Source: Labilibaculum manganireducens (lineage in GTDB: Bacteria > Bacteroidota > Bacteroidia > Bacteroidales > Marinifilaceae). From it: a stretch of DNA of 64,000 bases. Under the pieces are notes generated by a model. The model searched no databases, was not told the origin of the DNA, and worked only from the letters and a program-made list of their open reading frames with translations. Shown in pieces: positions 1 to 64,000 of the stretch. A program made the position numbers and the translations under genes. The stretch spans positions 62,001 through 126,000 of the forward strand of contig NZ_MVDE01000005.1 in assembly GCF_002843385.1 (NCBI RefSeq). The letters are read 5' to 3'. Each line of letters opens with the position of its first letter. Within the stretch, counting starts at the first letter, position 1.

Positions 1-901
1 CCGATTGAGCACCAACACCTAAACGCGCACCATTCATTAATGACATTACGTATTTGATCAATCCCATCTTGCGGTCTCCCACCAATTCGGCAGGAGCATG
101 AGTAAATACCAACTCACAAGTAGGAGATCCGATAATACCCATTTTGTGCTCGATACGACGAACTTTAACAGCCATGTGCTTTTTGTCGTAAATAAACATA
201 GACAAGCCACGACCATCATTGGTTCCCTCTTCAGAACGAGCCAAAACCAATGCAACCTCACCATCACCATTGGTAATGAATCGTTTCACACCATCTAAAT
301 ACCACTGATCTTCTTTGGCATTATAAGTAGCTTTTAATTGAACAGCCTGCAAATCGGAACCTGCATCCGGCTCAGTTAAATCCATAGCTGCAGTTGCTCC
401 TTTGGCAAAACGCGGCAAGTAATTCATTTTTTGCTCTTTTGAAGCAAATTCATGAATTGTTTCAGCACAATCCTGAAGACCCCAGATATTAGCAAAACCA
501 GCATCTGCACGAGATACCAATTCCGCAGCCATTACGTAAGGTACCAACGGGAAATTCAACCCATCATACTCACGAGGCAAGCTCATTCCGATCAAACCAG
601 CTTTTGTTAAAGCATCATGATTCTCTTGTGTTCCTCTTGCATAAATTACACGATCGTTTTCAACTCTTGGTCCTTCCTGATCAACACTTTCAGCATTTGG
701 ATCGATAATATCTCCACAAATCTCACCTACAATTTCCAGTGTTCGATCGTAAGAATCCATTGCATCCTCAAAATCAAGAGGAGCATAATCATATGTTTCT
801 TTATCTTCGAAGTTGCGCTCTTTAAGGGCAACAATTTTTTTCATTAAAGGATGATCCAAGTGGAACTTCAAATCATCATTATCGTTATAGAAATTAGCCA
901 T
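1..901 (-). CDS. Acyl-CoA dehydrogenase, N-terminal 300 residues (runs off window)
   Basis: Flavoprotein that oxidises acyl-CoA to enoyl-CoA and hands electrons to ETF. The frame is open from the ATG at 901 down to the window edge, so the C-terminal part is missing. The protein starts MANFYNDNDDLKFHLDHPLM. An N-terminal helical extension ahead of the usual acyl-CoA dehydrogenase domain is typical of the long (about 570-600 residue) Bacteroidota type. Visible family signatures are the FAD/substrate stretch with AMDLTEPDAGSD, then FITNGDGEVALVLARS and a central beta-domain segment. It lies 65 bases after etfA on the same strand, so etfB-etfA-acd is very likely one operon in which ETF is the direct electron acceptor. 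Substrate chain length cannot be judged from this part. Confidence 0.9.
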   Translation of the reverse strand, partial: MANFYNDNDDLKFHLDHPLMKKIVALKERNFEDKETYDYAPLDFEDAMDSYDRTLEIVGEICGDIIDPNAESVDQEGPRVENDRVIYARGTQENHDALTKAGLIGMSLPREYDGLNFPLVPYVMAAELVSRADAGFANIWGLQDCAETIHEFASKEQKMNYLPRFAKGATAAMDLTEPDAGSDLQAVQLKATYNAKEDQWYLDGVKRFITNGDGEVALVLARSEEGTNDGRGLSMFIYDKKHMAVKVRRIEHKMGIIGSPTCELVFTHAPAELVGDRKMGLIKYVMSLMNGARLGVGAQS

Positions 902-966
902 TTCTTTGGATGTTTTTTGTTAAAAATTAAAGCGATTAGCGAACACCATTACCTTAAACAGGTTTC

Positions 967-1986
967 TTACTTAGTGTTTTCTTTGTACTGCTTAATCATT
1001 TTTGGAATCACATCAGCAATATCACCGGTAATAATATAGTCAGCAAAATTGTTTATTGGTGCATTCTTATCAGTATTAATTGCAATAACCATTGAGGATT
1101 CCTCCATACCTGCAGTATGCTGAATCTGCCCCGAAATACCGCAGGCAATATATAGTTTAGGACGAACAGTAACACCTGTTTGTCCAATTTGACGCTCATG
1201 AGATGCATAACCAGCATCAACAGCAGCACGGGAAGCACCAACTTCTGCACCAATAACATCAGCTAATTCATACAATTTATCGAAGTTATCTTTGGAACCT
1301 ACACCGTAACCACCTGCGATAATAATACCTGCATTTTTGATGTTTACTTTTGAAGCCTCCATATGACGCTCAATAACTTTCACTATAAAATCTTCAGCAT
1401 TTACATACTTCTCAACATCGAGCTGTTTCACTTTTCCTTTGTAAGCATCCGAAAGAATCTCTTTCTTCATTACTCCTTCACGAACAGTAGCCATCTGAGG
1501 ACGACAGTCAGGATTGACAATTGTAGCTACAATATTTCCTCCAAAAGCAGGACGAATCTGATACAATAAATCCTTATATACTTTGTTGTTCTTCTTGTCT
1601 TCATGATCACCAATAATCAAACTGGTACAATCAGCAGTTAAACCTGAATGAAGAGCTGAAGATACACGAGGACCTAAATCACGGCCAATGCTGGTAGCAC
1701 CCATCAAGGCAATCTGCGGTTTTTCTTCCCCGAATAATTTCACAATAATTGATGTGTGAGGCAATGTAGTGTAAGGATACAAACGCTTATCACTGGCAAT
1801 CCAAACGGTATCCACACCATAAGGCATAATCTGCTTCTCAACACCTTTAAGATCGGCTCCAATTACGATAGCTTCCAACTCACATTTTAAATCGTCAGCT
1901 AGTTTTCGACCTTTGGTTAAAAGTTCAAGGCTTACATCAGCAACCTGTCCCTCTTCTATTTCACAATATACAAATACGTTGTTCAC
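967..1986 (-). CDS. etfA: Electron transfer flavoprotein subunit alpha
   Basis: Cytoplasmic FAD-binding subunit of the heterodimeric electron transfer flavoprotein, taking electrons from the neighbouring acyl-CoA dehydrogenase. The protein has 339 residues. The N-terminal half is the nucleotide-binding-like ETF domain. The C-terminal half (from about residue 215) is the conserved FAD domain with IIAGGYGVGS, VGASRAAVDAGY, RQIGQTGVTVRPKLYIACGI and SGQIQHTAGM, ending in AINTDKNAPINNFADYIITGD. These are textbook EtfA signatures. It lies downstream of etfB with a 109-base spacer that holds an unusual CAGT-rich sequence. Confidence 0.97.
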   Translation of the reverse strand: MNNVFVYCEIEEGQVADVSLELLTKGRKLADDLKCELEAIVIGADLKGVEKQIMPYGVDTVWIASDKRLYPYTTLPHTSIIVKLFGEEKPQIALMGATSIGRDLGPRVSSALHSGLTADCTSLIIGDHEDKKNNKVYKDLLYQIRPAFGGNIVATIVNPDCRPQMATVREGVMKKEILSDAYKGKVKQLDVEKYVNAEDFIVKVIERHMEASKVNIKNAGIIIAGGYGVGSKDNFDKLYELADVIGAEVGASRAAVDAGYASHERQIGQTGVTVRPKLYIACGISGQIQHTAGMEESSMVIAINTDKNAPINNFADYIITGDIADVIPKMIKQYKENTK

Positions 1987-2013
1987 GGTTTCAAATTTTT
2001 AAATTCCACTTTT

Positions 2014-2092
2014 ACAGAGAACAGTAATCAGTAAACAGTGTACAGTGTAAAAATAACTGACGACTGGAAACCAGTAACTGTAACCTTGTTAA
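2014..2092. repeat. CAGT-rich degenerate spacer between etfB and etfA
   Basis: The 109-base gap between two genes of one operon holds repeated CAGT tetramers at irregular 7-9 base steps: aACAGTaatCAGTaaACAGT, then gtACAGTG. A short hairpin (ACTGG AAA CCAGT) and further AACTG/CAGT words follow. No reading frame is supported. The pattern resembles low-complexity spacers that recur between genes in Bacteroidota; this is a recollection that was not searched. Confidence 0.6.
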
Positions 2093-2095
2093 CTG

Positions 2096-2971
2096 CTATC
2101 CGATGGTATGGTTAGCGATTAATTCTTTCATTAATTCACCCATATCAGCATCAGTTGGCTCAAGAACTTTAGCCTCTTTAGCTTGAAAAACTACATTTTC
2201 AATAGCTTTTACCTTTGTAGGAGATCCAGTTAAACCAAGCTCTTCTGCTTTAGTTTCGATATCGTTTACACTCCATTCGCCAATATTCAAATAAGGACGG
2301 TTGTTGTGCAACAAGATGTAATCTTCATCAGCATTCTGCATTTCAGAAACAGCCCTGGCATGCTTGTATTTCATTACATATTTAGCATTGCGCGGGCGAC
2401 ACTCAGGAGCTGAAGCATTTACTGTTACCACCATAGGTAAAGTTCCCTCTACAGTCTCAACACCACGCTCTAAACGGCGTTTAATTACGATTTTCCCTTT
2501 TTCTGCTGATACCACTTCTTCAGCATATGTAATTTGAGGAAATCCCAGTTTCTCGGCTACCTGAGGACCTACCTGAGCGGTATCTCCATCGATTGCCTGA
2601 CGACCTGCAATAATAATATCAATTTTACCCATTTTTTTTAGGGTACAAGAAAGAGCATAAGAAGTTGCCAATGTATCAGAACCAGCAAAAGCACGATCCG
2701 ATAAAAGTATTCCATTATCAGCACCACGGTAAAGACCTTCACGAATAATCTCGGCTGCTCTGCCAGGTCCCATAGTTAAAAGTGTTATTTCTGTCCCAGG
2801 GTACTTATCTTTCAAACGCAACGCTTGCTCAAGTGCATTTAAATCTTCAGGATTGAAGATAGCTGGCAATACAGCTCTATTCACGGTTCCATCAGCTTTC
2901 ATCGCATCCTTCCCAACATTTCTGGTATCGGGAACCTGCTTAGCAAGAACAACAATTTTTAATCCTTTCAT
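2096..2971 (-). CDS. etfB: Electron transfer flavoprotein subunit beta
   Basis: Beta subunit of ETF; in known structures it binds AMP or a second flavin and carries the docking loop for dehydrogenase partners. I place the start at the ATG at 2971 (MKGLKIVVLAKQVPDTRNVG), giving 291 residues, because this is where the family normally begins. An upstream in-frame ATG at 3016 would add 15 residues with no family match. Signatures are IVVLAKQVPD at the N terminus, the ALRLKDKYPGTEITLLTMGP segment, GRQAIDGDTAQVGPQVAEKL and LPMVVTVNASAPECRPRNA. It is the first gene of the etfB-etfA-acd operon, and a good promoter lies about 170 bases upstream. Confidence 0.96.
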   Translation of the reverse strand: MKGLKIVVLAKQVPDTRNVGKDAMKADGTVNRAVLPAIFNPEDLNALEQALRLKDKYPGTEITLLTMGPGRAAEIIREGLYRGADNGILLSDRAFAGSDTLATSYALSCTLKKMGKIDIIIAGRQAIDGDTAQVGPQVAEKLGFPQITYAEEVVSAEKGKIVIKRRLERGVETVEGTLPMVVTVNASAPECRPRNAKYVMKYKHARAVSEMQNADEDYILLHNNRPYLNIGEWSVNDIETKAEELGLTGSPTKVKAIENVVFQAKEAKVLEPTDADMGELMKELIANHTIG

Positions 2972-3138
2972 TGTAATATCTATTTTAACATCTGTAACTA
3001 ATTCAGATTTATACAAAACTTATTTTCAAACTACCTATGCGTAATTCTCCAAGCTAAATAAATCATCAAATCACTAATTAATATTTCCTTATTCAGGTTT
3101 GCTCCAAAATGATTGAATTTCTCAAAATCAGAGATTAG

Positions 3139-3168
3139 CAAATATAAAGATTAGAGTACTTAAAACAA
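3139..3168 (-). promoter_or_regulatory. Bacteroidota-type promoter for etfB-etfA-acd
   Basis: On the minus strand TTG (3166-3168) lies 19 bases ahead of TATATTTG (3139-3146), matching the TTG-N19-TAnnTTTG pattern of the Bacteroidota primary sigma factor. Transcription would start near 3132 and give a leader of roughly 160 bases before etfB. The rest of the 2972-3505 gap shows AT-rich sequence and no credible gene. Confidence 0.6.
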
Positions 3169-3473
3169 ATCTAGATTGCGAGTTACACAACAGGTGTTAT
3201 TCGTCAAAAAAAAACAAATTTTAGAACCACTCATCACAATTACAATATCCTAATAATCAAATAATTGACAATGCCACAAAATTATTTTTCTTAGAAATAA
3301 TTCGACATTTTTGCATATTTTCCCTGTAATGACTTTAAATTCCATTACCAACTTGAACCAAAACTCTTCGAATCTAAATTTCTTTTTGTCAATCTGCCAT
3401 CCGGATATACGTGAAAAAAATTTACAACTTATGACTCTTTACTATCGATGAAATAGTATTTCAATTAAAATTT

Positions 3474-3481
3474 TAAATTTG
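3474..3481 (+). promoter_or_regulatory. Candidate -7 box for cstA
   Basis: TAAATTTG lies 24 bases before the cstA ATG and fits TAnnTTTG. No clear TTG is seen at the expected -33 distance, so this is a weaker assignment than the etfB promoter on the other strand. Confidence 0.4.
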
Positions 3482-3505
3482 TTTAAATAAATAAGATTAA
3501 AAAAC

Positions 3506-4936
3506 ATGATTACATTTTTAAGCGCAATCTTGGCATTAATACTTGGGTACATTTTCTATGGTAAATTTATCGAACAAGTTTTCGGTGCTGATGACACAAT
3601 TAAAACTCCAGCTGTCAGACTGGAAGACGGTGTTGATTTTATCCCCATGCCAACCTGGAAAATGTTTACCATTCAATTTCTAAACATTGCAGGTTTGGGA
3701 CCCATTTTTGGAGCTATTTTAGGAGCCATGTATGGACCCATTGCATATATTTGGATTGTTTTAGGATGTATATTTATGGGAGCCAGCCATGATTATTTTT
3801 CGGGTATGCTTTCCATTCGGAGCGAAGGAGCCAGCCTTCCTGAGATCGTTGGTAAATATTTAGGCTCCGGCATTCAGAATTTTATACGGATTTTCACAAT
3901 CTTACTACTCTTATTTGTTGGTGTGGCTTTCGTAACCGGTCCTGCAGGATTACTCACTGATTTTACCGGAGGTGGTCTAAACTGGTGGCTTTATGGAATA
4001 TTTGCATATTATCTTCTTGCTACTCTACTGCCAATTAATAAAATTATCGGTAAAATTTATCCTCTTTTTGGATTCGCATTGTTGCTGATGGCCGTAAGTA
4101 TAGCCGGTATAATGATTTTCAAAAGTGCATCAGGAGCTTTAATATTGAATGAAATATCATTTGGAGAATTAAAAAATCTCCATGTAAATCCCACACAGAA
4201 TATACTATATCCAATGATGTTTATCGTAATTTCCTGTGGTGCCATTTCAGGATTTCATTCCACCCAATCACCAATGATGGCCCGCTGTATGAAAAAGGAA
4301 AGTTTTGGGCGACCTGTATTTTATGGAGCGATGATTGCTGAGGGAATCGTTGCTATTATTTGGGCTACTGCCGCCATGAACTTCTTTGGTGATACCGGTG
4401 AATTAAATTCTACAATCTCTTCCGGTCACAATCCTGCCTGGATTGTTAATGAAATATGCAATACCTGGCTGGGAAAAACGGGAGCAATATTCGCAATTAT
4501 TGGAGTAATTGCTTGCCCTATTACAACGGGTGACACAGCATTTCGAAGTGCCCGGCTTACAATAGCTGATATCTTTAACTACAATCAAAAATCGATAAAA
4601 AACAGATTGTTAGTATCGATACCTCTATTCACTCTTGGATTTATACTGTCTCAACTTGAGTTTTCTACCATTTGGAAATATCTGGGTTTATCCAACCAAA
4701 TCCTTTCTATGGTTATGTTATGGACAGCCGCTATGTATTTGGCTAAGAATGGCAAAAATCATTTACTCCTTAGTATTCCAGCCTTTTTTATGACTGCAAT
4801 ATGCTTTACCTATTTATTAGTTGCACCAAACAAAAATGGCGGCCTTGCACTAGACTCACAATTAGGAATTCTGCTAGGGATACTCATTGCAAGTTCAATA
4901 TTTATCTGGTTTCTTGTTCACAGCAATAAAAAATAA
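3506..4936 (+). CDS. cstA: CstA-family carbon starvation / peptide or pyruvate transporter
   Basis: Integral inner-membrane transporter of the CstA family, whose studied members take up peptides or pyruvate under carbon limitation. The protein has 476 residues and about a dozen hydrophobic segments. Family signatures are FLNIAGLGPIFGAILGAMYG near residue 60, GASHDYFSGMLSIRSEGASL near 95-115, a central SGFHSTQSPMMARCM and GDTAFRSARLTIADIF. It is clearly shorter than the roughly 700-residue enterobacterial CstA and belongs to the short form common in anaerobes. It is transcribed alone, divergently from etfB. The substrate cannot be told from the sequence. Confidence 0.9.
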   Translation: MITFLSAILALILGYIFYGKFIEQVFGADDTIKTPAVRLEDGVDFIPMPTWKMFTIQFLNIAGLGPIFGAILGAMYGPIAYIWIVLGCIFMGASHDYFSGMLSIRSEGASLPEIVGKYLGSGIQNFIRIFTILLLLFVGVAFVTGPAGLLTDFTGGGLNWWLYGIFAYYLLATLLPINKIIGKIYPLFGFALLLMAVSIAGIMIFKSASGALILNEISFGELKNLHVNPTQNILYPMMFIVISCGAISGFHSTQSPMMARCMKKESFGRPVFYGAMIAEGIVAIIWATAAMNFFGDTGELNSTISSGHNPAWIVNEICNTWLGKTGAIFAIIGVIACPITTGDTAFRSARLTIADIFNYNQKSIKNRLLVSIPLFTLGFILSQLEFSTIWKYLGLSNQILSMVMLWTAAMYLAKNGKNHLLLSIPAFFMTAICFTYLLVAPNKNGGLALDSQLGILLGILIASSIFIWFLVHSNKK

Positions 4937-4974
4937 AACAACTAATGTTACTACAAGCCAAATCAAATGACAAA

Positions 4975-5003
4975 AACCGGAAAACAGCAGCTGTTTTCCG
5001 GTT
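4975..5003 (-). terminator. Rho-independent terminator of the DUF3467 gene, possibly bidirectional
   Basis: A 13-bp perfect stem (AACCGGAAAACAG / CTGTTTTCCGGTT) with a CAG loop sits 18 bases past the stop of the minus-strand gene. Read on the minus strand, the stem runs into TTTTTG. It also lies 38 bases after cstA and could stop transcription from that side, although the plus strand lacks a clear T-run. Confidence 0.8.
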
Positions 5004-5021
5004 CAAATTAATTTATCACTT

Positions 5022-5345
5022 CTAGGCCTCACCTGTAGGACCAAATCCCATAGGCATAACAGTACCTTGTGGTCCGTGGTTTTCTTCAATTTTTATCGCT
5101 CCATGAAGCGATTCAAACTTTCGAATATTATCTTGTAAAGCCAGCATCAGTCTCTTTGCATGTTCTGGTGTAAGTATAATTCGTGATTTAACATCAGCTT
5201 TTGGAATTCCCGGCATGATTCTCACAAAATCTACAACAAATTCTGAACTGGAATGAGTTATTACGGCAAGGTTTGAATAAGTTCCCTGAGCAACATCTTC
5301 CTTCAATTGAATATCTATTTGATTAGATTGTTTTTTATCGTTCAT
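5022..5345 (-). CDS. DUF3467 domain-containing protein
   Basis: Small soluble protein of 107 residues matching the DUF3467 family, whose function is unknown. Recognisable parts are QIDIQLKEDVAQGTYSNLAV at the N terminus, the HSSSEFVVDFVRIMPG strand region and SRIILTPEHAKRLMLALQDN. The C-terminal tail is Gly/Pro-rich (GPQGTVMPMGFGPTGEA). It follows rpoC on the same strand, a conserved neighbourhood in Bacteroidota, but a strong terminator lies between the two genes, so it probably has its own promoter or depends on readthrough. Confidence 0.85.
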   Translation of the reverse strand: MNDKKQSNQIDIQLKEDVAQGTYSNLAVITHSSSEFVVDFVRIMPGIPKADVKSRIILTPEHAKRLMLALQDNIRKFESLHGAIKIEENHGPQGTVMPMGFGPTGEA

Positions 5346-5425
5346 GATTGTTTTTTATAATTAAAAAATTTGTCTTCCTGCTAAATTATGAAAATATTCC
5401 CTATTCCGATTAAATAGATAAACAA

Positions 5426-5456
5426 AAAGGGTGTTTTCAAATTGAAAACACCCTTT
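5426..5456 (-). terminator. Terminator after rpoC
   Basis: A 13-bp stem (AAAGGGTGTTTTC / GAAAACACCCTTT) with a five-base loop lies 20 bases beyond the rpoC stop and is followed on the minus strand by TTTTTG. It should end the long ribosomal-protein/RNA-polymerase transcript. Confidence 0.85.
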
Positions 5457-5475
5457 ATATAGCTTAGAATAACTC

Positions 5476-8400
5476 TTAATATTCTCTAGACTTAGAATCT
5501 AACAGTTTTTCGTATTCAGCTTTTGCGCCAACAACTATATCCCTGTACTCTCTTAAACCAGTACCTGCAGGAATAAGGTGACCACAAATTACGTTCTCTT
5601 TCAAACCTTCAAGATTATCAATTTTACCGCTGATTGCAGCTTCATTAAGAACTTTTGTTGTTTCCTGGAAAGAAGCAGCTGAAATAAAACTCTTAGTCTG
5701 AAGAGCCGCACGGGTAATACCTTGCAGAATCTGAGTAGAGGTTGCAGGAATTGCATCACGAGCATCAACAAGTTTCAGGTCTCTTCTTCTCAATACTGAG
5801 TTAACATCTCTCAGTTTTCTAGAAGTAACAATCATTCCTGGTTTCAATTCTTCAGAATCCCCTCCATCAACAACAACTTTCTTACCGAAAATTTCATCAT
5901 TTTCTTCCATGATAGCCATTTTATCGATAATTTGCTTTTCAAGGAATCTTGTATCTCCCTGGTCATCGATAATTACCTTACGCATCATCTGACGAACGAT
6001 AATTTCAAAGTGCTTGTCGTTAATCTTCACACCCTGCATACGGTATACATCCTGAACTTCATTCACGATATATTCCTGTACTTTGGTTGGTCCTTTAATC
6101 GCAAGAATATCAGCAGGAGTTGTTGCACCATCAGATAATGGAGTTCCAGCTCTTACATAATCGTTTTCCTGTACAAGAATTTGTCTTGAAAGTGGTACTA
6201 AATACTTTCTAACATCTTCTCCTTTGGTTGTAACGATAACTTCACGATTACCACGCTTAATTTTTCCGAAACTAATCTCTCCGTCAACCTCTGAAACTAC
6301 AGCAGGATTAGAAGGATTACGTGCCTCGAATAACTCAGTCACCCTTGGAAGTCCACCGGTGATATCACCAGCTTTACCAACAGCTCTTGGAATTTTTACC
6401 AACGACTGACCTGCCAAAACCATTTCACCTTCAGCTACAGAAACGTGGGCACCTACTGGTAAATTGTACGATTTTAAAACATCCCCTTTGGAATTTAAAA
6501 TCTTAACCCCGGCATTTTTCGTTTTATCTTTTGATTCTATTACTACTTTTTCAGCAAAACCTGTTGCCTCATCAGATTCCTGACTGAAAGTAATCCCTTC
6601 AATCAAATTATCAAATGAAACTTTTCCTGAAAACTCAGTAATGATCATTGCATTGTATGGATCCCACTCACAAAGAAGATCGTCTATCTTAACATCCTGA
6701 CCATCTTTAATGTACAATTTAGATCCGTACGGTATTGTATGTGTTGTTAATGTAATATTGGTATTTCTATCAACAATACGTAATTCAGCCAAACGACCGA
6801 TAACAACATCGTACTTTTTATTGTCTTCATTTTTGTACTCAACAGTACGTAACTCATCAAACACAGCGTAACCATTGTATTTAGATACAACAGAATTCTC
6901 TGCAGAAGTGTTACCTGCTGTACCCCCTACGTGGAAAGTACGAAGCGTAAGCTGTGTTCCCGGCTCTCCAATAGACTGAGCTGCAATAACACCAACAGCT
7001 TCTCCTTTTTGAACAGCTATACCAGTTGCCAGATTACGTCCATAACATTTTGCACATACTCCTCGTTTCGACTCACAAGTTAATACAGAACGTATTTCCA
7101 CTTTTTCAATCGGAGAATTCTCAATTTGCTGGGCAATCTCTTCTGTTATTTCCTCACCTGCTTCTACAATCAATTGACCTGAAATAGGATGGAAAATATC
7201 ATGTACAGTAGTTCTACCAAGCAATCTCTCAAACAATGAAGCTACAACCTCTTCCTGATTTTTAATTGCCGCAGTCGTAAGTCCACGTAAAGTACCACAA
7301 TCCTGTTCGTTGATAATAACATCTTGTGCTACATCAACCAATCGACGGGTCAGGTATCCTGCATCAGCCGTCTTAAGAGCCGTATCCGCCAAACCTTTAC
7401 GAGCACCGTGAGTTGAAATAAAGTACTCAAGAACTGACAAACCTTCCTTAAAGTTAGAAAGAATTGGATTTTCAATAATCTGACCTCCTGTAGCACCGGA
7501 TTTTTGTGGCTTAGCCATCAATCCCCTCATACCACCAAGCTGACGAATCTGTTCTCTAGATCCACGAGCTCCTGAGTCAAGCATCATATAAACAGAGTTG
7601 AATCCCTGATTATCATCAGCCAACTGAGTCATCAAAGTTTGAGTAAGGTTCGCATTAACATGCGTCCAAATATCAATAATCTGATTGTAACGCTCATTAT
7701 TCGTAATGAAACCCATGTTGTAGTTACTCAACACCTCTTCCACCTGAGCATAACCATCAGCTACTAAAGCCTCTTTTTCTTCAGGTACCGTAACATCAGA
7801 AAGGTTAAACGATAATCCACCTTCAAAAGCTTTAAGATATCCCAGATCTTTAATATCATCAAGGAAGTTGGCACACGCATGTACACCACATTTCTTGAAA
7901 ATAAATCCAATAATATCTCTTAATGCTTTTTTAGTAATCAATTGATTAATAAAACCTGCTCCAAGAGGAGTTGCTTCATTCAAAATGATTCTACCGATGG
8001 TTGTTTCAACTATTGTATCAACTAATTCATCGTTCTCATTTAGATCTTTAACTTTTACTTTAATCTGACTGTGAAGATCAACTGCTTTTTCATTGTAAGC
8101 AATCATTGCTTCTTCTGCTGAGTAAAAGCTTAATCCTTCCCCTTTACCACCTTTTCGTGCCTTGGTAATGTAATACAATCCAAGTACCATATCCTGAGAA
8201 GGAACAGTTACCGGTGCACCATTAGCAGGGTTCAAAATATTGTGAGAACACAACATCAGCATTTGGGCTTCCAAAATAGCTTCATTACCTAAAGGCAAAT
8301 GAACCGCCATCTGGTCACCATCAAAATCCGCATTAAAACCTGTACATGCTAAAGGATGCAAACGAATTGCTTTTCCTTCAATCAGCTTAGGTTGAAATGA

Positions 8401-9741
8401 TTGAATACCTAAACGGTGAAGAGTAGGAGCACGGTTAAGAAGAACCGGATGTCCTTTTAGTACATTCTCCAGAATGTCCCAAACAACAGGATCTTTACGA
8501 TCAACAATCTTCTTCGCCGATTTTACTGTTTTTACGATACCGCGTTCGATCAATTTTCGAATAACAAATGGCTTATAAAGCTCAGCCGCCATATCTTTAG
8601 GCAAACCACATTCGTGCATTTTCAAATCAGGTCCAACAACAATTACCGAACGTGCAGAGTAATCAACACGCTTTCCCAATAAGTTTTGACGGAAACGACC
8701 TTGCTTACCTTTCAATGAATCTGAAAGTGATTTAAGCGGACGGTTGTTTTCAGTCTTAACTGCATTTGATTTACGGGAATTATCAAATAATGAATCAACA
8801 GCTTCCTGAAGCATACGCTTCTCATTTCGAAGGATTACTTCGGGTGCTTTGATTTCAATAAGTCTTTTTAAACGATTGTTACGGATGATAACTCTTCTGT
8901 ACAAATCATTCAAATCGGAAGTTGCAAAACGACCACCATCCAATGGAACCAAAGGACGCAATTCCGGTGGAATTACAGGAACAACTTTAACAATCATCCA
9001 TTCAGGACGATTTACTCCTTGTGATTCGCGGAAAGACTCAGTAACCTGAAGTCTTTTTAAAGCTTCATTTTTACGTTGCTGAGAAGTTTCAGTATTTGCT
9101 TTATGACGCAAATCATAAGAAAGAGCGTCAAGATCCAAACGGGCTAAAAGGCTAAATAAAGCGTTAGCACCCATTTGCGCGATGAATTTATTTGGATCAT
9201 CATCATCAAGATGCTGCTGATCTGCAGGTAATTCATCAATAATATCAAGATATTCCTCTTCTGTAAGGAAATCAAGGTATTTAATTCCGTCAGCCGCTTT
9301 AATTCCCGCATTAATTACTACGTATCTTTCGTAGTAAATAATAGAATCAAGCTTTTTAGTAGGTAAACCTAAAAGGTAACCTATTTTATTTGGCAACGAC
9401 TTAAAATACCAAATGTGGGCAACAGGTACGACCAATTGAATGTGTCCCATTCGCTCACGTCTAACCTTTTTCTCGGTTACCTCAACACCACACCGGTCAC
9501 AAACAATTCCTCTGTATCGGATTCGTTTGTATTTACCACAATGGCACTCATAATCTTTTACAGGACCGAAAATTCTTTCACAGAATAACCCGTCGCGTTC
9601 TGGCTTATAAGTACGATAGTTGATGGTTTCAGGCTTTAAAACTTCACCACTGGATCTTTCTAAGATCTCTTCCGGAGAAGCGAGACTGATAGAGATTTTT
9701 GTAAAACTACTCTTTACTTTGTTATCTCTTCTGAATGCCAT
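5476..9741 (-). CDS. rpoC: DNA-directed RNA polymerase subunit beta'
   Basis: Largest catalytic subunit of RNA polymerase, 1421 residues, full length for Bacteroidota. The N-terminal zinc site is C66-x-C68...C81-x2-C84. The absolutely conserved magnesium-binding loop [15 protein letters not shown] lies near residue 470, and the second zinc cluster ([17 protein letters not shown]) is near residue 890. The bridge-helix/trigger-loop stretch [20 protein letters not shown] follows. The gene sits 81 bases after rpoB in the usual order and is closed by a terminator. Confidence 0.99.
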
Positions 9742-9782
9742 ATGTTGAAAATTAGGAAATTAACAATTTTGTTTCAAGCAAG

Positions 9783-9809
9783 GCGAATGCCGGGAAACCC
9801 AGCATTCGC
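9783..9809 (-). other. Stem-loop between rpoB and rpoC
   Basis: An 8-bp GC-rich stem (GCGAATGC / GCATTCGC, with possible GG/CC extension) lies in the 81-base rpoB-rpoC spacer. On the minus strand it is not followed by a T-run, so it looks like an RNA processing or stability element and not a terminator. This role is an inference from structure alone. Confidence 0.5.
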
Positions 9810-9822
9810 TTTATAATAAGGC

Positions 9823-12800
9823 TTATACTAATTTAACGCTCAACCCTAAACCTCTTAGTTCATGTAATAATACATTAAGAGATTCCGGTATTCCAGGACT
9901 AGGCATTGGATCACCCTTAACAATAGCTTCGTAAGCTTTCGCTCTACCCACTACATCATCCGACTTAACGGTAAGGATTTCCTGTAAGATATGAGCCGCA
10001 CCAAAGGCCTCCAGAGCCCAAACCTCCATCTCTCCAAAACGCTGACCCCCAAACTGTGCCTTACCTCCTAGAGGTTGCTGGGTAATCAATGAATAAGGTC
10101 CAATAGAACGTGCATGCATCTTATCATCAACCATGTGACCAAGTTTCAGCATGTAAATAATACCTACTGTTGCCGGCTGATCAAATCTAAGTCCGGTACC
10201 ACCATCGTGTAAATAAGCTTTCCCAAAGGCTGGAACTCCAGCTCTGTCAGTATATTCAGTTATCTCATCAAGAGTTGCACCGTCAAAAATAGGAGTAGCA
10301 AATTTCAATCCCAGTTCTTTACCTGCCCAACCTAGTACAGTTTCAAATACCTGACCAAGATTCATACGAGATGGCACACCAAGAGGATTCAAACAAATAT
10401 CCACCGTAGTTCCGTCTTCAAGGAAAGGCATATCTTCTTCACGTACTACACGTGACACAATACCTTTATTTCCATGTCGACCTGCCATTTTATCACCAAT
10501 TTGGAGTTTACGCTTCTTAGCTACATAAACTTTAGCCATCTGAATAATACCAGCAGGCATTTCATCTCCAATAGTGACATTATATTTCTTACGCTTATTA
10601 GCACCCTGAAGTTCTTTGTACTTAATGATGTAATTGTGCAGTAATTTCTTAATTGTATCGTTCTTATCTTTATCGGTAGTCCACTTACTAGGATTAATTT
10701 CCAAATAGTTGATATCCATCAAAAGCTTCTGAGTAAACTTAACTCCCTTAGTAATTACATCAACATTTAAGTAATCCTTAACCCCTTGAGATGTTTTTCC
10801 ATTTACCAGAACAAACAATTTATCTACCAACCGAATCTTTAACTCATGAATCTGATTAGCAAGTTCTTCATCCAATTTAGCAATTAACGGCTTATCGGAT
10901 TGCTTGGATTTACGATCACGCATTGAACGGGAGAACAACTTCTTGTTGATAATTACACCTCGCAATGAAGGAGAAGCTTTCAAGGAAGCATCTTTTACAT
11001 CACCAGCCTTATCACCAAAAATAGCACGAAGTAATTTTTCTTCCGGAGAAGGGTCAGACTCACCTTTTGGAGTAATCTTACCAATTAAGATATCTCCAGG
11101 CTCAACTGTAGCTCCAATACGAATCAATCCATTCTCATCAAGATTTCGTGTTGCTTCTTCACTAACATTAGGAATATCAGAGGTTAACTCTTCCATACCC
11201 CGTTTAGTATCACGAACTTCCAGTGTGTACTCATCAACGTGAACCGAAGTAAATACATCATCCTTAACAATTCGCTCCGAAATTACAATCGCATCCTCAT
11301 AGTTGTAACCTTTCCAAGGCATAAATGCCACTTTAAGATTACGACCTAAAGCAAGTTCGCCTAATTGAGTCGCATATCCCTGAGTAAGAATCTGACCAGC
11401 AACAACTCGATCGCCCTTAGCCACAATCGGCTTAAGATCCATCGTTGTTCCCTGATTGGTTTTGCCATATTTTGGAAGTAAATAAGTTTTACTATTTCCT
11501 TCAAAGCTCACAAAAACCTCTTCCTCTGAACGTTCGTAATCAATTACAATTTTTGTTGCATCAACAAATTCAATTACTCCATCCCCTTCGGCACAAATCT
11601 GAGTTCTTGAATCTCTTACAAGATTCGCCTCTAAACCTGTTCCAACAATAGGTGATTCAGGATTAATAACCGGTACAGCCTGACGCATCATATTAGATCC
11701 CATCAAAGCACGGTTAGCATCATCATGCTCAAGGAATGGGATTAAAGAAGCTGCGATAGATGCAATTTGATTAGGAGCAACGTCCATCAAATTTAGCTTA
11801 TGAACTTCCTCAAAAGGGAAATCACCATCCATACGAGATTTTGCTTTTGCATTAACAAAAGATCCATCATCATTTATAGGTGCATTTGCCTGAGCAATTA
11901 TTAACCCTTCTTCTTCTTCCGCCGATAAATAATTTATTCCTTCAAGAGATAAATCAACCTTTCCATCTACAACCTTACGGTATGGAGTCTCAATAAATCC
12001 AAGATTATTAATCTTTGCGTAAACACACAAAGACGAAATCAGACCAATATTTGGTCCCTCAGGAGTTTCAATAGGACATAAACGTCCATAATGAGTATAG
12101 TGTACATCCCGAACCTCAAAACCTGCTCTTTCTCGGGAAAGACCACCTGGTCCAAGTGCTGACATTCTTCTTTTGTGTGTTATCTCAGCCAATGGATTCG
12201 TTTGATCCATGAATTGAGATAAAGCATTTGTTCCAAAAAAGGAATTAATTACAGAAGATAATGTTTTTGAATTAATCAAATCGATTGGAGTAAACACCTC
12301 ATTGTCACGAACATTCATTCTTTCACGAATAGTACGGGCCATACGGGCTAAACCAACACCAAACTGCGTATGAAGTTGTTCTCCAACAGTACGAACGCGA
12401 CGATTACTAAGGTGATCAATATCATCAACATCAGTACGCGCATTCAGCAATTTTATCAAATACTTGATAATTTCAATAATATCCTCCTTGGTTAATACCT
12501 TAGTATCATTAGCCGTATTTAGGCCTAATTTTTTATTGATACGGTATCTACCAACGTCACCTAAATCATAACGCTTGTCAGAGAAAAATAATTTATCGAT
12601 TACGTCTCGGGCTGTAGCCTCATCTGGTGGCTCAGAATTCCTTAACTGACGATAAATGTGAAGAACTGCTTCTTTTTCAGAGTTACAAGGATCTTTCTGC
12701 AAAGTATTATAAATAATTGCGTAATCGGCAAGATTTTGCTCCTCTTTATGCAATAAAATAGTCTTTGCTCCTGACTCAAGAATTTCTTCTATATGTTCTG

Positions 12801-13635
12801 GTTCTAGTATGGTCTCACGATCTATAATTACCTCGTTACGTTCAATAGATACAACCTCTCCTGTATCTTCATCCACAAAGTCTTCAATCCACGACTTAAG
12901 AACACGGGCGGCAAGTTTACGACCTACAATTTTTTTGAGTCCGCTTTTAGAAACTTTAATTTCATCAGCCAGATCAAAAATTTCTAAAATTTCTTTATCA
13001 CTTTCATAACCAATTGCACGTAACAATGTAGTTACAGGAAGTTTTTTCTTACGATCTATGTATGCAAACATGACATTATTAATGTCTGTCGCAAACTCAA
13101 TCCAAGAACCTTTAAATGGAATAATTCTGGCAGAATATAACTTGGTTCCGTTAGCGTGTACACTTTGTCCAAAGAACACACCTGGTGAACGGTGAAGTTG
13201 AGAAACAACAACACGTTCTGCTCCGTTAACCACGAAAGTACCCTTTTCTGTCATATAAGGAACTGTTCCAAGATATACATCCTGAATCACAGTATCAAAA
13301 TCCTCATGTTCTGGATCGGTACAGTAAAGTTTTAGCTTTGCTTTTAGTGGAACACTATAAGTTAAGCCTCTTTCGATACATTCTTCGATTGCGTAGCGGG
13401 GTGGATCAACAAAATAGTCGAGAAACTCCAATACGAAATTATTTCTAGTATCAGTAATTGGGAAATTCTCACTAAATACCTTAAATAATCCTTCGTTCTT
13501 TCTTTTCTCCGGGGTAGTTTCCAGCTGAAAAAAGTCTTGAAAAGATTTTAATTGAACCTCCAAAAAATCAGGATATGCAAGCTGATTTTTATTTGAAGTA
13601 AAACTAATTCTTTGACTAATTGTATTTGAAGACAT
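9823..13635 (-). CDS. rpoB: DNA-directed RNA polymerase subunit beta
   Basis: Second large catalytic subunit of RNA polymerase, 1270 residues. Signatures include the rifampicin-pocket region [20 protein letters not shown] followed by [20 protein letters not shown], the conserved [51 protein letters not shown] and the C-terminal [20 protein letters not shown]. The pocket residues look wild-type, so no resistance substitution is evident. It is preceded by rplL and followed by rpoC. Confidence 0.99.
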
Positions 13636-13682
13636 TTACTTAAAATTAATTGAACCTAAACGATAATAAACAACAAAAAGGC

Positions 13683-13733
13683 TTAGAGTCCCGGTTAGGA
13701 ACTCTAAACCAAAATAACCCTATATATAGGTTT
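13683..13733 (-). other. Two stem-loops between rplL and rpoB
   Basis: The 106-base rplL-rpoB gap contains TTAGAGT...ACTCTAA (13683-13706) and a palindrome CCTATATATAGG (13719-13730). In other bacteria this gap holds an attenuator or RNase III site that lowers polymerase output relative to ribosomal proteins. The position matches that, but the function here is inferred. There is no strong T-run. Confidence 0.5.
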
Positions 13734-13741
13734 TAGCGCTT

Positions 13742-14113
13742 CTATTTAAGTTCAACTTCAGCTCCAGCTTCTTCTAATTGTGCTTTTAGTGCTTCAGCTT
13801 CTTCCTTAGAAACTTTTTCTTTCAATGGAGCTGGTGCAGCATCAACTGCAGCTTTAGCTTCTTTTAATCCAAGACCAGTTAATTCCTTAACCAATTTCAC
13901 AACAGCTAGTTTAGAACCACCTGCTGATTTAAGAATTACATCGAATTCACTTTGTTCAGCAGTAGCTTCAGCACCACCTGCTGCAGGAGCAGCAACAGCA
14001 GCAGCAGCAGCTGGCTCAATTCCGTACTCATCTTTCAAAATAGTAGCTAACTCACTTACTTCCTTAACAGTCAAATTAACTAATTCTTCTGCAAACTTTT
14101 TTAAATCTGCCAT
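13742..14113 (-). CDS. rplL: 50S ribosomal protein L7/L12
   Basis: Stalk protein of the large ribosomal subunit, 123 residues, that recruits translation GTPases. It has an N-terminal dimerisation helix ([20 protein letters not shown]) and an alanine-rich hinge ([13 protein letters not shown], about residues 36-48). The C-terminal domain carries EKTEFDV-like [20 protein letters not shown] and [12 protein letters not shown]. It lies 37 bases after rplJ, as in the standard rplJL pair. Confidence 0.98.
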
Positions 14114-14150
14114 TTTCCTTCAGTTTTTAAAATTTAATTTACTAAATATA

Positions 14151-14669
14151 TTACTCTTTTTCTGAAAGTGTTTTCACAACACCAGCTAGGATATTCTTTC
14201 CTGATTCCAAGGAAGAAATAACATTCTTGATTGGAGATTGAAGCAATGCAACGATATCACCAATAAGTTCTTCTTTAGATTTGATTGAACAAAGAGCATT
14301 CAACTCATTGTCTCCAATATAAAGCGATTCTTCAACAAACGCCGCTTTCAGGATAGGTTTATCATGTCCCTTACGGAACTCTTTGATAAGCTTTGCAGGT
14401 AAATTTCCGGTTTCTGCCAACATAAGAGAAGTAGATCCCTTAAGTGCAACATTTAAACCTTCAAAATCACCTTCTGCTTTTTCCAAAGCAATTCGAAGAA
14501 GTGTATTCTTCACTACAACCAATTTTACTTCTTTTTCAAAACAAATTCTACGAAGAGAAGATGTTTTTTCTGCACTCATTCCTGAGATGTCAGTAAGATA
14601 AAAATGGTTTGAAGCGTTGATTTCCTCCGTCAAGCTATCAATAATCTGAATTTTTTGTTCCCTTTTCAT
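14151..14669 (-). CDS. rplJ: 50S ribosomal protein L10
   Basis: Base of the L7/L12 stalk, 172 residues. The N-terminal rRNA-binding domain contains FYLTDISGMSAEKTSSLRR and VVVKNTLLRIALEKAEG, and the long C-terminal helix SPIKNVISSLESGKNILAGV anchors L7/L12 dimers. It lies between rplA and rplL. In other bacteria L10 with L7/L12 represses its own mRNA leader, but no leader structure was worked out here. Confidence 0.97.
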   Translation of the reverse strand: MKREQKIQIIDSLTEEINASNHFYLTDISGMSAEKTSSLRRICFEKEVKLVVVKNTLLRIALEKAEGDFEGLNVALKGSTSLMLAETGNLPAKLIKEFRKGHDKPILKAAFVEESLYIGDNELNALCSIKSKEELIGDIVALLQSPIKNVISSLESGKNILAGVVKTLSEKE

Positions 14670-14699
14670 GATTACTAAGGTCTTGATTAAAAATTAAAA

Positions 14700-15395
14700 T
14701 TAGTCAAGAATAGACTTGACATCCACCTGAATACCAAGGCTCATTGTACTTGACAGGTATACACTCTTGATATAAGTTCCTTTGGCTGCAGAAGGCTTCA
14801 ATTTATTGATCATGCCAACAAATTCTTTAGCATTCTCATGAATTTTGTCTACATCAAAAGATACTTTACCAATGGATGAGTGAATAATACCATATTTATC
14901 GACCTTAAAATCAATCTTTCCAGCTTTCACTTCGGTAACTGCCTTAGCAATATCCATTGTTACAGTACCAGATTTAGGATTTGGCATCAAACCACGTGGT
15001 CCTAAAACTCGTCCTAAAGCACCAACTTTTGCCATAACAGTTGGCATGGTGATGATAACATCAATGTCAGTCCATCCTCCTTTGATCTTGGCAACATAAT
15101 CGTCAAGGCCAACATGGTCAGCACCTGCAGCTCTGGCTTCTTCTTCCTTATCAGGAGTACAAAGTACCAGAACACGAACATTTTTACCAGTACCATGAGG
15201 AAGGGTAACAACACCACGAACCATTTGGTTAGCTTTTCTTGGGTCAACTCCTAAGCGAACATCCATATCCATTGAGGCGTCAAATTTGGTGAAAGTAATC
15301 TCCTTAACCAACTTTGCTGCTTCGTCGATAGAATATAGCTTACCAGTCTCCACTTTCTCTGAAGCTAACTTACTATTTTTTGTTAGTTTACCCAT
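14700..15395 (-). CDS. rplA: 50S ribosomal protein L1
   Basis: L1-stalk protein that helps release E-site tRNA, 231 residues. Typical segments are [34 protein letters not shown], the highly conserved [19 protein letters not shown] and the C-terminal [19 protein letters not shown]. It lies 20 bases downstream of rplK in the classic rplKA arrangement. Confidence 0.98.
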
Positions 15396-15415
15396 TTTAC
15401 TTGCAGTATTTATAA

Positions 15416-15859
15416 TTATTGATTAAGAGGATTATCACCACTAATAGTGACACCCATACTTCTTGCTGTTCCAGCAACCATACTCATGGCGCTTTCTAAT
15501 TTAAAAGCATTCAAATCTTTCATCTTTCCTTCTGCGATCTCGCGAACTTGATCCCAGGAAATAGAACCAACCTTAACACGGTTTGATTCAGCAGAACCAG
15601 ATTTTAATTTAGCAGCTTCCAGAATTTGAACAGCAACGGGAGGAGTTTTCGTAATAAATTCAAAAGAACTATCAGAATAAACTGTAATCACAACTGGAAT
15701 TACTTTTCCAGCCTGATCTTGAGTTCTTGCATTGAATTGCTTACAAAAATCCATAATATTAACCCCTTTAGACCCTAATGCCGGTCCAACTGGGGGTGAA
15801 GGATTTGCAGCACCACCTTTGATCTGCAATTTTATTAATCCTGCAACTTCTTTAGCCAT
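15416..15859 (-). CDS. rplK: 50S ribosomal protein L11
   Basis: L11 binds 23S rRNA at the GTPase-associated centre and is needed for stringent-response sensing. The protein has 147 residues. The N-terminal domain contains [20 protein letters not shown] and the C-terminal rRNA-binding domain contains [20 protein letters not shown] and [18 protein letters not shown]. It follows nusG with a 23-base gap. Confidence 0.98.
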
Positions 15860-15882
15860 AGCTTTCTTTTCTAAGGATTTAA

Positions 15883-16431
15883 TTATTCTTTTTCTACTTG
15901 CATGAAACTTAATTCAAGAGGAGTCTTTCTTCCGAAGATTTTAACCATAACTTTCAGTTTCTTCTTCTCAGCATTCACCTCTTCAATCACACCAGTAAAA
16001 CCATTAAACGGTCCATCCGTTACCTTAATCATTTCTCCAACAAAATAAGGAATACTAATCTCCTCATGTTTACCAGATAATTCATCAACCTTTCCAAGAA
16101 TGCGGTTCACTTCTGACATTCGCATTGGTGTTGGGTCGCCGCCTTTAGTATCCCCCAGGAAGCCAATCACATTCGTGATACCACGAAGGATGTGAGGAAT
16201 TTCGCCAACGAGTGCTGCTTCAATAAGAATATAGCCAGGTAAGAATATTCTTTCCTTGCTTATTTTCTTACCGTTGCGCACTTGAAATACTCTTTCGGTA
16301 GGAATTAGAACCTGTGATACATACTCCTGCAGACCTAGATTAGAAATTTCACTATCAATATATTCTTTGACTTTCTTTTCTTTTCCTCCGACAGTCCTAA
16401 GAACATACCATTTTCTATCAATTTCAACCAT
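15883..16431 (-). CDS. nusG: Transcription termination/antitermination factor NusG
   Basis: RNA-polymerase-binding elongation factor of 182 residues. The N-terminal NGN domain contains [18 protein letters not shown] and [13 protein letters not shown]. The C-terminal KOW domain contains the signature [20 protein letters not shown]. No extra insertion domain is present. It lies between secE and rplK in the conserved order. Confidence 0.97.
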
Positions 16432-16446
16432 GTTTTCTTTCAGGAA

Positions 16447-16638
16447 TTAGTAAAACATACTGTATATAATATCCATCAAATTCTTGAACCCAAAGTCCAT
16501 AGCGAAAATCGCTGTTGCAATAATAGCGGAAGCAACCATTACAACGATCGCACTACTTTGAAGTTCAGACCATGATGGCCAAGATACTTTCTGAACTAGT
16601 TCTTTATAAACTTCTTCAAAATAAATTTTTAGTTTCAT
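16447..16638 (-). CDS. secE: Preprotein translocase subunit SecE
   Basis: Small single-span subunit of the SecYEG translocon, 63 residues from the ATG at 16638 (MKLKIYFEEVYKELVQKVSW). The amphipathic helix with KVSWPSWSELQ is followed by a hydrophobic span (SSAIVVMVASAIIATAIFAM). An in-frame upstream start at 16686 would read into the tRNA-Trp gene and is rejected. The gene starts only 18 bases after the tRNA 3' end, so the two are probably co-transcribed. Confidence 0.95.
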   Translation of the reverse strand: MKLKIYFEEVYKELVQKVSWPSWSELQSSAIVVMVASAIIATAIFAMDFGFKNLMDIIYSMFY

Positions 16639-16656
16639 AAGGCTTGTTTGTCTTTG

Positions 16657-16729
16657 CACGGGTGGAGAGACTCGAACTCCCGACACCTGGTTTTGGAGAC
16701 CAGTGCTCTACCAACTGAGCTACACCCGT
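16657..16729 (-). tRNA. tRNA-Trp (anticodon CCA)
   Basis: A 73-base cloverleaf on the minus strand. The acceptor stem is ACGGGTG/CACCCGT, the D arm GCTC...GAGC, the anticodon stem CTGGT/ACCAG with loop CTCCAAA (anticodon CCA), and the T arm GGGAG-TTCGAGT-CTCTC. CCA is not encoded. It is wedged between tuf and secE. Confidence 0.97.
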
Positions 16730-16737
16730 CTATATTA

Positions 16738-16767
16738 AGATTGATCCGGAAAAAACCAGATCAATCT
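16738..16767 (-). other. Stem-loop between tuf and tRNA-Trp
   Basis: A 9-bp stem (AGATTGATC / GATCAATCT) with a 12-base loop lies in the 49-base gap after the tuf stop. The minus-strand tail is only TTAATATA, so it would be a weak or partial terminator, or a tRNA/mRNA processing signal. Confidence 0.5.
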
Positions 16768-16778
16768 CTATATATTTA

Positions 16779-17966
16779 TTACTCAATAATTTCAGTAATC
16801 TGACCAGCACCTACAGTTCTACCACCTTCACGCATAGCAAAACGTAAACCTATAGAACAAGCAACCGGAGTGATTAATTCAACATTAATAGTAACGTTAT
16901 CACCTGGCATTACCATCTCAACTCCTTCTGGAAGTGTAATCTCACCAGTTACATCAAGAGTTCTGATATAGAACTGAGGACGGTATTTATTATGGAATGG
17001 AGTGTGACGTCCACCTTCTTCTTTCTTCAACACATAAATCTCAGCTTTGATTTTTGTATGAGGAGTAATAGTTTTAGGATGACAAATAACCATACCACGT
17101 TTGATAGAAGATTTTTCAATACCTCTCAACAACAAACCAACGTTATCTCCAGCTTGACCTTCATCCAAAATCTTACGGAACATTTCAACACCAGTACAAA
17201 CTGTTTTCATACCTTCAGCACCTAAACCGATAATCTGAAGTTCTTCACCAGTTTTAACAATACCAGTTTCGATACGACCTGTTGCAACAGTACCACGACC
17301 TGTGATAGAGAATACATCCTCGATTGGCATCAAGAAAGGTTTATCTACATCACGAGGAGGAAGTGGAATCCATGAATCAACAGCAGCCATAAGTTCAAGA
17401 ATTTTTTCTTCCCATTCTGGCTCACCATTCAATCCACCAAGTGCAGATCCAGCGATGATTGGAGTATTATCCCCATCAAATTCGTAAAAATCTAAAAGTT
17501 CACGAACTTCCATTTCTACTAACTCCAGCATCTCTTCATCGTCAACCATGTCAACCTTGTTCAAGAAAACAACCATTTTAGGTACGTTTACCTGACGAGC
17601 CAACAAGATGTGCTCACGAGTTTGAGGCATAGGACCATCAGTTGCAGCACAAACCAAAATAGCACCATCCATCTGAGCAGCACCAGTTACCATGTTCTTT
17701 ACGTAATCCGCGTGACCAGGACAGTCAACGTGAGCGTAATGACGATTCTCAGTTGAATATTCAACGTGAGCAGTATTAATCGTAATACCTCTTTCTTTTT
17801 CTTCAGGTGCGTTATCGATAGAATCGAAAGACTTTATTTCGCAATATCCTTTTTTTGCTAACACAGTTGTGATCGCTGCAGTCAAGGTTGTTTTACCGTG
17901 ATCTACGTGACCAATGGTACCGATATTTACGTGTGGTTTTGACCTGTCAAAATGTTCTTTAGCCAT
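16779..17966 (-). CDS. tuf: Translation elongation factor Tu
   Basis: GTPase of 395 residues that delivers aminoacyl-tRNA to the ribosome. The G motifs are [10 protein letters not shown] (G1), the DCPGHADY region (G3) and NKVDM (G4). Domain 2 starts near [20 protein letters not shown], and the C-terminal [15 protein letters not shown] and [17 protein letters not shown] are typical. A four-tRNA cluster stands directly upstream, giving the tRNA-tuf-secE-nusG arrangement also known from the enterobacterial tufB operon. Confidence 0.98.
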
Positions 17967-18023
17967 AACTCAAAAAGTTAATTAAAATTAGACAACAATT
18001 AAAAACAATACAATATATTTCTG

Positions 18024-18095
18024 AGCCATTGATGAGAATTGAACTCATGACCTCTTCCTTACCAAGGAAGCGCTCTACCCCTGAGCTACAACGGC
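18024..18095 (-). tRNA. tRNA-Thr (anticodon GGT)
   Basis: Cloverleaf with acceptor GCCGTTG/CAATGGC (one G-U pair), D arm GCTC/GAGC, anticodon stem CTTCC/GGAAG with loop TTGGTAA, and T arm ATGAG-TTCAATT-CTCAT. It is the last tRNA of the cluster, 57 bases before tuf. Confidence 0.97.
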
Positions 18096-18110
18096 AATCA
18101 CAAAAATGTG

Positions 18111-18183
18111 AGCGGGAAACGAGACTCAAACTCGCGACCCTCAGCTTGGAAGGCTGATGCTCTATCAACTGAGCTATTCCCGC
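18111..18183 (-). tRNA. tRNA-Gly (anticodon TCC)
   Basis: Cloverleaf with acceptor GCGGGAA/TTCCCGC, D arm GCTC...GAGC, anticodon loop CTTCCAA (anticodon TCC) and T arm GCGAG-TTTGAGT-CTCGT. It stands between tRNA-Tyr and tRNA-Thr(GGT). Confidence 0.97.
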
Positions 18184-18218
18184 AAAAAAGAAACATTACT
18201 ATTTCTTCTATAATTCTG

Positions 18219-18300
18219 TGGGGAGAGCAGGATTCGAACCTACGAAGACGATGTCAGCGGAGTTACAGTCCGCCCCAGTTGGCCACTTTGGTATCTCCCC
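18219..18300 (-). tRNA. tRNA-Tyr (anticodon GTA)
   Basis: An 82-base class II tRNA with an extended variable arm. The acceptor stem is GGGGAGA/TCTCCCC, the anticodon stem GCGGA/TCCGC with loop CTGTAAC (anticodon GTA), and the T arm contains GGTTCGAATCC. Confidence 0.97.
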
Positions 18301-18313
18301 AAAAAAATTACCG

Positions 18314-18387
18314 AGCCGATAGAGGGATTCGAACCCACGACCTGCTGATTACAAATCAGCTGCTCTGACCAACTGAGCTACATCGGC
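18314..18387 (-). tRNA. tRNA-Thr (anticodon TGT)
   Basis: Cloverleaf with acceptor GCCGATG/TATCGGC (one G-U pair), D arm GCTC...GAGC, anticodon stem GCTGA/TCAGC with loop TTTGTAA (anticodon TGT), and T arm GTGGG-TTCGAAT-CCCTC. It is the first gene of the transcript, about 45 bases after the predicted start point. Confidence 0.97.
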
Positions 18388-18438
18388 AACTTACAAACCA
18401 TCTATTTAACAGGCATACTTTTCCCTGAAAATGGTTTG

Positions 18439-18469
18439 CAAATGTAAAAATATTTTAAATTTATCACAA
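18439..18469 (-). promoter_or_regulatory. Promoter of the tRNA-tuf-secE-nusG-rpl-rpo transcript
   Basis: On the minus strand TTG (18467-18469) is followed after 20 bases by TACATTTG (18439-18446), a near-perfect Bacteroidota promoter. It lies between hpf and the first tRNA, and no other strong promoter was seen before tuf. This makes it the probable main promoter of the block. Confidence 0.75.
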
Positions 18470-18491
18470 GCTAATCGAACATTTTTTACGA

Positions 18492-18788
18492 TTATTTTGC
18501 GCGAAGTTTTTCTTTGTGTTTCACAAGCTGACGACGAAGAGCTTCAATCACCATATCTGTAGACTCTTCAAAGCTTTGACTTTGCTTTTTCGCAAACAAA
18601 TCAGCGCCTTTCAAATCTAAAATGATTTCCACAACTTTATTTTCTGCAGTAACTGACTTCTCCAAACGAAGAAAAACCTCAACCCCTACAATATCATCAT
18701 CAAGCTTCATCAACTTATCCAATTTACTCTGAATAAAAGCTTCAAGCTTATTATCAGCAACAAAACCAATTGATTGAATATTTACCAT
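18492..18788 (-). CDS. hpf: Ribosome hibernation-promoting factor, short HPF/RaiA type
   Basis: Protein of 98 residues with the HPF/YfiA fold, which binds the 30S decoding site and silences ribosomes in stationary phase. Sequence marks are MVNIQSIGFVADNKLEAFIQ at the N terminus, the DDIVGVEVFLRLEKS strand and a basic C-terminal helix (EALRRQLVKHKEKLRAK). It has no long C-terminal dimerisation domain, so it is the short form. It lies 19 bases after the xerC-like gene and probably shares its transcript. Confidence 0.9.
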   Translation of the reverse strand: MVNIQSIGFVADNKLEAFIQSKLDKLMKLDDDIVGVEVFLRLEKSVTAENKVVEIILDLKGADLFAKKQSQSFEESTDMVIEALRRQLVKHKEKLRAK

Positions 18789-18807
18789 ACTATTACCTCC
18801 ACATTTA

Positions 18808-19686
18808 TTATGCTCTTGGATGAGCTTGTTTATATACTTTATTTAAACGCTCGAATGTAGTATGAGTATAAATTTGGGTCGCAGAAAGATTGGAATGTCC
18901 AAGTAATTCTTTAACCGCATTCAATTCAGCCCCGTTGTTTAGCAAATGTGTGGCGAACGTATGACGCAACACATGAGGACTTCGCTTGGCAAGCGTTGTA
19001 ATCTTCGATAAGTGTTTTGTCACAATCCGATACAACAACTTTTCGTATACAGGCACCCCCTTTTTAGTTACAAAAAGAAAATCACTCCTCTCTTCAAAAG
19101 TTCTGCTTCTTTCTTCAAGATATTCATCAAGAAGCTTTTCAAGACCTTTGCTTACCGGAATGATCCTTTCCTTATTTCGTTTACCTAAGACCTTCACCAA
19201 AGAGGTTCCCCGATCAAAACTAGCAATTTTAAGATTCATCAATTCGGACAATCGCATGCCTGTCTGATAAAACATTTCAACAACTAATCTATCTCTAACC
19301 CCTTCAAACCCTTCGCCAAATTCAACTTCCCGCAGCAACTGCATTGCATGCTCAGCAACAAACCCAGGGAGTTTCTTCCCTTGCCGTGGCCCAACAACCC
19401 GATCCATAGGATTGGTGTCAACAACAGATTCCCGCAATAAGAATTTAAAAAAGGATTTCAAAGAAGACAATTTCCTATTTACTGTTCGTGAAGAGTTACC
19501 TTCATTCATTAAAAAAACGATCCATTTCCGCACACTTTTAAAATCCACATCTTTGACTTCCTCAACTTCATTTTTCGACATAAAATCAAAAAACTGAGTC
19601 AAATCACAATCATAAGATAGAATAGTATGTACCGAATATCGTTTTTCGAATTGTAAATAAGACAGAAAAGATTCCTTATAACTCAT
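18808..19686 (-). CDS. xerC: Tyrosine recombinase, XerC/XerD type
   Basis: Site-specific recombinase, most likely a dimer-resolution enzyme acting at dif. I take the ATG at 19686 (MSYKESFLSYLQFEKRYSVH), giving 292 residues; an in-frame start at 19707 would add seven residues. The N-terminal SAM-like DNA-binding domain has the HTILSYDCDL segment. The catalytic domain shows MRLSELMNLK (first Arg), HVLRHTFATHLLNNGA (His-x2-Arg), LGHSNLSATQIYTH (His and nucleophilic Tyr). Its chromosomal setting between rpsU and hpf and its lack of mobile neighbours argue for a housekeeping Xer protein and not a phage integrase. Confidence 0.85.
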   Translation of the reverse strand: MSYKESFLSYLQFEKRYSVHTILSYDCDLTQFFDFMSKNEVEEVKDVDFKSVRKWIVFLMNEGNSSRTVNRKLSSLKSFFKFLLRESVVDTNPMDRVVGPRQGKKLPGFVAEHAMQLLREVEFGEGFEGVRDRLVVEMFYQTGMRLSELMNLKIASFDRGTSLVKVLGKRNKERIIPVSKGLEKLLDEYLEERSRTFEERSDFLFVTKKGVPVYEKLLYRIVTKHLSKITTLAKRSPHVLRHTFATHLLNNGAELNAVKELLGHSNLSATQIYTHTTFERLNKVYKQAHPRA

Positions 19687-19757
19687 ACATCCAGGATATT
19701 TACCCAACAGGATAATCCAAGATACAAAAAATTAAGATATCAAGGAATAAAAAGAAA

Positions 19758-19949
19758 TTAATCTTCGTTCTGCTGCATGTTCTGAACGTAGATAGCATGA
19801 AGTTTCTCTACTCTTTTCTTCACAGAAGGTTTTGTATAAACCTGTCTTCCTCTTAGTTCTTTGATTACTCCAGTCTTTTCGAATTTTCTTTTGAATTTTT
19901 TCAAGGCTCTTTCAATGTTTTCGCCTTCTTTCATAGGAATAATAATCAT
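19758..19949 (-). CDS. rpsU: 30S ribosomal protein S21
   Basis: Small basic ribosomal protein of 63 residues, with MIIIPMKEGENIERALKKFK and a conserved FEKTGVIKELRGRQVYTKPS segment. In Bacteroidota S21 lies near the anti-Shine-Dalgarno region of 16S rRNA; that is family knowledge and fits the lack of Shine-Dalgarno sites here. It heads the rpsU-xerC-hpf group and has a good promoter 40 bases upstream. Confidence 0.95.
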   Translation of the reverse strand: MIIIPMKEGENIERALKKFKRKFEKTGVIKELRGRQVYTKPSVKKRVEKLHAIYVQNMQQNED

Positions 19950-19988
19950 AATTTTCTCCTTTAAATATTAATTTTTCTTACTGAGCCG

Positions 19989-20019
19989 CAAATTTATCAA
20001 TTCATTCACTATAATTCAA
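19989..20019 (-). promoter_or_regulatory. Promoter of rpsU (and probably xerC, hpf)
   Basis: On the minus strand TTG (20017-20019), 20 bases, then TAAATTTG (19989-19996). The start point would be near 19981, leaving a leader of about 30 bases. Confidence 0.65.
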
Positions 20020-20130
20020 ATATATTCGAAGAAAAGTACACAAATTTACTTCAATTAAAGAAATTATAGTCCTTAGCGGGAGCACAAAGATAGCAAATAA
20101 CCAATCCCTTCTCCACTTACAGACAACTTT

Positions 20131-21234
20131 CTAGTTTAATTCCAAATAAGGAGTCAATTTTAAAAATATTGAATCGGGGATTAATTTATGAGTTTGCAAT
20201 TGATCAACAGAGGTAAAATTGCCATTTCGCTCTCGATAACGGATAATATCTTTTGCGGTTCGTTGATTGATATAAGGGTGTTTTTTTAATCGCAGCGCAT
20301 CAAAAGAATTTATCATTAGCCTTCTGATAGAAATTGAATCGACACAAATACTGGATTCGATTCGAATCAATTTTTCTTTTGATATACCGTAAACTTCCAG
20401 CAATTGATCTTTCGAAACAAATCCGCCCAACAAATCCCGATACTTAACAATTCGCAATGAAAGCACAGAACCGATTCCCGGTAATTGCTTTAGTTGATTC
20501 GTATCAGAACTATTAAGTTGAACAAGTATTTTATTGGAAGGAATTTCACTATTAGATTTAACAACTATCTTCACATAAGGCAGAAGCTCCACAAACTTAA
20601 CAGAATCAAAACCATAAATCTTTTTTAAATCGGTTGCCTGCCTAAAATTTCCTCCGGCTGCTATATAATTTTTAATACGAATGCTTATCCTTTTATTAAC
20701 GCCTAAGCTATCCCATTCTTTCAAGGATATTACATTTGGATCAAAAGCAAATAGATTGTATTCTTTTCCAGTATTTATCCGGCTCTCTTTTTTAATATTT
20801 TCATCACCAGAAATACGAATGTAATTGCTTAATAACTCAAGGTCAGATTCATTAATTCCATAGATTTTAAGAAGATCAATTTTCGCCTTAAATTTTCCGC
20901 CTTTGTTTCTGAACTTAATTAGATTGTTGATTTGAAAAGAGGTCAAACCGAGATTGATCAGTTCTTCTTTACCCGCCTTATTGGGATCAAAGAAATCTAA
21001 ATTCGCAATTTTAATTTGCTCCTTCTTATTTACTTCTTTATTTTCAATCAAAGAGATAAGACTATCAATTTGGTTTTGTTTTTTTCGATCAATTACAAAT
21101 TCAGAAGCTTCGCCGGACTTAAAAAAAAAAGGTGAAAAGTACATTACCATCAACAATACAACCAGTATTATTATACCATTTCTCTCTGAAGCTGAATAAG
21201 AAAAATATTCTCTAAAAATGTGTTTAAATTTCAT
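20131..21234 (-). CDS. Helix-hairpin-helix (ComEA-like) repeat protein, membrane anchored
   Basis: A 367-residue protein with one N-terminal transmembrane segment (about residues 18-34, GIIILVVLLMVMYFSPFFF) followed by at least three repeats of a helix-hairpin-helix unit. Each has the form L-G-[IV]...I.KYR...GGF.S..QLL.VYGI..E. The best unit is KQLPGIGSVLSLRIVKYRDL near residue 253. ComEA-type HHH domains bind DNA non-specifically, and a role in DNA uptake or envelope-associated DNA binding is possible but unproved. It follows the sodium symporter gene with a 51-base gap. Confidence 0.75.
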   Translation of the reverse strand: MKFKHIFREYFSYSASERNGIIILVVLLMVMYFSPFFFKSGEASEFVIDRKKQNQIDSLISLIENKEVNKKEQIKIANLDFFDPNKAGKEELINLGLTSFQINNLIKFRNKGGKFKAKIDLLKIYGINESDLELLSNYIRISGDENIKKESRINTGKEYNLFAFDPNVISLKEWDSLGVNKRISIRIKNYIAAGGNFRQATDLKKIYGFDSVKFVELLPYVKIVVKSNSEIPSNKILVQLNSSDTNQLKQLPGIGSVLSLRIVKYRDLLGGFVSKDQLLEVYGISKEKLIRIESSICVDSISIRRLMINSFDALRLKKHPYINQRTAKDIIRYRERNGNFTSVDQLQTHKLIPDSIFLKLTPYLELN

Positions 21235-21285
21235 CGGTATTGAAGTGTGCGATTAACACTTAACAATATCGCATTATTATGACAG

Positions 21286-22653
21286 TTATCCAAAATTAAA
21301 CAGGCCTAATCCATGTAAGAAAACTATTGCGATGGCACCTGGAGCTATAAACTTCACCAAGAAAATGAACACTGCGAGTAACCAATTTACGATACTTGCT
21401 CCTTTTGCCAACTCCTTTTCTATTTTTTTTCTTCCTAAATACCACCCTACAAATAAGGAGATAAATAGTCCTCCAAGCGGAAGAAGTATATTGGCTGAAA
21501 TCCAATCCAACAAATCAAAAAAGTTCAAACCAAACATTGTGTACTCTTTTAACACTCCCATTGACAAAGAACAAAATACTCCAATAACAGAAATCATTAC
21601 AGTTGCTAAAATAGTTGAAAAATTCCGTTTCAAATTAAGTTCTTCCCGAAAATACGCCACCACAACTTCGAGTATTGATATTGACGACGTTAAGGCAGCA
21701 ACTGTTAGTAAGAGAAAAAACAAAATTGCAAAGAAGAAACCACCTGGCATTTGCTGAAAAACATTGGGCAAGGTAATAAATACAAGGCCTGGACCACTAC
21801 TCGGCTCAATTCCAAATGCAAATACCGCAGGAAAAATTGCTATTCCTGCTAATATTGCAATCACAGTATCAGCAATAGTAACCTGAAGAGCTGTAACAGC
21901 AATATTATTCTTATCATCAATGTAAGAGCCATAAGTTACCAGTGTTCCCATCCCCAAACTCAAAGAAAAAAACGCATGCCCCAAAGCACTCAAGATTCCA
22001 TCTCCTGTCAGTTTTGAAAAATCAGGGTTAAAAAGAAACCTTAACCCTTCTGAAGCACCATCAAGGGTAACCGACCTAATACAAAGAACAATGATTATCA
22101 CAACAAGAAGTGGCATCAGGAACTTGGCATATTTTTCAATTCCATCTTTTACACCAATTATTACGATCGCCATTGTCATGACCATAAATAAAAGCTGATA
22201 TAGAATTGGTGATACAGGACTCTCAATAAAATTCACAAACATGGACTCCATCTCATTTGGACTCTTTGCAGCGAAACTACCTGTGGCAGCCTTAACAATG
22301 TAATCGATACTCCAACCTGCAACAACCCCATAAAATGCCAAAATCATTACTGCAGCAGCAACACCAAGCATTCCTACAAGTTTCCATGGAGAATTTGGAG
22401 CTAAATACTTAAAGGCTCCGAATACATTTCGTCTGGATTTACGTCCAATTGCCAATTCAGAGAGCATAACAGGCAATCCAATAAGAGCTATAAATCCTAA
22501 ATACACAAATAAAAATGCGGCTCCACCATATACTCCGGTGATGTATGGAAACTTCCAGATATTCCCCAAACCAACAGCAGAGCCAGCCGCAGCCGCAATT
22601 ACACCAAATTTACTTGAAAACACATCGCGGGAAGAGAGCTTATCTTTATTCAT
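21286..22653 (-). CDS. Sodium-dependent transporter, neurotransmitter:sodium symporter (SNF/NSS) family
   Basis: Inner-membrane symporter of 455 residues with about 12 hydrophobic segments, homologous in type to LeuT/MhsT, which import amino acids with Na+. The family start FSSKFGVIAAAAGSAVGLGN is followed by IWKFPYITGVYGGAAFLFVY, the conserved TM1 unwound region. TM6 is represented by LGHAFFSLSLGMGTLVTYGS, and TM8 carries FFLLLTVAALTSSISILEVV. The substrate cannot be predicted. It stands alone between fbaA and the HHH gene. Confidence 0.9.
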   Translation of the reverse strand: MNKDKLSSRDVFSSKFGVIAAAAGSAVGLGNIWKFPYITGVYGGAAFLFVYLGFIALIGLPVMLSELAIGRKSRRNVFGAFKYLAPNSPWKLVGMLGVAAAVMILAFYGVVAGWSIDYIVKAATGSFAAKSPNEMESMFVNFIESPVSPILYQLLFMVMTMAIVIIGVKDGIEKYAKFLMPLLVVIIIVLCIRSVTLDGASEGLRFLFNPDFSKLTGDGILSALGHAFFSLSLGMGTLVTYGSYIDDKNNIAVTALQVTIADTVIAILAGIAIFPAVFAFGIEPSSGPGLVFITLPNVFQQMPGGFFFAILFFLLLTVAALTSSISILEVVVAYFREELNLKRNFSTILATVMISVIGVFCSLSMGVLKEYTMFGLNFFDLLDWISANILLPLGGLFISLFVGWYLGRKKIEKELAKGASIVNWLLAVFIFLVKFIAPGAIAIVFLHGLGLFNFG

Positions 22654-22756
22654 TTGTTCTTTTTAGTTGCCTGCATTTTAATTCGAAGAATTCCAAATTT
22701 GCTAAAATTAACTTCAAATTCAAAAACACGATTGATGTTTAGAATCATTGAAAACA

Positions 22757-22783
22757 AAAAACCCGGAAAAAATCCGGGTTTTA
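22757..22783 (-). terminator. Terminator after fbaA
   Basis: A 9-bp stem AAAACCCGG / CCGGGTTTT with a seven-base loop lies 22 bases after the fbaA stop and runs into TTTTTTG on the minus strand. Confidence 0.85.
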
Positions 22784-22805
22784 AATATTTTGAGAGAAGG
22801 TAAAT

Positions 22806-23882
22806 TTAGTTACGTCCTACCCCATTTAAATCTTCGAAAGCCTTAACCAGTCTATTTTTCATAGAAACCTCACCTGCGCGCAACCATACACGGGGATCGT
22901 AATATTTCTTATTTGGCTTATCATCTCCTTCAGGGTTTCCAATTTGACCTTGCAGGTAATCGTGATTCTTAGCTTCGAAAGCACGAATTCCGTCCCAACA
23001 TGCCCACTGAGTATCAGTATCGATATTCATTTTAACAACTCCGTAAGAGATTGCTTCACGAATTTCTTCAACACTTGAACCTGATCCACCATGGAAAACA
23101 AAATCAACTGTATTTTTCGCAACTCCATATTTCTCTGAAATGAAAGATTGAGAATTCAATAGTATTTTTGGAGTTAAAACTACGTTACCTGGTTTATAAA
23201 CACCATGAACATTACCAAAAGAAGCAGCAATTGTAAAACGAGAAGAAACTTTTAATAACGTTTCGTAAGCCAATGCAACATCTGCAGGTTGTGTATACAA
23301 TAATGAGTTATCCATATCTGAATTATCAACACCATCTTCTTCTCCACCAGTACAGCCTAATTCAATTTCAATGGTCATACCCATTTTATCCATACGCTCT
23401 AAATACTTAGCGCAAGTACCAATATTTTCTTCCAACGGCTCTTCAGATAAATCTAACATGTGTGAGCTAAATAATGGTTTTCCTGTTTCTGCAAAAAAGG
23501 TTTCACCTGCATCCAATAAACCATCGATCCAAGGAAGTAGTTTTTTAGCCGCATGATCGGTATGCAGAATAACTGGAATACCATAATGTTCTGCTACTGC
23601 GTGAACATATTTAGCACCTGCAACAGCACCAATAACAGCTGCACCTTGTCCTTCTGCAACAATTCCTTTTCCTGCGAAAAATGAAGCACCACCATTTGAG
23701 AACTGAATAATGATTGGGGAATTAACTTCACGTGCAGCCTCAAGAGCAGCATTGATTGAGTTGGTTCCAATAACATTTACAGCAGGAATAGCAAATCCTT
23801 CTTCTTTAGCAATTTGAAATAATTTTTGCACGTCGTTACCAGTTACAACACCTGGCTTAACTACATCTAATACTCGTTTCAT
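22806..23882 (-). CDS. fbaA: Class II fructose-bisphosphate aldolase
   Basis: Zinc-dependent aldolase of 358 residues that splits fructose 1,6-bisphosphate in glycolysis and works in reverse in gluconeogenesis. It is the E. coli FbaA-like long form. Motifs are YGIPVILHTDHAAKKLLPWI (zinc-binding His and catalytic Asp), MGMTIEIELGCTGGEEDGVD, FGNVHGVYKPGNVVL, and FVFHGGSGSSVEEIREAISY with the phosphate/zinc loop. It is transcribed alone and closed by a terminator. Confidence 0.97.
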   Translation of the reverse strand: MKRVLDVVKPGVVTGNDVQKLFQIAKEEGFAIPAVNVIGTNSINAALEAAREVNSPIIIQFSNGGASFFAGKGIVAEGQGAAVIGAVAGAKYVHAVAEHYGIPVILHTDHAAKKLLPWIDGLLDAGETFFAETGKPLFSSHMLDLSEEPLEENIGTCAKYLERMDKMGMTIEIELGCTGGEEDGVDNSDMDNSLLYTQPADVALAYETLLKVSSRFTIAASFGNVHGVYKPGNVVLTPKILLNSQSFISEKYGVAKNTVDFVFHGGSGSSVEEIREAISYGVVKMNIDTDTQWACWDGIRAFEAKNHDYLQGQIGNPEGDDKPNKKYYDPRVWLRAGEVSMKNRLVKAFEDLNGVGRN

Positions 23883-24008
23883 AATAATATTTTTTATCGG
23901 ATAGTTCTAAATAAAATCGGCTGGGAAGTCAATTTGCCACGAAGTTAAAAAGAAATTATAGATTTTGCACTGTTTTGGATATAAGAAAATTACGCAAACG
24001 AATGCGAT

Positions 24009-26402
24009 TTAAAAAGGATATCCAATTCCAATATTAAAGGTAAGTTGACTAAATTTAAACGGACGGTGAGCAATAATCCACCTTTCCCCAACTCCTAAAG
24101 AAGGATCGTGTAATTTTAAACCTAAATCAATACGGAAAAGAATAAAATTCAAATCAACACGAGTTCCAAAGCCTGTTCCTAAGGCAATTTCTTTATAAAA
24201 CCTGTCAAATTTAAAATCAGCTCCAACACGATCATCTTTTTTCGAGATTGCCCAAATATTACCGGCATCTACAAATAGGGCTCCTTCCAAAACCCAGAAT
24301 AATTTAAAACGATATTCCAAATTGGCTTCAAGTTTTAAATCTGCCGAATTGTTTGGATAAATTGCTGCATCATCTGAAGAATATGAGCCCGGACCTAATG
24401 AACGTACTTGCCAAGCTCTTATACCATTTGCTCCACCTGAAAAATAACTCTTCTCAAATGGTAATACCTCTAAGTTTCCATAAGGCAAACCCGCCCCAAG
24501 AAAAACCCGATAAACCATTGTATTAGCTTTATTGATGTGATGACTAAACCGATATTCAATATCACTCTTTAAATACTGGGCAAATCGAATTCCAATAAAA
24601 TCATAATAGGTACCTTCTATATTCCCCGAATCGTTGTAGTCATTTTTTTCAGTTTTCCCAATCAACCTATTAATTGCTTTAAGGCTATTTCCTGCCGACT
24701 CAAAATTAAATCTGAGGTAATTATAATCCCCAGGCATATTAATGTTCTGATCATTATATATCAATGAATACCTACTGGTAGTAATTACGTGATCTGTAAA
24801 TGAATTTTTAATGTATAAATTACTTATTGATCCCAGAAAATCTTCACTTAAGTTTTTAACGTCAACAAAATTCAACTCTACCAGATTAAGTGTGTGTTGT
24901 AAGTATTTTGAAGACTTCCAGACATAACCAAAACTAGCATCGGCAATAGTTCGGGTATAATCAGGTCGTTCCTGAAAATTATACGACAAAGAAAATACTG
25001 TTTTAGGATTGTAAGATTTTCTGAATTTCTCGGCAGTTAACAAAGGCAATAAAAATTTCGGAATGCTCAGTTTTGATTCAACTCCGTATTCCGACGAACT
25101 AAAATTTGTTTGCTCATTAGATTTTAAGGTTTCCTTCGCTGTTGAAAATTGCAGATCAAAAATTTCTGCCCCACCAAATAAATTTTTGTGCTGGTAATTT
25201 AAATTTCCAGCAAATCCAATATTCCCGGATGAATTAGTTCCTTCAAATTCGATGGAGTAAGACTGCTGATCGTGAGGAGTTAATTGAATAATGCAATTTA
25301 AACTGCCAAATTCCTCGTCATTAGATTCTAAATTTTCTTCAAATTTCACATTTAGAAACTTAAACTGACCTAAAGATTGCAGGCGGCTGTATGTTTGTTC
25401 TACTGATTTTAGATTGTAGAGTTCATTTTTACGAATCAATATAGAAGATAAGATTACGTCCGGCTTAATTTTAATCTTTTTCCTATAAATAAAACCAACT
25501 CCCTCATATTGAATGGTATCCAAATCCATTAAATACTTCTCATCATTCATCAACATCAACTTAGGATCGTACTCGGTAAATATTGATACTTTGTTGATTC
25601 TGTATTTTTTAACGGCTTTACTATCTTCAGGTGTTTTAACCCCAACAAAAACATCCATTTTGCTGGCTTTATTAGTACTATCCATAATAAAATGAATGTA
25701 CTCTCTGGAAAAATTAAAGTACCCTTGATTCTTTAACAATTTTGAAATTCTGATCCTCTCCTTATTCAAAACGTCAGAATCCACTTTATCTCCTAACCGA
25801 ACATCTGAATTACTTTTATCGGAAACAATATATTTACGAATTAGAGTGGAATCAGACATCTCTCCCTTCTCCTGAAAAGGGGAAAGAAAATTATAAGGAA
25901 GTTCGTTTATTTCCCGATAAACATTCCGATAACGATAAGGTTCATTTGATTTTATAAAGTAATATACTTTGGCTTTTTTTCTTTTAAAGCTTACAGAATC
26001 CCTAACTTCGGCATTGAAGTAGCCTTTTTTCTGCAAATAAATCTCCAATTGCCGCAGAGACCGCTTTGTTTGAAAATCCTCATAAATAACCGGCTCCTCA
26101 CCAATTCTTCTTAACCATTTGTTAAATCCTTTCTCTTTATCCTTACCGGATAAATTATATAACCCCAAGTGGAATTTCCAAACACCTAAAATCTTTAAAT
26201 TAGGAGTTTGCTTTACATTGCGCTTTAATTCATTTGTTGGAATAGACTTATCGTCAGAATTAACAACAACCTTATTCAATAGATATTCACCTTCACCAAC
26301 ATATTTTGTAGTAGAACAAGCACCTAATAATAAAAGCAGGCCTGCCAAAAAAAATAAAATAGGGAAATTATAACTACTTTTGTATTTCTCGTATGATTTC
26401 AA
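24009..26402 (-). CDS. tamL: TamL-type Omp85 outer-membrane lipoprotein
   Basis: Bacteroidota version of the TamA/BamA outer-membrane insertase, 797 residues. The N terminus is a lipoprotein signal peptide with lipobox LLGACS (Cys about 29), which distinguishes TamL from TamA. POTRA-like repeats fill about residues 30-370 (for example FQTKRSLRQLEIYLQKKGYF), and a 16-strand Omp85 barrel follows, with KSYFSGGANGIRAWQVRSLG as the strand/loop motif. It ends in the terminal-Phe barrel signal FNIGIGYPF. Divergent pairing with an SpoU methyltransferase gene is a setting I recall for Bacteroidota. The partner TamB is not in the window. Confidence 0.88.
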   Translation of the reverse strand: MKSYEKYKSSYNFPILFFLAGLLLLLGACSTTKYVGEGEYLLNKVVVNSDDKSIPTNELKRNVKQTPNLKILGVWKFHLGLYNLSGKDKEKGFNKWLRRIGEEPVIYEDFQTKRSLRQLEIYLQKKGYFNAEVRDSVSFKRKKAKVYYFIKSNEPYRYRNVYREINELPYNFLSPFQEKGEMSDSTLIRKYIVSDKSNSDVRLGDKVDSDVLNKERIRISKLLKNQGYFNFSREYIHFIMDSTNKASKMDVFVGVKTPEDSKAVKKYRINKVSIFTEYDPKLMLMNDEKYLMDLDTIQYEGVGFIYRKKIKIKPDVILSSILIRKNELYNLKSVEQTYSRLQSLGQFKFLNVKFEENLESNDEEFGSLNCIIQLTPHDQQSYSIEFEGTNSSGNIGFAGNLNYQHKNLFGGAEIFDLQFSTAKETLKSNEQTNFSSSEYGVESKLSIPKFLLPLLTAEKFRKSYNPKTVFSLSYNFQERPDYTRTIADASFGYVWKSSKYLQHTLNLVELNFVDVKNLSEDFLGSISNLYIKNSFTDHVITTSRYSLIYNDQNINMPGDYNYLRFNFESAGNSLKAINRLIGKTEKNDYNDSGNIEGTYYDFIGIRFAQYLKSDIEYRFSHHINKANTMVYRVFLGAGLPYGNLEVLPFEKSYFSGGANGIRAWQVRSLGPGSYSSDDAAIYPNNSADLKLEANLEYRFKLFWVLEGALFVDAGNIWAISKKDDRVGADFKFDRFYKEIALGTGFGTRVDLNFILFRIDLGLKLHDPSLGVGERWIIAHRPFKFSQLTFNIGIGYPF

Positions 26403-26436
26403 ATATAATAACAGTATTATTCGGTTTAAAATACGA

Positions 26437-26444
26437 CAAAGATA
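26437..26444 (-). promoter_or_regulatory. Candidate -7 box of tamL
   Basis: TATCTTTG on the minus strand lies 35 bases before the tamL ATG. A TTG at the right distance is not seen, so this is only a partial match. Confidence 0.4.
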
Positions 26445-26510
26445 CTTAACTTCAATGATATATTCTTGGCTTTAACAGCCTTTAAATGATAATTTTTCAA
26501 AATAAAAACC

Positions 26511-27281
26511 GTGCTATCCAAAAATCAAATCAAACTGATAACCAGCCTTCAACAGAAAAAATACAGGGATCAGCATCAGCTTTTCGTAGCAGAAGGAAAT
26601 AAATTAGTATCAGATCTTGTTGAGGCGAAAACCGAAGTTGAATTTCTTATTTACACCAAAGAATGGAAAGAATGTAATTCTATTTACAACAAAGCAAAAA
26701 TCAACAATCGTATTGAAACAGATGCGACTCAAATAAAAAAAATCAGCTCTTTAAAAACACCGTCAACGGTAGTTGCTGTTTTTAAAATCCCATCTCAACT
26801 TATAAACGAAACAGTCATTCAGGATTCATTGTCTTTGATTCTTGATGATGTTCAGGATCCCGGAAATTTGGGTACCATAATAAGAATAGCCGACTGGTTT
26901 GGTATAAAGCATATATTCTGTTCTCGCAACACCGTCGATCTTTACAATTCAAAAGTGATTCAAGCTACCATGGGAGCCATTTCAAATGTAAATATCATCT
27001 ATACAGATCTTGAAAAATTAATTTTGAAATATAAAACACCTGATTTCCCTGTTTACGGTACCTTTCTTGAAGGAGAAATCATCTACAATTGTCAACTTCA
27101 GAAAAAGGGATTTATCATTATGGGAAATGAAGGAAAAGGTGTTTCTGAAACGATTCAAAAGTTAGTAACCAACAAACTCTACATTCCTGATTTCCCAAAT
27201 GGACAAGCCACTTCAGAGTCTCTTAACGTATCAGTTGCGGCCTCTATTATTTGTTCAGAATTCAGGAGACAAGAATTCTAG
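26511..27281 (+). CDS. RNA 2'-O-methyltransferase, TrmH/SpoU family
   Basis: SPOUT-fold methyltransferase of 256 residues that probably methylates a ribose in rRNA or tRNA. The start is GTG at 26511. The N-terminal substrate-binding domain has KKYRDQHQLFVAEGNKLVSD. The catalytic domain has the three SpoU motifs: DDVQDPGNLGTIIRIADWFG, KGFIIMGNEGKGVSE and IPDFPNGQATSESLNVSVAA, the last forming the trefoil-knot SAM site. It is convergent with the FAD oxidoreductase, with the two stop codons directly abutting. The target nucleoside cannot be told. Confidence 0.9.
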   Translation: MLSKNQIKLITSLQQKKYRDQHQLFVAEGNKLVSDLVEAKTEVEFLIYTKEWKECNSIYNKAKINNRIETDATQIKKISSLKTPSTVVAVFKIPSQLINETVIQDSLSLILDDVQDPGNLGTIIRIADWFGIKHIFCSRNTVDLYNSKVIQATMGAISNVNIIYTDLEKLILKYKTPDFPVYGTFLEGEIIYNCQLQKKGFIIMGNEGKGVSETIQKLVTNKLYIPDFPNGQATSESLNVSVAASIICSEFRRQEF

Positions 27282-28850
27282 TTATTTATTCGGATTTTGA
27301 TATCTGTCGAATGCATCGGCACATTGCTCTCCGTCCATTGCTGCAGATACGATTCCTCCGGCATAACCAGCACCTTCGCCACAAGGAAACAAGCCTTCAA
27401 TTCGGATGTGCTGAAAACTTTCTCTTTCTCTGGGAATTCGCACAGGTGATGATGTTCTTGACTCTACACCCAAAATTACGGCCTCATTAGTCAGAAAACC
27501 TTTGGACTTTTGCCCAAACACTTTAAATCCCTCCTGCAAACGGAATCGAATATGCTCCGGCAACCACTCATGCATGGGAGAAGATACAATTCCAGGTTGA
27601 TAAGACGTTTTGGGTAAAGAACTACTCTTTTTCCCATTCACAAAATCGTTCATTCGTTGAGCAGGAGCGGTTAAATTTTCGCCACCTTCAACAAATGCTC
27701 TTTCTTCCAATTCTTCCTGAAAATACAAACCCGCCAAAGCACCATATTGCTGATACTCTTTCAAATCCCGAGTGCGAATTTCAACAGCCATACCCGAATT
27801 TGCAAAAGCTGTATTTCTATTCGAAGAAGACATTCCGTTAACAACCTGTTGTCTGTCTCCTGTTGCTGCAGGAACAATTACGCCTCCCGGACACATGCAA
27901 AATGAGTACACACCCCGGTCTTCCACCTGATGGACAAAACTGTAACTTGCTGCAGGAAGATAATCACCCCGCCCTGCAGGATTGTGATATTGAATTTGAT
28001 CAATCAACTCTTGCGAATGCTCAATTCGAACGCCCATTGCAAATGATTTAGCCTCTATCTCAATTCCCCGTTTGTGGAGCTTTCGATATACATCACGGGC
28101 AGAATGGCCTGTTGCCAGTATTACTCCCTCTCCAACAATTTCCTCACCACTTTCAGTAATAACACCACAAATTCGATCGCCTTCCAAAACATAATCAACC
28201 ACCTTCGTTGAAAAATGTACCTGTCCACCAGCTTTTAGAATATTTTCACGTATTCGAACAATTACCTTTGGCAGAACATCAGTACCAATGTGTGGATGTG
28301 CATCAAATAAAATGTCATCCTGAGCACCATGAAAATGTAAAACGTTCAAAATTTTCTTAAGATCTCCACGCTTCTTGGAGCGAGTATACAATTTACCGTC
28401 GGAGAATGTTCCTGCTCCTCCTTCGCCAAAACTATAATTAGAGTCCGGATTTACATTTCGAGTCCGATGTAATTCTCCCAAATCTTTCTTTCTGTCCTCA
28501 ACACTTTTGCCTCTTTCCAAAACAATTGGCTGATATCCCAGTTCAATTAATCGAAGAGCGGCAAACAAACCTGCGGGTCCTGCACCAACCACAATCACTT
28601 TCTTTTCACCTGCAACATTAGAATAATCGAATGCAAATTCTTCGGATTGAGGGAATTCTCCCCCACAGGCAACACGAAACCGAAGATTAACTAAAATGTT
28701 TCTCCGACGTGCGTCAATCGATTTTCTCAGAATTTTTATTCCATGAATCTGCGAAACATTCACACCTAATTTTTTAGCTAAAATAGGTAGGTAATATTTT
28801 TTGTCTGAAGCATCCTTCGGACTTAATACTATATCTAATTCGGTAATCAT
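27282..28850 (-). CDS. FAD-dependent oxidoreductase (COG2509-type dehydrogenase)
   Basis: Flavoprotein of 522 residues of a widespread uncharacterised family. A small N-terminal domain (about residues 1-85) precedes the Rossmann FAD motif VIVVGAGPAGLFAALRLIEL. Further marks are NYSFGEGGAGTFSDGKLYTR, IGTDVLPKVIVRIRENILKA, ILATGHSARDVYRKLHKRGI, FCMCPGGVIVPAATGDRQQV and the C-terminal FAD-closing GLFPCGEGAGYAGGIVSAAM. The reaction is unknown. The porT and ubiE genes follow upstream on the same strand. Confidence 0.85.
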   Translation of the reverse strand: MITELDIVLSPKDASDKKYYLPILAKKLGVNVSQIHGIKILRKSIDARRRNILVNLRFRVACGGEFPQSEEFAFDYSNVAGEKKVIVVGAGPAGLFAALRLIELGYQPIVLERGKSVEDRKKDLGELHRTRNVNPDSNYSFGEGGAGTFSDGKLYTRSKKRGDLKKILNVLHFHGAQDDILFDAHPHIGTDVLPKVIVRIRENILKAGGQVHFSTKVVDYVLEGDRICGVITESGEEIVGEGVILATGHSARDVYRKLHKRGIEIEAKSFAMGVRIEHSQELIDQIQYHNPAGRGDYLPAASYSFVHQVEDRGVYSFCMCPGGVIVPAATGDRQQVVNGMSSSNRNTAFANSGMAVEIRTRDLKEYQQYGALAGLYFQEELEERAFVEGGENLTAPAQRMNDFVNGKKSSSLPKTSYQPGIVSSPMHEWLPEHIRFRLQEGFKVFGQKSKGFLTNEAVILGVESRTSSPVRIPRERESFQHIRIEGLFPCGEGAGYAGGIVSAAMDGEQCADAFDRYQNPNK

Positions 28851-28879
28851 TCTAAGAAAATATTATGAGATGAAAATCC

Positions 28880-29584
28880 CTATTCGAAATGAAAGGAAAG
28901 AGTAATGATTTTAGAATTCACTTTCCTAAAAGCATCGGTGTAAGCTTCATATCCCGGATTATCAATATCATATTCATGATTCATAATATCCTTTAATCCG
29001 ATTGCAAATTTCAATTCAGTCGCAAGCTTAAAATAGGGTAAATAAAAATCGATCCCCGCTCCCAACTCTAAATACATATCTGTGTTTTTGAGCCTCACCA
29101 GCATATCGTTTTCCGGATCTAAAGCATCCTGCGATTGCACATCAATTTTAAAACTTGCACCTCCAATTAAATAAGGACGATAATTATTCAGCCGTCTGGC
29201 TCTATATTTTAGCAATAAAGGAAGATTTACTAATACAGATTCAACATTAACCTCTTCCACATCCAGATTAGAATATCTTATGGTTCGCTGTCCAAATTCC
29301 AAGCCAGGCAAAAATCGCAGAGACCAATCTTCGTGCAAACGTAAATCAGAAACAATTCCAACCGTAAAGCCCGGAGAGAAAACAACCTGTTCTGCACGGG
29401 CATCACCTTTCCCGGAATTATATATCGCAAAATCCATGCTGTTCACACCCAAAGTAAACCCAAAATGCAACCATTTCTGATCTATTTTTTGATAGTTTAA
29501 AATGCTCTCGGCTTTATATCCTCTCTGTGAAAAACAGGATAAAAAGCTAAGCAATAACAACAGTATAAATAGTATTCTTTTCAA
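28880..29584 (-). CDS. porT: Type IX secretion system protein PorT
   Basis: Outer-membrane beta-barrel protein required for the type IX secretion system in Bacteroidota. The protein has 234 residues with a signal peptide (ILFILLLLLSFLSCFSQ), then QKWLHFGFTLGVNSMDFAIY, which matches the conserved N-terminal strand of the PorT/SprT family, and a series of beta strands ending in KIITLSFHFE. The gene lies 41 bases after ubiE, and the ubiE-porT pair is known from gliding and periodontal Bacteroidota. Its presence suggests the organism secretes proteins by T9SS. Confidence 0.85.
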   Translation of the reverse strand: MKRILFILLLLLSFLSCFSQRGYKAESILNYQKIDQKWLHFGFTLGVNSMDFAIYNSGKGDARAEQVVFSPGFTVGIVSDLRLHEDWSLRFLPGLEFGQRTIRYSNLDVEEVNVESVLVNLPLLLKYRARRLNNYRPYLIGGASFKIDVQSQDALDPENDMLVRLKNTDMYLELGAGIDFYLPYFKLATELKFAIGLKDIMNHEYDIDNPGYEAYTDAFRKVNSKIITLSFHFE

Positions 29585-29625
29585 ATTTCGGAATGCTTTT
29601 AAGTATAAACCTACAAAATACTCTT

Positions 29626-30354
29626 TTATTGTACTGGTTTGGTTCCAATGTAAATAGAGGCAATTCCAAAACTCAACTTTATTTGCTCAACATCAACAAA
29701 ACCACAGGATTTATATATTTCCAGGAAATTCTCTCCATCAGGAAAAGCTCCTACAGATTCCGGTAAGTAGGTATATGCTGAACTGTCCTTAGAAACCATT
29801 TTACCCCAGAAAGGAAGTATATTAAAAAAGTAAAAATTGTAAAATTGTTTTACCGGAAAATTTTTAGGTTTTGAAAATTCAAGAACAACCACTTTTCCTC
29901 CCGGACGCACAACACGATTCATTTCTTGTAATCCTTTTTCTAAATTCTCGAAATTACGAACACCAAAAGCTACAGTTATTGCATCGAATGAGTTATCATC
30001 AAACTTAATATTTTCTGAATCTCCTTCAAATAATTCTATTTTATCCTGAAGATTTTTCTTGGCAATCTTCTCCCGGCCTACCGCAAGCATTTCAGTTGAA
30101 ATATCAATTCCTGTCACTTTATCAGGATTTAATTTCAAACAAGCCAAGGCAAAATCGCCCGTTCCTGTTGCAATATCCAAAAGTTGCCTGGGTTGAATGG
30201 ATTGTAATAATTTAACAGCTTTCCTTCTCCAAAGCTTATCAATTCCCATGGATAAAAAATGATTCAAAAAATCATATTTCCTTGCAATATTATTAAACAT
30301 CAGGGCAACCTGATCTTTTTTGCTTTTATCTAAATCTTTATAGGGATTTACCAC
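29626..30354 (-). CDS. ubiE: Demethylmenaquinone methyltransferase (UbiE/MenG)
   Basis: SAM-dependent C-methyltransferase of 242 residues that makes menaquinone from demethylmenaquinone. Motifs are MFNNIARKYDFLNHFLSMGI with DKLWRRKAVK, the SAM-binding LLDIATGTGDFALA, the family signature FDDNSFDAITVAFGVRNFEN, and MNRVVRPGGKVVVLEFSKP. It heads a short ubiE-porT unit. Confidence 0.96.
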   Translation of the reverse strand: MVNPYKDLDKSKKDQVALMFNNIARKYDFLNHFLSMGIDKLWRRKAVKLLQSIQPRQLLDIATGTGDFALACLKLNPDKVTGIDISTEMLAVGREKIAKKNLQDKIELFEGDSENIKFDDNSFDAITVAFGVRNFENLEKGLQEMNRVVRPGGKVVVLEFSKPKNFPVKQFYNFYFFNILPFWGKMVSKDSSAYTYLPESVGAFPDGENFLEIYKSCGFVDVEQIKLSFGIASIYIGTKPVQ

Positions 30355-30493
30355 GAATAAAAAAATCTAATGATTAAAATGTACAGCCCGCAGACCAATT
30401 TAATTATAAAGGCACAAATATAGTGAATGAAAAACAAAGAACCATTACTTGATTCTTTGTTAAAAAGTTAAACACTCATATTGTTCTAAAAAC

Positions 30494-32650
30494 TCACTTA
30501 ATTGCTTTTTGTTGATATCCTTTTTTATATTCGTCAATGGAACCATATGAAATATCATCAATTCTTAACTCCCCCTTGGTGACATGACCCAAAGTAGAAA
30601 ACCGAACTCCACTCTCCATCATCATGTCCACAAAACGATCTTCGTTTTCCATGGAGACAGAAACGACCACCCGCCCTTGGGCTTCCCCAAACAAGAATGC
30701 ATCCTGACGTATTTCAGCAGGAGAGGTAATATCAAAACCAAATCCTAATGGCATAGATGATTCTATTAAATTAAAGAAAAGGCCACCTCTTTCAACGGAA
30801 TGAGCAGAGCTAATCAATTTCTTCTCAATTAAATTGGCAACAGTCCAATTAATAGCTTTCTCTTCATCAAGATTGAAGTAAGGAACACCAACATTACACT
30901 TCTTATGAATTGAGCACAAGTATTCAGAACCTGAAATATCATTTCGGGATTCCCCAACCAAAAAAATTACATCACCCTTATTTCTGTACATATACGACAT
31001 GTGATTCGTCTTCGGGCTAATAACACCAAGCATACCAATTATTGGGGTTGGATTTATGGCAACCCGTTTTCCAAGCACCGAGCTTTCATTATAAAAACTC
31101 ACATTTCCTCCGACAACCGGAGTGTCGAAAAATTCGCTGGCATTGGAAATTCCTTTAATGGTTTCCACAAATTGTGAAAAAACATTTTCTTCTAAAGGGC
31201 TGCCAAAATTCAAACAATCGTTAAGTGCCAAAGGCTTTCCCCCTGAACAAACAATACGTCGAACTGCTCTGGCAATATTAATTTGCGCACCCAAATTTGG
31301 ATTATTGAATGAATAAACTGAATTACCTGATACTGTAAAACAAAGAGCTCTACCATTTGAATTCTTCATTGATATCTGAGCATCGGAAGGCGACTGGTTT
31401 GTTTCCTCTTCAAAATCAAGTTGCAAAGACTCCTTAATTATCAAATTTGGATTATTGACCATTTGATTAATCACCTTCCAGTAATTATCAGGTTCAGGAA
31501 CAATCTCTAAAAAATCAACATCTTTTTCTTTGAGGATAGGATGATGCTTTCTATTTGATTGAGGAGCGCCATATCCCATCACTAAATCATGTGCATTTAA
31601 TTCCGCTACTACATTTGAAGCCTCAGTAAACCGAATCGTTTTATCATCAGTTATTTCTCCTATTTTACCACATGGAATCCTGGCTTTCTCAAATACACTA
31701 AAAACTAAATCCTGCTTATCTTTATCAATAACCAGCATCATTCTTTCTTGCGTTCTTGATAAAAGAACTTGTTCCAAACCTAATCCTGGCTGATTAAGAG
31801 GTATTTGATTTAGATCAATATCTACACCATGTTTTGCATGTACACTTATAGACGCTACAGCATTAACGATGCCGGCCATATCTAAATTCTCGATACGAAC
31901 AATTGCATTTTCATCATTCAGTTTAAGAATACTGTCAATTAATACACTTCCAATATCGGGATTCCCTTTTGGGATTGTGAAATTTTCATCCTGACCAAAA
32001 ACGCCTTCTGCACCAGTCGAATTACCAACAATCAGAATCAACTGGCCCGGAATCATTTTCCTGTTAAGCAGTAATTTTTCCTTTGGAACAATTCCAGCAA
32101 CCAGAATATTAACAAGAGGATTTGTATCATAGCAGGAATTAAAACAAACCTCTCCTCCCATTTTTTCCATATAAAGAACGGAGGAATAATCACGAATACC
32201 CTTCACCACCTCATCCATTAACCATTTGGTTCGATCCAAAGAAGCTTCACCAAAACGCAGTGAATTTAAAATAACTATCGGTTTTGCCCCAACGGATACG
32301 ATATCACGACAAACATCACCTACACAGGTTGCTGCTCCTTGATAAGGATCTATTCCACTGGGATGATTGTGTGTTCCCATTTTAAAAACACAATATTCCC
32401 CGTTTCCAATATCAACAACCCCGGCATTGGACTGGCGAGCTCCGGAAATAATATTTGCTCCTGTATTTGGGAATGAATTTATCCAATTAAAAGAACTCTT
32501 GTAAGAAACATTTTCGGACCACATTACAGAATAAATCTGTAATTCCAATAAATTAGGTAGTCGTCCAAGATTTTTAGAAATCCTTTCAAATCCCTCTTGG
32601 TTAATTCCCAAATCTTCTGCTAATTGTATCGAAACGTCCTGATTTATCAT
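30494..32650 (-). CDS. purL: Phosphoribosylformylglycinamidine synthase subunit PurL (short type)
   Basis: ATP-dependent amidation of FGAR to FGAM in purine synthesis. I take the ATG at 32650 (MINQDVSIQLAEDLGINQEG), giving 718 residues. A longer open frame reaches 32863 but has no family match and would overlap the divergent SDR gene. Typical segments are the WSENVSYKSS active-site lead-in, GNGEYCVFKMGTHNHPSGID, GVGDVCRD-type CVGDVCRDIVSVGAKPIVIL, MIPGQLILIVGNSTGAEGVF and VERGGLFFNLIESSMPLGFG. This length is the small PurL that needs separate PurS and PurQ partners, unlike the fused form of about 1230 residues found in many Bacteroidota. No purS or purQ lies in the window. Confidence 0.92.
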   Translation of the reverse strand: MINQDVSIQLAEDLGINQEGFERISKNLGRLPNLLELQIYSVMWSENVSYKSSFNWINSFPNTGANIISGARQSNAGVVDIGNGEYCVFKMGTHNHPSGIDPYQGAATCVGDVCRDIVSVGAKPIVILNSLRFGEASLDRTKWLMDEVVKGIRDYSSVLYMEKMGGEVCFNSCYDTNPLVNILVAGIVPKEKLLLNRKMIPGQLILIVGNSTGAEGVFGQDENFTIPKGNPDIGSVLIDSILKLNDENAIVRIENLDMAGIVNAVASISVHAKHGVDIDLNQIPLNQPGLGLEQVLLSRTQERMMLVIDKDKQDLVFSVFEKARIPCGKIGEITDDKTIRFTEASNVVAELNAHDLVMGYGAPQSNRKHHPILKEKDVDFLEIVPEPDNYWKVINQMVNNPNLIIKESLQLDFEEETNQSPSDAQISMKNSNGRALCFTVSGNSVYSFNNPNLGAQINIARAVRRIVCSGGKPLALNDCLNFGSPLEENVFSQFVETIKGISNASEFFDTPVVGGNVSFYNESSVLGKRVAINPTPIIGMLGVISPKTNHMSYMYRNKGDVIFLVGESRNDISGSEYLCSIHKKCNVGVPYFNLDEEKAINWTVANLIEKKLISSAHSVERGGLFFNLIESSMPLGFGFDITSPAEIRQDAFLFGEAQGRVVVSVSMENEDRFVDMMMESGVRFSTLGHVTKGELRIDDISYGSIDEYKKGYQQKAIK

Positions 32651-32792
32651 AGTGAAAGAGTTTAGGTGATAATATTTAAAATTAAAAAAAATAAGATAGT
32701 AACACGAATAATCCCAGTAGTTTTTAACTTTACTACCTCGATAAAAATCATAAGATATTCTGAAGTGAAATCTGAATAAATTTTCAAATACA

Positions 32793-33551
32793 ATGAACAA
32801 AATTGCATTTATAACAGGAGCGACTGCAGGCATTGGCGAAGCTTGTGCTAAAAAATTAGCCAAAATAGGATTTGACTTAATTATTTCGGGACGACGAAAA
32901 GAAAATCTGGAAAAATTAAAACAAGAAATAATTGCAGATTACCATGTAAAGATTTTAGCAATTGAATTGGATGTAAGAAATCAAAAAGAAGTTGAATCAA
33001 AGATAAACTCTCTGCCTAAGGAATGGATTAAAATTGATTTGCTGTTAAACAATGCAGGATTAGCGGTTGGTGTATCTCCTGTTCAGGAAGGAATAATTGA
33101 CGATTGGGAAAGAATGATTGATACCAATTTAAAAGGCCTTCTATACGTAACAAGAACAATTAGCCCTTTAATGATTGAGAGAAAAAAAGGACAAATTATT
33201 AACATTACTTCAATAGCCGGAAAAGAAGTTTACCCGGGTGGAAATGTGTATTGCGCAACAAAACATGCGGTTGATGCCATCACAAAAGGAATGAGAATTG
33301 ATTTACTGCCTCACAATATTAAGGTTTCTTCTATTGCTCCGGGAATGGTTGAAACAGAGTTTTCACTGGTGCGGTTTAAAGGTGATTCGGAAAAAGCAGA
33401 ACAGGTATATAATGGATTTACACCTCTTTATGCCGAAGATATTGCCGAAACAGTTGAGTTTATTGCCACCAGACCAGCTCACGTCAACATCAATGATATT
33501 TTGATAATGCCTGCTAACCAGGCCTCTGCAAGAGATGTTAACAGAGCCTAG
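32793..33551 (+). CDS. Short-chain dehydrogenase/reductase, YdfG-like
   Basis: NAD(P)-dependent classical SDR of 252 residues. The nucleotide motif is ITGATAGIGEACAKKLA, then NNAG at LLLNNAGLAVG. The catalytic Ser-Tyr-Lys lies in NITSIAGKEVYPGGNVYCAT followed by KHAVDAITK. SIAPGMVETEFSLVRFKGD and the C-terminal INDILIMPANQ are like E. coli YdfG, which acts on 3-hydroxy acids such as serine and malonic semialdehyde. The exact substrate is an inference. It is divergent from purL, with a 142-base intergenic gap in which no clear promoter was found. Confidence 0.9.
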   Translation: MNKIAFITGATAGIGEACAKKLAKIGFDLIISGRRKENLEKLKQEIIADYHVKILAIELDVRNQKEVESKINSLPKEWIKIDLLLNNAGLAVGVSPVQEGIIDDWERMIDTNLKGLLYVTRTISPLMIERKKGQIINITSIAGKEVYPGGNVYCATKHAVDAITKGMRIDLLPHNIKVSSIAPGMVETEFSLVRFKGDSEKAEQVYNGFTPLYAEDIAETVEFIATRPAHVNINDILIMPANQASARDVNRA

Positions 33552-33565
33552 AGAATACAGGTTTA

Positions 33566-34216
33566 TTATTGGGTTTTGGATATTTCTTCAGATTCAATAA
33601 TCCACCTGCCTAAAATATTTTTTTTAGAATTTTGATGAATTGTCTTCGCCAGCTGATCTCCGGTAACGGCTGCAATTCTTTTCAATTTACCAACAAAAAG
33701 AAAATTCAAATTTCGGCTGATCCATGCAGCAAATGCTTCGAAAGGCCGAAATTCTTTTCTATTTCCGTAAATCACTGATGGACGATAAATAACTACTGTT
33801 TCGAAATTCAGTGAATTAATAAAACATTCAAGCTCCCCCTTCACCTTTTGATAAAAGAAAATGGATTGAGGGCTTGCCCATATTGCACTTACTAAATGAA
33901 ACTCTTTTATGCAATGCATCTCACAAAGTTTTGCAAAATGCGTAATGTACTCAAAGTCTACTTTTCGAAAATTATCCTTCGATTGAGCTTTTCGAATGGT
34001 TGTTCCAAAACAACAGAAAGCAATATCGCAGCACTCAGGAATATTTTCAGATGAAAGAGCTTCAAAATCTACCTTAATTTGGATAAATTTTTCATCAACA
34101 AGGTCAATCTCACTTCGTACCAATGCACAAACCTGAGTATAATCGCTGTCCTTTACCAGAAGTTCAATTAATTTCCTTCCTGTAAAACCCGATCCTCCAA
34201 TGACGAGTGCTTTCAT
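33566..34216 (-). CDS. NAD(P)-binding Rossmann protein, HTATIP2-like
   Basis: Protein of 216 residues from the ATG at 34216 (MKALVIGGSGFTGRKLIELL); an in-frame start at 34243 would place the first codons inside a repeat and has no support. Features are GGSGFTGRKL near the N terminus, CDIAFCCFGTTIRKAQSKDN, FHLVSAIWASPQSIFFYQKV with the YxxxK-like pair, and VVIYRPSVIYGNRKEF. These match the atypical SDR family related to oxidoreductase HTATIP2. Function is unknown. Its start codon lies at the edge of a REP-like repeat (34212 onward), so the repeat may have landed against the gene's 5' end. Confidence 0.8.
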   Translation of the reverse strand: MKALVIGGSGFTGRKLIELLVKDSDYTQVCALVRSEIDLVDEKFIQIKVDFEALSSENIPECCDIAFCCFGTTIRKAQSKDNFRKVDFEYITHFAKLCEMHCIKEFHLVSAIWASPQSIFFYQKVKGELECFINSLNFETVVIYRPSVIYGNRKEFRPFEAFAAWISRNLNFLFVGKLKRIAAVTGDQLAKTIHQNSKKNILGRWIIESEEISKTQ

Positions 34217-34435
34217 GTGTCTGAATTTGTTTTTTATTGCCATATAGCCTGTCCCGAACTTGTTTCGGGAGAACTCGCCAGCTTAGTCATCCTCGTGTGT
34301 AAGAAAAGTCTTCTCATGGCTCGTTTCATCTGTTTATTTTTTTATTTTATGTCCATATGATCCCGAAAGTCGGGATTACCATGCTGGAATAATCATCTTC
34401 CTGTTTGTAAAATACTTTATGCATGGACATTCATA
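34212..34435. repeat. Two tandem copies of a REP-like palindromic repeat
   Basis: Two units of roughly 105-119 bases (about 34212-34330 and 34331-34435). Each carries a T-rich head, a CCCGAA...TTCGGG or CCCGAAAGTCGGG palindrome, an AATCATCTTCCTG-like middle, and a CATGG[AC]..TTCAT end. Close copies occur at 50723-50838 and 59555-59683, with a partial one near 59486-59535. No transposase is present, so it behaves like a dispersed non-autonomous palindromic element. Confidence 0.7.
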
Positions 34436-34452
34436 AAATGTTTTTTCAGTGG

Positions 34453-35166
34453 CTATAATCTCAATAATCCGTTCTGTTTCAACTCCCATAAAGGAATTTT
34501 AATCTCTGCAGGTCCACACACATAATCTCCTAGTGAGCTATCTGAAAAAGAAAATATAAAACCATCATTCTGATATGAGAAAAATTCGAAATCAGACGTA
34601 ACAAAAGGAATTTCACTAAAACACTGATCGGGATTCTCAAAATATTTAACCAGCAATTTATTTAACACTTGTAATTCCTTCTTCTGTTTTAAATACAGTA
34701 AATCGTTTAATTTTAATTGTTCTGCTCGCTGCACACTAAAATTAAAACACTTGTAATAAGTTCGGCCATGAGCTCCACCTTGGTAGGAGTAAATTGTAAA
34801 TCGGGCACTTATATAATCTTGGTCAAAAACATCCAGATTGTAGTCAATTTTTAATTCCCTGCCACAAGATTTTCGCTCTAATTTAAACTCACAATTCTCA
34901 TTGCAATCCATTTCTTTCACAAGTGAATTTACAAAACTCTTAATATTTGAATTAATTGAATCGCATACCTTCCGGGAATTAGTACCACTGTATTTTAATT
35001 CTGGATATTTCACATTAAATAGTCCGTCTTTTATTCTCTTGGAGATTTTCCTTTCATGCACAATAAAACTAAGATCATTTCTACAGGAATGAATCTCAAT
35101 GACACATATAAGTATCAACAATGCAAATAACAGGTTCCCTCTTTTTCTCAAATCCCAACTATTCAA
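34453..35166 (-). CDS. DUF4163/DUF3298 (PdaC/RsiV-like) envelope protein
   Basis: Protein of 237 residues with an N-terminal hydrophobic segment (LLFALLILICVIEIHSC) that may be a lipoprotein signal, though His at -2 of the Cys is unusual. The middle matches the DUF4163 region (VKYPELKYSG...INSNIKSFVNSLV), and the end is DUF3298-like: FTIYSYQGGAHGRTYYKCFN, LNDLLYLKQ, SDFEFFSYQNDGFIFSFSD and the terminal IKIPLWELK. These domains occur in peptidoglycan deacetylase PdaC and anti-sigma factor RsiV, but here they stand alone and no catalytic domain is present. Confidence 0.75.
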   Translation of the reverse strand: MNSWDLRKRGNLLFALLILICVIEIHSCRNDLSFIVHERKISKRIKDGLFNVKYPELKYSGTNSRKVCDSINSNIKSFVNSLVKEMDCNENCEFKLERKSCGRELKIDYNLDVFDQDYISARFTIYSYQGGAHGRTYYKCFNFSVQRAEQLKLNDLLYLKQKKELQVLNKLLVKYFENPDQCFSEIPFVTSDFEFFSYQNDGFIFSFSDSSLGDYVCGPAEIKIPLWELKQNGLLRL

Positions 35167-35269
35167 TTCATATAATTAAGGTACACCTTTTATCCTAAAA
35201 ACAAAAATACAGCTCAATTACATCATCTTACGCAACATGAATAATTGTTCCAAAAAGGTATTAAAAAAG

Positions 35270-35295
35270 AAAAACCGTCTCTCTTGACGGTTTTT
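35270..35295 (-). terminator. Terminator after the hybrid histidine kinase
   Basis: A 10-bp stem AAAAACCGTC / GACGGTTTTT with a six-base loop lies 24 bases past the stop and is followed on the minus strand by TTTTTC and a further T-run. Confidence 0.85.
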
Positions 35296-35318
35296 CAATT
35301 CAAAGCAACTCTAAAGAA

Positions 35319-38261
35319 CTAGATCAATGCTTTTATTTTTTCCAGCAAAAGCTCTTTTCTTATTGGCTTTGAAATATAATCATCACAACCTTCCTCTATT
35401 GCTTTATTTTCGTCGCCGTCCATAGCATAAGCTGTTTGTGCAATTATTGGCAGGCTAGGACTAAAACCCTTAATTTTTTTGGTAGCAATTAGTCCATCCA
35501 TTACAGGCATTCGTATATCCATCAGAACCAAACAGATATTAGGATTTTGCCTGCATATTTCAACAGCTTCTTCTCCATTCTCGGCTCTTACAACCTCATA
35601 ACTATTTCGTTTTAATATGGCTTCTATTAGTTTGAAATTCGAAATTTCATCTTCGGCAACTAATATTAATGGTGAATTTGATGTTTGCATACCATTTGTA
35701 TTATTAAATTCTTTCTTAGTATCGGTTTTAGAAATTACACAATTTAATCTTAAAGTAAAAACTGATCCTACATTAGGCTCCGATTCGACCTCTATTGAAC
35801 CGCCTAACATATCCATTGTTTTTTTGCAAATAGCTAATCCCAGACCAGTTCCTCCAAAAGTTCTGGTGATGGAATCATCAGCTTGTCTAAACCGATCAAA
35901 AATCACATTTTTTTTATCTTCATTAATTCCAACGCCACTATCCTTTACATATATACATAATTCCTCACCTTCAACCTTATATCCAAACTCAACATATCCT
36001 TCGTTTGTAAATTTAAAGGCATTCTTTATTAAATTAGTTACAACCTGCAATAATCTCTGATAATCCGATTTAACCAATACTCTGGAAAAATTCTCATCTT
36101 TTTTAAATTGTAATCCCAAACGCTCTTTATTCTCCTGAACTCGTTTTTCCTCAGAAATTTTCTTAACATCCTCAATAAAATTGAACATGAAAAATTCCTC
36201 TTCGTTAATTTGAAAAGCTTCACTTTCTATAGAAGTAAAGCTTAAAATATCTTCTATAATGCCTAAAAGTTGATTGCCACTCTTATTTATTAAACCGACA
36301 AATTCAAGAATTTCAGTCATTGATAATGAATCATCACATAAACTGGAAAATCCGATCACAGCATTTAGCGGAGTTCTTAATTCATGAGACATATTTGCTA
36401 AAAACGCAGATTTTAACCGATCTGATTCTTCAGCTTTATTTTTTGATTCAAGCAATTCCTTCTCAAAATGCTTCGCATCCGTAATATCCTCTTTTACTGC
36501 AACAATATGAGTGATTGTACCAAATTCATCTTTTATGGCAGAAAGATTGGCTCTTTCCCAAAACAATTCTTTATTTTTCTTTACATTCAAAAATTCACCC
36601 TGCCACTCATCACCAGACAAAACACTATTCCACAAATCTTTATACGTTTCATCAGGAGTAATACCCGACTTAAGAATTCTGGGATTTCTGCCTACTACTT
36701 CTTTCAAACTGTAACCTGTAATATCACAAAACTTTGGATTAACATATTCTATGTCCCCTTTTAAATCAGTAATAACAATAGATGCAGGACTCTGCTGCAT
36801 GGAGCGTTGCAGTATCCTTAATTTGCTATCCTTTGTTTTTTTTATTACTCCTGCAGCTAGCTGAACCGAAAGAAATTCAAGTAATTTTATGCTCTCCGAA
36901 TTCATTTCTGAATCTTCAACAAAACCAACAACTCCAAAAACACCTAACATCCTCTCCTCAGCAATAAGAGGAATACCTAGCCAACTCTTTGGAGTTATTT
37001 CTAAAGATAGTCTATTTGAAATAACCGCATCATTTATTTGATTATCATTCAAATAAAGCATTCTTTTTTCTCGAATTACAGCACTGCTTAACGACTCTGA
37101 ATAACGAATAGTTTTAAAGGCTTCATCATTTTCAGTAAAAGAGTTCAGAGACCGCCTGTTAGAGGCAATCAGTTCCAGAAATAATCTTCCTGCTCCAACA
37201 ATCTGCACTAATTCTTCTCCTATTTTACTAATCATCTCTACAGAATTCATAGAAGAATTCAGAATTTCTGAGATATGATAGATGATCTGCTGGCTTTTTT
37301 GATTCCAAACCTGTTGAGTCAAATTTCGGTAAATTCCATAAACAGCAAGCTGATCGTTATCCAAAACAATAGGTTTTCCCATTACCTGTACATGAATCTG
37401 CTTTCCTGTTTTGGTTTGACGAATAGTTGTCATGTCAACCAGTTGCCCAACAGAAGCATCTTTTGTAGCACTGGCTCCTTCGTCTTTATACCTTTCAGGA
37501 ACAATCAGATCATTTATCTTTTGGGATATAATCTCCTCCAGTGTATACTCAAACAAACGAAGAAATTCCTGATTTGCCTGAATTACCTTATCTTCATTAT
37601 CTAAAATAGCGATTGCCTCCGGAGAGTTCTCAAATAAATTTTCAAAGAACGTTTTTTGAACCCGAAGTTGATTTGCTGTTTCCTGATTCTTTCTGATTTC
37701 ATTCTTTAAATCATAATTCATTTCGAATTGTGAAGAAATTCCTTTTACAAAACGAATTGATTTGTAAATATTCGCTTCAATTTCTTCTCTTGATAATATT
37801 TTTAGAAGCTTCGCATCTTCTTTTTCTTCATTTGTGAGCGGAATTCCTTTTTCTATTTTTAAAGCCAAAGGATCTGTTTTTTCAATAAACTGACCATAAG
37901 CAAAATACCCTAAAACCACCTTTTTAACTTTAACAGGCACAAAAACGCCTCTGGCATGTTTCCCATAAACAAACTCAACACTCTCATCTTCTCTTACTGA
38001 TTTTATTTTTTGTATATCAGCAAAAAGATTATTACTATTCTGGGTCAGTTCACGATCCAAAAGTGTAATTGCCTTACTGTTGTTACTATGAACATATCGA
38101 TTCTTAAAGTCGATAAACAAACAAGGACATCCACTTAAGGACGAAAAACCATCCAAAAGAGAATCCATATTTTCAGGAATAGGAACCTCTAAAAAACAAT
38201 TCAAAACACTATCAATCAATGAATTTACAGGGCAATCGAGAGAGTTAATATTCTTCAGCAT
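35319..38261 (-). CDS. Soluble hybrid histidine kinase with PAS-GAF-PAS input and receiver domain
   Basis: Signal-transduction protein of 980 residues with no transmembrane segment, so it probably senses a cytoplasmic signal. Order: an N-terminal sensory region (about 1-190, unassigned), PAS (about 205-315), GAF (about 325-475), PAS (about 485-595 with DITGYSLKEVVGRNPRIL). HisKA follows with FLANMSHELRTPLNAVIGFS (phospho-His 626). HATPase has NLIKNAFKFTNEG, DSGVGI and GGTGLGLAICKK. A C-terminal receiver (about 864-980) has Asp 915 in LMDIRMPVMDG and Lys 965. No DNA-binding output is attached and no partner is adjacent, so the output route is unknown. Confidence 0.93.
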   Translation of the reverse strand: MLKNINSLDCPVNSLIDSVLNCFLEVPIPENMDSLLDGFSSLSGCPCLFIDFKNRYVHSNNSKAITLLDRELTQNSNNLFADIQKIKSVREDESVEFVYGKHARGVFVPVKVKKVVLGYFAYGQFIEKTDPLALKIEKGIPLTNEEKEDAKLLKILSREEIEANIYKSIRFVKGISSQFEMNYDLKNEIRKNQETANQLRVQKTFFENLFENSPEAIAILDNEDKVIQANQEFLRLFEYTLEEIISQKINDLIVPERYKDEGASATKDASVGQLVDMTTIRQTKTGKQIHVQVMGKPIVLDNDQLAVYGIYRNLTQQVWNQKSQQIIYHISEILNSSMNSVEMISKIGEELVQIVGAGRLFLELIASNRRSLNSFTENDEAFKTIRYSESLSSAVIREKRMLYLNDNQINDAVISNRLSLEITPKSWLGIPLIAEERMLGVFGVVGFVEDSEMNSESIKLLEFLSVQLAAGVIKKTKDSKLRILQRSMQQSPASIVITDLKGDIEYVNPKFCDITGYSLKEVVGRNPRILKSGITPDETYKDLWNSVLSGDEWQGEFLNVKKNKELFWERANLSAIKDEFGTITHIVAVKEDITDAKHFEKELLESKNKAEESDRLKSAFLANMSHELRTPLNAVIGFSSLCDDSLSMTEILEFVGLINKSGNQLLGIIEDILSFTSIESEAFQINEEEFFMFNFIEDVKKISEEKRVQENKERLGLQFKKDENFSRVLVKSDYQRLLQVVTNLIKNAFKFTNEGYVEFGYKVEGEELCIYVKDSGVGINEDKKNVIFDRFRQADDSITRTFGGTGLGLAICKKTMDMLGGSIEVESEPNVGSVFTLRLNCVISKTDTKKEFNNTNGMQTSNSPLILVAEDEISNFKLIEAILKRNSYEVVRAENGEEAVEICRQNPNICLVLMDIRMPVMDGLIATKKIKGFSPSLPIIAQTAYAMDGDENKAIEEGCDDYISKPIRKELLLEKIKALI

Positions 38262-38503
38262 AGTGAAAGTTTACATTAGTAAAATGGCAAAACACAATGC
38301 TTATACTCTGGTTTTGAAGTTTGAGTTATAAAAAACACAACTTTTTTTCACTCATTCCCGGATCATCATCTATTATTGCACAGCACTCCTAAACAATAAC
38401 TAATACCTTTACAAATTATTCAATTACAGCATAAAAAAAACACGAAAATGTTATTACTCTAGAGAACAATATGTTGTCACAACACCTATTTAACTTGACA
38501 AAA

Positions 38504-38534
38504 TTGGCGTATTTCTTTTTTTTTAATACATTTG
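38504..38534 (+). promoter_or_regulatory. Promoter of the gene at 38554
   Basis: TTG (38504-38506), 20 bases, TACATTTG (38527-38534). The start point would fall about 12 bases before the ATG. The rest of the 38262-38503 gap shows no gene. Confidence 0.65.
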
Positions 38535-38553
38535 AAATACATAATTTTCCTTC

Positions 38554-39114
38554 ATGAAAAAGCTAGTTGGCTTCAATATAAAACGAAATAAAAAACTATT
38601 AGTTTCAGATATCATAAAATTCTATGAAGTCCGGGGCTATACTCTTGTTGATGCCAATGCGCAAGGAATGACTTTTCTCAGAGGAAGTATCGTTGGCAAT
38701 CTTCTATCCCTTAATCCTATTAAATGGAAAACTATCGTTGAAATTGAGATTGTAAAAAAGGAACGTTTGGATTACAATATTTATGCTAATTACCAGTTTA
38801 GCTCTTTCTTATTTTTTATATCTCAGGAAGAAAATGATTTTTTCAACGAAGAAATCAATGCCTTTTCGAAGGCAATTGAACAATTTGAAGTTGACGTTGA
38901 GCAACTTGAAAATTTAGCCAATAAAACTTCAAAATCTAACTTTAAATACATAGCTACATCCTTTCCTATTGGAATAATAACTGCGCTAATTATTATTTTC
39001 GCAACTAATCTTTTAATGGAAGGTCAACTGCCAAACATTGCAGCTTCCTGTATTACCGGAGCTTCAATTTTAATTAGTTATTATTTATTGGTTAAAATAA
39101 ACAGCAAAGCTTAA
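38554..39114 (+). CDS. Hypothetical membrane protein with two C-terminal spans
   Basis: Unrecognised protein of 186 residues. It begins with a basic segment (KKLVGFNIKRNKKLLVSDII) and continues with a mixed soluble domain containing GYTLVDANAQGMTFLRGSIV and a predicted helical stretch (about 90-125, EEINAFSKAIEQFEVDVEQL). It ends with two hydrophobic segments (about 134-153 and 162-180) separated by a short loop. It has its own good promoter and is convergent with the Omp85-like gene. No function can be given. Confidence 0.7.
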   Translation: MKKLVGFNIKRNKKLLVSDIIKFYEVRGYTLVDANAQGMTFLRGSIVGNLLSLNPIKWKTIVEIEIVKKERLDYNIYANYQFSSFLFFISQEENDFFNEEINAFSKAIEQFEVDVEQLENLANKTSKSNFKYIATSFPIGIITALIIIFATNLLMEGQLPNIAASCITGASILISYYLLVKINSKA

Positions 39115-39125
39115 ACACATACCAA

Positions 39126-40868
39126 TTAAAAACGACTTACAAATCCAAAATGGATTTTGGCTTCCTGAAAATCAATCTTTGTATTACGTTGTTTTCCTAC
39201 AGCATAATTTAAGGTGAAAATCCCCGATTTTGAAGCAAAATTTAACCCAAAGCCAATTCCCCAGGGATAATCATTAATTTTATCCTTTAAGTAATTATTA
39301 CTGTAATATCCGCCATCCCAAAACAAGTAAAAACTTGAGTTTTGTTGAGGAATAAACCTCAATTCTGCAGTCATTACAGAATATTTCGAAGCTCTAAATG
39401 AATCTTCATTAAACCCTCTTAAGGAGTTTAAACCTCCCAGCTTAAAAAGATCATTCTGAAACAAATTCTTTGAATCTTTAAGCCCGCTCTTATTTCTAAG
39501 GCGGAAACTGACTTTTTCCTGAATTGGAATGTTATATTCCAAGATCCATTCTGTATCAATTAAGTTATCCGATAAATCGATATTATCGTATAGCTCACTT
39601 GGAATGCCGGAATTCTTTTTTGTTTTGTGTGTTCCTGTGGCAATAGAAAAATTAAGGTTCCATCCTTTTTTAGGATTAAAAGAATAATCCAAATTTTCAA
39701 AATGGTAAGCAAATCCATACAAACAAGACTTTACATCCGCATAATCAGGAAGCACTGAAGAGCCGGCCAAATAGTTCGTAGTTAGTAATGATGATGAATT
39801 TCTTTTAAAAAACAGCTTGCTGAAATTTTTACCCGACTGAGTAAACCGAAAACCCAAATCAATTGCAGTACTTAAATAAGCTGAATCTTTCTTTTGAATA
39901 TCAAAACCTAAATCAATCCCCAAACCAGAAGAAAACAAATAGGGATAAACCATTCCTAACGACAAGTTCTGACTGCTTTCTGCAAATTTCTGCCAATTAA
40001 AGCGAATACTCTCTCCCGCTGAAAATATATTTTCCAAAGCCAACTTTACCTCTCCCGTTAACTCCAGTTTATTATTATCCTTATTTGTCTGAAAACCGAT
40101 TATTCCATCAAACTGATTGGCCGGTTCCTTTTCAAGATATGTATACAGTCTTGCTTTTCCTCTCTCAAATTCAATCTCTGACGCTTTAATTTCCTTCACA
40201 AATCCTAAATTGCCAATTTTTTCAGAAATCAATTTACTGCTGCTTTCCTTATATGTTTTATTTGGATAAATACCCAAATATCTTTGTAAAAACTTAGGTT
40301 TTAATTTAGATGTTCCCTTTATTACAATACTGTCCCACCGAATAAAATCATGAGGTTCAATCTCCCATTCCCCACTTACCTTTTCATTTACAATGCTGAT
40401 TTCTGATAATTTTAACTGAGCAAAAGGATATCCGTTGTCGCCTAAATGATTTAAAATTTCAGTCTGCAAAATTTCCAGATCAGAGAAACTGATAAATTTT
40501 CTTCTTTTATTTACCGACCGTAAACCCAATGCCGATAAGTCCAAATTATCAATTCCACAAAAATTAATTTCCTCCCATTCATATTTCCCCCCTTGATGAA
40601 TTACTGCAATAATGGTATCTCTATTGACCGAAACAGAATCGACACTGGCTTCCAAATACCCTTTTTGTCTTAGTTTCGAAATTTTATTTTCGAGTCGTTT
40701 AAATGCCATTTCCTCAACAAAAAACTTCTCATAATTACCATGCGCGCTCTCTTGTACCCCACTATTATTAATGGATGTAACAACTTTCAACACAAAAGAT
40801 TTCTCTTGGGAAAAGCCAAAAGAAATAAAATACGATGTGATAAATAAGCTTAGAAATAGTTTTTTCAT
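39126..40868 (-). CDS. BamA/TamA-family (Omp85) outer-membrane protein
   Basis: Second Omp85-type protein in the window, 580 residues from the ATG at 40868, where MKKLFLSLFITSYFISFGFS forms a clear signal peptide; an in-frame ATG nine codons upstream is less likely. POTRA-like repeats occupy about residues 40-250 (for example LENKISKLRQKGYLEASVDS and SEKIGNLGFVKEIKASEIEF). The barrel follows, with DLFKLGGLNSLRGFNEDSFR matching the conserved Omp85 loop motif, and the final FVSRF ends in the barrel-signal Phe. It is shorter than TamL and not lipidated. It may insert or secrete other barrel proteins; its substrate is unknown. Confidence 0.82.
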   Translation of the reverse strand: MKKLFLSLFITSYFISFGFSQEKSFVLKVVTSINNSGVQESAHGNYEKFFVEEMAFKRLENKISKLRQKGYLEASVDSVSVNRDTIIAVIHQGGKYEWEEINFCGIDNLDLSALGLRSVNKRRKFISFSDLEILQTEILNHLGDNGYPFAQLKLSEISIVNEKVSGEWEIEPHDFIRWDSIVIKGTSKLKPKFLQRYLGIYPNKTYKESSSKLISEKIGNLGFVKEIKASEIEFERGKARLYTYLEKEPANQFDGIIGFQTNKDNNKLELTGEVKLALENIFSAGESIRFNWQKFAESSQNLSLGMVYPYLFSSGLGIDLGFDIQKKDSAYLSTAIDLGFRFTQSGKNFSKLFFKRNSSSLLTTNYLAGSSVLPDYADVKSCLYGFAYHFENLDYSFNPKKGWNLNFSIATGTHKTKKNSGIPSELYDNIDLSDNLIDTEWILEYNIPIQEKVSFRLRNKSGLKDSKNLFQNDLFKLGGLNSLRGFNEDSFRASKYSVMTAELRFIPQQNSSFYLFWDGGYYSNNYLKDKINDYPWGIGFGLNFASKSGIFTLNYAVGKQRNTKIDFQEAKIHFGFVSRF

Positions 40869-40956
40869 TAAATAATTTCGATATTTCCCAAACAAAAATA
40901 ATACAGAGAAGGTATAAAAGACAGTATAAATTTAACAAAACACAAATATTTACAAT

Positions 40957-40988
40957 TTGTAGTTTCACAACATTTTTTTATATCTTTT
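40957..40988 (+). promoter_or_regulatory. Candidate promoter of the small lipoprotein gene
   Basis: TTG (40957-40959), 21 bases, TATCTTTT (40981-40988), a one-mismatch version of the Bacteroidota promoter, 45 bases before the ATG. Confidence 0.5.
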
Positions 40989-41033
40989 CACGAATTTAGA
41001 AACGAATATACTTGACCTTTAATTTTATTACCT

Positions 41034-41162
41034 ATGAAGAAAACACTTTACGCATTAGCAGTATTATTCCTTCTTGGAATAATTTCAACATCATGCGCAG
41101 TTGATAAAAGATGTCCTGCTTATACAAAAACAAATACAAGCTGTACGAGCAAAACGGTTTAA
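41034..41162 (+). CDS. Small Cys-containing lipoprotein, 42 residues
   Basis: A short open frame reading MKKTLYALAVLFLLGIISTS then CAVDKRCPAYTKTNTSCTSK TV. It has a classic signal peptide and a lipobox-like STSC, leaving a mature peptide of only 22 residues with three Cys. A candidate promoter upstream and a perfect terminator five bases downstream make it a stand-alone transcription unit, which supports it being real. Similar tiny lipoproteins are common in Bacteroidota and have no known function. Below usual gene-caller length, it would easily be missed. Confidence 0.75.
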   Translation: MKKTLYALAVLFLLGIISTSCAVDKRCPAYTKTNTSCTSKTV

Positions 41163-41166
41163 ATCA

Positions 41167-41198
41167 AAAAAAAATCTCACGAAATGAGATTTTTTTTT
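41167..41198 (+). terminator. Terminator after the small lipoprotein gene
   Basis: Stem AAAATCTCA / TGAGATTTT with a five-base loop and an eight-base T-run. The 183 bases from here to gapA are AT-rich and otherwise hold only the gapA promoter. Confidence 0.88.
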
Positions 41199-41332
41199 GT
41201 CCTTAATTTTCCAATTGCAATCGTTACAACACCACATAAAGCACTCACCTACAGGTATTAAGCCTTATTTAGGTGAAAAATAAATAAATTATTTTTTTTC
41301 ACTTTTTCGATACAAAATATTTTTAAAATACA

Positions 41333-41340
41333 TACTTTTG
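41333..41340 (+). promoter_or_regulatory. -7 box of gapA
   Basis: TACTTTTG, 42 bases before the gapA ATG, fits TAnnTTTG. No clear TTG lies at -33. Confidence 0.5.
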
Positions 41341-41370
41341 CCGTTGAGAAACAAAGGGTTTATAAATTAA

Positions 41371-42390
<1,020 letters not shown>

Positions 42391-42411
42391 TCCGTATATC
42401 GATATACAATT

Positions 42412-42431
42412 TAAAGCTCTCCTTTTTGGGG
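42412..42431 (+). terminator. Terminator after gapA
   Basis: Stem AAAGCTCTCC / GGGGAGCTTT around a TTTTT loop, with trailing T-run, 21 bases past the stop. Confidence 0.85.
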
Positions 42432-42514
42432 AGCTTTTTTTATGCTGTAATATGATATAAAACACATTTTTTTTAGGAACAACCTAATCATAAAAACCAT
42501 ATGTTTGCTTAGTC

Positions 42515-42540
42515 AATAGAGAATTAATTCTCTATTTTTT
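42515..42540 (+). other. Palindrome with T-run upstream of acnB
   Basis: A perfect 22-base palindrome with arms AATAGAGAATT / AATTCTCTATT runs into TTTT, 40 bases before the acnB ATG. It could be an attenuator or a dyad operator; the sequence does not decide which. Confidence 0.45.
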
Positions 42541-42580
42541 ATATCATTTTTACACTTAAACTACAATTTCCAAAGACAAG

Positions 42581-45133
42581 ATGTTAGAGAAATATCTAAA
42601 ACACGAACAAGCAAGGAATGCGAAAGGAATTCCTGCTTTACCTTTAAACTCAGAACAGACAGTTGAATTGTGCAAACTGTTGGAAACTCCTCCAAAAGGA
42701 GACGAAGAGCTTCTATTACATTTATTTACTGAAAGAATTGCTCCTGGAGTTGATGATTCAACAAAAGTAAAAGCAGAGTTTCTTGGACAACTTTTAAAAG
42801 GCAAATTGAGTTCCCCAATCATCACAAAAACGGAAGCAATTCAAATTTTAGGAACTATGATGGGGGGTTACAATGTAACCGTATTGGTTGAGGCATTAAA
42901 AGATGAATCGTTAGCTGAGGAAGCTGCCGAAGCTCTAAAAGGCATAATTCTGGTATATGATTCGTTTCAAACAATAGCCGATCTTGCAAAGAACAACACA
43001 GCGGCTAAAAGTGTGCTTGAATCCTGGGCAAACGCAGAGTGGTTTACTAAGCGCGCAGAACTGCCTGAAGAAATTAAATTGAAAGTTTACAAAGTAGAAG
43101 GTGAGATTAATACTGATGATTTTTCTCCTGCATCTCAGGCATTTACCCGTCCTGATATTCCTTTGCACGCTTTAGCTATGGGAGCCGGCCGTTTCGAAGA
43201 TGGAATTGAAATTATTGCCGGCTGGAGAAAAGAAGGTCATAAGGTTGCTTTTGTAGGTGATGTTGTAGGTACGGGTTCTTCTCGTAAATCTGCGGCAAAC
43301 TCATTACTATGGCATATTGGAGAAGACATTCCTGCTGTACCAAACAAACGTACTGCCGGGGTGGTAATTGGTGGTGCCATTGCTCCAATTTTCTACAATA
43401 CAACTCAGGATTCCGGAGGATTACCTATTATCACTGATGTTTCAGTTCTTAACACCGGTGACGAAATCATTATCAATAATAAAAAAGGTGAAATTGCCCG
43501 CAATGGAGAAGTCGTTAGCACATACTCCTTAGCCCCTGATACTTTAGCTGATGAGTACCGTGCCGGTGGCCGTATTCCTTTGATCATTGGTAAAGCATTA
43601 ACTGAGAAATCGCGTGAGTTATTAGGAATGCCTGCCACAAATATTTTTGCAGTTGCCAATAACCCAGATCCAAAGGTTAATCAGGGGTATACAATGGCTC
43701 AAAAAATAGTTGGAAAAGCATGTGGCGTTGAGGGAGTATTGCCCGGAGCTTCCTGTGCACCAAAAATGACAACCGTTGGTTCTCAGGATACAACCGGCCC
43801 TATGACCCGGGATGAGATTAAAGAATTAGCCTGTTTGAGTTTTGAAGCACCAATGTTTATGCAGTCTTTCTGCCATACAGCAGCTTATCCTAAAGCAACA
43901 GACGTTACAATGCACAAAAGCTTACCTAAATTCATTTCTGAGCGTAAAGGTGTGCCTTTAAAGCAAGGTGATGGTGTTATTCACTCGTGGTTAAACCGTC
44001 TTTTGATTCCTGATACTGTTGGTACCGGTGGTGATTCTCACACACGTTTTCCATTGGGTATTTCTTTTCCTGCCGGTTCTGGTTTGGTTGCTTTTGCAGG
44101 AGCTTTAGGTTTTATGCCATTGGATATGCCTGAATCTGTATTAATCAAATTTAAAGGAAAGCTAAATCCAGGTATCACTTTGCGTGATGTGGTAAATGCA
44201 ATTCCTTATTTTGCAATTCAAAACGGACAATTAACTGTTCCTAAAAAGAACAAAATCAATATATTCAATGGTAAGATCATCGAGATGGAAGGTCTTGAAG
44301 ACATTACAGTTGAACAGGCCTTCGAATTGACTGATGCGACTGCTGAGCGTTCTGCAGCAGCTGGATGTATCAAGTTATCCGAAGCTCGTGTTATTGAGTA
44401 CGTGAAGTCTAACGTTGCCTTGATGGAATCAATGATCAAGATGGGTTACGAAGACGCAGCAACTATTCAGAACCGTATTGATGCTTGTAACGAGTGGTTG
44501 GCGAATCCTGTATTGCTGTCAAGAGACGAAAATGCTGAATATGCTGCGACTATAGAAATTGATCTTTCTGAAATTCATGAACCGATTCTTTGTTGTCCAA
44601 ATGATCCTGATGATGTAAAATTACTTTCTGATGTACAGAACACTGAAATTCAGGATGTATTCATTGGTTCTTGCATGACAAACATTGGTCACTTCCGCGC
44701 TTGTGAAAAAGTTTGGAAAGGACATACTCCAAGCGATAAAGTAAGAACATATATTGCTCCTCCTACCCGTATGGATCAGGCTGTATTGAAAGAAGAAGCA
44801 ACTTTTGCAACCTTCTCTCAGTTAGGTGTTCGTATTGAAACTCCAGGATGTTCGTTGTGTATGGGAAACCAACTTCGTGTTCCTGATCAAGCAAATGTTT
44901 ATTCAACATCGACCCGTAACTTCAATAATCGTATGGGTACAGGCGCACAGGTTTATTTGGGTTCTGCCGAGCTTGGTGCTGTAGTTTCTGTTTTGGGGAA
45001 ATTACCAACTCCTGCCGAGTATATGGAAATTTACAAAGAGAAGATTCAAGCCAACGAAGAAGAAGTTTACAAATACATGCAGTTCGACGAAATGGATATG
45101 GAGGATGCTCTGTATCAAAGAAGAGATTTGTAA
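42581..45133 (+). CDS. acnB: Aconitate hydratase B (bifunctional aconitase / 2-methylisocitrate dehydratase)
   Basis: TCA-cycle [4Fe-4S] enzyme of 850 residues, close to the usual AcnB length of about 865. The N-terminal HEAT-like domain (about 1-160, MLEKYLKHEQARNAKGIPAL) is specific to AcnB. The swivel domain follows (EGEINTDDFSPASQAFTRPD, VVGTGSSRKSAANSLLWHIG). The catalytic domains hold VGSQDTTGPMTRDEIKELAC, GVIHSWLNRLLIPDTVGTGG and SHTRFPLGISFPAGSGLVAF. The cluster cysteines lie in FIGSCMTNIGHFRACEK and ETPGCSLCMGNQ. It is monocistronic with a terminator. Confidence 0.97.
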   Translation: MLEKYLKHEQARNAKGIPALPLNSEQTVELCKLLETPPKGDEELLLHLFTERIAPGVDDSTKVKAEFLGQLLKGKLSSPIITKTEAIQILGTMMGGYNVTVLVEALKDESLAEEAAEALKGIILVYDSFQTIADLAKNNTAAKSVLESWANAEWFTKRAELPEEIKLKVYKVEGEINTDDFSPASQAFTRPDIPLHALAMGAGRFEDGIEIIAGWRKEGHKVAFVGDVVGTGSSRKSAANSLLWHIGEDIPAVPNKRTAGVVIGGAIAPIFYNTTQDSGGLPIITDVSVLNTGDEIIINNKKGEIARNGEVVSTYSLAPDTLADEYRAGGRIPLIIGKALTEKSRELLGMPATNIFAVANNPDPKVNQGYTMAQKIVGKACGVEGVLPGASCAPKMTTVGSQDTTGPMTRDEIKELACLSFEAPMFMQSFCHTAAYPKATDVTMHKSLPKFISERKGVPLKQGDGVIHSWLNRLLIPDTVGTGGDSHTRFPLGISFPAGSGLVAFAGALGFMPLDMPESVLIKFKGKLNPGITLRDVVNAIPYFAIQNGQLTVPKKNKINIFNGKIIEMEGLEDITVEQAFELTDATAERSAAAGCIKLSEARVIEYVKSNVALMESMIKMGYEDAATIQNRIDACNEWLANPVLLSRDENAEYAATIEIDLSEIHEPILCCPNDPDDVKLLSDVQNTEIQDVFIGSCMTNIGHFRACEKVWKGHTPSDKVRTYIAPPTRMDQAVLKEEATFATFSQLGVRIETPGCSLCMGNQLRVPDQANVYSTSTRNFNNRMGTGAQVYLGSAELGAVVSVLGKLPTPAEYMEIYKEKIQANEEEVYKYMQFDEMDMEDALYQRRDL

Positions 45134-45151
45134 GCGTATAAAATAAATTAC

Positions 45152-45182
45152 TAAGCCGATGTGAAAACATCGGCTTTTTTTT
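45152..45182 (+). terminator. Terminator after acnB
   Basis: Stem AAGCCGATG / CATCGGCTT with a six-base loop and an eight-base T-run. Confidence 0.9.
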
Positions 45183-45222
45183 GCACCATTGTTTTTATAA
45201 ATTAGACCATATCTTTAATCGA

Positions 45223-45528
45223 ATGTGGCAAAACATCATCAATTGGCTCGAAAATCATCTGGCAACCTGTACTTTCCAGAAACACTTTGGAATTGCTTGT
45301 CCTGGTTGTGGTTTGCAAACTTCTCTGCTTGCCCTACTCAAAGGTGATATTTGGGAAGCCATACTCCTGTATCCCGCGCTTATTCCAATTCTAAGCATGC
45401 TCACACTTTTAATCCTGCACTTAAAATTCAAATTTTCATGGGGTGCAATAATTTTGAAATATCTCTTTTCTCTAAGCGTGTTTTTAGTACTAGCTTCTTA
45501 TGCTATTAAAATAAGTTCAGTGTTTTAA
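45223..45528 (+). CDS. DUF2752 domain-containing membrane protein
   Basis: Small membrane protein of 101 residues of the DUF2752 family. The defining motif GIACPGCGLQTSLLALLKGD (about residues 24-43) is present, followed by two or three hydrophobic spans. I start at the ATG at 45223 (MWQNIINWLENHLATCTFQK) because a frame opening at a TTG at 45181 begins inside the acnB terminator. Function of the family is unknown; the conserved CPGCG suggests metal or thiol chemistry at the membrane. Confidence 0.82.
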   Translation: MWQNIINWLENHLATCTFQKHFGIACPGCGLQTSLLALLKGDIWEAILLYPALIPILSMLTLLILHLKFKFSWGAIILKYLFSLSVFLVLASYAIKISSVF

Positions 45529-45584
45529 AATCAATCTAAAAAATTTAAATCAAACAACAAACAAGATACTTTGATAACAATTTT

Positions 45585-45592
45585 TATCTTTG
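45585..45592 (+). promoter_or_regulatory. -7 box upstream of the acyl-CoA reductase gene
   Basis: TATCTTTG, an exact TAnnTTTG match. No TTG lies at the ideal distance. Transcription from here would pass through the hairpin at 45611-45659 before reaching the ATG at 45670. Confidence 0.5.
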
Positions 45593-45610
45593 CGAAACAG
45601 TAAAGAAATC

Positions 45611-45659
45611 AAATTCTCCAGATATAACTTTTAAAGTAAAGTTAATTGGAGATTTTTTT
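45611..45659 (+). terminator. Terminator-like hairpin in the leader of the acyl-CoA reductase gene
   Basis: Two stacked stems (TCTCCA/TGGAGA and TAACTTT/AAAGTTA) are separated by a small internal loop and followed by TTTTTTT. The structure lies between a -7 box and the start codon, so it could act as an attenuator. Alternatively it ends the upstream DUF2752 transcript. Confidence 0.55.
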
Positions 45660-45669
45660 GAATTATACC

Positions 45670-46743
45670 ATGAACAAAACGGAAAGAATAAGGGCATTTG
45701 TTGAGTTAGGTAATTTTCTATCTCAGTTTTCATCAAAAGATGCAAAACGTGCTGAACACAAACTAAATTCAGCATATTATGACAAATTTGAAGCCTTGCT
45801 TAACAGAGTCTCAAATGAGAATTTATGGTTCACCCCACTCCATGTTCATGCATCCATAAATGGTATTTGCACTTTTTTAAAAGAGAAAGAACTGAATGAA
45901 TGGTTAAACCGATACTCTGTTTCTGATAAAAATACGCAAATAAAAGTTGCGGTAATTATGGCAGGAAACATCCCAATGGTTGGCTTTCACGACATGCTGT
46001 CCGTATTAATATCCGGTCATTCTTTTATTGGGAAATTATCTTCAAAAGACAACCAATTACTCAATTTTGTTTCAAAACTATTAGTTGAAATCAATTCTGA
46101 ATTCGAAGAACTAATCTCATTTCAATCTGAAAGATTAAGCGGCGAAAATAAATTTGATGCAATTATAGCTACCGGGAGCAACAATTCAGCCAGATATTTC
46201 GAAGCCTATTTCAAAAAATATGATCATATCATCCGCAGAAACAGAAATTCGGTTGCAGTGATATCAGGTAACGAAACCGAAGAAGAATTGGAAGCACTTG
46301 GAAGAGATGTATTCTTATATTTTGGATTAGGATGCCGAAATGTATCAAAAATATATATCCCTGTCGGATATAATTTGGTTCACCTTCTTGACTGCTGGAA
46401 AAATTATTCGTTTGTAAATGATCACAATAAATACGCAAACAACTACGATTATCAGCGTTCAATGTTCTTAATGAATAGAATAGAACACCTTGATACCGGT
46501 TTCGTTCTTCTAAATGAAAATACTGCAATTACCTCTCCAATAGGAGTTGTAAACTATGAATATTATTCCGAAATTAATGATCTGAAAATCAATTTAAACA
46601 CAAATTCAGAACTTATCCAATGCATTGTAGGAAATGAAATCCCTGATGCAATTCCATTTGGGAAAGCGCAGGAGCCAGAACTATTTGATTATGCCGATAA
46701 TGTGGATACAATGGAGTTTCTATCACAATTAAAATCAAAATAA
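45670..46743 (+). CDS. Acyl-CoA reductase, LuxC-like
   Basis: Protein of 357 residues in the LuxC/acyl-CoA reductase superfamily, which reduces fatty acyl-CoA to aldehyde with NADPH. The ATG at 45670 (MNKTERIRAFVELGNFLSQF) is preferred to a TTG eight codons upstream that lies inside the hairpin T-run. Conserved parts are VAVIMAGNIPMVGFHDMLSV, FIGKLSSKDNQLLNFVSKLL, IIATGSNNSARYFEAYFKKY and the catalytic-Cys region LYFGLGCRNVSKIYIPVGYN. No luxD/luxE partners are present. The Bacteroidota homologues are common and their true role is unknown. Confidence 0.85.
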   Translation: MNKTERIRAFVELGNFLSQFSSKDAKRAEHKLNSAYYDKFEALLNRVSNENLWFTPLHVHASINGICTFLKEKELNEWLNRYSVSDKNTQIKVAVIMAGNIPMVGFHDMLSVLISGHSFIGKLSSKDNQLLNFVSKLLVEINSEFEELISFQSERLSGENKFDAIIATGSNNSARYFEAYFKKYDHIIRRNRNSVAVISGNETEEELEALGRDVFLYFGLGCRNVSKIYIPVGYNLVHLLDCWKNYSFVNDHNKYANNYDYQRSMFLMNRIEHLDTGFVLLNENTAITSPIGVVNYEYYSEINDLKINLNTNSELIQCIVGNEIPDAIPFGKAQEPELFDYADNVDTMEFLSQLKSK

Positions 46744-46747
46744 AAAC

Positions 46748-47317
46748 ATGATATATAAATTTAAAATAACCTCTCCTGAGGTCAAAAATTTTGTTCTTGA
46801 AATCGAAATTGATCATGAACAAACTTATTTAGAGTTCCACAATGCCATTCAGGAAACGATTGGATATGATAATTCTCAAATGGCTTCTTTTTATCAGGTT
46901 GGAGCCGATGATGAAAGAGGATTGGAAATAGCTCTTTTCGAAATGAATACCGAAGACGATGACAATTTTAATGTTGTTGCAATGGATGTTGCCATGATAC
47001 GTGAATTTGTTTCCTCGGAAAGACCTGAGTTAATTTATGTTTTTGATTTCTTTTCTGATCGTTTTTTCAATGTTCAGTTAATTAAAAAGGGAATATCAAA
47101 TGCCAAAACAAAATATCCTAAATGCACTCTATCTGAAGGCGATGCTCCCGAACAAATTAAAATGGATGCAGAAGGTTTTGAAGGTCTTGGATTCGGCGAA
47201 TTTGAATCTCAATCTGAAAAAACAAAAACTGCCGATGATTATCTGGCCGATTTCGATGACGAATTTAACGAAGGTCCTGAATTTGAAAGTCTGGATGACT
47301 ACGAAGACATTCTTTAG
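46748..47317 (+). CDS. pRiA4b ORF-3-like (IS1096 TnpR passenger-like) protein
   Basis: Acidic protein of 189 residues. The N-terminal 125 residues match the plasmid pRiA4b ORF-3-like fold: YKFKITSPEVKNFVLEIEID, TYLEFHNAIQETIGYDNSQM, ASFYQVGADDERG and LIYVFDFFSDRFFNVQLIKK. The C-terminal tail is strongly acidic (DDYLADFDDEFNEGPEFESL). The family name comes from mobile DNA, but there is no element here and the gene seems a normal chromosomal member, four bases after the acyl-CoA reductase gene and likely in its operon. Its stop codon TAG is the first triplet of a 7-base tandem repeat array. Confidence 0.8.
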   Translation: MIYKFKITSPEVKNFVLEIEIDHEQTYLEFHNAIQETIGYDNSQMASFYQVGADDERGLEIALFEMNTEDDDNFNVVAMDVAMIREFVSSERPELIYVFDFFSDRFFNVQLIKKGISNAKTKYPKCTLSEGDAPEQIKMDAEGFEGLGFGEFESQSEKTKTADDYLADFDDEFNEGPEFESLDDYEDIL

Positions 47318-47395
47318 TAGTTAGTAGTTAGTAGTTAGTAGTTAGTAGTTAGTAGTTAGTAGTTAGTAGTTAGTAGTTAGTAGTTAGTAGTTAGT
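47315..47395. repeat. Tandem array of the 7-mer TAGTAGT (about 11.5 copies)
   Basis: Eighty-one bases of perfect 7-base repeats start at the stop codon of the preceding gene. TAG occurs in all three forward frames, so the array closes every frame. The 72 bases between it and miaA hold a TTGCAT/ATGCAA hairpin (47409-47426) and an AATTCATAACTCGTAATTCA low-complexity stretch, with no gene. Copy number is likely to vary between strains through slippage. Confidence 0.95.
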
Positions 47396-47467
47396 GCAAA
47401 ACTAAATTTTGCATTCAACATATGCAAAAACCGCAATTCATAACTCGTAATTCATAATTATCTTTTG

Positions 47468-48367
47468 ATGTCGAAAACCCTGATTGTTTTATTGGGTCCT
47501 ACAGGTGTTGGAAAAACCGATTTAAGCATTAAAATCGCGCAACATTTCAATACAGAAATCTCTTCTTCGGATAGCCGTCAGGTTTATCGGGAAATGAGCA
47601 TTGGAACTGCAGTACCTGAAAAGGAGCAATTGGAGGCAGTAAAACATCATTTCATTCATACTCATTCCATTCACGACTATTTTAGTTCCTGGGAATGCGA
47701 ACAACAGACCTTAGACTTACTTGATCATCTTTTTAAAGAAAAGAATGAAGTGCTTTTAGTTGGTGGCAGTATGATGTATATCGATGCTATCTGCAATGGA
47801 ATTGATGAGATACCAACTATTGATCCGGATTTGCGCAATGAAGTTGTTGAGCGTGCCCAAAAAGAGGGAATTGAATCATTGCGTATGCAGTTAAAACAAC
47901 TCGATCCGGTATTTTACAATCAAGTTGATTTAAAAAATGCAAAAAGAGTGATTCATGCGGTTGAGGTTTGTTTAATGACTGGTAAACCTTATTCCGAATT
48001 GAGAACAAACACAAAAAAAAAGAGAGATTTCAATATTGTTAAAGTCGGTTTAAACAGAGACAGAGCAGAATTGTATGCAAGAATCAACTTACGGGTTGAT
48101 TTAATGATGAGAGAAGGTTTGCTTGAAGAAGCACAAACCTTATTTGAATTCCGTCATTACAACTCCCTAAACACAGTTGGATACAAAGAATTATTTGAAT
48201 ATTTAGAAGGAAATATTTCTCTTGATGAAGCCATTGAGTTGATCAAAAGAAATTCCAGAAGATATGCCAAACGTCAGCTTTCCTGGTTCAACAGAGACAA
48301 AGAAATTGAATGGTTTCATCCCGATCAGGAAGAAGAGATTATGCAATATTTAAAAAGGCAGCTTTAG
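47468..48367 (+). CDS. miaA: tRNA dimethylallyltransferase MiaA
   Basis: Enzyme of 299 residues that prenylates A37 of tRNAs reading UNN codons. The P-loop is VLLGPTGVGKTDLSIKIA, and the substrate residues lie in EISSSDSRQVYREMSIGTAV followed by KHHFIHTHSIHDYFSSWECE. Other marks are EVLLVGGSMMYIDAICNGID and the C-terminal SRRYAKRQLSWFNRD with the conserved RRYAKRQ...WF. The ATG at 47468 is used; a TTG directly before it is unlikely. Confidence 0.96.
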   Translation: MSKTLIVLLGPTGVGKTDLSIKIAQHFNTEISSSDSRQVYREMSIGTAVPEKEQLEAVKHHFIHTHSIHDYFSSWECEQQTLDLLDHLFKEKNEVLLVGGSMMYIDAICNGIDEIPTIDPDLRNEVVERAQKEGIESLRMQLKQLDPVFYNQVDLKNAKRVIHAVEVCLMTGKPYSELRTNTKKKRDFNIVKVGLNRDRAELYARINLRVDLMMREGLLEEAQTLFEFRHYNSLNTVGYKELFEYLEGNISLDEAIELIKRNSRRYAKRQLSWFNRDKEIEWFHPDQEEEIMQYLKRQL

Positions 48368-48409
48368 TAGGAGTCAATACTAAACACGAATCATTCAGGC
48401 CTTATATCC

Positions 48410-49087
48410 TTAATAATTCATCATATACCCTACTCCTCTTATGTTCCTGATTTTAAGAGAAGAATTATCCTTAAATAAATCTCTTAATTTCGATAAAATA
48501 TTGTTTAGACTGGCACTGTTGTTTGTTTCCAAAGAATGGTTCCATAGCTTTTCAGCCAACTGCTCTTTAGTTACTGTTTCATTGGGATGCTCCATTAGCA
48601 CTGCCAAAGCACTCTTCTCAAACGGACTCAGTTTCTTAATTAACTGCTTCTTATAAAAAAATTTATTTGTTGATAAATTCAGCTGATAACCAGCCAATTC
48701 TATTATTTGCGGCAAGCTTGTTTTTAAAGCAAAACGTTGAATGTAAGATACTAGTACTGGAATAGATAAAGGTTTTGGGATATAAGCATTTCCCCCAATG
48801 TTTATTCCTTTGGTTATAAAATCATCTTCGGTATGAGAGGAAACAAACAACAGAGGAATTTGCGGGTATTTTGCGATAATATCCTGAGCTTTATCCATTC
48901 CGTTCTCTTTACCTATTTCCACATCCATAATAATAATATCCGGCATCAGAGTTTGTACAATCGTATCTATTCCCAGCAATGTATTTTGGAAATGCACTTT
49001 ATAATTGTAATCGGTCTCTAGTATGGTCGTAACAAAACTTCCTAAATTGAGATCATCATCCACAAACAGTACTTTCAATTGTTCCAT
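48410..49087 (-). CDS. OmpR/PhoB-family response regulator
   Basis: DNA-binding response regulator of 225 residues from the ATG at 49087; a GTG two codons earlier is also possible. The receiver domain has the acidic pocket DDD at residues 10-12, phospho-acceptor Asp 55 in IIIMDVEIG, and Lys 105 in IPKPLS. The C-terminal winged helix holds LSPFEKSALAVLMEHPNETV and IRNIRGVGYMMNY. It is translated 18 bases after the histidine kinase stop, so the two form one operon. The phased TTAG/CTAA boxes in the divergent intergenic region upstream of the kinase are the obvious candidate targets (inference). Confidence 0.93.
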   Translation of the reverse strand: MEQLKVLFVDDDLNLGSFVTTILETDYNYKVHFQNTLLGIDTIVQTLMPDIIIMDVEIGKENGMDKAQDIIAKYPQIPLLFVSSHTEDDFITKGINIGGNAYIPKPLSIPVLVSYIQRFALKTSLPQIIELAGYQLNLSTNKFFYKKQLIKKLSPFEKSALAVLMEHPNETVTKEQLAEKLWNHSLETNNSASLNNILSKLRDLFKDNSSLKIRNIRGVGYMMNY

Positions 49088-49105
49088 TTTCACTTCTTTA
49101 ATAAC

Positions 49106-50488
49106 TTAAACAATGACTTTTTCAGGAAGAACAATACAAAATATACTGCCTTCCCCAAGCTTACTTTCCAATCTGATGCGCCCTCTGTGGGCTTTTACTA
49201 TCTGTTGGGTAAAAGCCAAACCAATGCCATGCCCCTTACTGTTGTTATCTGCACGGTAAAATTCCTGAAAAATTTTCCTTTGCTCTTTTTGAGGAATCCC
49301 TTTCCCCGAATCTGTAACACAGATGTGTAACTGTTTTTGTTCCCGAATCGCTTTAATTTCCAGTTTTGCACATGCATCCGAATATTTAAACGCGTTATCC
49401 AACAAATTGCGTAAGGCTGCTTCGAAATAAAGTGGATCCACATAAATATCTAAATTTTCAGGAATCGACAGCTTGAATTCAGCTTGTTTATCTTGATAGA
49501 CAAGCTCCAATTCCGAGAGTAAATCCCTGCACTTTTGCGCCAGATTGAAGGGCACACACTCCAATACGATCTTCTTTTTCTTCGCTCGGAATAATGTCAG
49601 TAAGATCTCCATTTTATGAGTCAATTTGTAGACATTGCTACTTGCATTCCTGAGCTGTTGCTGCATGGCGGGCAATTGTTCTTTGCTGGCCAGATAATCC
49701 AATAATGTATAGACATAAGATAAAGGGGTTTTTAAATCGTGTACCATACCACTCACAGTTCGTTCGCGCCACTGCAGCTGTGCCATTTGCTGCTGCAATT
49801 TCCACAGCAACCACAGCAGAAAAATGGCGACTAAAACAACAGCGAGTGCCGATATGCCAATGGAATATACCATTCCTCTTAAAAAAGGAAAGGTTTTCAA
49901 CTGAAAATCAGCAATAAAAACATAGCTCCCTTTTGTGCCTAAGGGAATACGAACATGTAATATTGAGGGGGAGTTTCCCCATTTCTTACCCATTTCTTTT
50001 CCCATATGCAAACTATCCATGGCCAGATCATTTTTCAGAAGCTGCATGCGGTAAGCTTGTATTTTTTCGAATTCGGGAAAATTGTTTTGCAACAATGAGT
50101 CAACAACATACAGATGAAATTTTCCTTTCCATAAACTGATATCTGTAAATGAAGCTTCTATCAATTTTCCCAGTGCGAAATCAGGAATGTAATTTTTTGT
50201 GTTGATCTCAGATTTTCCTAATGCAGGTGAAGTGTCCTTATTTGTTTGTTCATTTGTTGTTTCTTTCATTGAAATGGTAGCCACACTAGGTTTGTCTGGA
50301 TTAGGTGTACTATAGCCTTGCAGAGCATGAAAATTAATCATTCCTTGTAAGGAGTTTTCAACCTCCAAGGTAAAAGCCTGTTTCTCCTGCTCCAACTGCT
50401 GCCATAACCACAATCCCTGCGAACCAATAAGTATTGCAAGTACCAGTACGGACATTACACCGAGTCTTTTGAAAAATTTGTTTTTCAT
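49106..50488 (-). CDS. Membrane sensor histidine kinase
   Basis: Kinase of 460 residues. The N-terminal span (about 10-28) and a second span (about 205-228, SIGISALAVVLVAIFLLWLL) flank a periplasmic sensor region of roughly 175 residues with no recognised fold. The catalytic part has the H-box VSGMVHDLKTPLSYVYTLLD (His near 250), N-box LRNLLDNAFKYS, DSGKGIP and GHGIGLAFTQQIV. It pairs with the OmpR-type regulator just downstream and is divergent from the peptide island, so it probably senses a signal that switches the island on. Confidence 0.93.
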   Translation of the reverse strand: MKNKFFKRLGVMSVLVLAILIGSQGLWLWQQLEQEKQAFTLEVENSLQGMINFHALQGYSTPNPDKPSVATISMKETTNEQTNKDTSPALGKSEINTKNYIPDFALGKLIEASFTDISLWKGKFHLYVVDSLLQNNFPEFEKIQAYRMQLLKNDLAMDSLHMGKEMGKKWGNSPSILHVRIPLGTKGSYVFIADFQLKTFPFLRGMVYSIGISALAVVLVAIFLLWLLWKLQQQMAQLQWRERTVSGMVHDLKTPLSYVYTLLDYLASKEQLPAMQQQLRNASSNVYKLTHKMEILLTLFRAKKKKIVLECVPFNLAQKCRDLLSELELVYQDKQAEFKLSIPENLDIYVDPLYFEAALRNLLDNAFKYSDACAKLEIKAIREQKQLHICVTDSGKGIPQKEQRKIFQEFYRADNNSKGHGIGLAFTQQIVKAHRGRIRLESKLGEGSIFCIVLPEKVIV

Positions 50489-50531
50489 AACATAAAGATA
50501 TCTTTCTTTTCATAAAAGAGTAAAGTTTTCT

Positions 50532-50940
50532 TTATTAGAACAATTCTAAATTGTGCTTTTTTGTCAAAAATACAAAAGCTTTTCTAATCAAACACACTGA
50601 TTTTTCTAATCAAATCGTAGCCAAAGTTTCATTGAATGATTAGGAAGATAGTTAGTTCTGCCAGATCCGACTAAATATTGAACTTGCTTTTCCCCACGCC
50701 CTATTTACGCTCTGTCTGTTTTCATGTGTCTAAATTGTTTTTTTATTGTCACATAGCCTGTCCCGAACTTGTTTCGGGAGAACTTACCATTATAATCATT
50801 TCCCTGTGTGTTGAACGCTTTCTACATGGACGTTTCATTTAATGATCATTATCTCACTTTTTTTGATTAGAAAACCACCTATTGTTTGATTAGTTTTCTA
50901 ATTGCAAGTAGTTAGAAAACTAATCGTTTTTTTAGGTTTT
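50532..50940. promoter_or_regulatory. Divergent control region with phased TTAG/CTAA boxes (copy A)
   Basis: Between the divergent kinase gene and the first GG-leader peptide lie an inverted repeat TTAGAA-CAA-TTCTAA (50535-50549), two CTAATCAAA boxes (CTAA at 50584 and 50606, 22 bases apart), and three GATTAG boxes (TTAG at 50867, 50890 and 50912, steps of 23 and 22). Two of the latter are full palindromes, TTAGTTTTCTAA and TTAGAAAACTAA. The last lies 10 bases before a TAGGTTTT -7-like box (50933-50940). This is the layout expected for an OmpR-family activator on one DNA face. A second copy stands at 59703-60000. The remainder of 50489-50996 holds only a REP-like repeat. Confidence 0.7.
50723..50838. 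repeat. REP-like palindromic repeat inside control region A
   Basis: Starts TTCATGTGTCTAAATTG, has the CCCGAACTTGTTTCGGG palindrome (50762-50778), and ends CATGGACGTTTCAT. It is almost the same as the copies at 34212 and 59555. Control region B lacks a repeat at this internal point, so the element probably inserted here after the two regions diverged, or was lost from B. Confidence 0.75.
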
Positions 50941-50996
50941 ATGTTCCAATTTTGAAAGAGTTTTAAATGAATACTTCACTTAAAAAAGTAAAAATC

Positions 50997-51128
50997 ATGA
51001 AAACACGAAAGAACTATAAGGCAATTGAGGTATTGAATCAAAACGAATTGACCCTCGTGAAAGGTGGAGAGGAAGGAAATTATATTATTGTTATTATTGA
51101 TGGAAAAGAGGTGAGAATATATGTGTAA
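50997..51128 (+). CDS. Double-glycine-leader peptide without cysteine (candidate RiPP or signal peptide)
   Basis: Peptide of 43 residues starting MKTRKNYKAIEVLNQNELTL and continuing VKGG at residues 21-24, then a 19-residue hydrophobic core EEGNYIIVIIDGKEVRIYV. The leader fits L-x3-[EA]-L-x2-[ILV]-K-G-G, shared by the other two peptides of the island and resembling the GG leaders of Bacteroidales natural-product precursors. An in-frame ATG at 50967 would add ten residues and cannot be excluded. It is the first gene behind the boxed promoter. The core has no Cys, so it is not an obvious thioether substrate and may be a signal, an unmodified bacteriocin or a decaying gene. Confidence 0.65.
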   Translation: MKTRKNYKAIEVLNQNELTLVKGGEEGNYIIVIIDGKEVRIYV

Positions 51129-51183
51129 TAGAAAAGAATGTAATATGACAATCTACTTTTTAGGGAAAAATAATTTAGGAAAG

Positions 51184-51237
51184 TAGCCGCCCCGGATTAC
51201 GCATGAATATAAATCCATCCTCTACCGGAGGTGGCTA
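51184..51237 (+). other. Stem-loop RNA element between the first two peptide genes
   Basis: TAGCCGCCCCGG (51184-51195) can pair with CCGG-A-GGTGGCTA (51225-51237), a 12-bp stem with one bulge and one G-U pair. The right arm can also form GGCTA-TAG-TAGCC (51233-51245), and AGTAGC (51239) can pair with GCTACT (51271). Mutually exclusive pairings of this kind suggest an attenuator or regulatory RNA, but that is inferred from inspection. An 18-codon frame (51203-51259) runs through it without support. Confidence 0.4.
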
Positions 51238-51342
51238 TAGTAGCCATAGCTACCTGTAAGCAAGGACAAAGCTACTAGAAAGAGGTGAATTTTGCAATTG
51301 TGAAAGGAATGGATAATTATAAAATAACAAATATAATATATT

Positions 51343-51486
51343 ATGAAATTCAAAATTTTAAACCAACCTGAAACTCTTGATAATGAAGCTTTGAATCAAA
51401 TAAAAGGTGGTGGTTGCGGATGCCAAACATGTAATCATTGTAACTGCAAAAAAAATAAGGGCGAAGAAGAAATATCACTATCCTAA
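51343..51486 (+). CDS. Cys-rich GG-leader RiPP precursor 1
   Basis: Peptide of 47 residues: leader MKFKILNQPETLDNEALNQI plus KGG ending at residue 23 or 24, then a core that begins GCGCQTCNHCNCKKNKG. Five Cys lie within 11 residues (25, 27, 30, 33, 35; pattern CxCx2Cx2CxC), followed by an acidic tail EEEISLS. The leader fits the L-x3-[EA]-L-x2-[ILV]-K-G-G pattern of this island. A hairpin comes seven bases after the stop, then a radical SAM/SPASM maturase. This arrangement is typical for a ribosomally made peptide whose cysteines are cross-linked to carbon. The modification itself is inference. Confidence 0.85.
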   Translation: MKFKILNQPETLDNEALNQIKGGGCGCQTCNHCNCKKNKGEEEISLS

Positions 51487-51492
51487 ACAATT

Positions 51493-51530
51493 AAGGCTAC
51501 CAAGAAAAACAACATAATCTTGGTAGCCTT
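51493..51530 (+). terminator. Perfect hairpin between precursor 1 and its maturase
   Basis: A 13-bp stem AAGGCTACCAAGA / TCTTGGTAGCCTT with a 12-base loop and no mismatches, but no T-run. It probably works as a partial terminator or 3' end stabiliser, giving much more precursor mRNA than maturase mRNA. The equivalent place after precursor 2 also has a hairpin. Confidence 0.65.
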
Positions 51531-51564
51531 ACAAATCACAAATATTTATAAACTTACACTCCTT

Positions 51565-52845
51565 ATGATCTGGTCAAAATACAATTTCTCTTTTGAAAAA
51601 GAGAAAATTACCTATCTATACAATTCAAGAACAAATGCTCTGATTTCAACAAATGAAGACGAGACTAAAATATCATTGAATCAAGCAAAAGACGGAAATT
51701 TTTCAATGTTGGATCCGGACTCCTTAGATTTACTAAGAAATGGTAAATTTATTTTATCCCAAGAAGATGAGAACTCTTTTTTTTATGAAAAAAAACACAA
51801 TTACTACACCTCCGTCTTCTCAAATGAAATACTAAATTTAACAATCCTAACTACCCTTAACTGTAATTTTAAATGTCCTTATTGTTATGAAAAAGATGCT
51901 TTAAACACCCAAAATCTTTCTCCTGAAATTGAAAAATCAATAATAAATTTAGCGAAGAAATTTCCAAACATTAATAAAATCAAAATAACATGGTATGGAG
52001 GGGAACCACTTTTAAATTTTGATTCTATAAAGAGACTCACCTTAGAACTTGAGAAACTAAAAAAACCTATCGAACACAACATTGTAACCAATGGTTATCT
52101 ATTAGATGAAAAAATGTCTTTTTTTAACACTCGGAATTTAGAGAGTATTCAAATAACAATAGATGGTTTAGCAGAAACTCATAATAAAAAACGTATTCTA
52201 AAAAATAATAACGGAACATTTGATAAAATACTTGCAAACATTGAAAATTTCTTTAAATTAAATTCTACATGTAGAGTATTTATCAGATGTAATATTGACG
52301 AATCAAACGAAAATGAATTTAGCCAACTTTATCACTTTTTAAACAAAAAATTTAAATTTGAAAAAAGATTAATTATATACGCTGCATTTGTCCGAAATGA
52401 CAACGGCACATGTAATAATATTTTTATTGACAACGATAAAGAGGCTGATTTTTTCATTCGAAATTTTGAAAAAGAAAACATTAAGAATTTAAGCTTTAAA
52501 CCAAGATTAACATTAGGTGGCTGTGGAGCTAATAATCTTCTTTTCTTTGTTATCACTCCTAATGGAGATATGTATAAATGCTGGAATGACATTGGAAAAT
52601 TTGATTATCGAATAGGAAATATACTTGACAATGGAACCTATCTTAATGAAATTACAGATAAATATCTTTTAGGTCCAAGTATATATACAGATGCAGAATG
52701 TAAAAACTGCTCTTTTTTCCCAATATGTAGTGGTGGTTGTTCCCATAAACGAATTCAAAACCTACTTCATAATGGAAAATACAATTTATGCACATACGCG
52801 AAAAATCATCTCGAAAAGTTTCTTGAATTAAATTACTTAATATAA
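51565..52845 (+). CDS. Radical SAM/SPASM peptide maturase 1
   Basis: Protein of 426 residues from the ATG at 51565 (MIWSKYNFSFEKEKITYLYN). This start aligns with the second maturase (MNWSKYNF); an earlier frame opening at 51520 overlaps the hairpin. The [4Fe-4S]-SAM motif is C100-x3-C104-x2-C107 in LNCNFKCPYCYEK, with WYGGEP at 143-148. The SPASM domain has C320-x13-G-x4-C339, then C379-x2-C382-x5-C388-x3-C392 and C409, a full set for two auxiliary clusters. An N-terminal region (1-90) probably binds the leader. Such enzymes form thioether or C-C bonds in peptides. The barrel protein gene follows after six bases. Confidence 0.93.
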   Translation: MIWSKYNFSFEKEKITYLYNSRTNALISTNEDETKISLNQAKDGNFSMLDPDSLDLLRNGKFILSQEDENSFFYEKKHNYYTSVFSNEILNLTILTTLNCNFKCPYCYEKDALNTQNLSPEIEKSIINLAKKFPNINKIKITWYGGEPLLNFDSIKRLTLELEKLKKPIEHNIVTNGYLLDEKMSFFNTRNLESIQITIDGLAETHNKKRILKNNNGTFDKILANIENFFKLNSTCRVFIRCNIDESNENEFSQLYHFLNKKFKFEKRLIIYAAFVRNDNGTCNNIFIDNDKEADFFIRNFEKENIKNLSFKPRLTLGGCGANNLLFFVITPNGDMYKCWNDIGKFDYRIGNILDNGTYLNEITDKYLLGPSIYTDAECKNCSFFPICSGGCSHKRIQNLLHNGKYNLCTYAKNHLEKFLELNYLI

Positions 52846-52851
52846 TAATCG

Positions 52852-55188
52852 ATGCATCGGTATCTACTCTTCTTACTATTTACATTTCAAACACTTACCT
52901 CCCACTCCTCAAATCTGAGGGGTAAGGTTATCAATGATCAAGCTATTTCTCTTGAATACTTTACTGTTGCAATTCTACTCCCTCAGGATTCAAGTATCAT
53001 AATCGGGGGAGCTTTTGTAGATGGTTATTTTGAATTTGAAGATCTTAAAGTTGACCAATGTCTTATTCAAATATCCTGCGTTGGATACCAAACCGTAACT
53101 CAAAATATTGATTTTTCAGCAATCAATTCTATCGATATTGGAACCATTCAAATGAAAAATTTAGAATTGAATGAAATCACCGTTTTTGCAAAGCGACCAA
53201 CTTTTAGGCAAGTTGAAGGTCGCTTGCTTATTGATGTAAAAGGCACTGCATTGAGTGAAGCTGGTGATCTCTTTGATGCTCTGAAAAGATCACCAGGTTT
53301 AGTAGTAGATAACAACAACAACATTACCGTATCTGGGAAAGGAACTCCCATTGTTTTTATCAACAACCGTGAAATTCAAAACAAAGCCGAAATTGAAGCT
53401 TTGCAATCCGATGATATTATGAGTATTGAGATTGACAGGAATCCTTCAGCTGAATACAGTGCTTCGGGAAATGCAGTTGTGAGAATCAAAACCAGGAAAA
53501 TAACAAATGACAAAATAAACCTTCAGATTTACAACCAGAATTATTTTGCAAGAAAAAACAGTACCCTAAACGGAGTACAACTCAACAATAAAATCAACAA
53601 AACAACTGCATCAATTAACTACTCATACAAGTATTTTAAATCGAAAAACTTCGAAGATGCATACGAAATAAACACACAAAGTGAATATACAATTGCTAAC
53701 AATAATTCTACAGTTCGATTTCCAAAAACAAAAACACACAACCTGTTTCTTTCTCTCAATCAAGAAATAACTGCCAAAAACAACATCGGCTTCCAATATT
53801 CATATATTTCTACCAATCAAAAACAGGACTCCGATTCGAAACAAACCATCAACAAAACAAATAATGGAGTTACCAATCGAAATATTTTAAAACTCAGGGA
53901 TGTAGCTAAAGACCTGCACATTTATAATCTGAATTACCAATATGATATTGACAGTACATCTTCTTTGTCCGTTATAGGTGATTACACAAGGTATGTAAAT
54001 CATTCAACCGAAGATATCGGGGAAAAGAACATTACAAATAATTTGAGTTTAAAAAGCTTGATCGATAATCAAAATGATTACACTATCTATAGTGGAAAGA
54101 TAGACTTTAAGACTTGTCTCCTCCAATCAATAAATCTGCAAACAGGAGTAAAAGCATCAAAAGTTACTAACAATGGAAAAGTTACTTCAGTGAATCAAAT
54201 CACCACAACAGAAAACTACCAAATTAATGATAAAATTGATGACCGTATAAGTGCTGCTTATTTCAACTTAGAACCAAAACTAAATAATTTCAAATTGGAA
54301 GCAGGATTTCGTTATGAGTATACCGACACCAAAATATCTTCAAACGAAAAAACTGTTCTCGATTCAACTTACGGGCACTGGTTTCCTTCTGTCTTAATCA
54401 ACAAAGAATTTTCCGACTATGTAAATGTAACATTGAGTTACGCTAAAAAAATTGACCGACCAAGTTTTAATGAATTAAGTACCGACATTACCTATTTTGA
54501 TGCACTATCTTATAGTACCGGAAACCCAAAAATAAAACCAACAATCAGTCACAATCTTGACCTTAGTTTTGGTTTGTTCAAAAATCTCTCGGTTAATTTT
54601 GCTTACTCCTATGAAAAAAATGCACGCATACTAAGTGCTGTAAGCGATAATGCAAATCCAGACATTGTGAAATATACTCCGGTAAACATTAGCCAGGCGG
54701 AATATCTTAATTTGAACATCGATTATAATTATTCAGGAAAAAACCTAAACAGCACTTTTAGCTTTGGAGGGAAAAAACCATTTATAGAAATTCCATATAT
54801 GGATGAACTACGAAAAATCCGAAACTCCTCGTGGTACTTTCAAACCAATAACGATTATTCAATTACATCCAGAACAAGTATTTTTGCAAATTACCTATAT
54901 AATAGCAGCAGTAAAGATTTAATGACGCATTTTGAGAGTTCTTCCAAGTTGTCTGTTGGTGTAAATACTTCTTTTTTCAGTAAAAAGTTAAACATTGCAA
55001 TAATGGCAAATGATATTTTCAACACTTCCGATAATTCATGGGAAGATCGATATGGAAACATTGTTGCGGGTTCCATTCCTGACCAAGACAACTCATGGAT
55101 TAGATTTTCCATTAAATACAATTTCAATAATTTTAAAGGAGGCCTCAAGAAAAAATCAGCAAGCGAAAGTGAATTGAATCGACTATAA
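52852..55188 (+). CDS. Outer-membrane beta-barrel protein with carboxypeptidase-like and plug domains
   Basis: Protein of 778 residues related to TonB-dependent receptors. A signal peptide (YLLFLLFTFQTLTSHSS) precedes a CarboxypepD_reg-like domain (about 20-110, LRGKVINDQAISLEYFTVAI). A plug domain follows (about 125-215, LFDALKRSPGLVVDNNNNIT and NPSAEYSASGNAVVRIKT), then a barrel of the OMP_b-brl_3 type. The C terminus is unusual: after the last strand (WIRFSIKYNFNNF) it ends in a basic/polar tail KGGLKKKSASESELNRL without terminal Phe. The 6-base gap to the maturase suggests translational coupling. A likely job is export or import of the peptide product, or immunity; none is shown. A 3' fragment of a paralogue lies at 62718. 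Confidence 0.88.
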   Translation: MHRYLLFLLFTFQTLTSHSSNLRGKVINDQAISLEYFTVAILLPQDSSIIIGGAFVDGYFEFEDLKVDQCLIQISCVGYQTVTQNIDFSAINSIDIGTIQMKNLELNEITVFAKRPTFRQVEGRLLIDVKGTALSEAGDLFDALKRSPGLVVDNNNNITVSGKGTPIVFINNREIQNKAEIEALQSDDIMSIEIDRNPSAEYSASGNAVVRIKTRKITNDKINLQIYNQNYFARKNSTLNGVQLNNKINKTTASINYSYKYFKSKNFEDAYEINTQSEYTIANNNSTVRFPKTKTHNLFLSLNQEITAKNNIGFQYSYISTNQKQDSDSKQTINKTNNGVTNRNILKLRDVAKDLHIYNLNYQYDIDSTSSLSVIGDYTRYVNHSTEDIGEKNITNNLSLKSLIDNQNDYTIYSGKIDFKTCLLQSINLQTGVKASKVTNNGKVTSVNQITTTENYQINDKIDDRISAAYFNLEPKLNNFKLEAGFRYEYTDTKISSNEKTVLDSTYGHWFPSVLINKEFSDYVNVTLSYAKKIDRPSFNELSTDITYFDALSYSTGNPKIKPTISHNLDLSFGLFKNLSVNFAYSYEKNARILSAVSDNANPDIVKYTPVNISQAEYLNLNIDYNYSGKNLNSTFSFGGKKPFIEIPYMDELRKIRNSSWYFQTNNDYSITSRTSIFANYLYNSSSKDLMTHFESSSKLSVGVNTSFFSKKLNIAIMANDIFNTSDNSWEDRYGNIVAGSIPDQDNSWIRFSIKYNFNNFKGGLKKKSASESELNRL

Positions 55189-55214
55189 ATTCAAATCTCC
55201 CATCAGAAATGAAC

Positions 55215-55378
55215 AAAATGCATTTAGGAACAACGAAGAAGCTCTTAGGAACGACCATTCTGCGCGGAATGATGACTCCTAAAGCCTATCTGGTCACCCC
55301 TAAAAGGGAATGATAAGTCCTAAACTCGGAATGGTCACTCCTAAAACTGGAATGATTACTCCTAAGTACAGAATGGCC
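55215..55378. repeat. Degenerate 21-bp repeats with an inverted upstream half
   Basis: Five units of 20-21 bases (from 55269: ATGATGACTCCTAAAGCC, then 55290, 55310, 55331, 55352) follow ATGRTNACTCCTAAAnnnGGA. Upstream (55222-55262) TTAGGAACAACG and TTAGGAACGACCATTC are related sequences in the opposite orientation. Read as codons some units give M-[VI]-T-P-K heptads, and a 34-codon frame (55209-55313) starts MNKMHLGTTKKLLGTTIL, but a 20-base unit shifts the frame. I therefore treat it as a repeat and not a gene. It fills most of the gap between the barrel gene and the helical protein gene. Confidence 0.75.
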
Positions 55379-55440
55379 TTTCCACACCCAATATGATGAT
55401 ACCACAGTAATTTTCTATTTAACCTTTAAAAAATCATAAA

Positions 55441-56097
55441 ATGAACAATTTAAACGAAAGCCTTGCCCAATTTCTGGTAAGTACCAAACTACTAATCAAC
55501 AACAGCATTAACAGTTCTATTATTAAATCTACTGTCGCATTGTTCGGTTACGATGAACCAAAACTTACCGAAGCACAAACCTTACTAAATACTGTTGAGG
55601 ATCTGAACAACACTCAACAGAAAGAGTATGGCGATCAGTACCAGGCTCAAAATGATTTTCAGACTAATCGAAAAAAAGCCCATGACGCTTATATGGATTT
55701 GCTAACAATTGCCAAAATTGCATTAAAAAATGATGTGAGTGCTCAACAAAGCCTGGGTCTGAATCATCCTCGTAAAAAAAGCTTTAGCGGTTGGCTGACA
55801 CAAGCTTTACAATTTTGCAACAATTTAATTGCAAGCCCAAACTACACTGCCACCATGGAAGTTTACGGACAAGGAGTGGAGAAAATACAAGCCGTAAAAC
55901 AAGCAATTACTGACACTCAAAATTCTGCCGAAATACACAAAAGCGAAACAGGAGAAGCTCAACAGGCAACACAGTTGCGCGACGCTAAATTAGACGAACT
56001 TGCTATTTGGGTAATCGACTACAAGAAAATTGCTAGAATTGCATTAAAAGAGCAGCCTCAACTATTGGAAAAATTAGGATTACTGGAAAGGTCGTAA
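55441..56097 (+). CDS. Helical protein of unknown function with two similar halves
   Basis: Protein of 218 residues, no signal peptide, almost all predicted helix and rich in Gln and Ala. Two related segments occur: AYMDLLTIAKIALKNDVSAQ with QSLGLNHPRK (about 80-115) and AIWVIDYKKIARIALKEQPQ with LLEKLGLLERS (about 188-218). Each ends in IA[KR]IALK....LGL, so the protein looks like a duplicated four-helix-type unit. Similar hypothetical proteins occur in marine Bacteroidota as far as I recall, without assigned role. Its place between barrel gene and precursor 2 makes it a candidate immunity or accessory factor, purely by context. Confidence 0.75.
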   Translation: MNNLNESLAQFLVSTKLLINNSINSSIIKSTVALFGYDEPKLTEAQTLLNTVEDLNNTQQKEYGDQYQAQNDFQTNRKKAHDAYMDLLTIAKIALKNDVSAQQSLGLNHPRKKSFSGWLTQALQFCNNLIASPNYTATMEVYGQGVEKIQAVKQAITDTQNSAEIHKSETGEAQQATQLRDAKLDELAIWVIDYKKIARIALKEQPQLLEKLGLLERS

Positions 56098-56158
56098 CTA
56101 AAAATATACCGGTTACCGAAAAGGTTATAGAGTAGGTGTTATTTAATAATTAACAGAA

Positions 56159-56365
56159 ATGAAGAAAATTAATTTCTTAGAAGATCCAAAGGTTGATCAA
56201 CATCAAGACAAAAGAATGTTTCCTCAGATGTTTAACCTAAGCGACACTGAACTTTCAAATTTAAAAGGAGGAATACTTGATAAAGATGTTCCTGATTGTG
56301 ATGCCGTATGTTTACCATCAGAACATGGTGGAGGAACTTGCAGTTGCCTAAGTAATTTATGCTAA
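56159..56365 (+). CDS. Cys-rich GG-leader RiPP precursor 2
   Basis: Peptide of 68 residues. The leader has an extra N-terminal stretch (MKKINFLEDPKVDQHQDKRM) and then the shared pattern in NLSDTELSNLKGG, with the double Gly at residues 37-38. The 30-residue core ILDKDVPDCDAVCLPSEHGG continues GTCSCLSNLC. It has five Cys (47, 51, 61, 63, 68), as in precursor 1, but with different spacing and a Gly-rich middle. The last residue is Cys. A hairpin follows 18 bases after the stop, then the second maturase. Confidence 0.85.
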   Translation: MKKINFLEDPKVDQHQDKRMFPQMFNLSDTELSNLKGGILDKDVPDCDAVCLPSEHGGGTCSCLSNLC

Positions 56366-56383
56366 AATTTTATTACTCAAATT

Positions 56384-56410
56384 GAAGATCGATTTCTATC
56401 GATCTTCTTT
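56384..56410 (+). terminator. Hairpin between precursor 2 and its maturase
   Basis: A 10-bp perfect stem GAAGATCGAT / ATCGATCTTC with a TTCT loop and a short T-run (TTT). It is placed exactly like the hairpin after precursor 1 and is the better terminator of the two. Confidence 0.7.
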
Positions 56411-56428
56411 CCATCTTAACTTATAAAA

Positions 56429-57748
56429 ATGAATTGGTCTAAATATAATTTTCTTTTTAAGTCCCGGCAATACGGATATTTAATTTATAATACGCTTACA
56501 AATAGCTTTGCCGAAATTGATGAATCAACATTCAATAAATTTGAAAAACTTAAAAATGACACAAAAACGATCAATAACGATTTTTCCCAAGAGGAAATAG
56601 AAAAGTTGCAACAGGCTAAAATAATTGTAAATAATGATTACGATGAATATTTAAAAATCAAACTTAGCAGGCATATTAAAAGGTTCGACAAAAGCTTAAT
56701 GACACTAACAATAGCTCCAACTTTACATTGTAATTTTGCATGCAGTTATTGTTTTGAGGATGCTCGCCCCAAAGTTTATATGACCGACCAAATCGAAAAT
56801 GACATTATATCTTTTATTAAAAGGCATACTGAAGTAAAAAGACTCTCAATTACATGGTTTGGAGGGGAACCTTTATTAAGTTTCGATAGAATTGAATCAT
56901 TAACAAAAAAAATAAAATTACTGGAAATAAATTACTACTCGTCAATAATAACAAATGGCTATTTATTAACTCAAAAAGTTGTTGATAAATTACATGAGTT
57001 AAAGATAAGACATGTACATGTAACTATAGATGGCCCTGAAAATATTCATAATAAAAGAAGACCTCATATAAAAGAAACAGATTCTTTTGATGTTATATAT
57101 ACAAATATACTTCGACTTAAACCATTAATAAAAGCTCAAAAGGTTGCATTAACTGTCAGGGTAAATGTGGATCATACCAACGAAGTTCATTATCATGAAA
57201 TTTACAAAAAAATCAGAACTGACTTTACCGGTCTCGAAGTATCTATATACGCTGGTATTGTAAAGAAATCGTATGGATCCTGTTCTTCTGTTGATGATAT
57301 ACTTATGGATAATCAAGAACAAGCCAACTTCAATATTGAGCAATTCTCTAAATACGGAATCAAAAACTCTAATTTCTTTCCCATAAAGGTTAGCGGTGAA
57401 TGTATGGCTCGTCAGCTTTATGGATATTTGATTGATGCAAGAGGAGATATTTACAAATGTTGGACGGATGTTGGTAATAAAAAGGAAGTTGTTGGAAATA
57501 TTTCAAATAACAACGCCATAAACCCAACAAAACTAACCAGGTATTTAACTGGTGCTGATGTGTTTGACAAACCAGAATGCCAGGAATGTTTTTTCCTTCC
57601 TGTTTGTGGTGGAGGTTGTCCACACCTCGCCCTAAAGAAAAAATTTGATGGAAACCCTATTAACTTATGTCTTGTCGCAAAAAATAATTTAAAAGAATTT
57701 TTGGAAATTTATTATGAAATCATAACAAAAAAAACAAAGGCGATTTAA
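56429..57748 (+). CDS. Radical SAM/SPASM peptide maturase 2
   Basis: Protein of 439 residues, a clear paralogue of maturase 1 over its full length (MNWSKYNF start, TWFGGEPLLSFD at 142-153, same cysteine framework). Radical SAM motif C101-x3-C105-x2-C108 in LHCNFACSYCFED. SPASM cysteines C325-x13-G-x4-C344, C384-x2-C387-x5-C393-x3-C397 and C414. The N-terminal 90 residues, the likely leader-binding part, are more divergent from maturase 1 than the catalytic core, which fits two distinct cognate precursors. Specificity between precursor and maturase is inferred from gene pairing. Confidence 0.93.
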   Translation: MNWSKYNFLFKSRQYGYLIYNTLTNSFAEIDESTFNKFEKLKNDTKTINNDFSQEEIEKLQQAKIIVNNDYDEYLKIKLSRHIKRFDKSLMTLTIAPTLHCNFACSYCFEDARPKVYMTDQIENDIISFIKRHTEVKRLSITWFGGEPLLSFDRIESLTKKIKLLEINYYSSIITNGYLLTQKVVDKLHELKIRHVHVTIDGPENIHNKRRPHIKETDSFDVIYTNILRLKPLIKAQKVALTVRVNVDHTNEVHYHEIYKKIRTDFTGLEVSIYAGIVKKSYGSCSSVDDILMDNQEQANFNIEQFSKYGIKNSNFFPIKVSGECMARQLYGYLIDARGDIYKCWTDVGNKKEVVGNISNNNAINPTKLTRYLTGADVFDKPECQECFFLPVCGGGCPHLALKKKFDGNPINLCLVAKNNLKEFLEIYYEIITKKTKAI

Positions 57749-57774
57749 AAACATTTTATTGTGATACCCCTTAA

Positions 57775-57811
57775 GTGCACCTGCTTAAATGGTAATTGTT
57801 TAAGCAGGCAC
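57775..57811 (+). other. Stem-loop between maturase 2 and the S41 peptidase gene
   Basis: Ten base pairs CCTGCTTAAA / TTTAAGCAGG plus an outer GTG/CAC with a two-base bulge, loop of nine bases. No T-run follows, so it may be an intercistronic processing or weak termination site in the 91-base gap. Confidence 0.5.
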
Positions 57812-57839
57812 TATTCCTAAATTAACCAAGCAACCTTCC

Positions 57840-59168
57840 ATGAAAAACTTTATTCTTCTTTCATTTGTATTTCTGATTACCTACAATGCATGTAGTCAGA
57901 AATACACTCCATACTACTTTTCAAATGTCGAGATCATAAATGACCTTCAATTTTTAAAAGAAAAATGTACAAGTATTCATCCTAAATTCTTAGACGAAAA
58001 CTTCTCAAAATCGTGGAGCAATACCTACGACAGCATTCTAAACACTCTGCCAGACAGCATATCCATTACTGATAGTTTTGTGTTAATGGCAAAACTTTTG
58101 TCGGGAATTGAAGACACACATACAGGATTTAATTTCCCTATTGAAGAGAGGCAAAAATATATGTTTAACGGAGGCCTTTGTATGCCATTTACGATTCTGG
58201 TTAAAAACAATAAATTATTTTTCAATCAGTATTTTAGTAAAGACCCAAACATACAGCTAAGCGATGTTGAGATAGTATCGATAAACGCAATTGATTCTCA
58301 AAAAATACTCTCCGATTTACGAAGTATAGTGGGTGTTAAGAATAGGGAATGTGGAGATCACGCAGTAGAAATGTTCTTTAATATGGGTTTTTGGATACTT
58401 TATGGTGAATCAGAAAAATATCTTATACAAACAGTTTCTTCCGACTCAATTCTTACTGCAAAAGCGCTTACCAACGAACAATATTTCTCGCTTAAAAACC
58501 AGTATCCTAATCCACAACAAAATCAATACAAATTGGAGTTTTCCGCGAATAGAAAAGTGGCATATCTATCCATAAAATCCTTTTTGGGAGATGATAATTT
58601 CTATACTTTCCTTTCCAACTCTTTTGACTCTATAAAACAAAAAGAATGTTCTGCATTAATTATAGATGTAAAGAATAACCCAGGAGGAAGAAGTCGTGCC
58701 GTTGACAGCCTGCTAAATTATCTAACCAATAAACCATATCGTCAATATGCATCTATTGGTATTCGTGTAAGTGATGAAATAAAAACTTTATACAAGACTA
58801 AAAATCAGCATTTGTATTCTATTATAAATCAGTTAAATGAAGATGTAATTTACAGCTTTAATGATAGTGCTTTACTACATATTCCTAATCCTAAAAAATC
58901 ATTATTCGAGGGGGATGTATTCGTTACGATAAATGAGAGAACAAATAGTGCCGCAGCAACATTTGCAGGTGTCGTAAAAGAAAAGAAACTTGGCAAAATA
59001 GTTGGTCATAAACCGACAGGCGAACACCTAAAATACTATGGTGATTATCTTTCTTTTAAGCTTCCTCATACAAAATTCGAGTTTTTTGTATCCCCCAAGG
59101 AGTTTATCCAATATGGTGGAACAAACTACAATACCGGGGTAAAGCCTGATACCTCTACCTTGCCTTAA
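57840..59168 (+). CDS. S41-family peptidase, secreted
   Basis: Protein of 442 residues with an N-terminal export signal (FILLSFVFLITYNACSQ, possibly lipidated at Cys 18 although the lipobox is not ideal). The C-terminal half is an S41 (C-terminal processing peptidase-like/Tsp) domain. Its marks are ALIIDVKNNPGGRSRAVDSL, the catalytic Ser near residue 370 in TNSAAATFAG, and GKIVGHKPTGEHLKYYGDY. The N-terminal region includes SGIEDTHTGFNFPIEERQKY, the conserved substrate-side DxHT element. No PDZ domain is obvious. As last gene of the peptide operon it might process, degrade or detoxify the mature product in the periplasm; this is a contextual inference. Confidence 0.88.
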   Translation: MKNFILLSFVFLITYNACSQKYTPYYFSNVEIINDLQFLKEKCTSIHPKFLDENFSKSWSNTYDSILNTLPDSISITDSFVLMAKLLSGIEDTHTGFNFPIEERQKYMFNGGLCMPFTILVKNNKLFFNQYFSKDPNIQLSDVEIVSINAIDSQKILSDLRSIVGVKNRECGDHAVEMFFNMGFWILYGESEKYLIQTVSSDSILTAKALTNEQYFSLKNQYPNPQQNQYKLEFSANRKVAYLSIKSFLGDDNFYTFLSNSFDSIKQKECSALIIDVKNNPGGRSRAVDSLLNYLTNKPYRQYASIGIRVSDEIKTLYKTKNQHLYSIINQLNEDVIYSFNDSALLHIPNPKKSLFEGDVFVTINERTNSAAATFAGVVKEKKLGKIVGHKPTGEHLKYYGDYLSFKLPHTKFEFFVSPKEFIQYGGTNYNTGVKPDTSTLP

Positions 59169-59212
59169 ATTGAATACAAATATAAGTTAGTTCGTAGAAA
59201 GCGTTCTTCTCC

Positions 59213-59488
59213 CTACTCATAAAACCCCTTACCAAACACACCAAATTCATATTTCCCCAGTACTTTGTGTTTCCAAACGGCATCCATAAATCCGATGCCA
59301 TAATCGAAGAGCTACACAAAACTTGCTGCAAGCGCTTTTATTGCAATGGCAAACAATTTGCTCTTTGTAAGTGCATCAGCAAACACAAGAATAGCGTATA
59401 AAAAAACTGGAAAAGAAAAAATCCGGTGAACAGCTATCCCTAAAACGAATGCTCCAATTGTTGCCACAACCACACTAACTGCGAAATA
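59213..59488 (-). pseudogene. Glycosyltransferase family 2 pseudogene, C-terminal fragment
   Basis: Translates to the last 90 or so residues of the intact glycosyltransferase at 62927 (GAFVLGIAVHRIFSFPVFLY then AILVFADALTKSKLFAIAIK, and after the stop GIGFMDAVWKHKVLG and EFGVFGKGFYE). It has an in-frame TAG where the intact copy has Gln in SFVQLFAYG. All of the N-terminal catalytic domain is missing. It lies at the boundary of the first unit, in the same orientation as the intact gene, and marks one end of the duplicated segment. Confidence 0.85.
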
Positions 59489-59683
59489 ATAATCACTGCC
59501 TTGTATGTGAAAGGCTTTACACATGGACTTTTCGCAGAACAAAGGCCTACTACTTTTCATATGATTATAATTTTAAACTTTTGCCATATAGCCTGTCCCG
59601 AACTTGTTTCGGGAGAACTTACCACGCCGGGAATAATCATCTCCCTGAGTGTCAAAAAATGTTTTGGCATGGACGTTTCATAA
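59486..59683. repeat. REP-like repeat: one partial and one full copy
   Basis: A full copy (about 59555-59683) holds CCCGAACTTGTTTCGGG (59597-59613) and ends CATGGACGTTTCAT. Just before it, 59486-59535 reads AATAATCACTGCCTTGTATG and ACACATGGACTTTTC, which matches only the right end of the element. The fragment begins where glycosyltransferase homology stops, so the element may be linked to the truncation. Confidence 0.65.
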
Positions 59684-59702
59684 CGAAATAATTATTTCAT
59701 CA

Positions 59703-60000
59703 TTAGAACAATTCTAAATTGAATTTTTAATTCAAAAAATACATTTTTTTTCTAATCAAAACAGACCCTTTTCCTAATCAAATTGCAATAGAATTCTAAT
59801 CAAATGATTAGAAAAGAACCAGCACTTGCTATTTATTATTTTTTAATAGACTCCTATCTCTCTTCACTATTTTGTTCGATATATATTTTGTTTTAACTAA
59901 TCATTTCATCTGTTTTTGATTAGAAAACAGCTTCCAGTTTGCTTAGATTTCTAATCACAAGCAACTAGCAAGTTAATCGTATTTGTTGAATTTAGGTTTT
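59703..60000. promoter_or_regulatory. Second copy of the phased TTAG/CTAA control region (copy B)
   Basis: It repeats the plan of copy A: TTAGAA-CAA-TTCTAA (59703-59717), CTAATCA boxes with CTAA at 59752, 59774 and 59796 (exact 22-base steps; the gap of 38 from the inverted repeat equals that in copy A), and GATTAG/TTAG boxes at 59920, 59943 and a CTAG variant at 59965 (steps 23 and 22, as in copy A). It ends in the same TAGGTTTT box (59993-60000). Box positions are kept better than the sequence between them, which suggests they are functional. No kinase gene stands on its left side. Confidence 0.7.
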
Positions 60001-60019
60001 ATTTTTAAAAGAAGTTTAC

Positions 60020-60130
60020 AACGACTATTTCATCAAAAAAAGCAAAGTATTTAAGACTCTAAATCAAAATGAACTGGCACAACTTAAAAGTGACAATAAT
60101 ATTATGTTGTTATATATGGAAAAATGGTGA
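60020..60130 (+). pseudogene. Decayed GG-leader peptide gene, counterpart of the peptide at 50997
   Basis: The frame reads FIKKSKVFKTLNQNELAQLK then SDNNIMLLYMEKW. It matches the leader pattern L-x3-E-L-x2-L-K, but the double Gly is replaced by Ser-Asp and the ATG position reads ACG. The core is shortened by a deletion. Flanking DNA on both sides matches copy A, including ATATGACAATCTAC just downstream (60187 versus 51144). The 60131-60352 stretch otherwise has only a 36-codon frame from 60188 without support. Confidence 0.7.
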
Positions 60131-60352
60131 GGATATATGCATAATAAAAAAGCATCTAACTAAACAGAGAAATTAACCCAATATAATATGACAATCTACC
60201 TTTTAGTAAAAAATAAATATGAAAAGAAGCCACTACAGATTAACAATAAGACAATAAAACCGCTTCAGAAAGTGACAAGCGTAGTCAAATCTATCTGAAA
60301 ATAAGAGTACTACTATACAGATTTTAACCTTACATAACTAAAGAGTATTAAA

Positions 60353-60748
60353 ATGAAAAACAAGAATAGAGATTTAAATACTAAACGAATGCTGTCACAA
60401 TTGTGCCTTGTCCTCGCCTTTATTGCAATTCTCGCCACAATAGGATGTAATAACAATAATAATTCAAACGAAAAAACGACAATAATTAATGTTGAGCCTG
60501 AAACAATATTAAATGGTACCATCCCTGACTCACCTGATTTGGTAGAGTGCATGGAAGCAACCGACGAAAATACCAATGAAAAATATTATCTGGCATTACA
60601 TCATATTGAAGGATTTGAGTATGAAAAAGGATATAGATATCGACTCAAAGTCATAATAACCCAAGGAGATCCACAACTGGATATACCTACAGAAAATTTT
60701 AAACTTATAGAAATACTATCAAAAATAAAGATTCAAACTGACGAATAA
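60353..60748 (+). CDS. DUF4377-type lipoprotein
   Basis: Protein of 131 residues. A basic N terminus leads to a signal peptide with lipobox ATIGC (Cys 32); an in-frame ATG at 60389 (MLSQLCLVLAFIAILATIGC) would give a tidier signal peptide. After an Asn-rich linker the domain has CMEATDENTNEKYYLALHHI, EGFEYEKGYRYRLKVIITQG and FKLIEILSKI, matching the DUF4377 pattern of a central EGFxYExGYxYxLxV. Function of the family is unknown. It is the first intact gene behind promoter copy B. Confidence 0.8.
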   Translation: MKNKNRDLNTKRMLSQLCLVLAFIAILATIGCNNNNNSNEKTTIINVEPETILNGTIPDSPDLVECMEATDENTNEKYYLALHHIEGFEYEKGYRYRLKVIITQGDPQLDIPTENFKLIEILSKIKIQTDE

Positions 60749-60782
60749 CAACAATCCCTTTCCCAATTAATAAATTCATATT

Positions 60783-61901
60783 ATGAAAAAAAACATTTTA
60801 AATTCAGCTTTAATAGTAAGCTTGTGCTTAGTATTATTTTCCTGTTCTCAGGAAGAAATAGATGAAACAACAAGTAAAGTAACTTATTCCCCGGAACTAA
60901 TAACCCTTGAATCAGGAGTTGTCGTAGAAAAACAAGGAGATAATTATCTTTGGGAAGGTGATATTTTATTATCTCCCACTCAATTAAAAGCATTGAATGA
61001 CAGTGGAACAATATTTATTGAAGCAATAGAAAATCCGGCACCAATAACTTCATTAAATCCTGTTACAAACTTACCAGTAAGTTTATCTTCTGAAAATGGA
61101 GAACAGACAAAAGCTCTAGGTATATATCCTACGGCATATAATCTTTGGGCTATGGTACGTTTTACATACAATGCTAATTTAACCTCTACCCAGAAATATT
61201 ATATTAAAGTAGCTCTTTTAGACATTGAATCGAGAACTAATATTAGATTTTACAACGCAACCGGGCAACCAACGGTTGACCCTACATATGGTTTTGCTTA
61301 TCCATATGTTGACTTCACAGCCATAGGAGATGAAGATACGAGTAGCTCTTATGTTGGTAGAATTGGTGGAAGACAACAAATTAGTCTTGCTGATTTTGCT
61401 TTTTCTTATTGGAGTAGTCGCGTTATTGAACATGAAATATTACATGCATGCGGTATGTTACACGAACAATGTCGTAAAGACAGGGACAATTATGTGACTA
61501 TTGATTGGTCTAATTTGACCTCATCGGGAGAAGCCCAATTTACTAAAAGAACAAGCAATTATTATATGATTGGTAGTTATGACTTTAATTCAATTATGGG
61601 TTATCCTTCAAAAACAGACTCTCAGAGTGCAGTTGTAAGTACAAGTGAACCAATGTACACAAAAAAAGATGGTAGTTATATTACTCAAGGAAGTATACCG
61701 TCTGACTTAGACAGACGTTGGGTTAATACCTTATACTTACCCTATATAGCCCGGTCTGATGTGTACCGTGAATTAGATGCTGTTGTATATAAATCTGACA
61801 ATACCGTTATGACAGCATCAGAAAGACTATCCTTGCAAGCTCAGTTAAATAATGGGGTTTCAACCCCTCCAGCGGGTGGCCAAATATCGAATGAATTTTA
61901 A
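60783..61901 (+). CDS. Astacin-like (M12A) zinc metallopeptidase lipoprotein
   Basis: Secreted protease of 372 residues. The signal peptide ends at a lipobox (VLFSC, Cys 21), followed by a pro-region of about 90 residues. The catalytic domain carries the extended zinc site HEILHACGMLHEQCRKDRDN (His 217, 221, 227, with Glu 218) and the Met-turn SIMGYPS, both typical of astacins such as flavastacin. Four Cys or fewer are seen in the mature part. It lies 34 bases after the DUF4377 gene and is followed by a strong terminator. Substrate unknown. Confidence 0.92.
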   Translation: MKKNILNSALIVSLCLVLFSCSQEEIDETTSKVTYSPELITLESGVVVEKQGDNYLWEGDILLSPTQLKALNDSGTIFIEAIENPAPITSLNPVTNLPVSLSSENGEQTKALGIYPTAYNLWAMVRFTYNANLTSTQKYYIKVALLDIESRTNIRFYNATGQPTVDPTYGFAYPYVDFTAIGDEDTSSSYVGRIGGRQQISLADFAFSYWSSRVIEHEILHACGMLHEQCRKDRDNYVTIDWSNLTSSGEAQFTKRTSNYYMIGSYDFNSIMGYPSKTDSQSAVVSTSEPMYTKKDGSYITQGSIPSDLDRRWVNTLYLPYIARSDVYRELDAVVYKSDNTVMTASERLSLQAQLNNGVSTPPAGGQISNEF

Positions 61902-61929
61902 GCAGATTTAATTTATTAATTTTACATAT

Positions 61930-61978
61930 TGCCGGGAACGCTTTTTGGGAAAGTGGATTTATTCCCGGCATTTTTTTT
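61930..61978 (+). terminator. Terminator after the metallopeptidase gene
   Basis: A 9-bp stem TGCCGGGAA / TTCCCGGCA with a loop of about 23 bases and an eight-base T-run closes the DUF4377-peptidase unit. Confidence 0.8.
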
Positions 61979-62177
61979 ATATACAAGAATAAACAATTTA
62001 CAAAAAGTCAAGTTTCTGGCGAGAAGTTTGATCAAGCCCAAAACCATTTTGTAGATAAAAAAATCTGCAAGTCGATTTCTATTACAAATTTTCTCTTTAT
62101 ACGTTACTTATAAACACGCAACCAATTCAATAAAATGACGTCTTAAAAAAATAAGACAAATTCTAAATTCAAAAAAA

Positions 62178-62624
62178 ATGAAAACTTATTTGACAATTAT
62201 TCTATCGCTTTTATTCCTTTCTGGATGCCTAAAAGATGATGACAACACTCCCGAAATAACTATCGATTGGGAAACTTATGACTATGTGATGAATTGGACT
62301 GAAGTTGAGAGCAAGACGGGAGATTCTGATTGGGAAAATATATTTGAGGGACAAGATTTGACCTTTTTATCTAACTCTATTGATGAAGAACTTGAATTGC
62401 CCAATAATGGAATCATTCTATATGCACCAAGTGTCAATATCAATATAAAAAATAACACTTCATTTGAAAGAACAGATAGTACATTCGTACTTTATTTGTA
62501 CCCAGATACAACAGAAGCCGATACGATATCCTTAGCTTATAAGCTTTCAGATAGTTCAACCTTAGTGATATCAGACACAACAGTAAGCCCTGCTACTCAA
62601 ATTAAATACAGAAGAGATAATTAA
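62178..62624 (+). CDS. Hypothetical lipoprotein, acidic
   Basis: Unrecognised protein of 148 residues. It has a clean lipoprotein signal (MKTYLTIILSLLFLSGC, Cys 17) and a very acidic mature part (KDDDNTPEITIDWETYDYVM). The rest looks beta-rich, with regular TDSTFVLYLYPDTTEADTIS and LSDSSTLVISDTTVSPATQI. No Cys after the lipid anchor. It lies beyond the metallopeptidase terminator, so it needs its own promoter, and I did not find a convincing one in the 61979-62177 gap. Confidence 0.75.
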   Translation: MKTYLTIILSLLFLSGCLKDDDNTPEITIDWETYDYVMNWTEVESKTGDSDWENIFEGQDLTFLSNSIDEELELPNNGIILYAPSVNINIKNNTSFERTDSTFVLYLYPDTTEADTISLAYKLSDSSTLVISDTTVSPATQIKYRRDN

Positions 62625-62717
62625 AATGTACTGTCTCAATTTTTATCTCAGCACTTAATACAGACATAAGCTACTGAATGTCATAAAATAGAAGCAACAA
62701 ATTCATATCAATACTGA

Positions 62718-62897
62718 AATGACATTTTAAACTCATCAGACAATGCGTGGGAAGACAGATACGGTAACATTACAGCCGGATCAATTCCTGATCATGATAA
62801 CACGTGGGTGCGGATTTCAATCAAATACAATTTCAATCATTTTAGAGGAGGCCTCAAGAAGAAATCTGCCAGTGAAAGTGAATTAATCAGACTATGA
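62718..62897 (+). pseudogene. 3' remnant of a second outer-membrane barrel protein gene
   Basis: Fifty-nine codons from NDILNSSDNAWEDRYGNITA to KKKSASESELIRL match the C terminus of the barrel protein at 52852, with 48 of 59 residues identical by my count. In-frame TGA just upstream and the lack of anything matching the remaining 719 residues show it to be a fragment. It ends 30 bases before the convergent glycosyltransferase gene. The 62625-62717 stretch before it has no gene. Confidence 0.88.
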
Positions 62898-62926
62898 AAA
62901 ATAGAATACTACTCTTGTTCAAGTTC

Positions 62927-63937
62927 CTATTCGTAAAACCCTTTTCCAAACACCCCAAATTCATCTTGACCCAGAACTTTATGCTTCCAAATGGCATCCA
63001 TAAATCCGATACCATAAGCGAACAACTGCACAAAACTTGCAGCAAGCGCTTTTATTGCAATGGCAAACGATTTGCTCTTTGTGAGTGCATCAGCAAAAAC
63101 CAGAAAAGCGTACAAAAGAACCGGAAAAGCAAAAATTCGGTGAACAGCAATCCCTAATACTATAGCTCCAATTGTTCCTATTGCGAACAATGATGGGAAC
63201 AGAAAGAAGATCTTGAAAGTTTCCGGGTAATGTTTTGAGATAATGTAGCGGGTTTTGCCAAAACCAAAAACCTGTTTATAGAATTTTTTAAAGGAGATTC
63301 TTCGTTTGTGAAATACGTAAGCATCGTGAACCAACCGAGTCTCGAAACCACGCTTAATTACCTCAATGGCAAAAACCATATCTTCGCCCGGATGCATAGT
63401 AGTTACCGGAAATCCGCCCGTATTTTCATAAACAGCTTTCGAAAAGCCCAAATTAAAACTACGTGGGTGAAATTTGTGAACCTGTTGCTTTCCCCCTCGA
63501 ATACCTCCGGTTGTAAAAAAGGAAGTCATGGCATAAGAAACTGCTTTCTGAAAATCCGAGAAATCGTCCATAGCACCATCGGGACCGCCATAACAATCCA
63601 CAAAATTATCGGTTAATTCCCGATGTATGGTTTCCATATAGTGAGCTGGAAGAATACAATCCGAATCGAAAAACAGAAAATAATTCCCTTTCGCTCTGGC
63701 CAATCCATAGTTACGACCAATGCTGGGACCTTCGTTTTGTTTGTAGAAATACGATATATTTATCCGATCTCGATAGCTGTCGCAAAGCTCTTCACTTTTT
63801 ATCGATGAACCATCCTCAACCACTACCAATTCAAAATCTTTAAAAGTCTGCCCGGATAAACTATCAAGCAGTTCTTTCATTTCATCCGGACGATTGTACA
63901 CCGGAATAATAATCGAAAATTTAATTTCTTCGGACAT
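62927..63937 (-). CDS. Glycosyltransferase family 2, membrane associated
   Basis: Protein of 336 residues from the ATG at 63937 (MSEEIKFSIIIPVYNRPDEM), which follows the stop of the upstream gene by one base; an in-frame ATG at 63970 would overlap that gene. GT-A motifs: SIIIPVYNRPDEM, VVVEDGSS, NYGLARAKGNYFLFFDSDCI (DxD-like), GEDMVFAIEVIKRGFETRLV. The C-terminal 90 residues hold two hydrophobic segments (FLFPSLFAIGTIGAIVLGIA and FPVLLYAFLVFADAL). It probably transfers a sugar from a nucleotide donor onto a lipid or polysaccharide; neither is known. A broken copy of its 3' end lies at 59213. Confidence 0.92.
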   Translation of the reverse strand: MSEEIKFSIIIPVYNRPDEMKELLDSLSGQTFKDFELVVVEDGSSIKSEELCDSYRDRINISYFYKQNEGPSIGRNYGLARAKGNYFLFFDSDCILPAHYMETIHRELTDNFVDCYGGPDGAMDDFSDFQKAVSYAMTSFFTTGGIRGGKQQVHKFHPRSFNLGFSKAVYENTGGFPVTTMHPGEDMVFAIEVIKRGFETRLVHDAYVFHKRRISFKKFYKQVFGFGKTRYIISKHYPETFKIFFLFPSLFAIGTIGAIVLGIAVHRIFAFPVLLYAFLVFADALTKSKSFAIAIKALAASFVQLFAYGIGFMDAIWKHKVLGQDEFGVFGKGFYE

Positions 63938-63938
63938 C

Positions 63939-64000
63939 TTATCGTTTTTGATTGAAATAGAAAATTTCATTCATTGGCAAGCGATACTTTTCGGCCAAAT
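63939..64000 (-). CDS. C-terminal end of an unidentified upstream gene (partial)
   Basis: The minus-strand frame entering from the right edge reads LAEKYRLPMNEIFYFNQKR and stops at 63939-63941, one base before the glycosyltransferase ATG (TAA-G-ATG). The tight spacing shows an operon with the glycosyltransferase. Too little is visible to name it. Confidence 0.65.
   Translation of the reverse strand, partial: LAEKYRLPMNEIFYFNQKR

What the first reader, a model, noticed from the sequence alone, without database searches (positions are those of the whole stretch)
50489..64000. Two-component-controlled RiPP-like island that arose by tandem duplication
Four different segments occur twice in the same order: the boxed promoter (50532-50940 and 59703-60000), a GG-leader peptide (50997 and 60020), the barrel-protein 3' end (within 52852-55188 and 62718-62897), and the glycosyltransferase 3' end (59213-59488 and 62927 onward). 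The pattern of intact and broken copies fits a tandem duplication with one end inside the glycosyltransferase gene. After it, unit A holds two precursor/maturase pairs, while unit B holds a DUF4377 lipoprotein, an astacin-like protease and a lipoprotein. I know of no described system with this composition.
Basis: partly seen in the sequence, partly recalled or inferred. Interest (0 to 1): 0.9.

Follow-up and report, generated by a model that had tools for sequence, protein, structure and literature searches.

The report
Peptide-regulated island with swappable gene cassettes
In a marine bacterium, a stretch of DNA carrying a sensor, its regulator and a small secreted-looking peptide holds exchangeable sets of peptide-making genes, was partly copied in tandem, and contains what looks like an undescribed regulatory RNA in front of the peptide genes.

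Summary
The duplication is real: unit B begins with a fusion of the glycosyltransferase (GT, codon ~265) to the sensor kinase (HK, codon ~30) at 59452-59463, over a short shared sequence, and two other Labilibaculum genomes share the fusion. Corrections: the second peptide copy is decayed, and part of the promoter similarity is a genome-wide repeat that inserted separately in each copy. The locus is an island between miaA and GT: two Labilibaculum genomes have these genes adjacent, two carry a single-unit island. Its conserved core is regulator-HK, a divergent promoter with TTTGATTAGAAAA boxes about 22 bp apart, and a 43-aa GG-leader peptide. The core is kept while cargo changes: radical-SAM cassettes, a SagBCD-like YcaO cassette, or only export genes. 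Best reading: a peptide-sensing three-component switch; unit B keeps the operators and has lost the peptide. Sensing and export are inferred, not shown. Unexpectedly, 51173-51309 is a strongly covarying RNA without a Rfam match. It recurs at unlinked Marinifilaceae loci, usually just upstream of GG-leader peptide genes, beside radical-SAM or LanC-like genes. New variant of known kinds, with a probably new RNA motif.

The parts
47465..48367 (+). miaA, left flank of the island
   Evidence: Adjacent to GT in G008 and G004
48410..49093 (-). OmpR-type response regulator
   Evidence: Response_reg and Trans_reg_C over cutoff
49106..50488 (-). Sensor histidine kinase with an extracytoplasmic stretch (about residues 30-200, between two predicted long helices)
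   Evidence: HATPase_c over cutoff, HisKA below cutoff; poor model, pTM 0.38
50508..50990 (.). Divergent promoter A: palindrome 50535-50549; HK-facing boxes 50580-50592 and 50602-50614; peptide-facing boxes from 50862 and 50885
50719..50840 (+). Interspersed repeat inserted in promoter A (approximate ends)
50997..51128 (+). pepA1, 43-aa GG-leader peptide, conserved next to the kinase
51173..51309 (+). Structured RNA element (R2 match)
51343..51486 (+). pepA2, Cys-rich GG-leader precursor
   Evidence: bacteriocin_sig 15.2 bits, cutoff 15.7; 88% identical in L025
51520..52845 (+). Radical-SAM/SPASM maturase 1 (start codon uncertain)
52852..55188 (+). Outer-membrane beta-barrel protein (OMP_b-brl_3)
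55441..56097 (+). PQLLE family protein
   Evidence: NF052641 232 bits, cutoff 80
56159..56365 (+). pepA3, Cys-rich GG-leader precursor
   Evidence: TIGR04149 14.0 bits, cutoff 25
56429..57748 (+). Radical-SAM/SPASM maturase 2
57840..59168 (+). S41 peptidase-family protein
59213..59463 (-). GT 3' fragment ending at the duplication junction
59452..59561 (-). Kinase 5' fragment fused to the GT fragment (overlap 59452-59463 is the shared sequence)
59555..59681 (+). Interspersed repeat inserted in promoter B (approximate ends)
59676..60046 (.). Promoter B with retained box arrays
60030..60125 (+). Decayed pepA1 copy without GG (approximate ends)
60180..60334 (+). Decayed copy of the RNA element
   Evidence: 67% identity
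60353..60748 (+). DUF4377 lipoprotein-like gene
60783..61901 (+). Astacin-family metalloprotease
62178..62624 (+). Lipoprotein-like gene, no family
62709..62898 (+). Barrel gene 3' fragment
62927..63970 (-). Intact glycosyltransferase, right flank

Best explanation
The locus is a genomic island between miaA and GT, built around a conserved signalling module: response regulator, sensor kinase, and a divergently transcribed GG-leader peptide (pepA1). Inferred working: a C39-peptidase exporter cuts pepA1 after GG and secretes its beta-hairpin core; the kinase's outer domain senses it; the phosphorylated regulator binds tandem TTTGATTAGAAAA boxes about 22 bp apart on both sides of the divergent promoter and so raises its own genes, pepA1 and the downstream cargo. 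Cargo is exchanged by recombination: radical-SAM RiPP cassettes here, a SagBCD-like YcaO cassette in a Marinifilum. In this lineage a recombination between GT (codon ~265) and HK (codon ~30), over a short shared sequence, duplicated the island in tandem. Unit B kept the operators, lost the peptide and the RNA element, and now holds a DUF4377 protein, an astacin protease and a lipoprotein under the same regulator: a promoter-only copy. A covarying RNA between pepA1 and the RiPP precursor gene adds a second control level, shared with other GG-peptide operons of the family. Shown: architecture, junction, empty site, box arrays found only here at 0-1 mismatch, peptide-kinase linkage, RNA covariation. 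Inferred: export, sensing, activation, RNA function.
For: Junction. Empty site: 47, 48, 51. 14 of 17 kinase homologues examined have an intact divergent pepA1-type peptide; 11 of 56 family genomes match the peptide profile and all 11 carry the kinase; the four strongest matches outside the family lie divergent to a kinase-regulator pair confirmed by Pfam. G070 has peptide, barrel and a C39 exporter frame without a recognised maturase. Boxes: 38 of 39 positions unchanged from promoter A to B against 207 of 335 others; 3 genome sites with 0-1 mismatch, all in promoters A and B. Cargo change with the core kept. RNA.
Against: No expression, binding or peptide data. The window's island has no C39 exporter; the nearest candidates are on other contigs. 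The kinase and regulator are not of the classes that I recall for Gram-positive pheromone systems. Box conservation shows no excess between window and L025 (A: 30/39 against 250/356; B: 71/76 against 273/301), and the box was chosen by looking at these promoters. The reversed control pattern gave 6 matches with up to 3 mismatches. G038, with a partial 35% kinase match, has no such peptide in the stretch read.
Confidence: 0.58

Rival explanations
1. pepA1 is an effector rather than a signal: a secreted antimicrobial peptide or RiPP precursor, and the kinase senses envelope damage or another cue and switches the whole island on.
For: GG-leader peptides beside C39 exporters are common RiPP precursors in Bacteroidales (PMC10352776, section 3.2 read). 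G070 has pepA1 with barrel and exporter, as a bacteriocin locus would.
Against: pepA1 is kept next to the kinase while maturases change from radical SAM to YcaO/SagB or none recognised; its core is conserved as few secreted weapons are (inference); it has no Cys.
Confidence: 0.25
2. pepA1 acts inside the cell or in the membrane as a small modulator of the kinase, and its GG site is not a cleavage site.
For: Constant linkage to the kinase; no exporter in the window's island.
Against: K-G-G is invariant in 13 of 13 aligned peptides; C39 exporters are in the island of L023, L026, L027, L032, L049 and G070.
Confidence: 0.1
3. The RNA element is not a functional RNA but a degenerate or short coding region whose conservation mimics structure.
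For: A short frame (MTIYFLGKNNLGK) precedes it in island copies (by eye); the fold energy of the window copy is ordinary (z -0.32).
Against: 42 cells with changes on both sides against 17.6 in shuffles and at most 12 in slid versions; five matches at new loci keep 76 of 89 cells paired, 16 changed on both sides. I saw no such frame in the outside copies (by eye).
Confidence: 0.07
4. The double structure is an assembly artefact or two independent acquisitions.
For: Draft assembly of 97 contigs.
Against: The same GT-HK fusion occurs in G002 and G003; the copies differ by 13-28%.
Confidence: 0.03

Closest known systems
Three-component peptide-pheromone regulation of class II bacteriocins (plantaricin Pln, ComCDE type; recalled)
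   Same: GG-leader peptide beside a kinase and a response regulator, C39 exporter in several relatives, repeated boxes in the target promoters
   Different: OmpR-type regulator with Trans_reg_C and a kinase with a single outer stretch instead of the polytopic kinase and LytTR regulator that I recall; Gram-negative Bacteroidota; swappable RiPP cassettes; RNA element
Bacteroidales RiPP clusters with GG precursors, radical SAM/YcaO/LanC-like enzymes and PCATs (PMC10352776)
   Same: Enzyme and transporter types; its BGC5 also has a kinase and regulator (section 3.2 read)
   Different: No kinase-linked conserved peptide, shared operator, cassette exchange or RNA is described in the passages and section that I read
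Radical-SAM RiPP maturase families TIGR04463 and TIGR04334 (rSAM_vs_C_rich, Clo7bot)
   Same: Best NCBIfam matches of the two maturases (205 and 256 bits)
   Different: Far below the curated cutoffs (525 and 600)
Rfam cis-regulatory RNAs
   Same: Covarying helices close upstream of a coding gene, with two mutually exclusive pairings
   Different: No match at E <= 1 to this element in 48300-64000, and none at gathering score in 15 related loci

Membership tests
Three-component pheromone system | GG-leader peptide gene beside kinase and regulator | tested here: met
   14 of 17 kinase homologues examined
Three-component pheromone system | Dedicated C39 exporter in the locus | tested here: inconclusive
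   Present in L023, L026, L027, L032, L049, G070; absent from the window's island, two strong C39 matches on other contigs
Three-component pheromone system | Repeated regulator boxes at target promoters | tested here: inconclusive
   Box arrays found and conserved; binding not testable here
Three-component pheromone system | LytTR-type regulator (recalled for this class) | tested here: not met
   Trans_reg_C
Three-component pheromone system | Peptide induces through the kinase | not testable with these tools
   needs experiment
TIGR04463 / TIGR04334 radical-SAM maturases | score over curated cutoff | tested here: not met
   205 of 525 and 256 of 600 bits
TIGR04149 GG_sam_targ_CFB precursor | score over curated cutoff | tested here: not met
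   pepA3 14.0 of 25 bits
TIGR01847 bacteriocin_sig | score over curated cutoff | tested here: not met
   pepA2 15.2 of 15.7 bits
SagBCD-type cassette (relative L029 only) | SagD and SagB over cutoff | tested here: met
   269 of 219 and 140 of 78 bits; SagC-like below the TIGR03603 cutoff
Any Rfam 15 family (RNA element) | match at E <= 1 in the window stretch, or gathering score in relatives | tested here: not met

The most novel reading that the evidence does not exclude
Two new things at once: a peptide-pheromone three-component switch of Bacteroidota that works as a portable front end for interchangeable RiPP cassettes (and whose operator was duplicated and captured a second, protease-bearing operon), and a new structured RNA family, possibly bistable, that controls GG-peptide operons of different chemistry in Marinifilaceae.
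Probability: 0.45. Interest if true: 0.85.

Novelty: new variant of a known kind. Interest (0 to 1): 0.7.

Why it matters
If the peptide is a signal, this is a peptide quorum-sensing circuit in Bacteroidota with a ready genetic test, and a conserved handle (kinase, peptide, boxes) to find and switch on silent RiPP clusters whatever their chemistry. The RNA element would be a chemistry-independent marker of RiPP precursor genes, which are hard to find by sequence. The duplication, with its junction kept in three genomes, shows how an operator can be copied and recruited for new cargo while the peptide gene decays.

Tried and rejected
Rejected: that the 71-bp promoter match (D3) supports the duplication; it is an interspersed repeat. 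Rejected: a functional second peptide. Rejected: assembly artefact. The first RNA fold on 8 copies (6 distinct) did not exceed shuffles clearly (for the covariation score 78 and 33 of 500 shuffles were as high); its inner helices were dropped after copies outside the island pointed to a longer outer helix. RNAalifold on A7 alone predicts 11 pairs; I added the distal pairing and the 3' hairpin from the aligned sequences. Proximal and distal pairings of the middle helix are both supported and I could not choose. Five order-wide RNA matches outside the family score 24-28 bits; the two that I inspected (L220, L222) show no GG-leader gene after the match, and I treat all five as noise. The GT tree has weak support and does not date the duplication. 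The kinase model was too poor for a fold search, so none was run. Of 79 loci from the named-genome scan I used the 12 with near full-length kinase matches; the 67 others were not examined for peptides. Not resolved: the L. euxinus promoter (L026) has a B-like left half and an A-like right half next to an intact kinase (by eye), which suggests gene conversion or loss of a unit.
Full report
Setting. The window lies on contig C5 of a 5.3-Mb genome.

The observation. A gapped self-comparison reproduces all four collinear pairs; the promoter, peptide and barrel pieces score 58-150 bits against a maximum of 36.5 in 20 block-shuffled controls. The second peptide copy has lost the GG site and its frame. 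One promoter piece is an interspersed repeat with matches at 58 places in the genome, present in both promoters of the window and in neither of L. filiforme. Unit B also starts with a kinase fragment. Along the junction, 18-base windows are 78-94% identical to GT up to 59458 and 22-39% from 59470 on; identity to the HK 5' end is 72-83% from 59458 to 59488. Window and GT share GCTCCAATTGTT there, and HK has GCTCCAACTGCT. GT codon ~265 is thus joined to HK codon ~30, as expected of a tandem duplication of the segment between them. The same junction stands in G002 and G003.

Relatives. Of 9 genomes of the genus (own included), 8 gave GT and miaA matches; G005, 63% complete, gave neither. In G008 and G004 the two genes are neighbours less than 60 bp apart; G001 has about 1.2 kb of other sequence between them, not examined. 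Five carry the island: G000, G002 and G003 with two units, G006 and G007 with one. G003's contig ends inside unit B, so its right end is not seen. G002 lacks the second maturase pair, the PQLLE gene and the S41 gene. Between the window and G003, 59673-60788 is 99.6% identical and the GT fragments 99.2%, while miaA-to-HK is about 87% and the 3' ends of the intact GT genes 85%: parts of the island moved recently between species. In other genera the core sits at other places, next to a ribosomal-protein-S15-like gene (L027, L028) or another small gene (L029, L043) (neighbours named by eye).

The conserved core. Seventeen kinase homologues were examined for a divergent peptide: the 13 and 4 more (L043, L046, L048, L049). 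Fourteen have an intact one. In G014 the peptide frame is broken and the regulator gene is frameshifted; in Ancylomarina 16SWW the peptide seems interrupted by a repeat; G038, with a partial 35% kinase match, shows none in the stretch read. K-G-G, a Tyr and a Gly are invariant in the 13 aligned peptides. The core is modelled as a beta-hairpin, pLDDT 68-74 there and 57 on average. Conversely, a profile of the peptide matched 11 of 56 family genomes at E <= 0.001 and all 11 carry the kinase. In 393 order genomes it matched 15 at E <= 0.01, with 22 matches. The strongest outside the family, G070, G057 (three tandem copies), G169 and G283 (two copies, one with a stop), lie divergent to a kinase-regulator pair (HATPase_c, Response_reg and Trans_reg_C over cutoff in all four). 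G070 was in the profile, the other three were not. Of the 14 weaker matches I inspected 13; they are leader-only matches of other GG peptides or fall in coding frames of other proteins, one of them a LytTR regulator. G070 is telling: peptide, barrel, C39 exporter (its frame broken in two) and adaptor-like gene, without a recognised maturase in the 14 kb read.

Operators. The divergent promoter has TTTGATTAGAAAA boxes facing both ways, 22-23 bp apart. A whole-genome search for the tandem pattern finds 3 sites with 0-1 mismatch, all in promoters A and B, and one with 3 mismatches elsewhere; the reversed control pattern gave 6 matches with up to 3 mismatches. From A to B, 38 of 39 box positions are unchanged against 207 of 335 others; window against L027 gives 39/39 and 233/339, against L026 35/39 and 243/358; the window-L025 comparisons show no excess (A 30/39 and 250/356, B 71/76 and 273/301). 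The box was chosen by eye from these promoters. In 9 of 11 promoters a HK-facing box with at most 3 mismatches lies 88-94 nt from the HK start. Unit B thus kept what the regulator would need and lost the peptide.

Cargo. Radical-SAM proteins follow the core in the window, L023, L025, L026, L027 (two), L028, L032 and L049, each with GG peptides of different sequence. Marinifilum D737 (L029) has instead SagD (269 bits, cutoff 219), SagB (140, cutoff 78) and a SagC-like protein. In L024, L030, L031 and L046 I recognised no such enzyme, but only 3 and 2 proteins of L024 and L030 were searched and the other two were read by eye. Because pepA1 stays while the modification chemistry changes, it is unlikely to be the substrate of any one maturase. 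C39 exporters are in the islands of L023, L026, L027, L032 and L049; the window's island has none, and its genome has two strong C39 matches on other contigs.

The RNA. The stretch between pepA1 and pepA2 is conserved in L023, L025, L026, L027 (two copies), L028 and L032 (75-96% identity). A first covariance model (R1, 8 copies) gave 20 matches in 11 of 56 family genomes, 11 of them outside the island. Seventeen distinct copies (6 island, 11 outside) aligned without structure (A7) support an outer helix, a middle helix in two alternative pairings, and a 3' hairpin. With the distal pairing, 42 cells are changed on both sides against 17.6 +- 3.9 in 500 shuffles (none as high), the covariation score is 0.423 against 0.249 (none as high), and slid versions reach at most 12 cells. 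The proximal pairing gives 36 cells, slid versions at most 14. Further pair types did not clearly exceed shuffles (80 of 500 as high). Related copies are included and I chose the structure on the same sequences, so these figures are not probabilities. A second model (R2) found 28 matches in 15 of 39 chosen genomes; 24 have at least 68 bits, five of these at loci not in its training (two in G019, two in G054, one in G014). In those five, 76 of 89 cells pair and 16 are changed on both sides, on an alignment fitted to the model. By a fixed rule, 18 of 22 copies have a GG-leader-like ORF starting within about 120 nt downstream, against 50 of 2000 random positions; one of the 18 (L201) looks like an ordinary signal peptide, and one of the four misses (L192) has a GG peptide that the rule rejects. 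Next genes include LanC-like (L180, L184, L187) and radical-SAM proteins (L185, L188). One outside copy is in the window's own genome, on the contig of a C39 exporter. Rfam has no match to the element at E <= 1 in 48300-64000, where the only match is a sub-threshold DUF805b RNA at 56106-56138, and none at gathering score in 15 related loci. In 393 order genomes only own-genome copies score well (strict filters). The fold energy of the window copy is ordinary.

Literature. Ten searches of the held open-access library listed no paper whose title or abstract start describes this peptide-kinase pairing or this RNA. I saw listings only, except PMC10352776 (abstract and outline, passages, section 3.2). 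It reports GG precursors with C39 exporters and one cluster, BGC5, with a kinase and regulator. Most subscription papers are not held. That GG-leader pheromones with kinases are known from Gram-positive bacteria is recalled.

Verdict. The duplication is certain in practice. The module view is well supported by comparative genomics. Peptide sensing is the most likely but untested mechanism. The RNA is the most surprising part; it is well supported as a structure, and its function is unknown beyond its position.

Noticed in passing
50719-50840 and 59555-59681; 58 matches genome-wide: An interspersed repeat of about 120 bp, bounded by TTTCAT in the seven outside copies shown and in tandem in some (L006, L007, L008), inserted separately in both promoters.
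   Followed up: partly
56106-56138: A sub-threshold match to Rfam DUF805b RNA (31.8 bits, gathering 35.6) lies just upstream of pepA3.
   Followed up: no
L126, L127, L130, L131: Other GG-leader small peptides lie beside what look like TPR-repeat and regulatory proteins, perhaps another kind of peptide-linked regulation in Bacteroidota.
   Followed up: no
L155 (G016:C4): A tandem array of ten GG-leader Cys-containing small peptides (MKNLENL...KGG) in a Marinifilum genome.
   Followed up: no
L227 (G283): In another family a similar locus also has a second peptide copy, extra barrel genes and a truncated exporter piece, so duplication and decay may recur in such islands.
   Followed up: partly
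L026 promoter: The L. euxinus promoter is a mosaic of B-like left and A-like right halves next to an intact kinase.
   Followed up: partly
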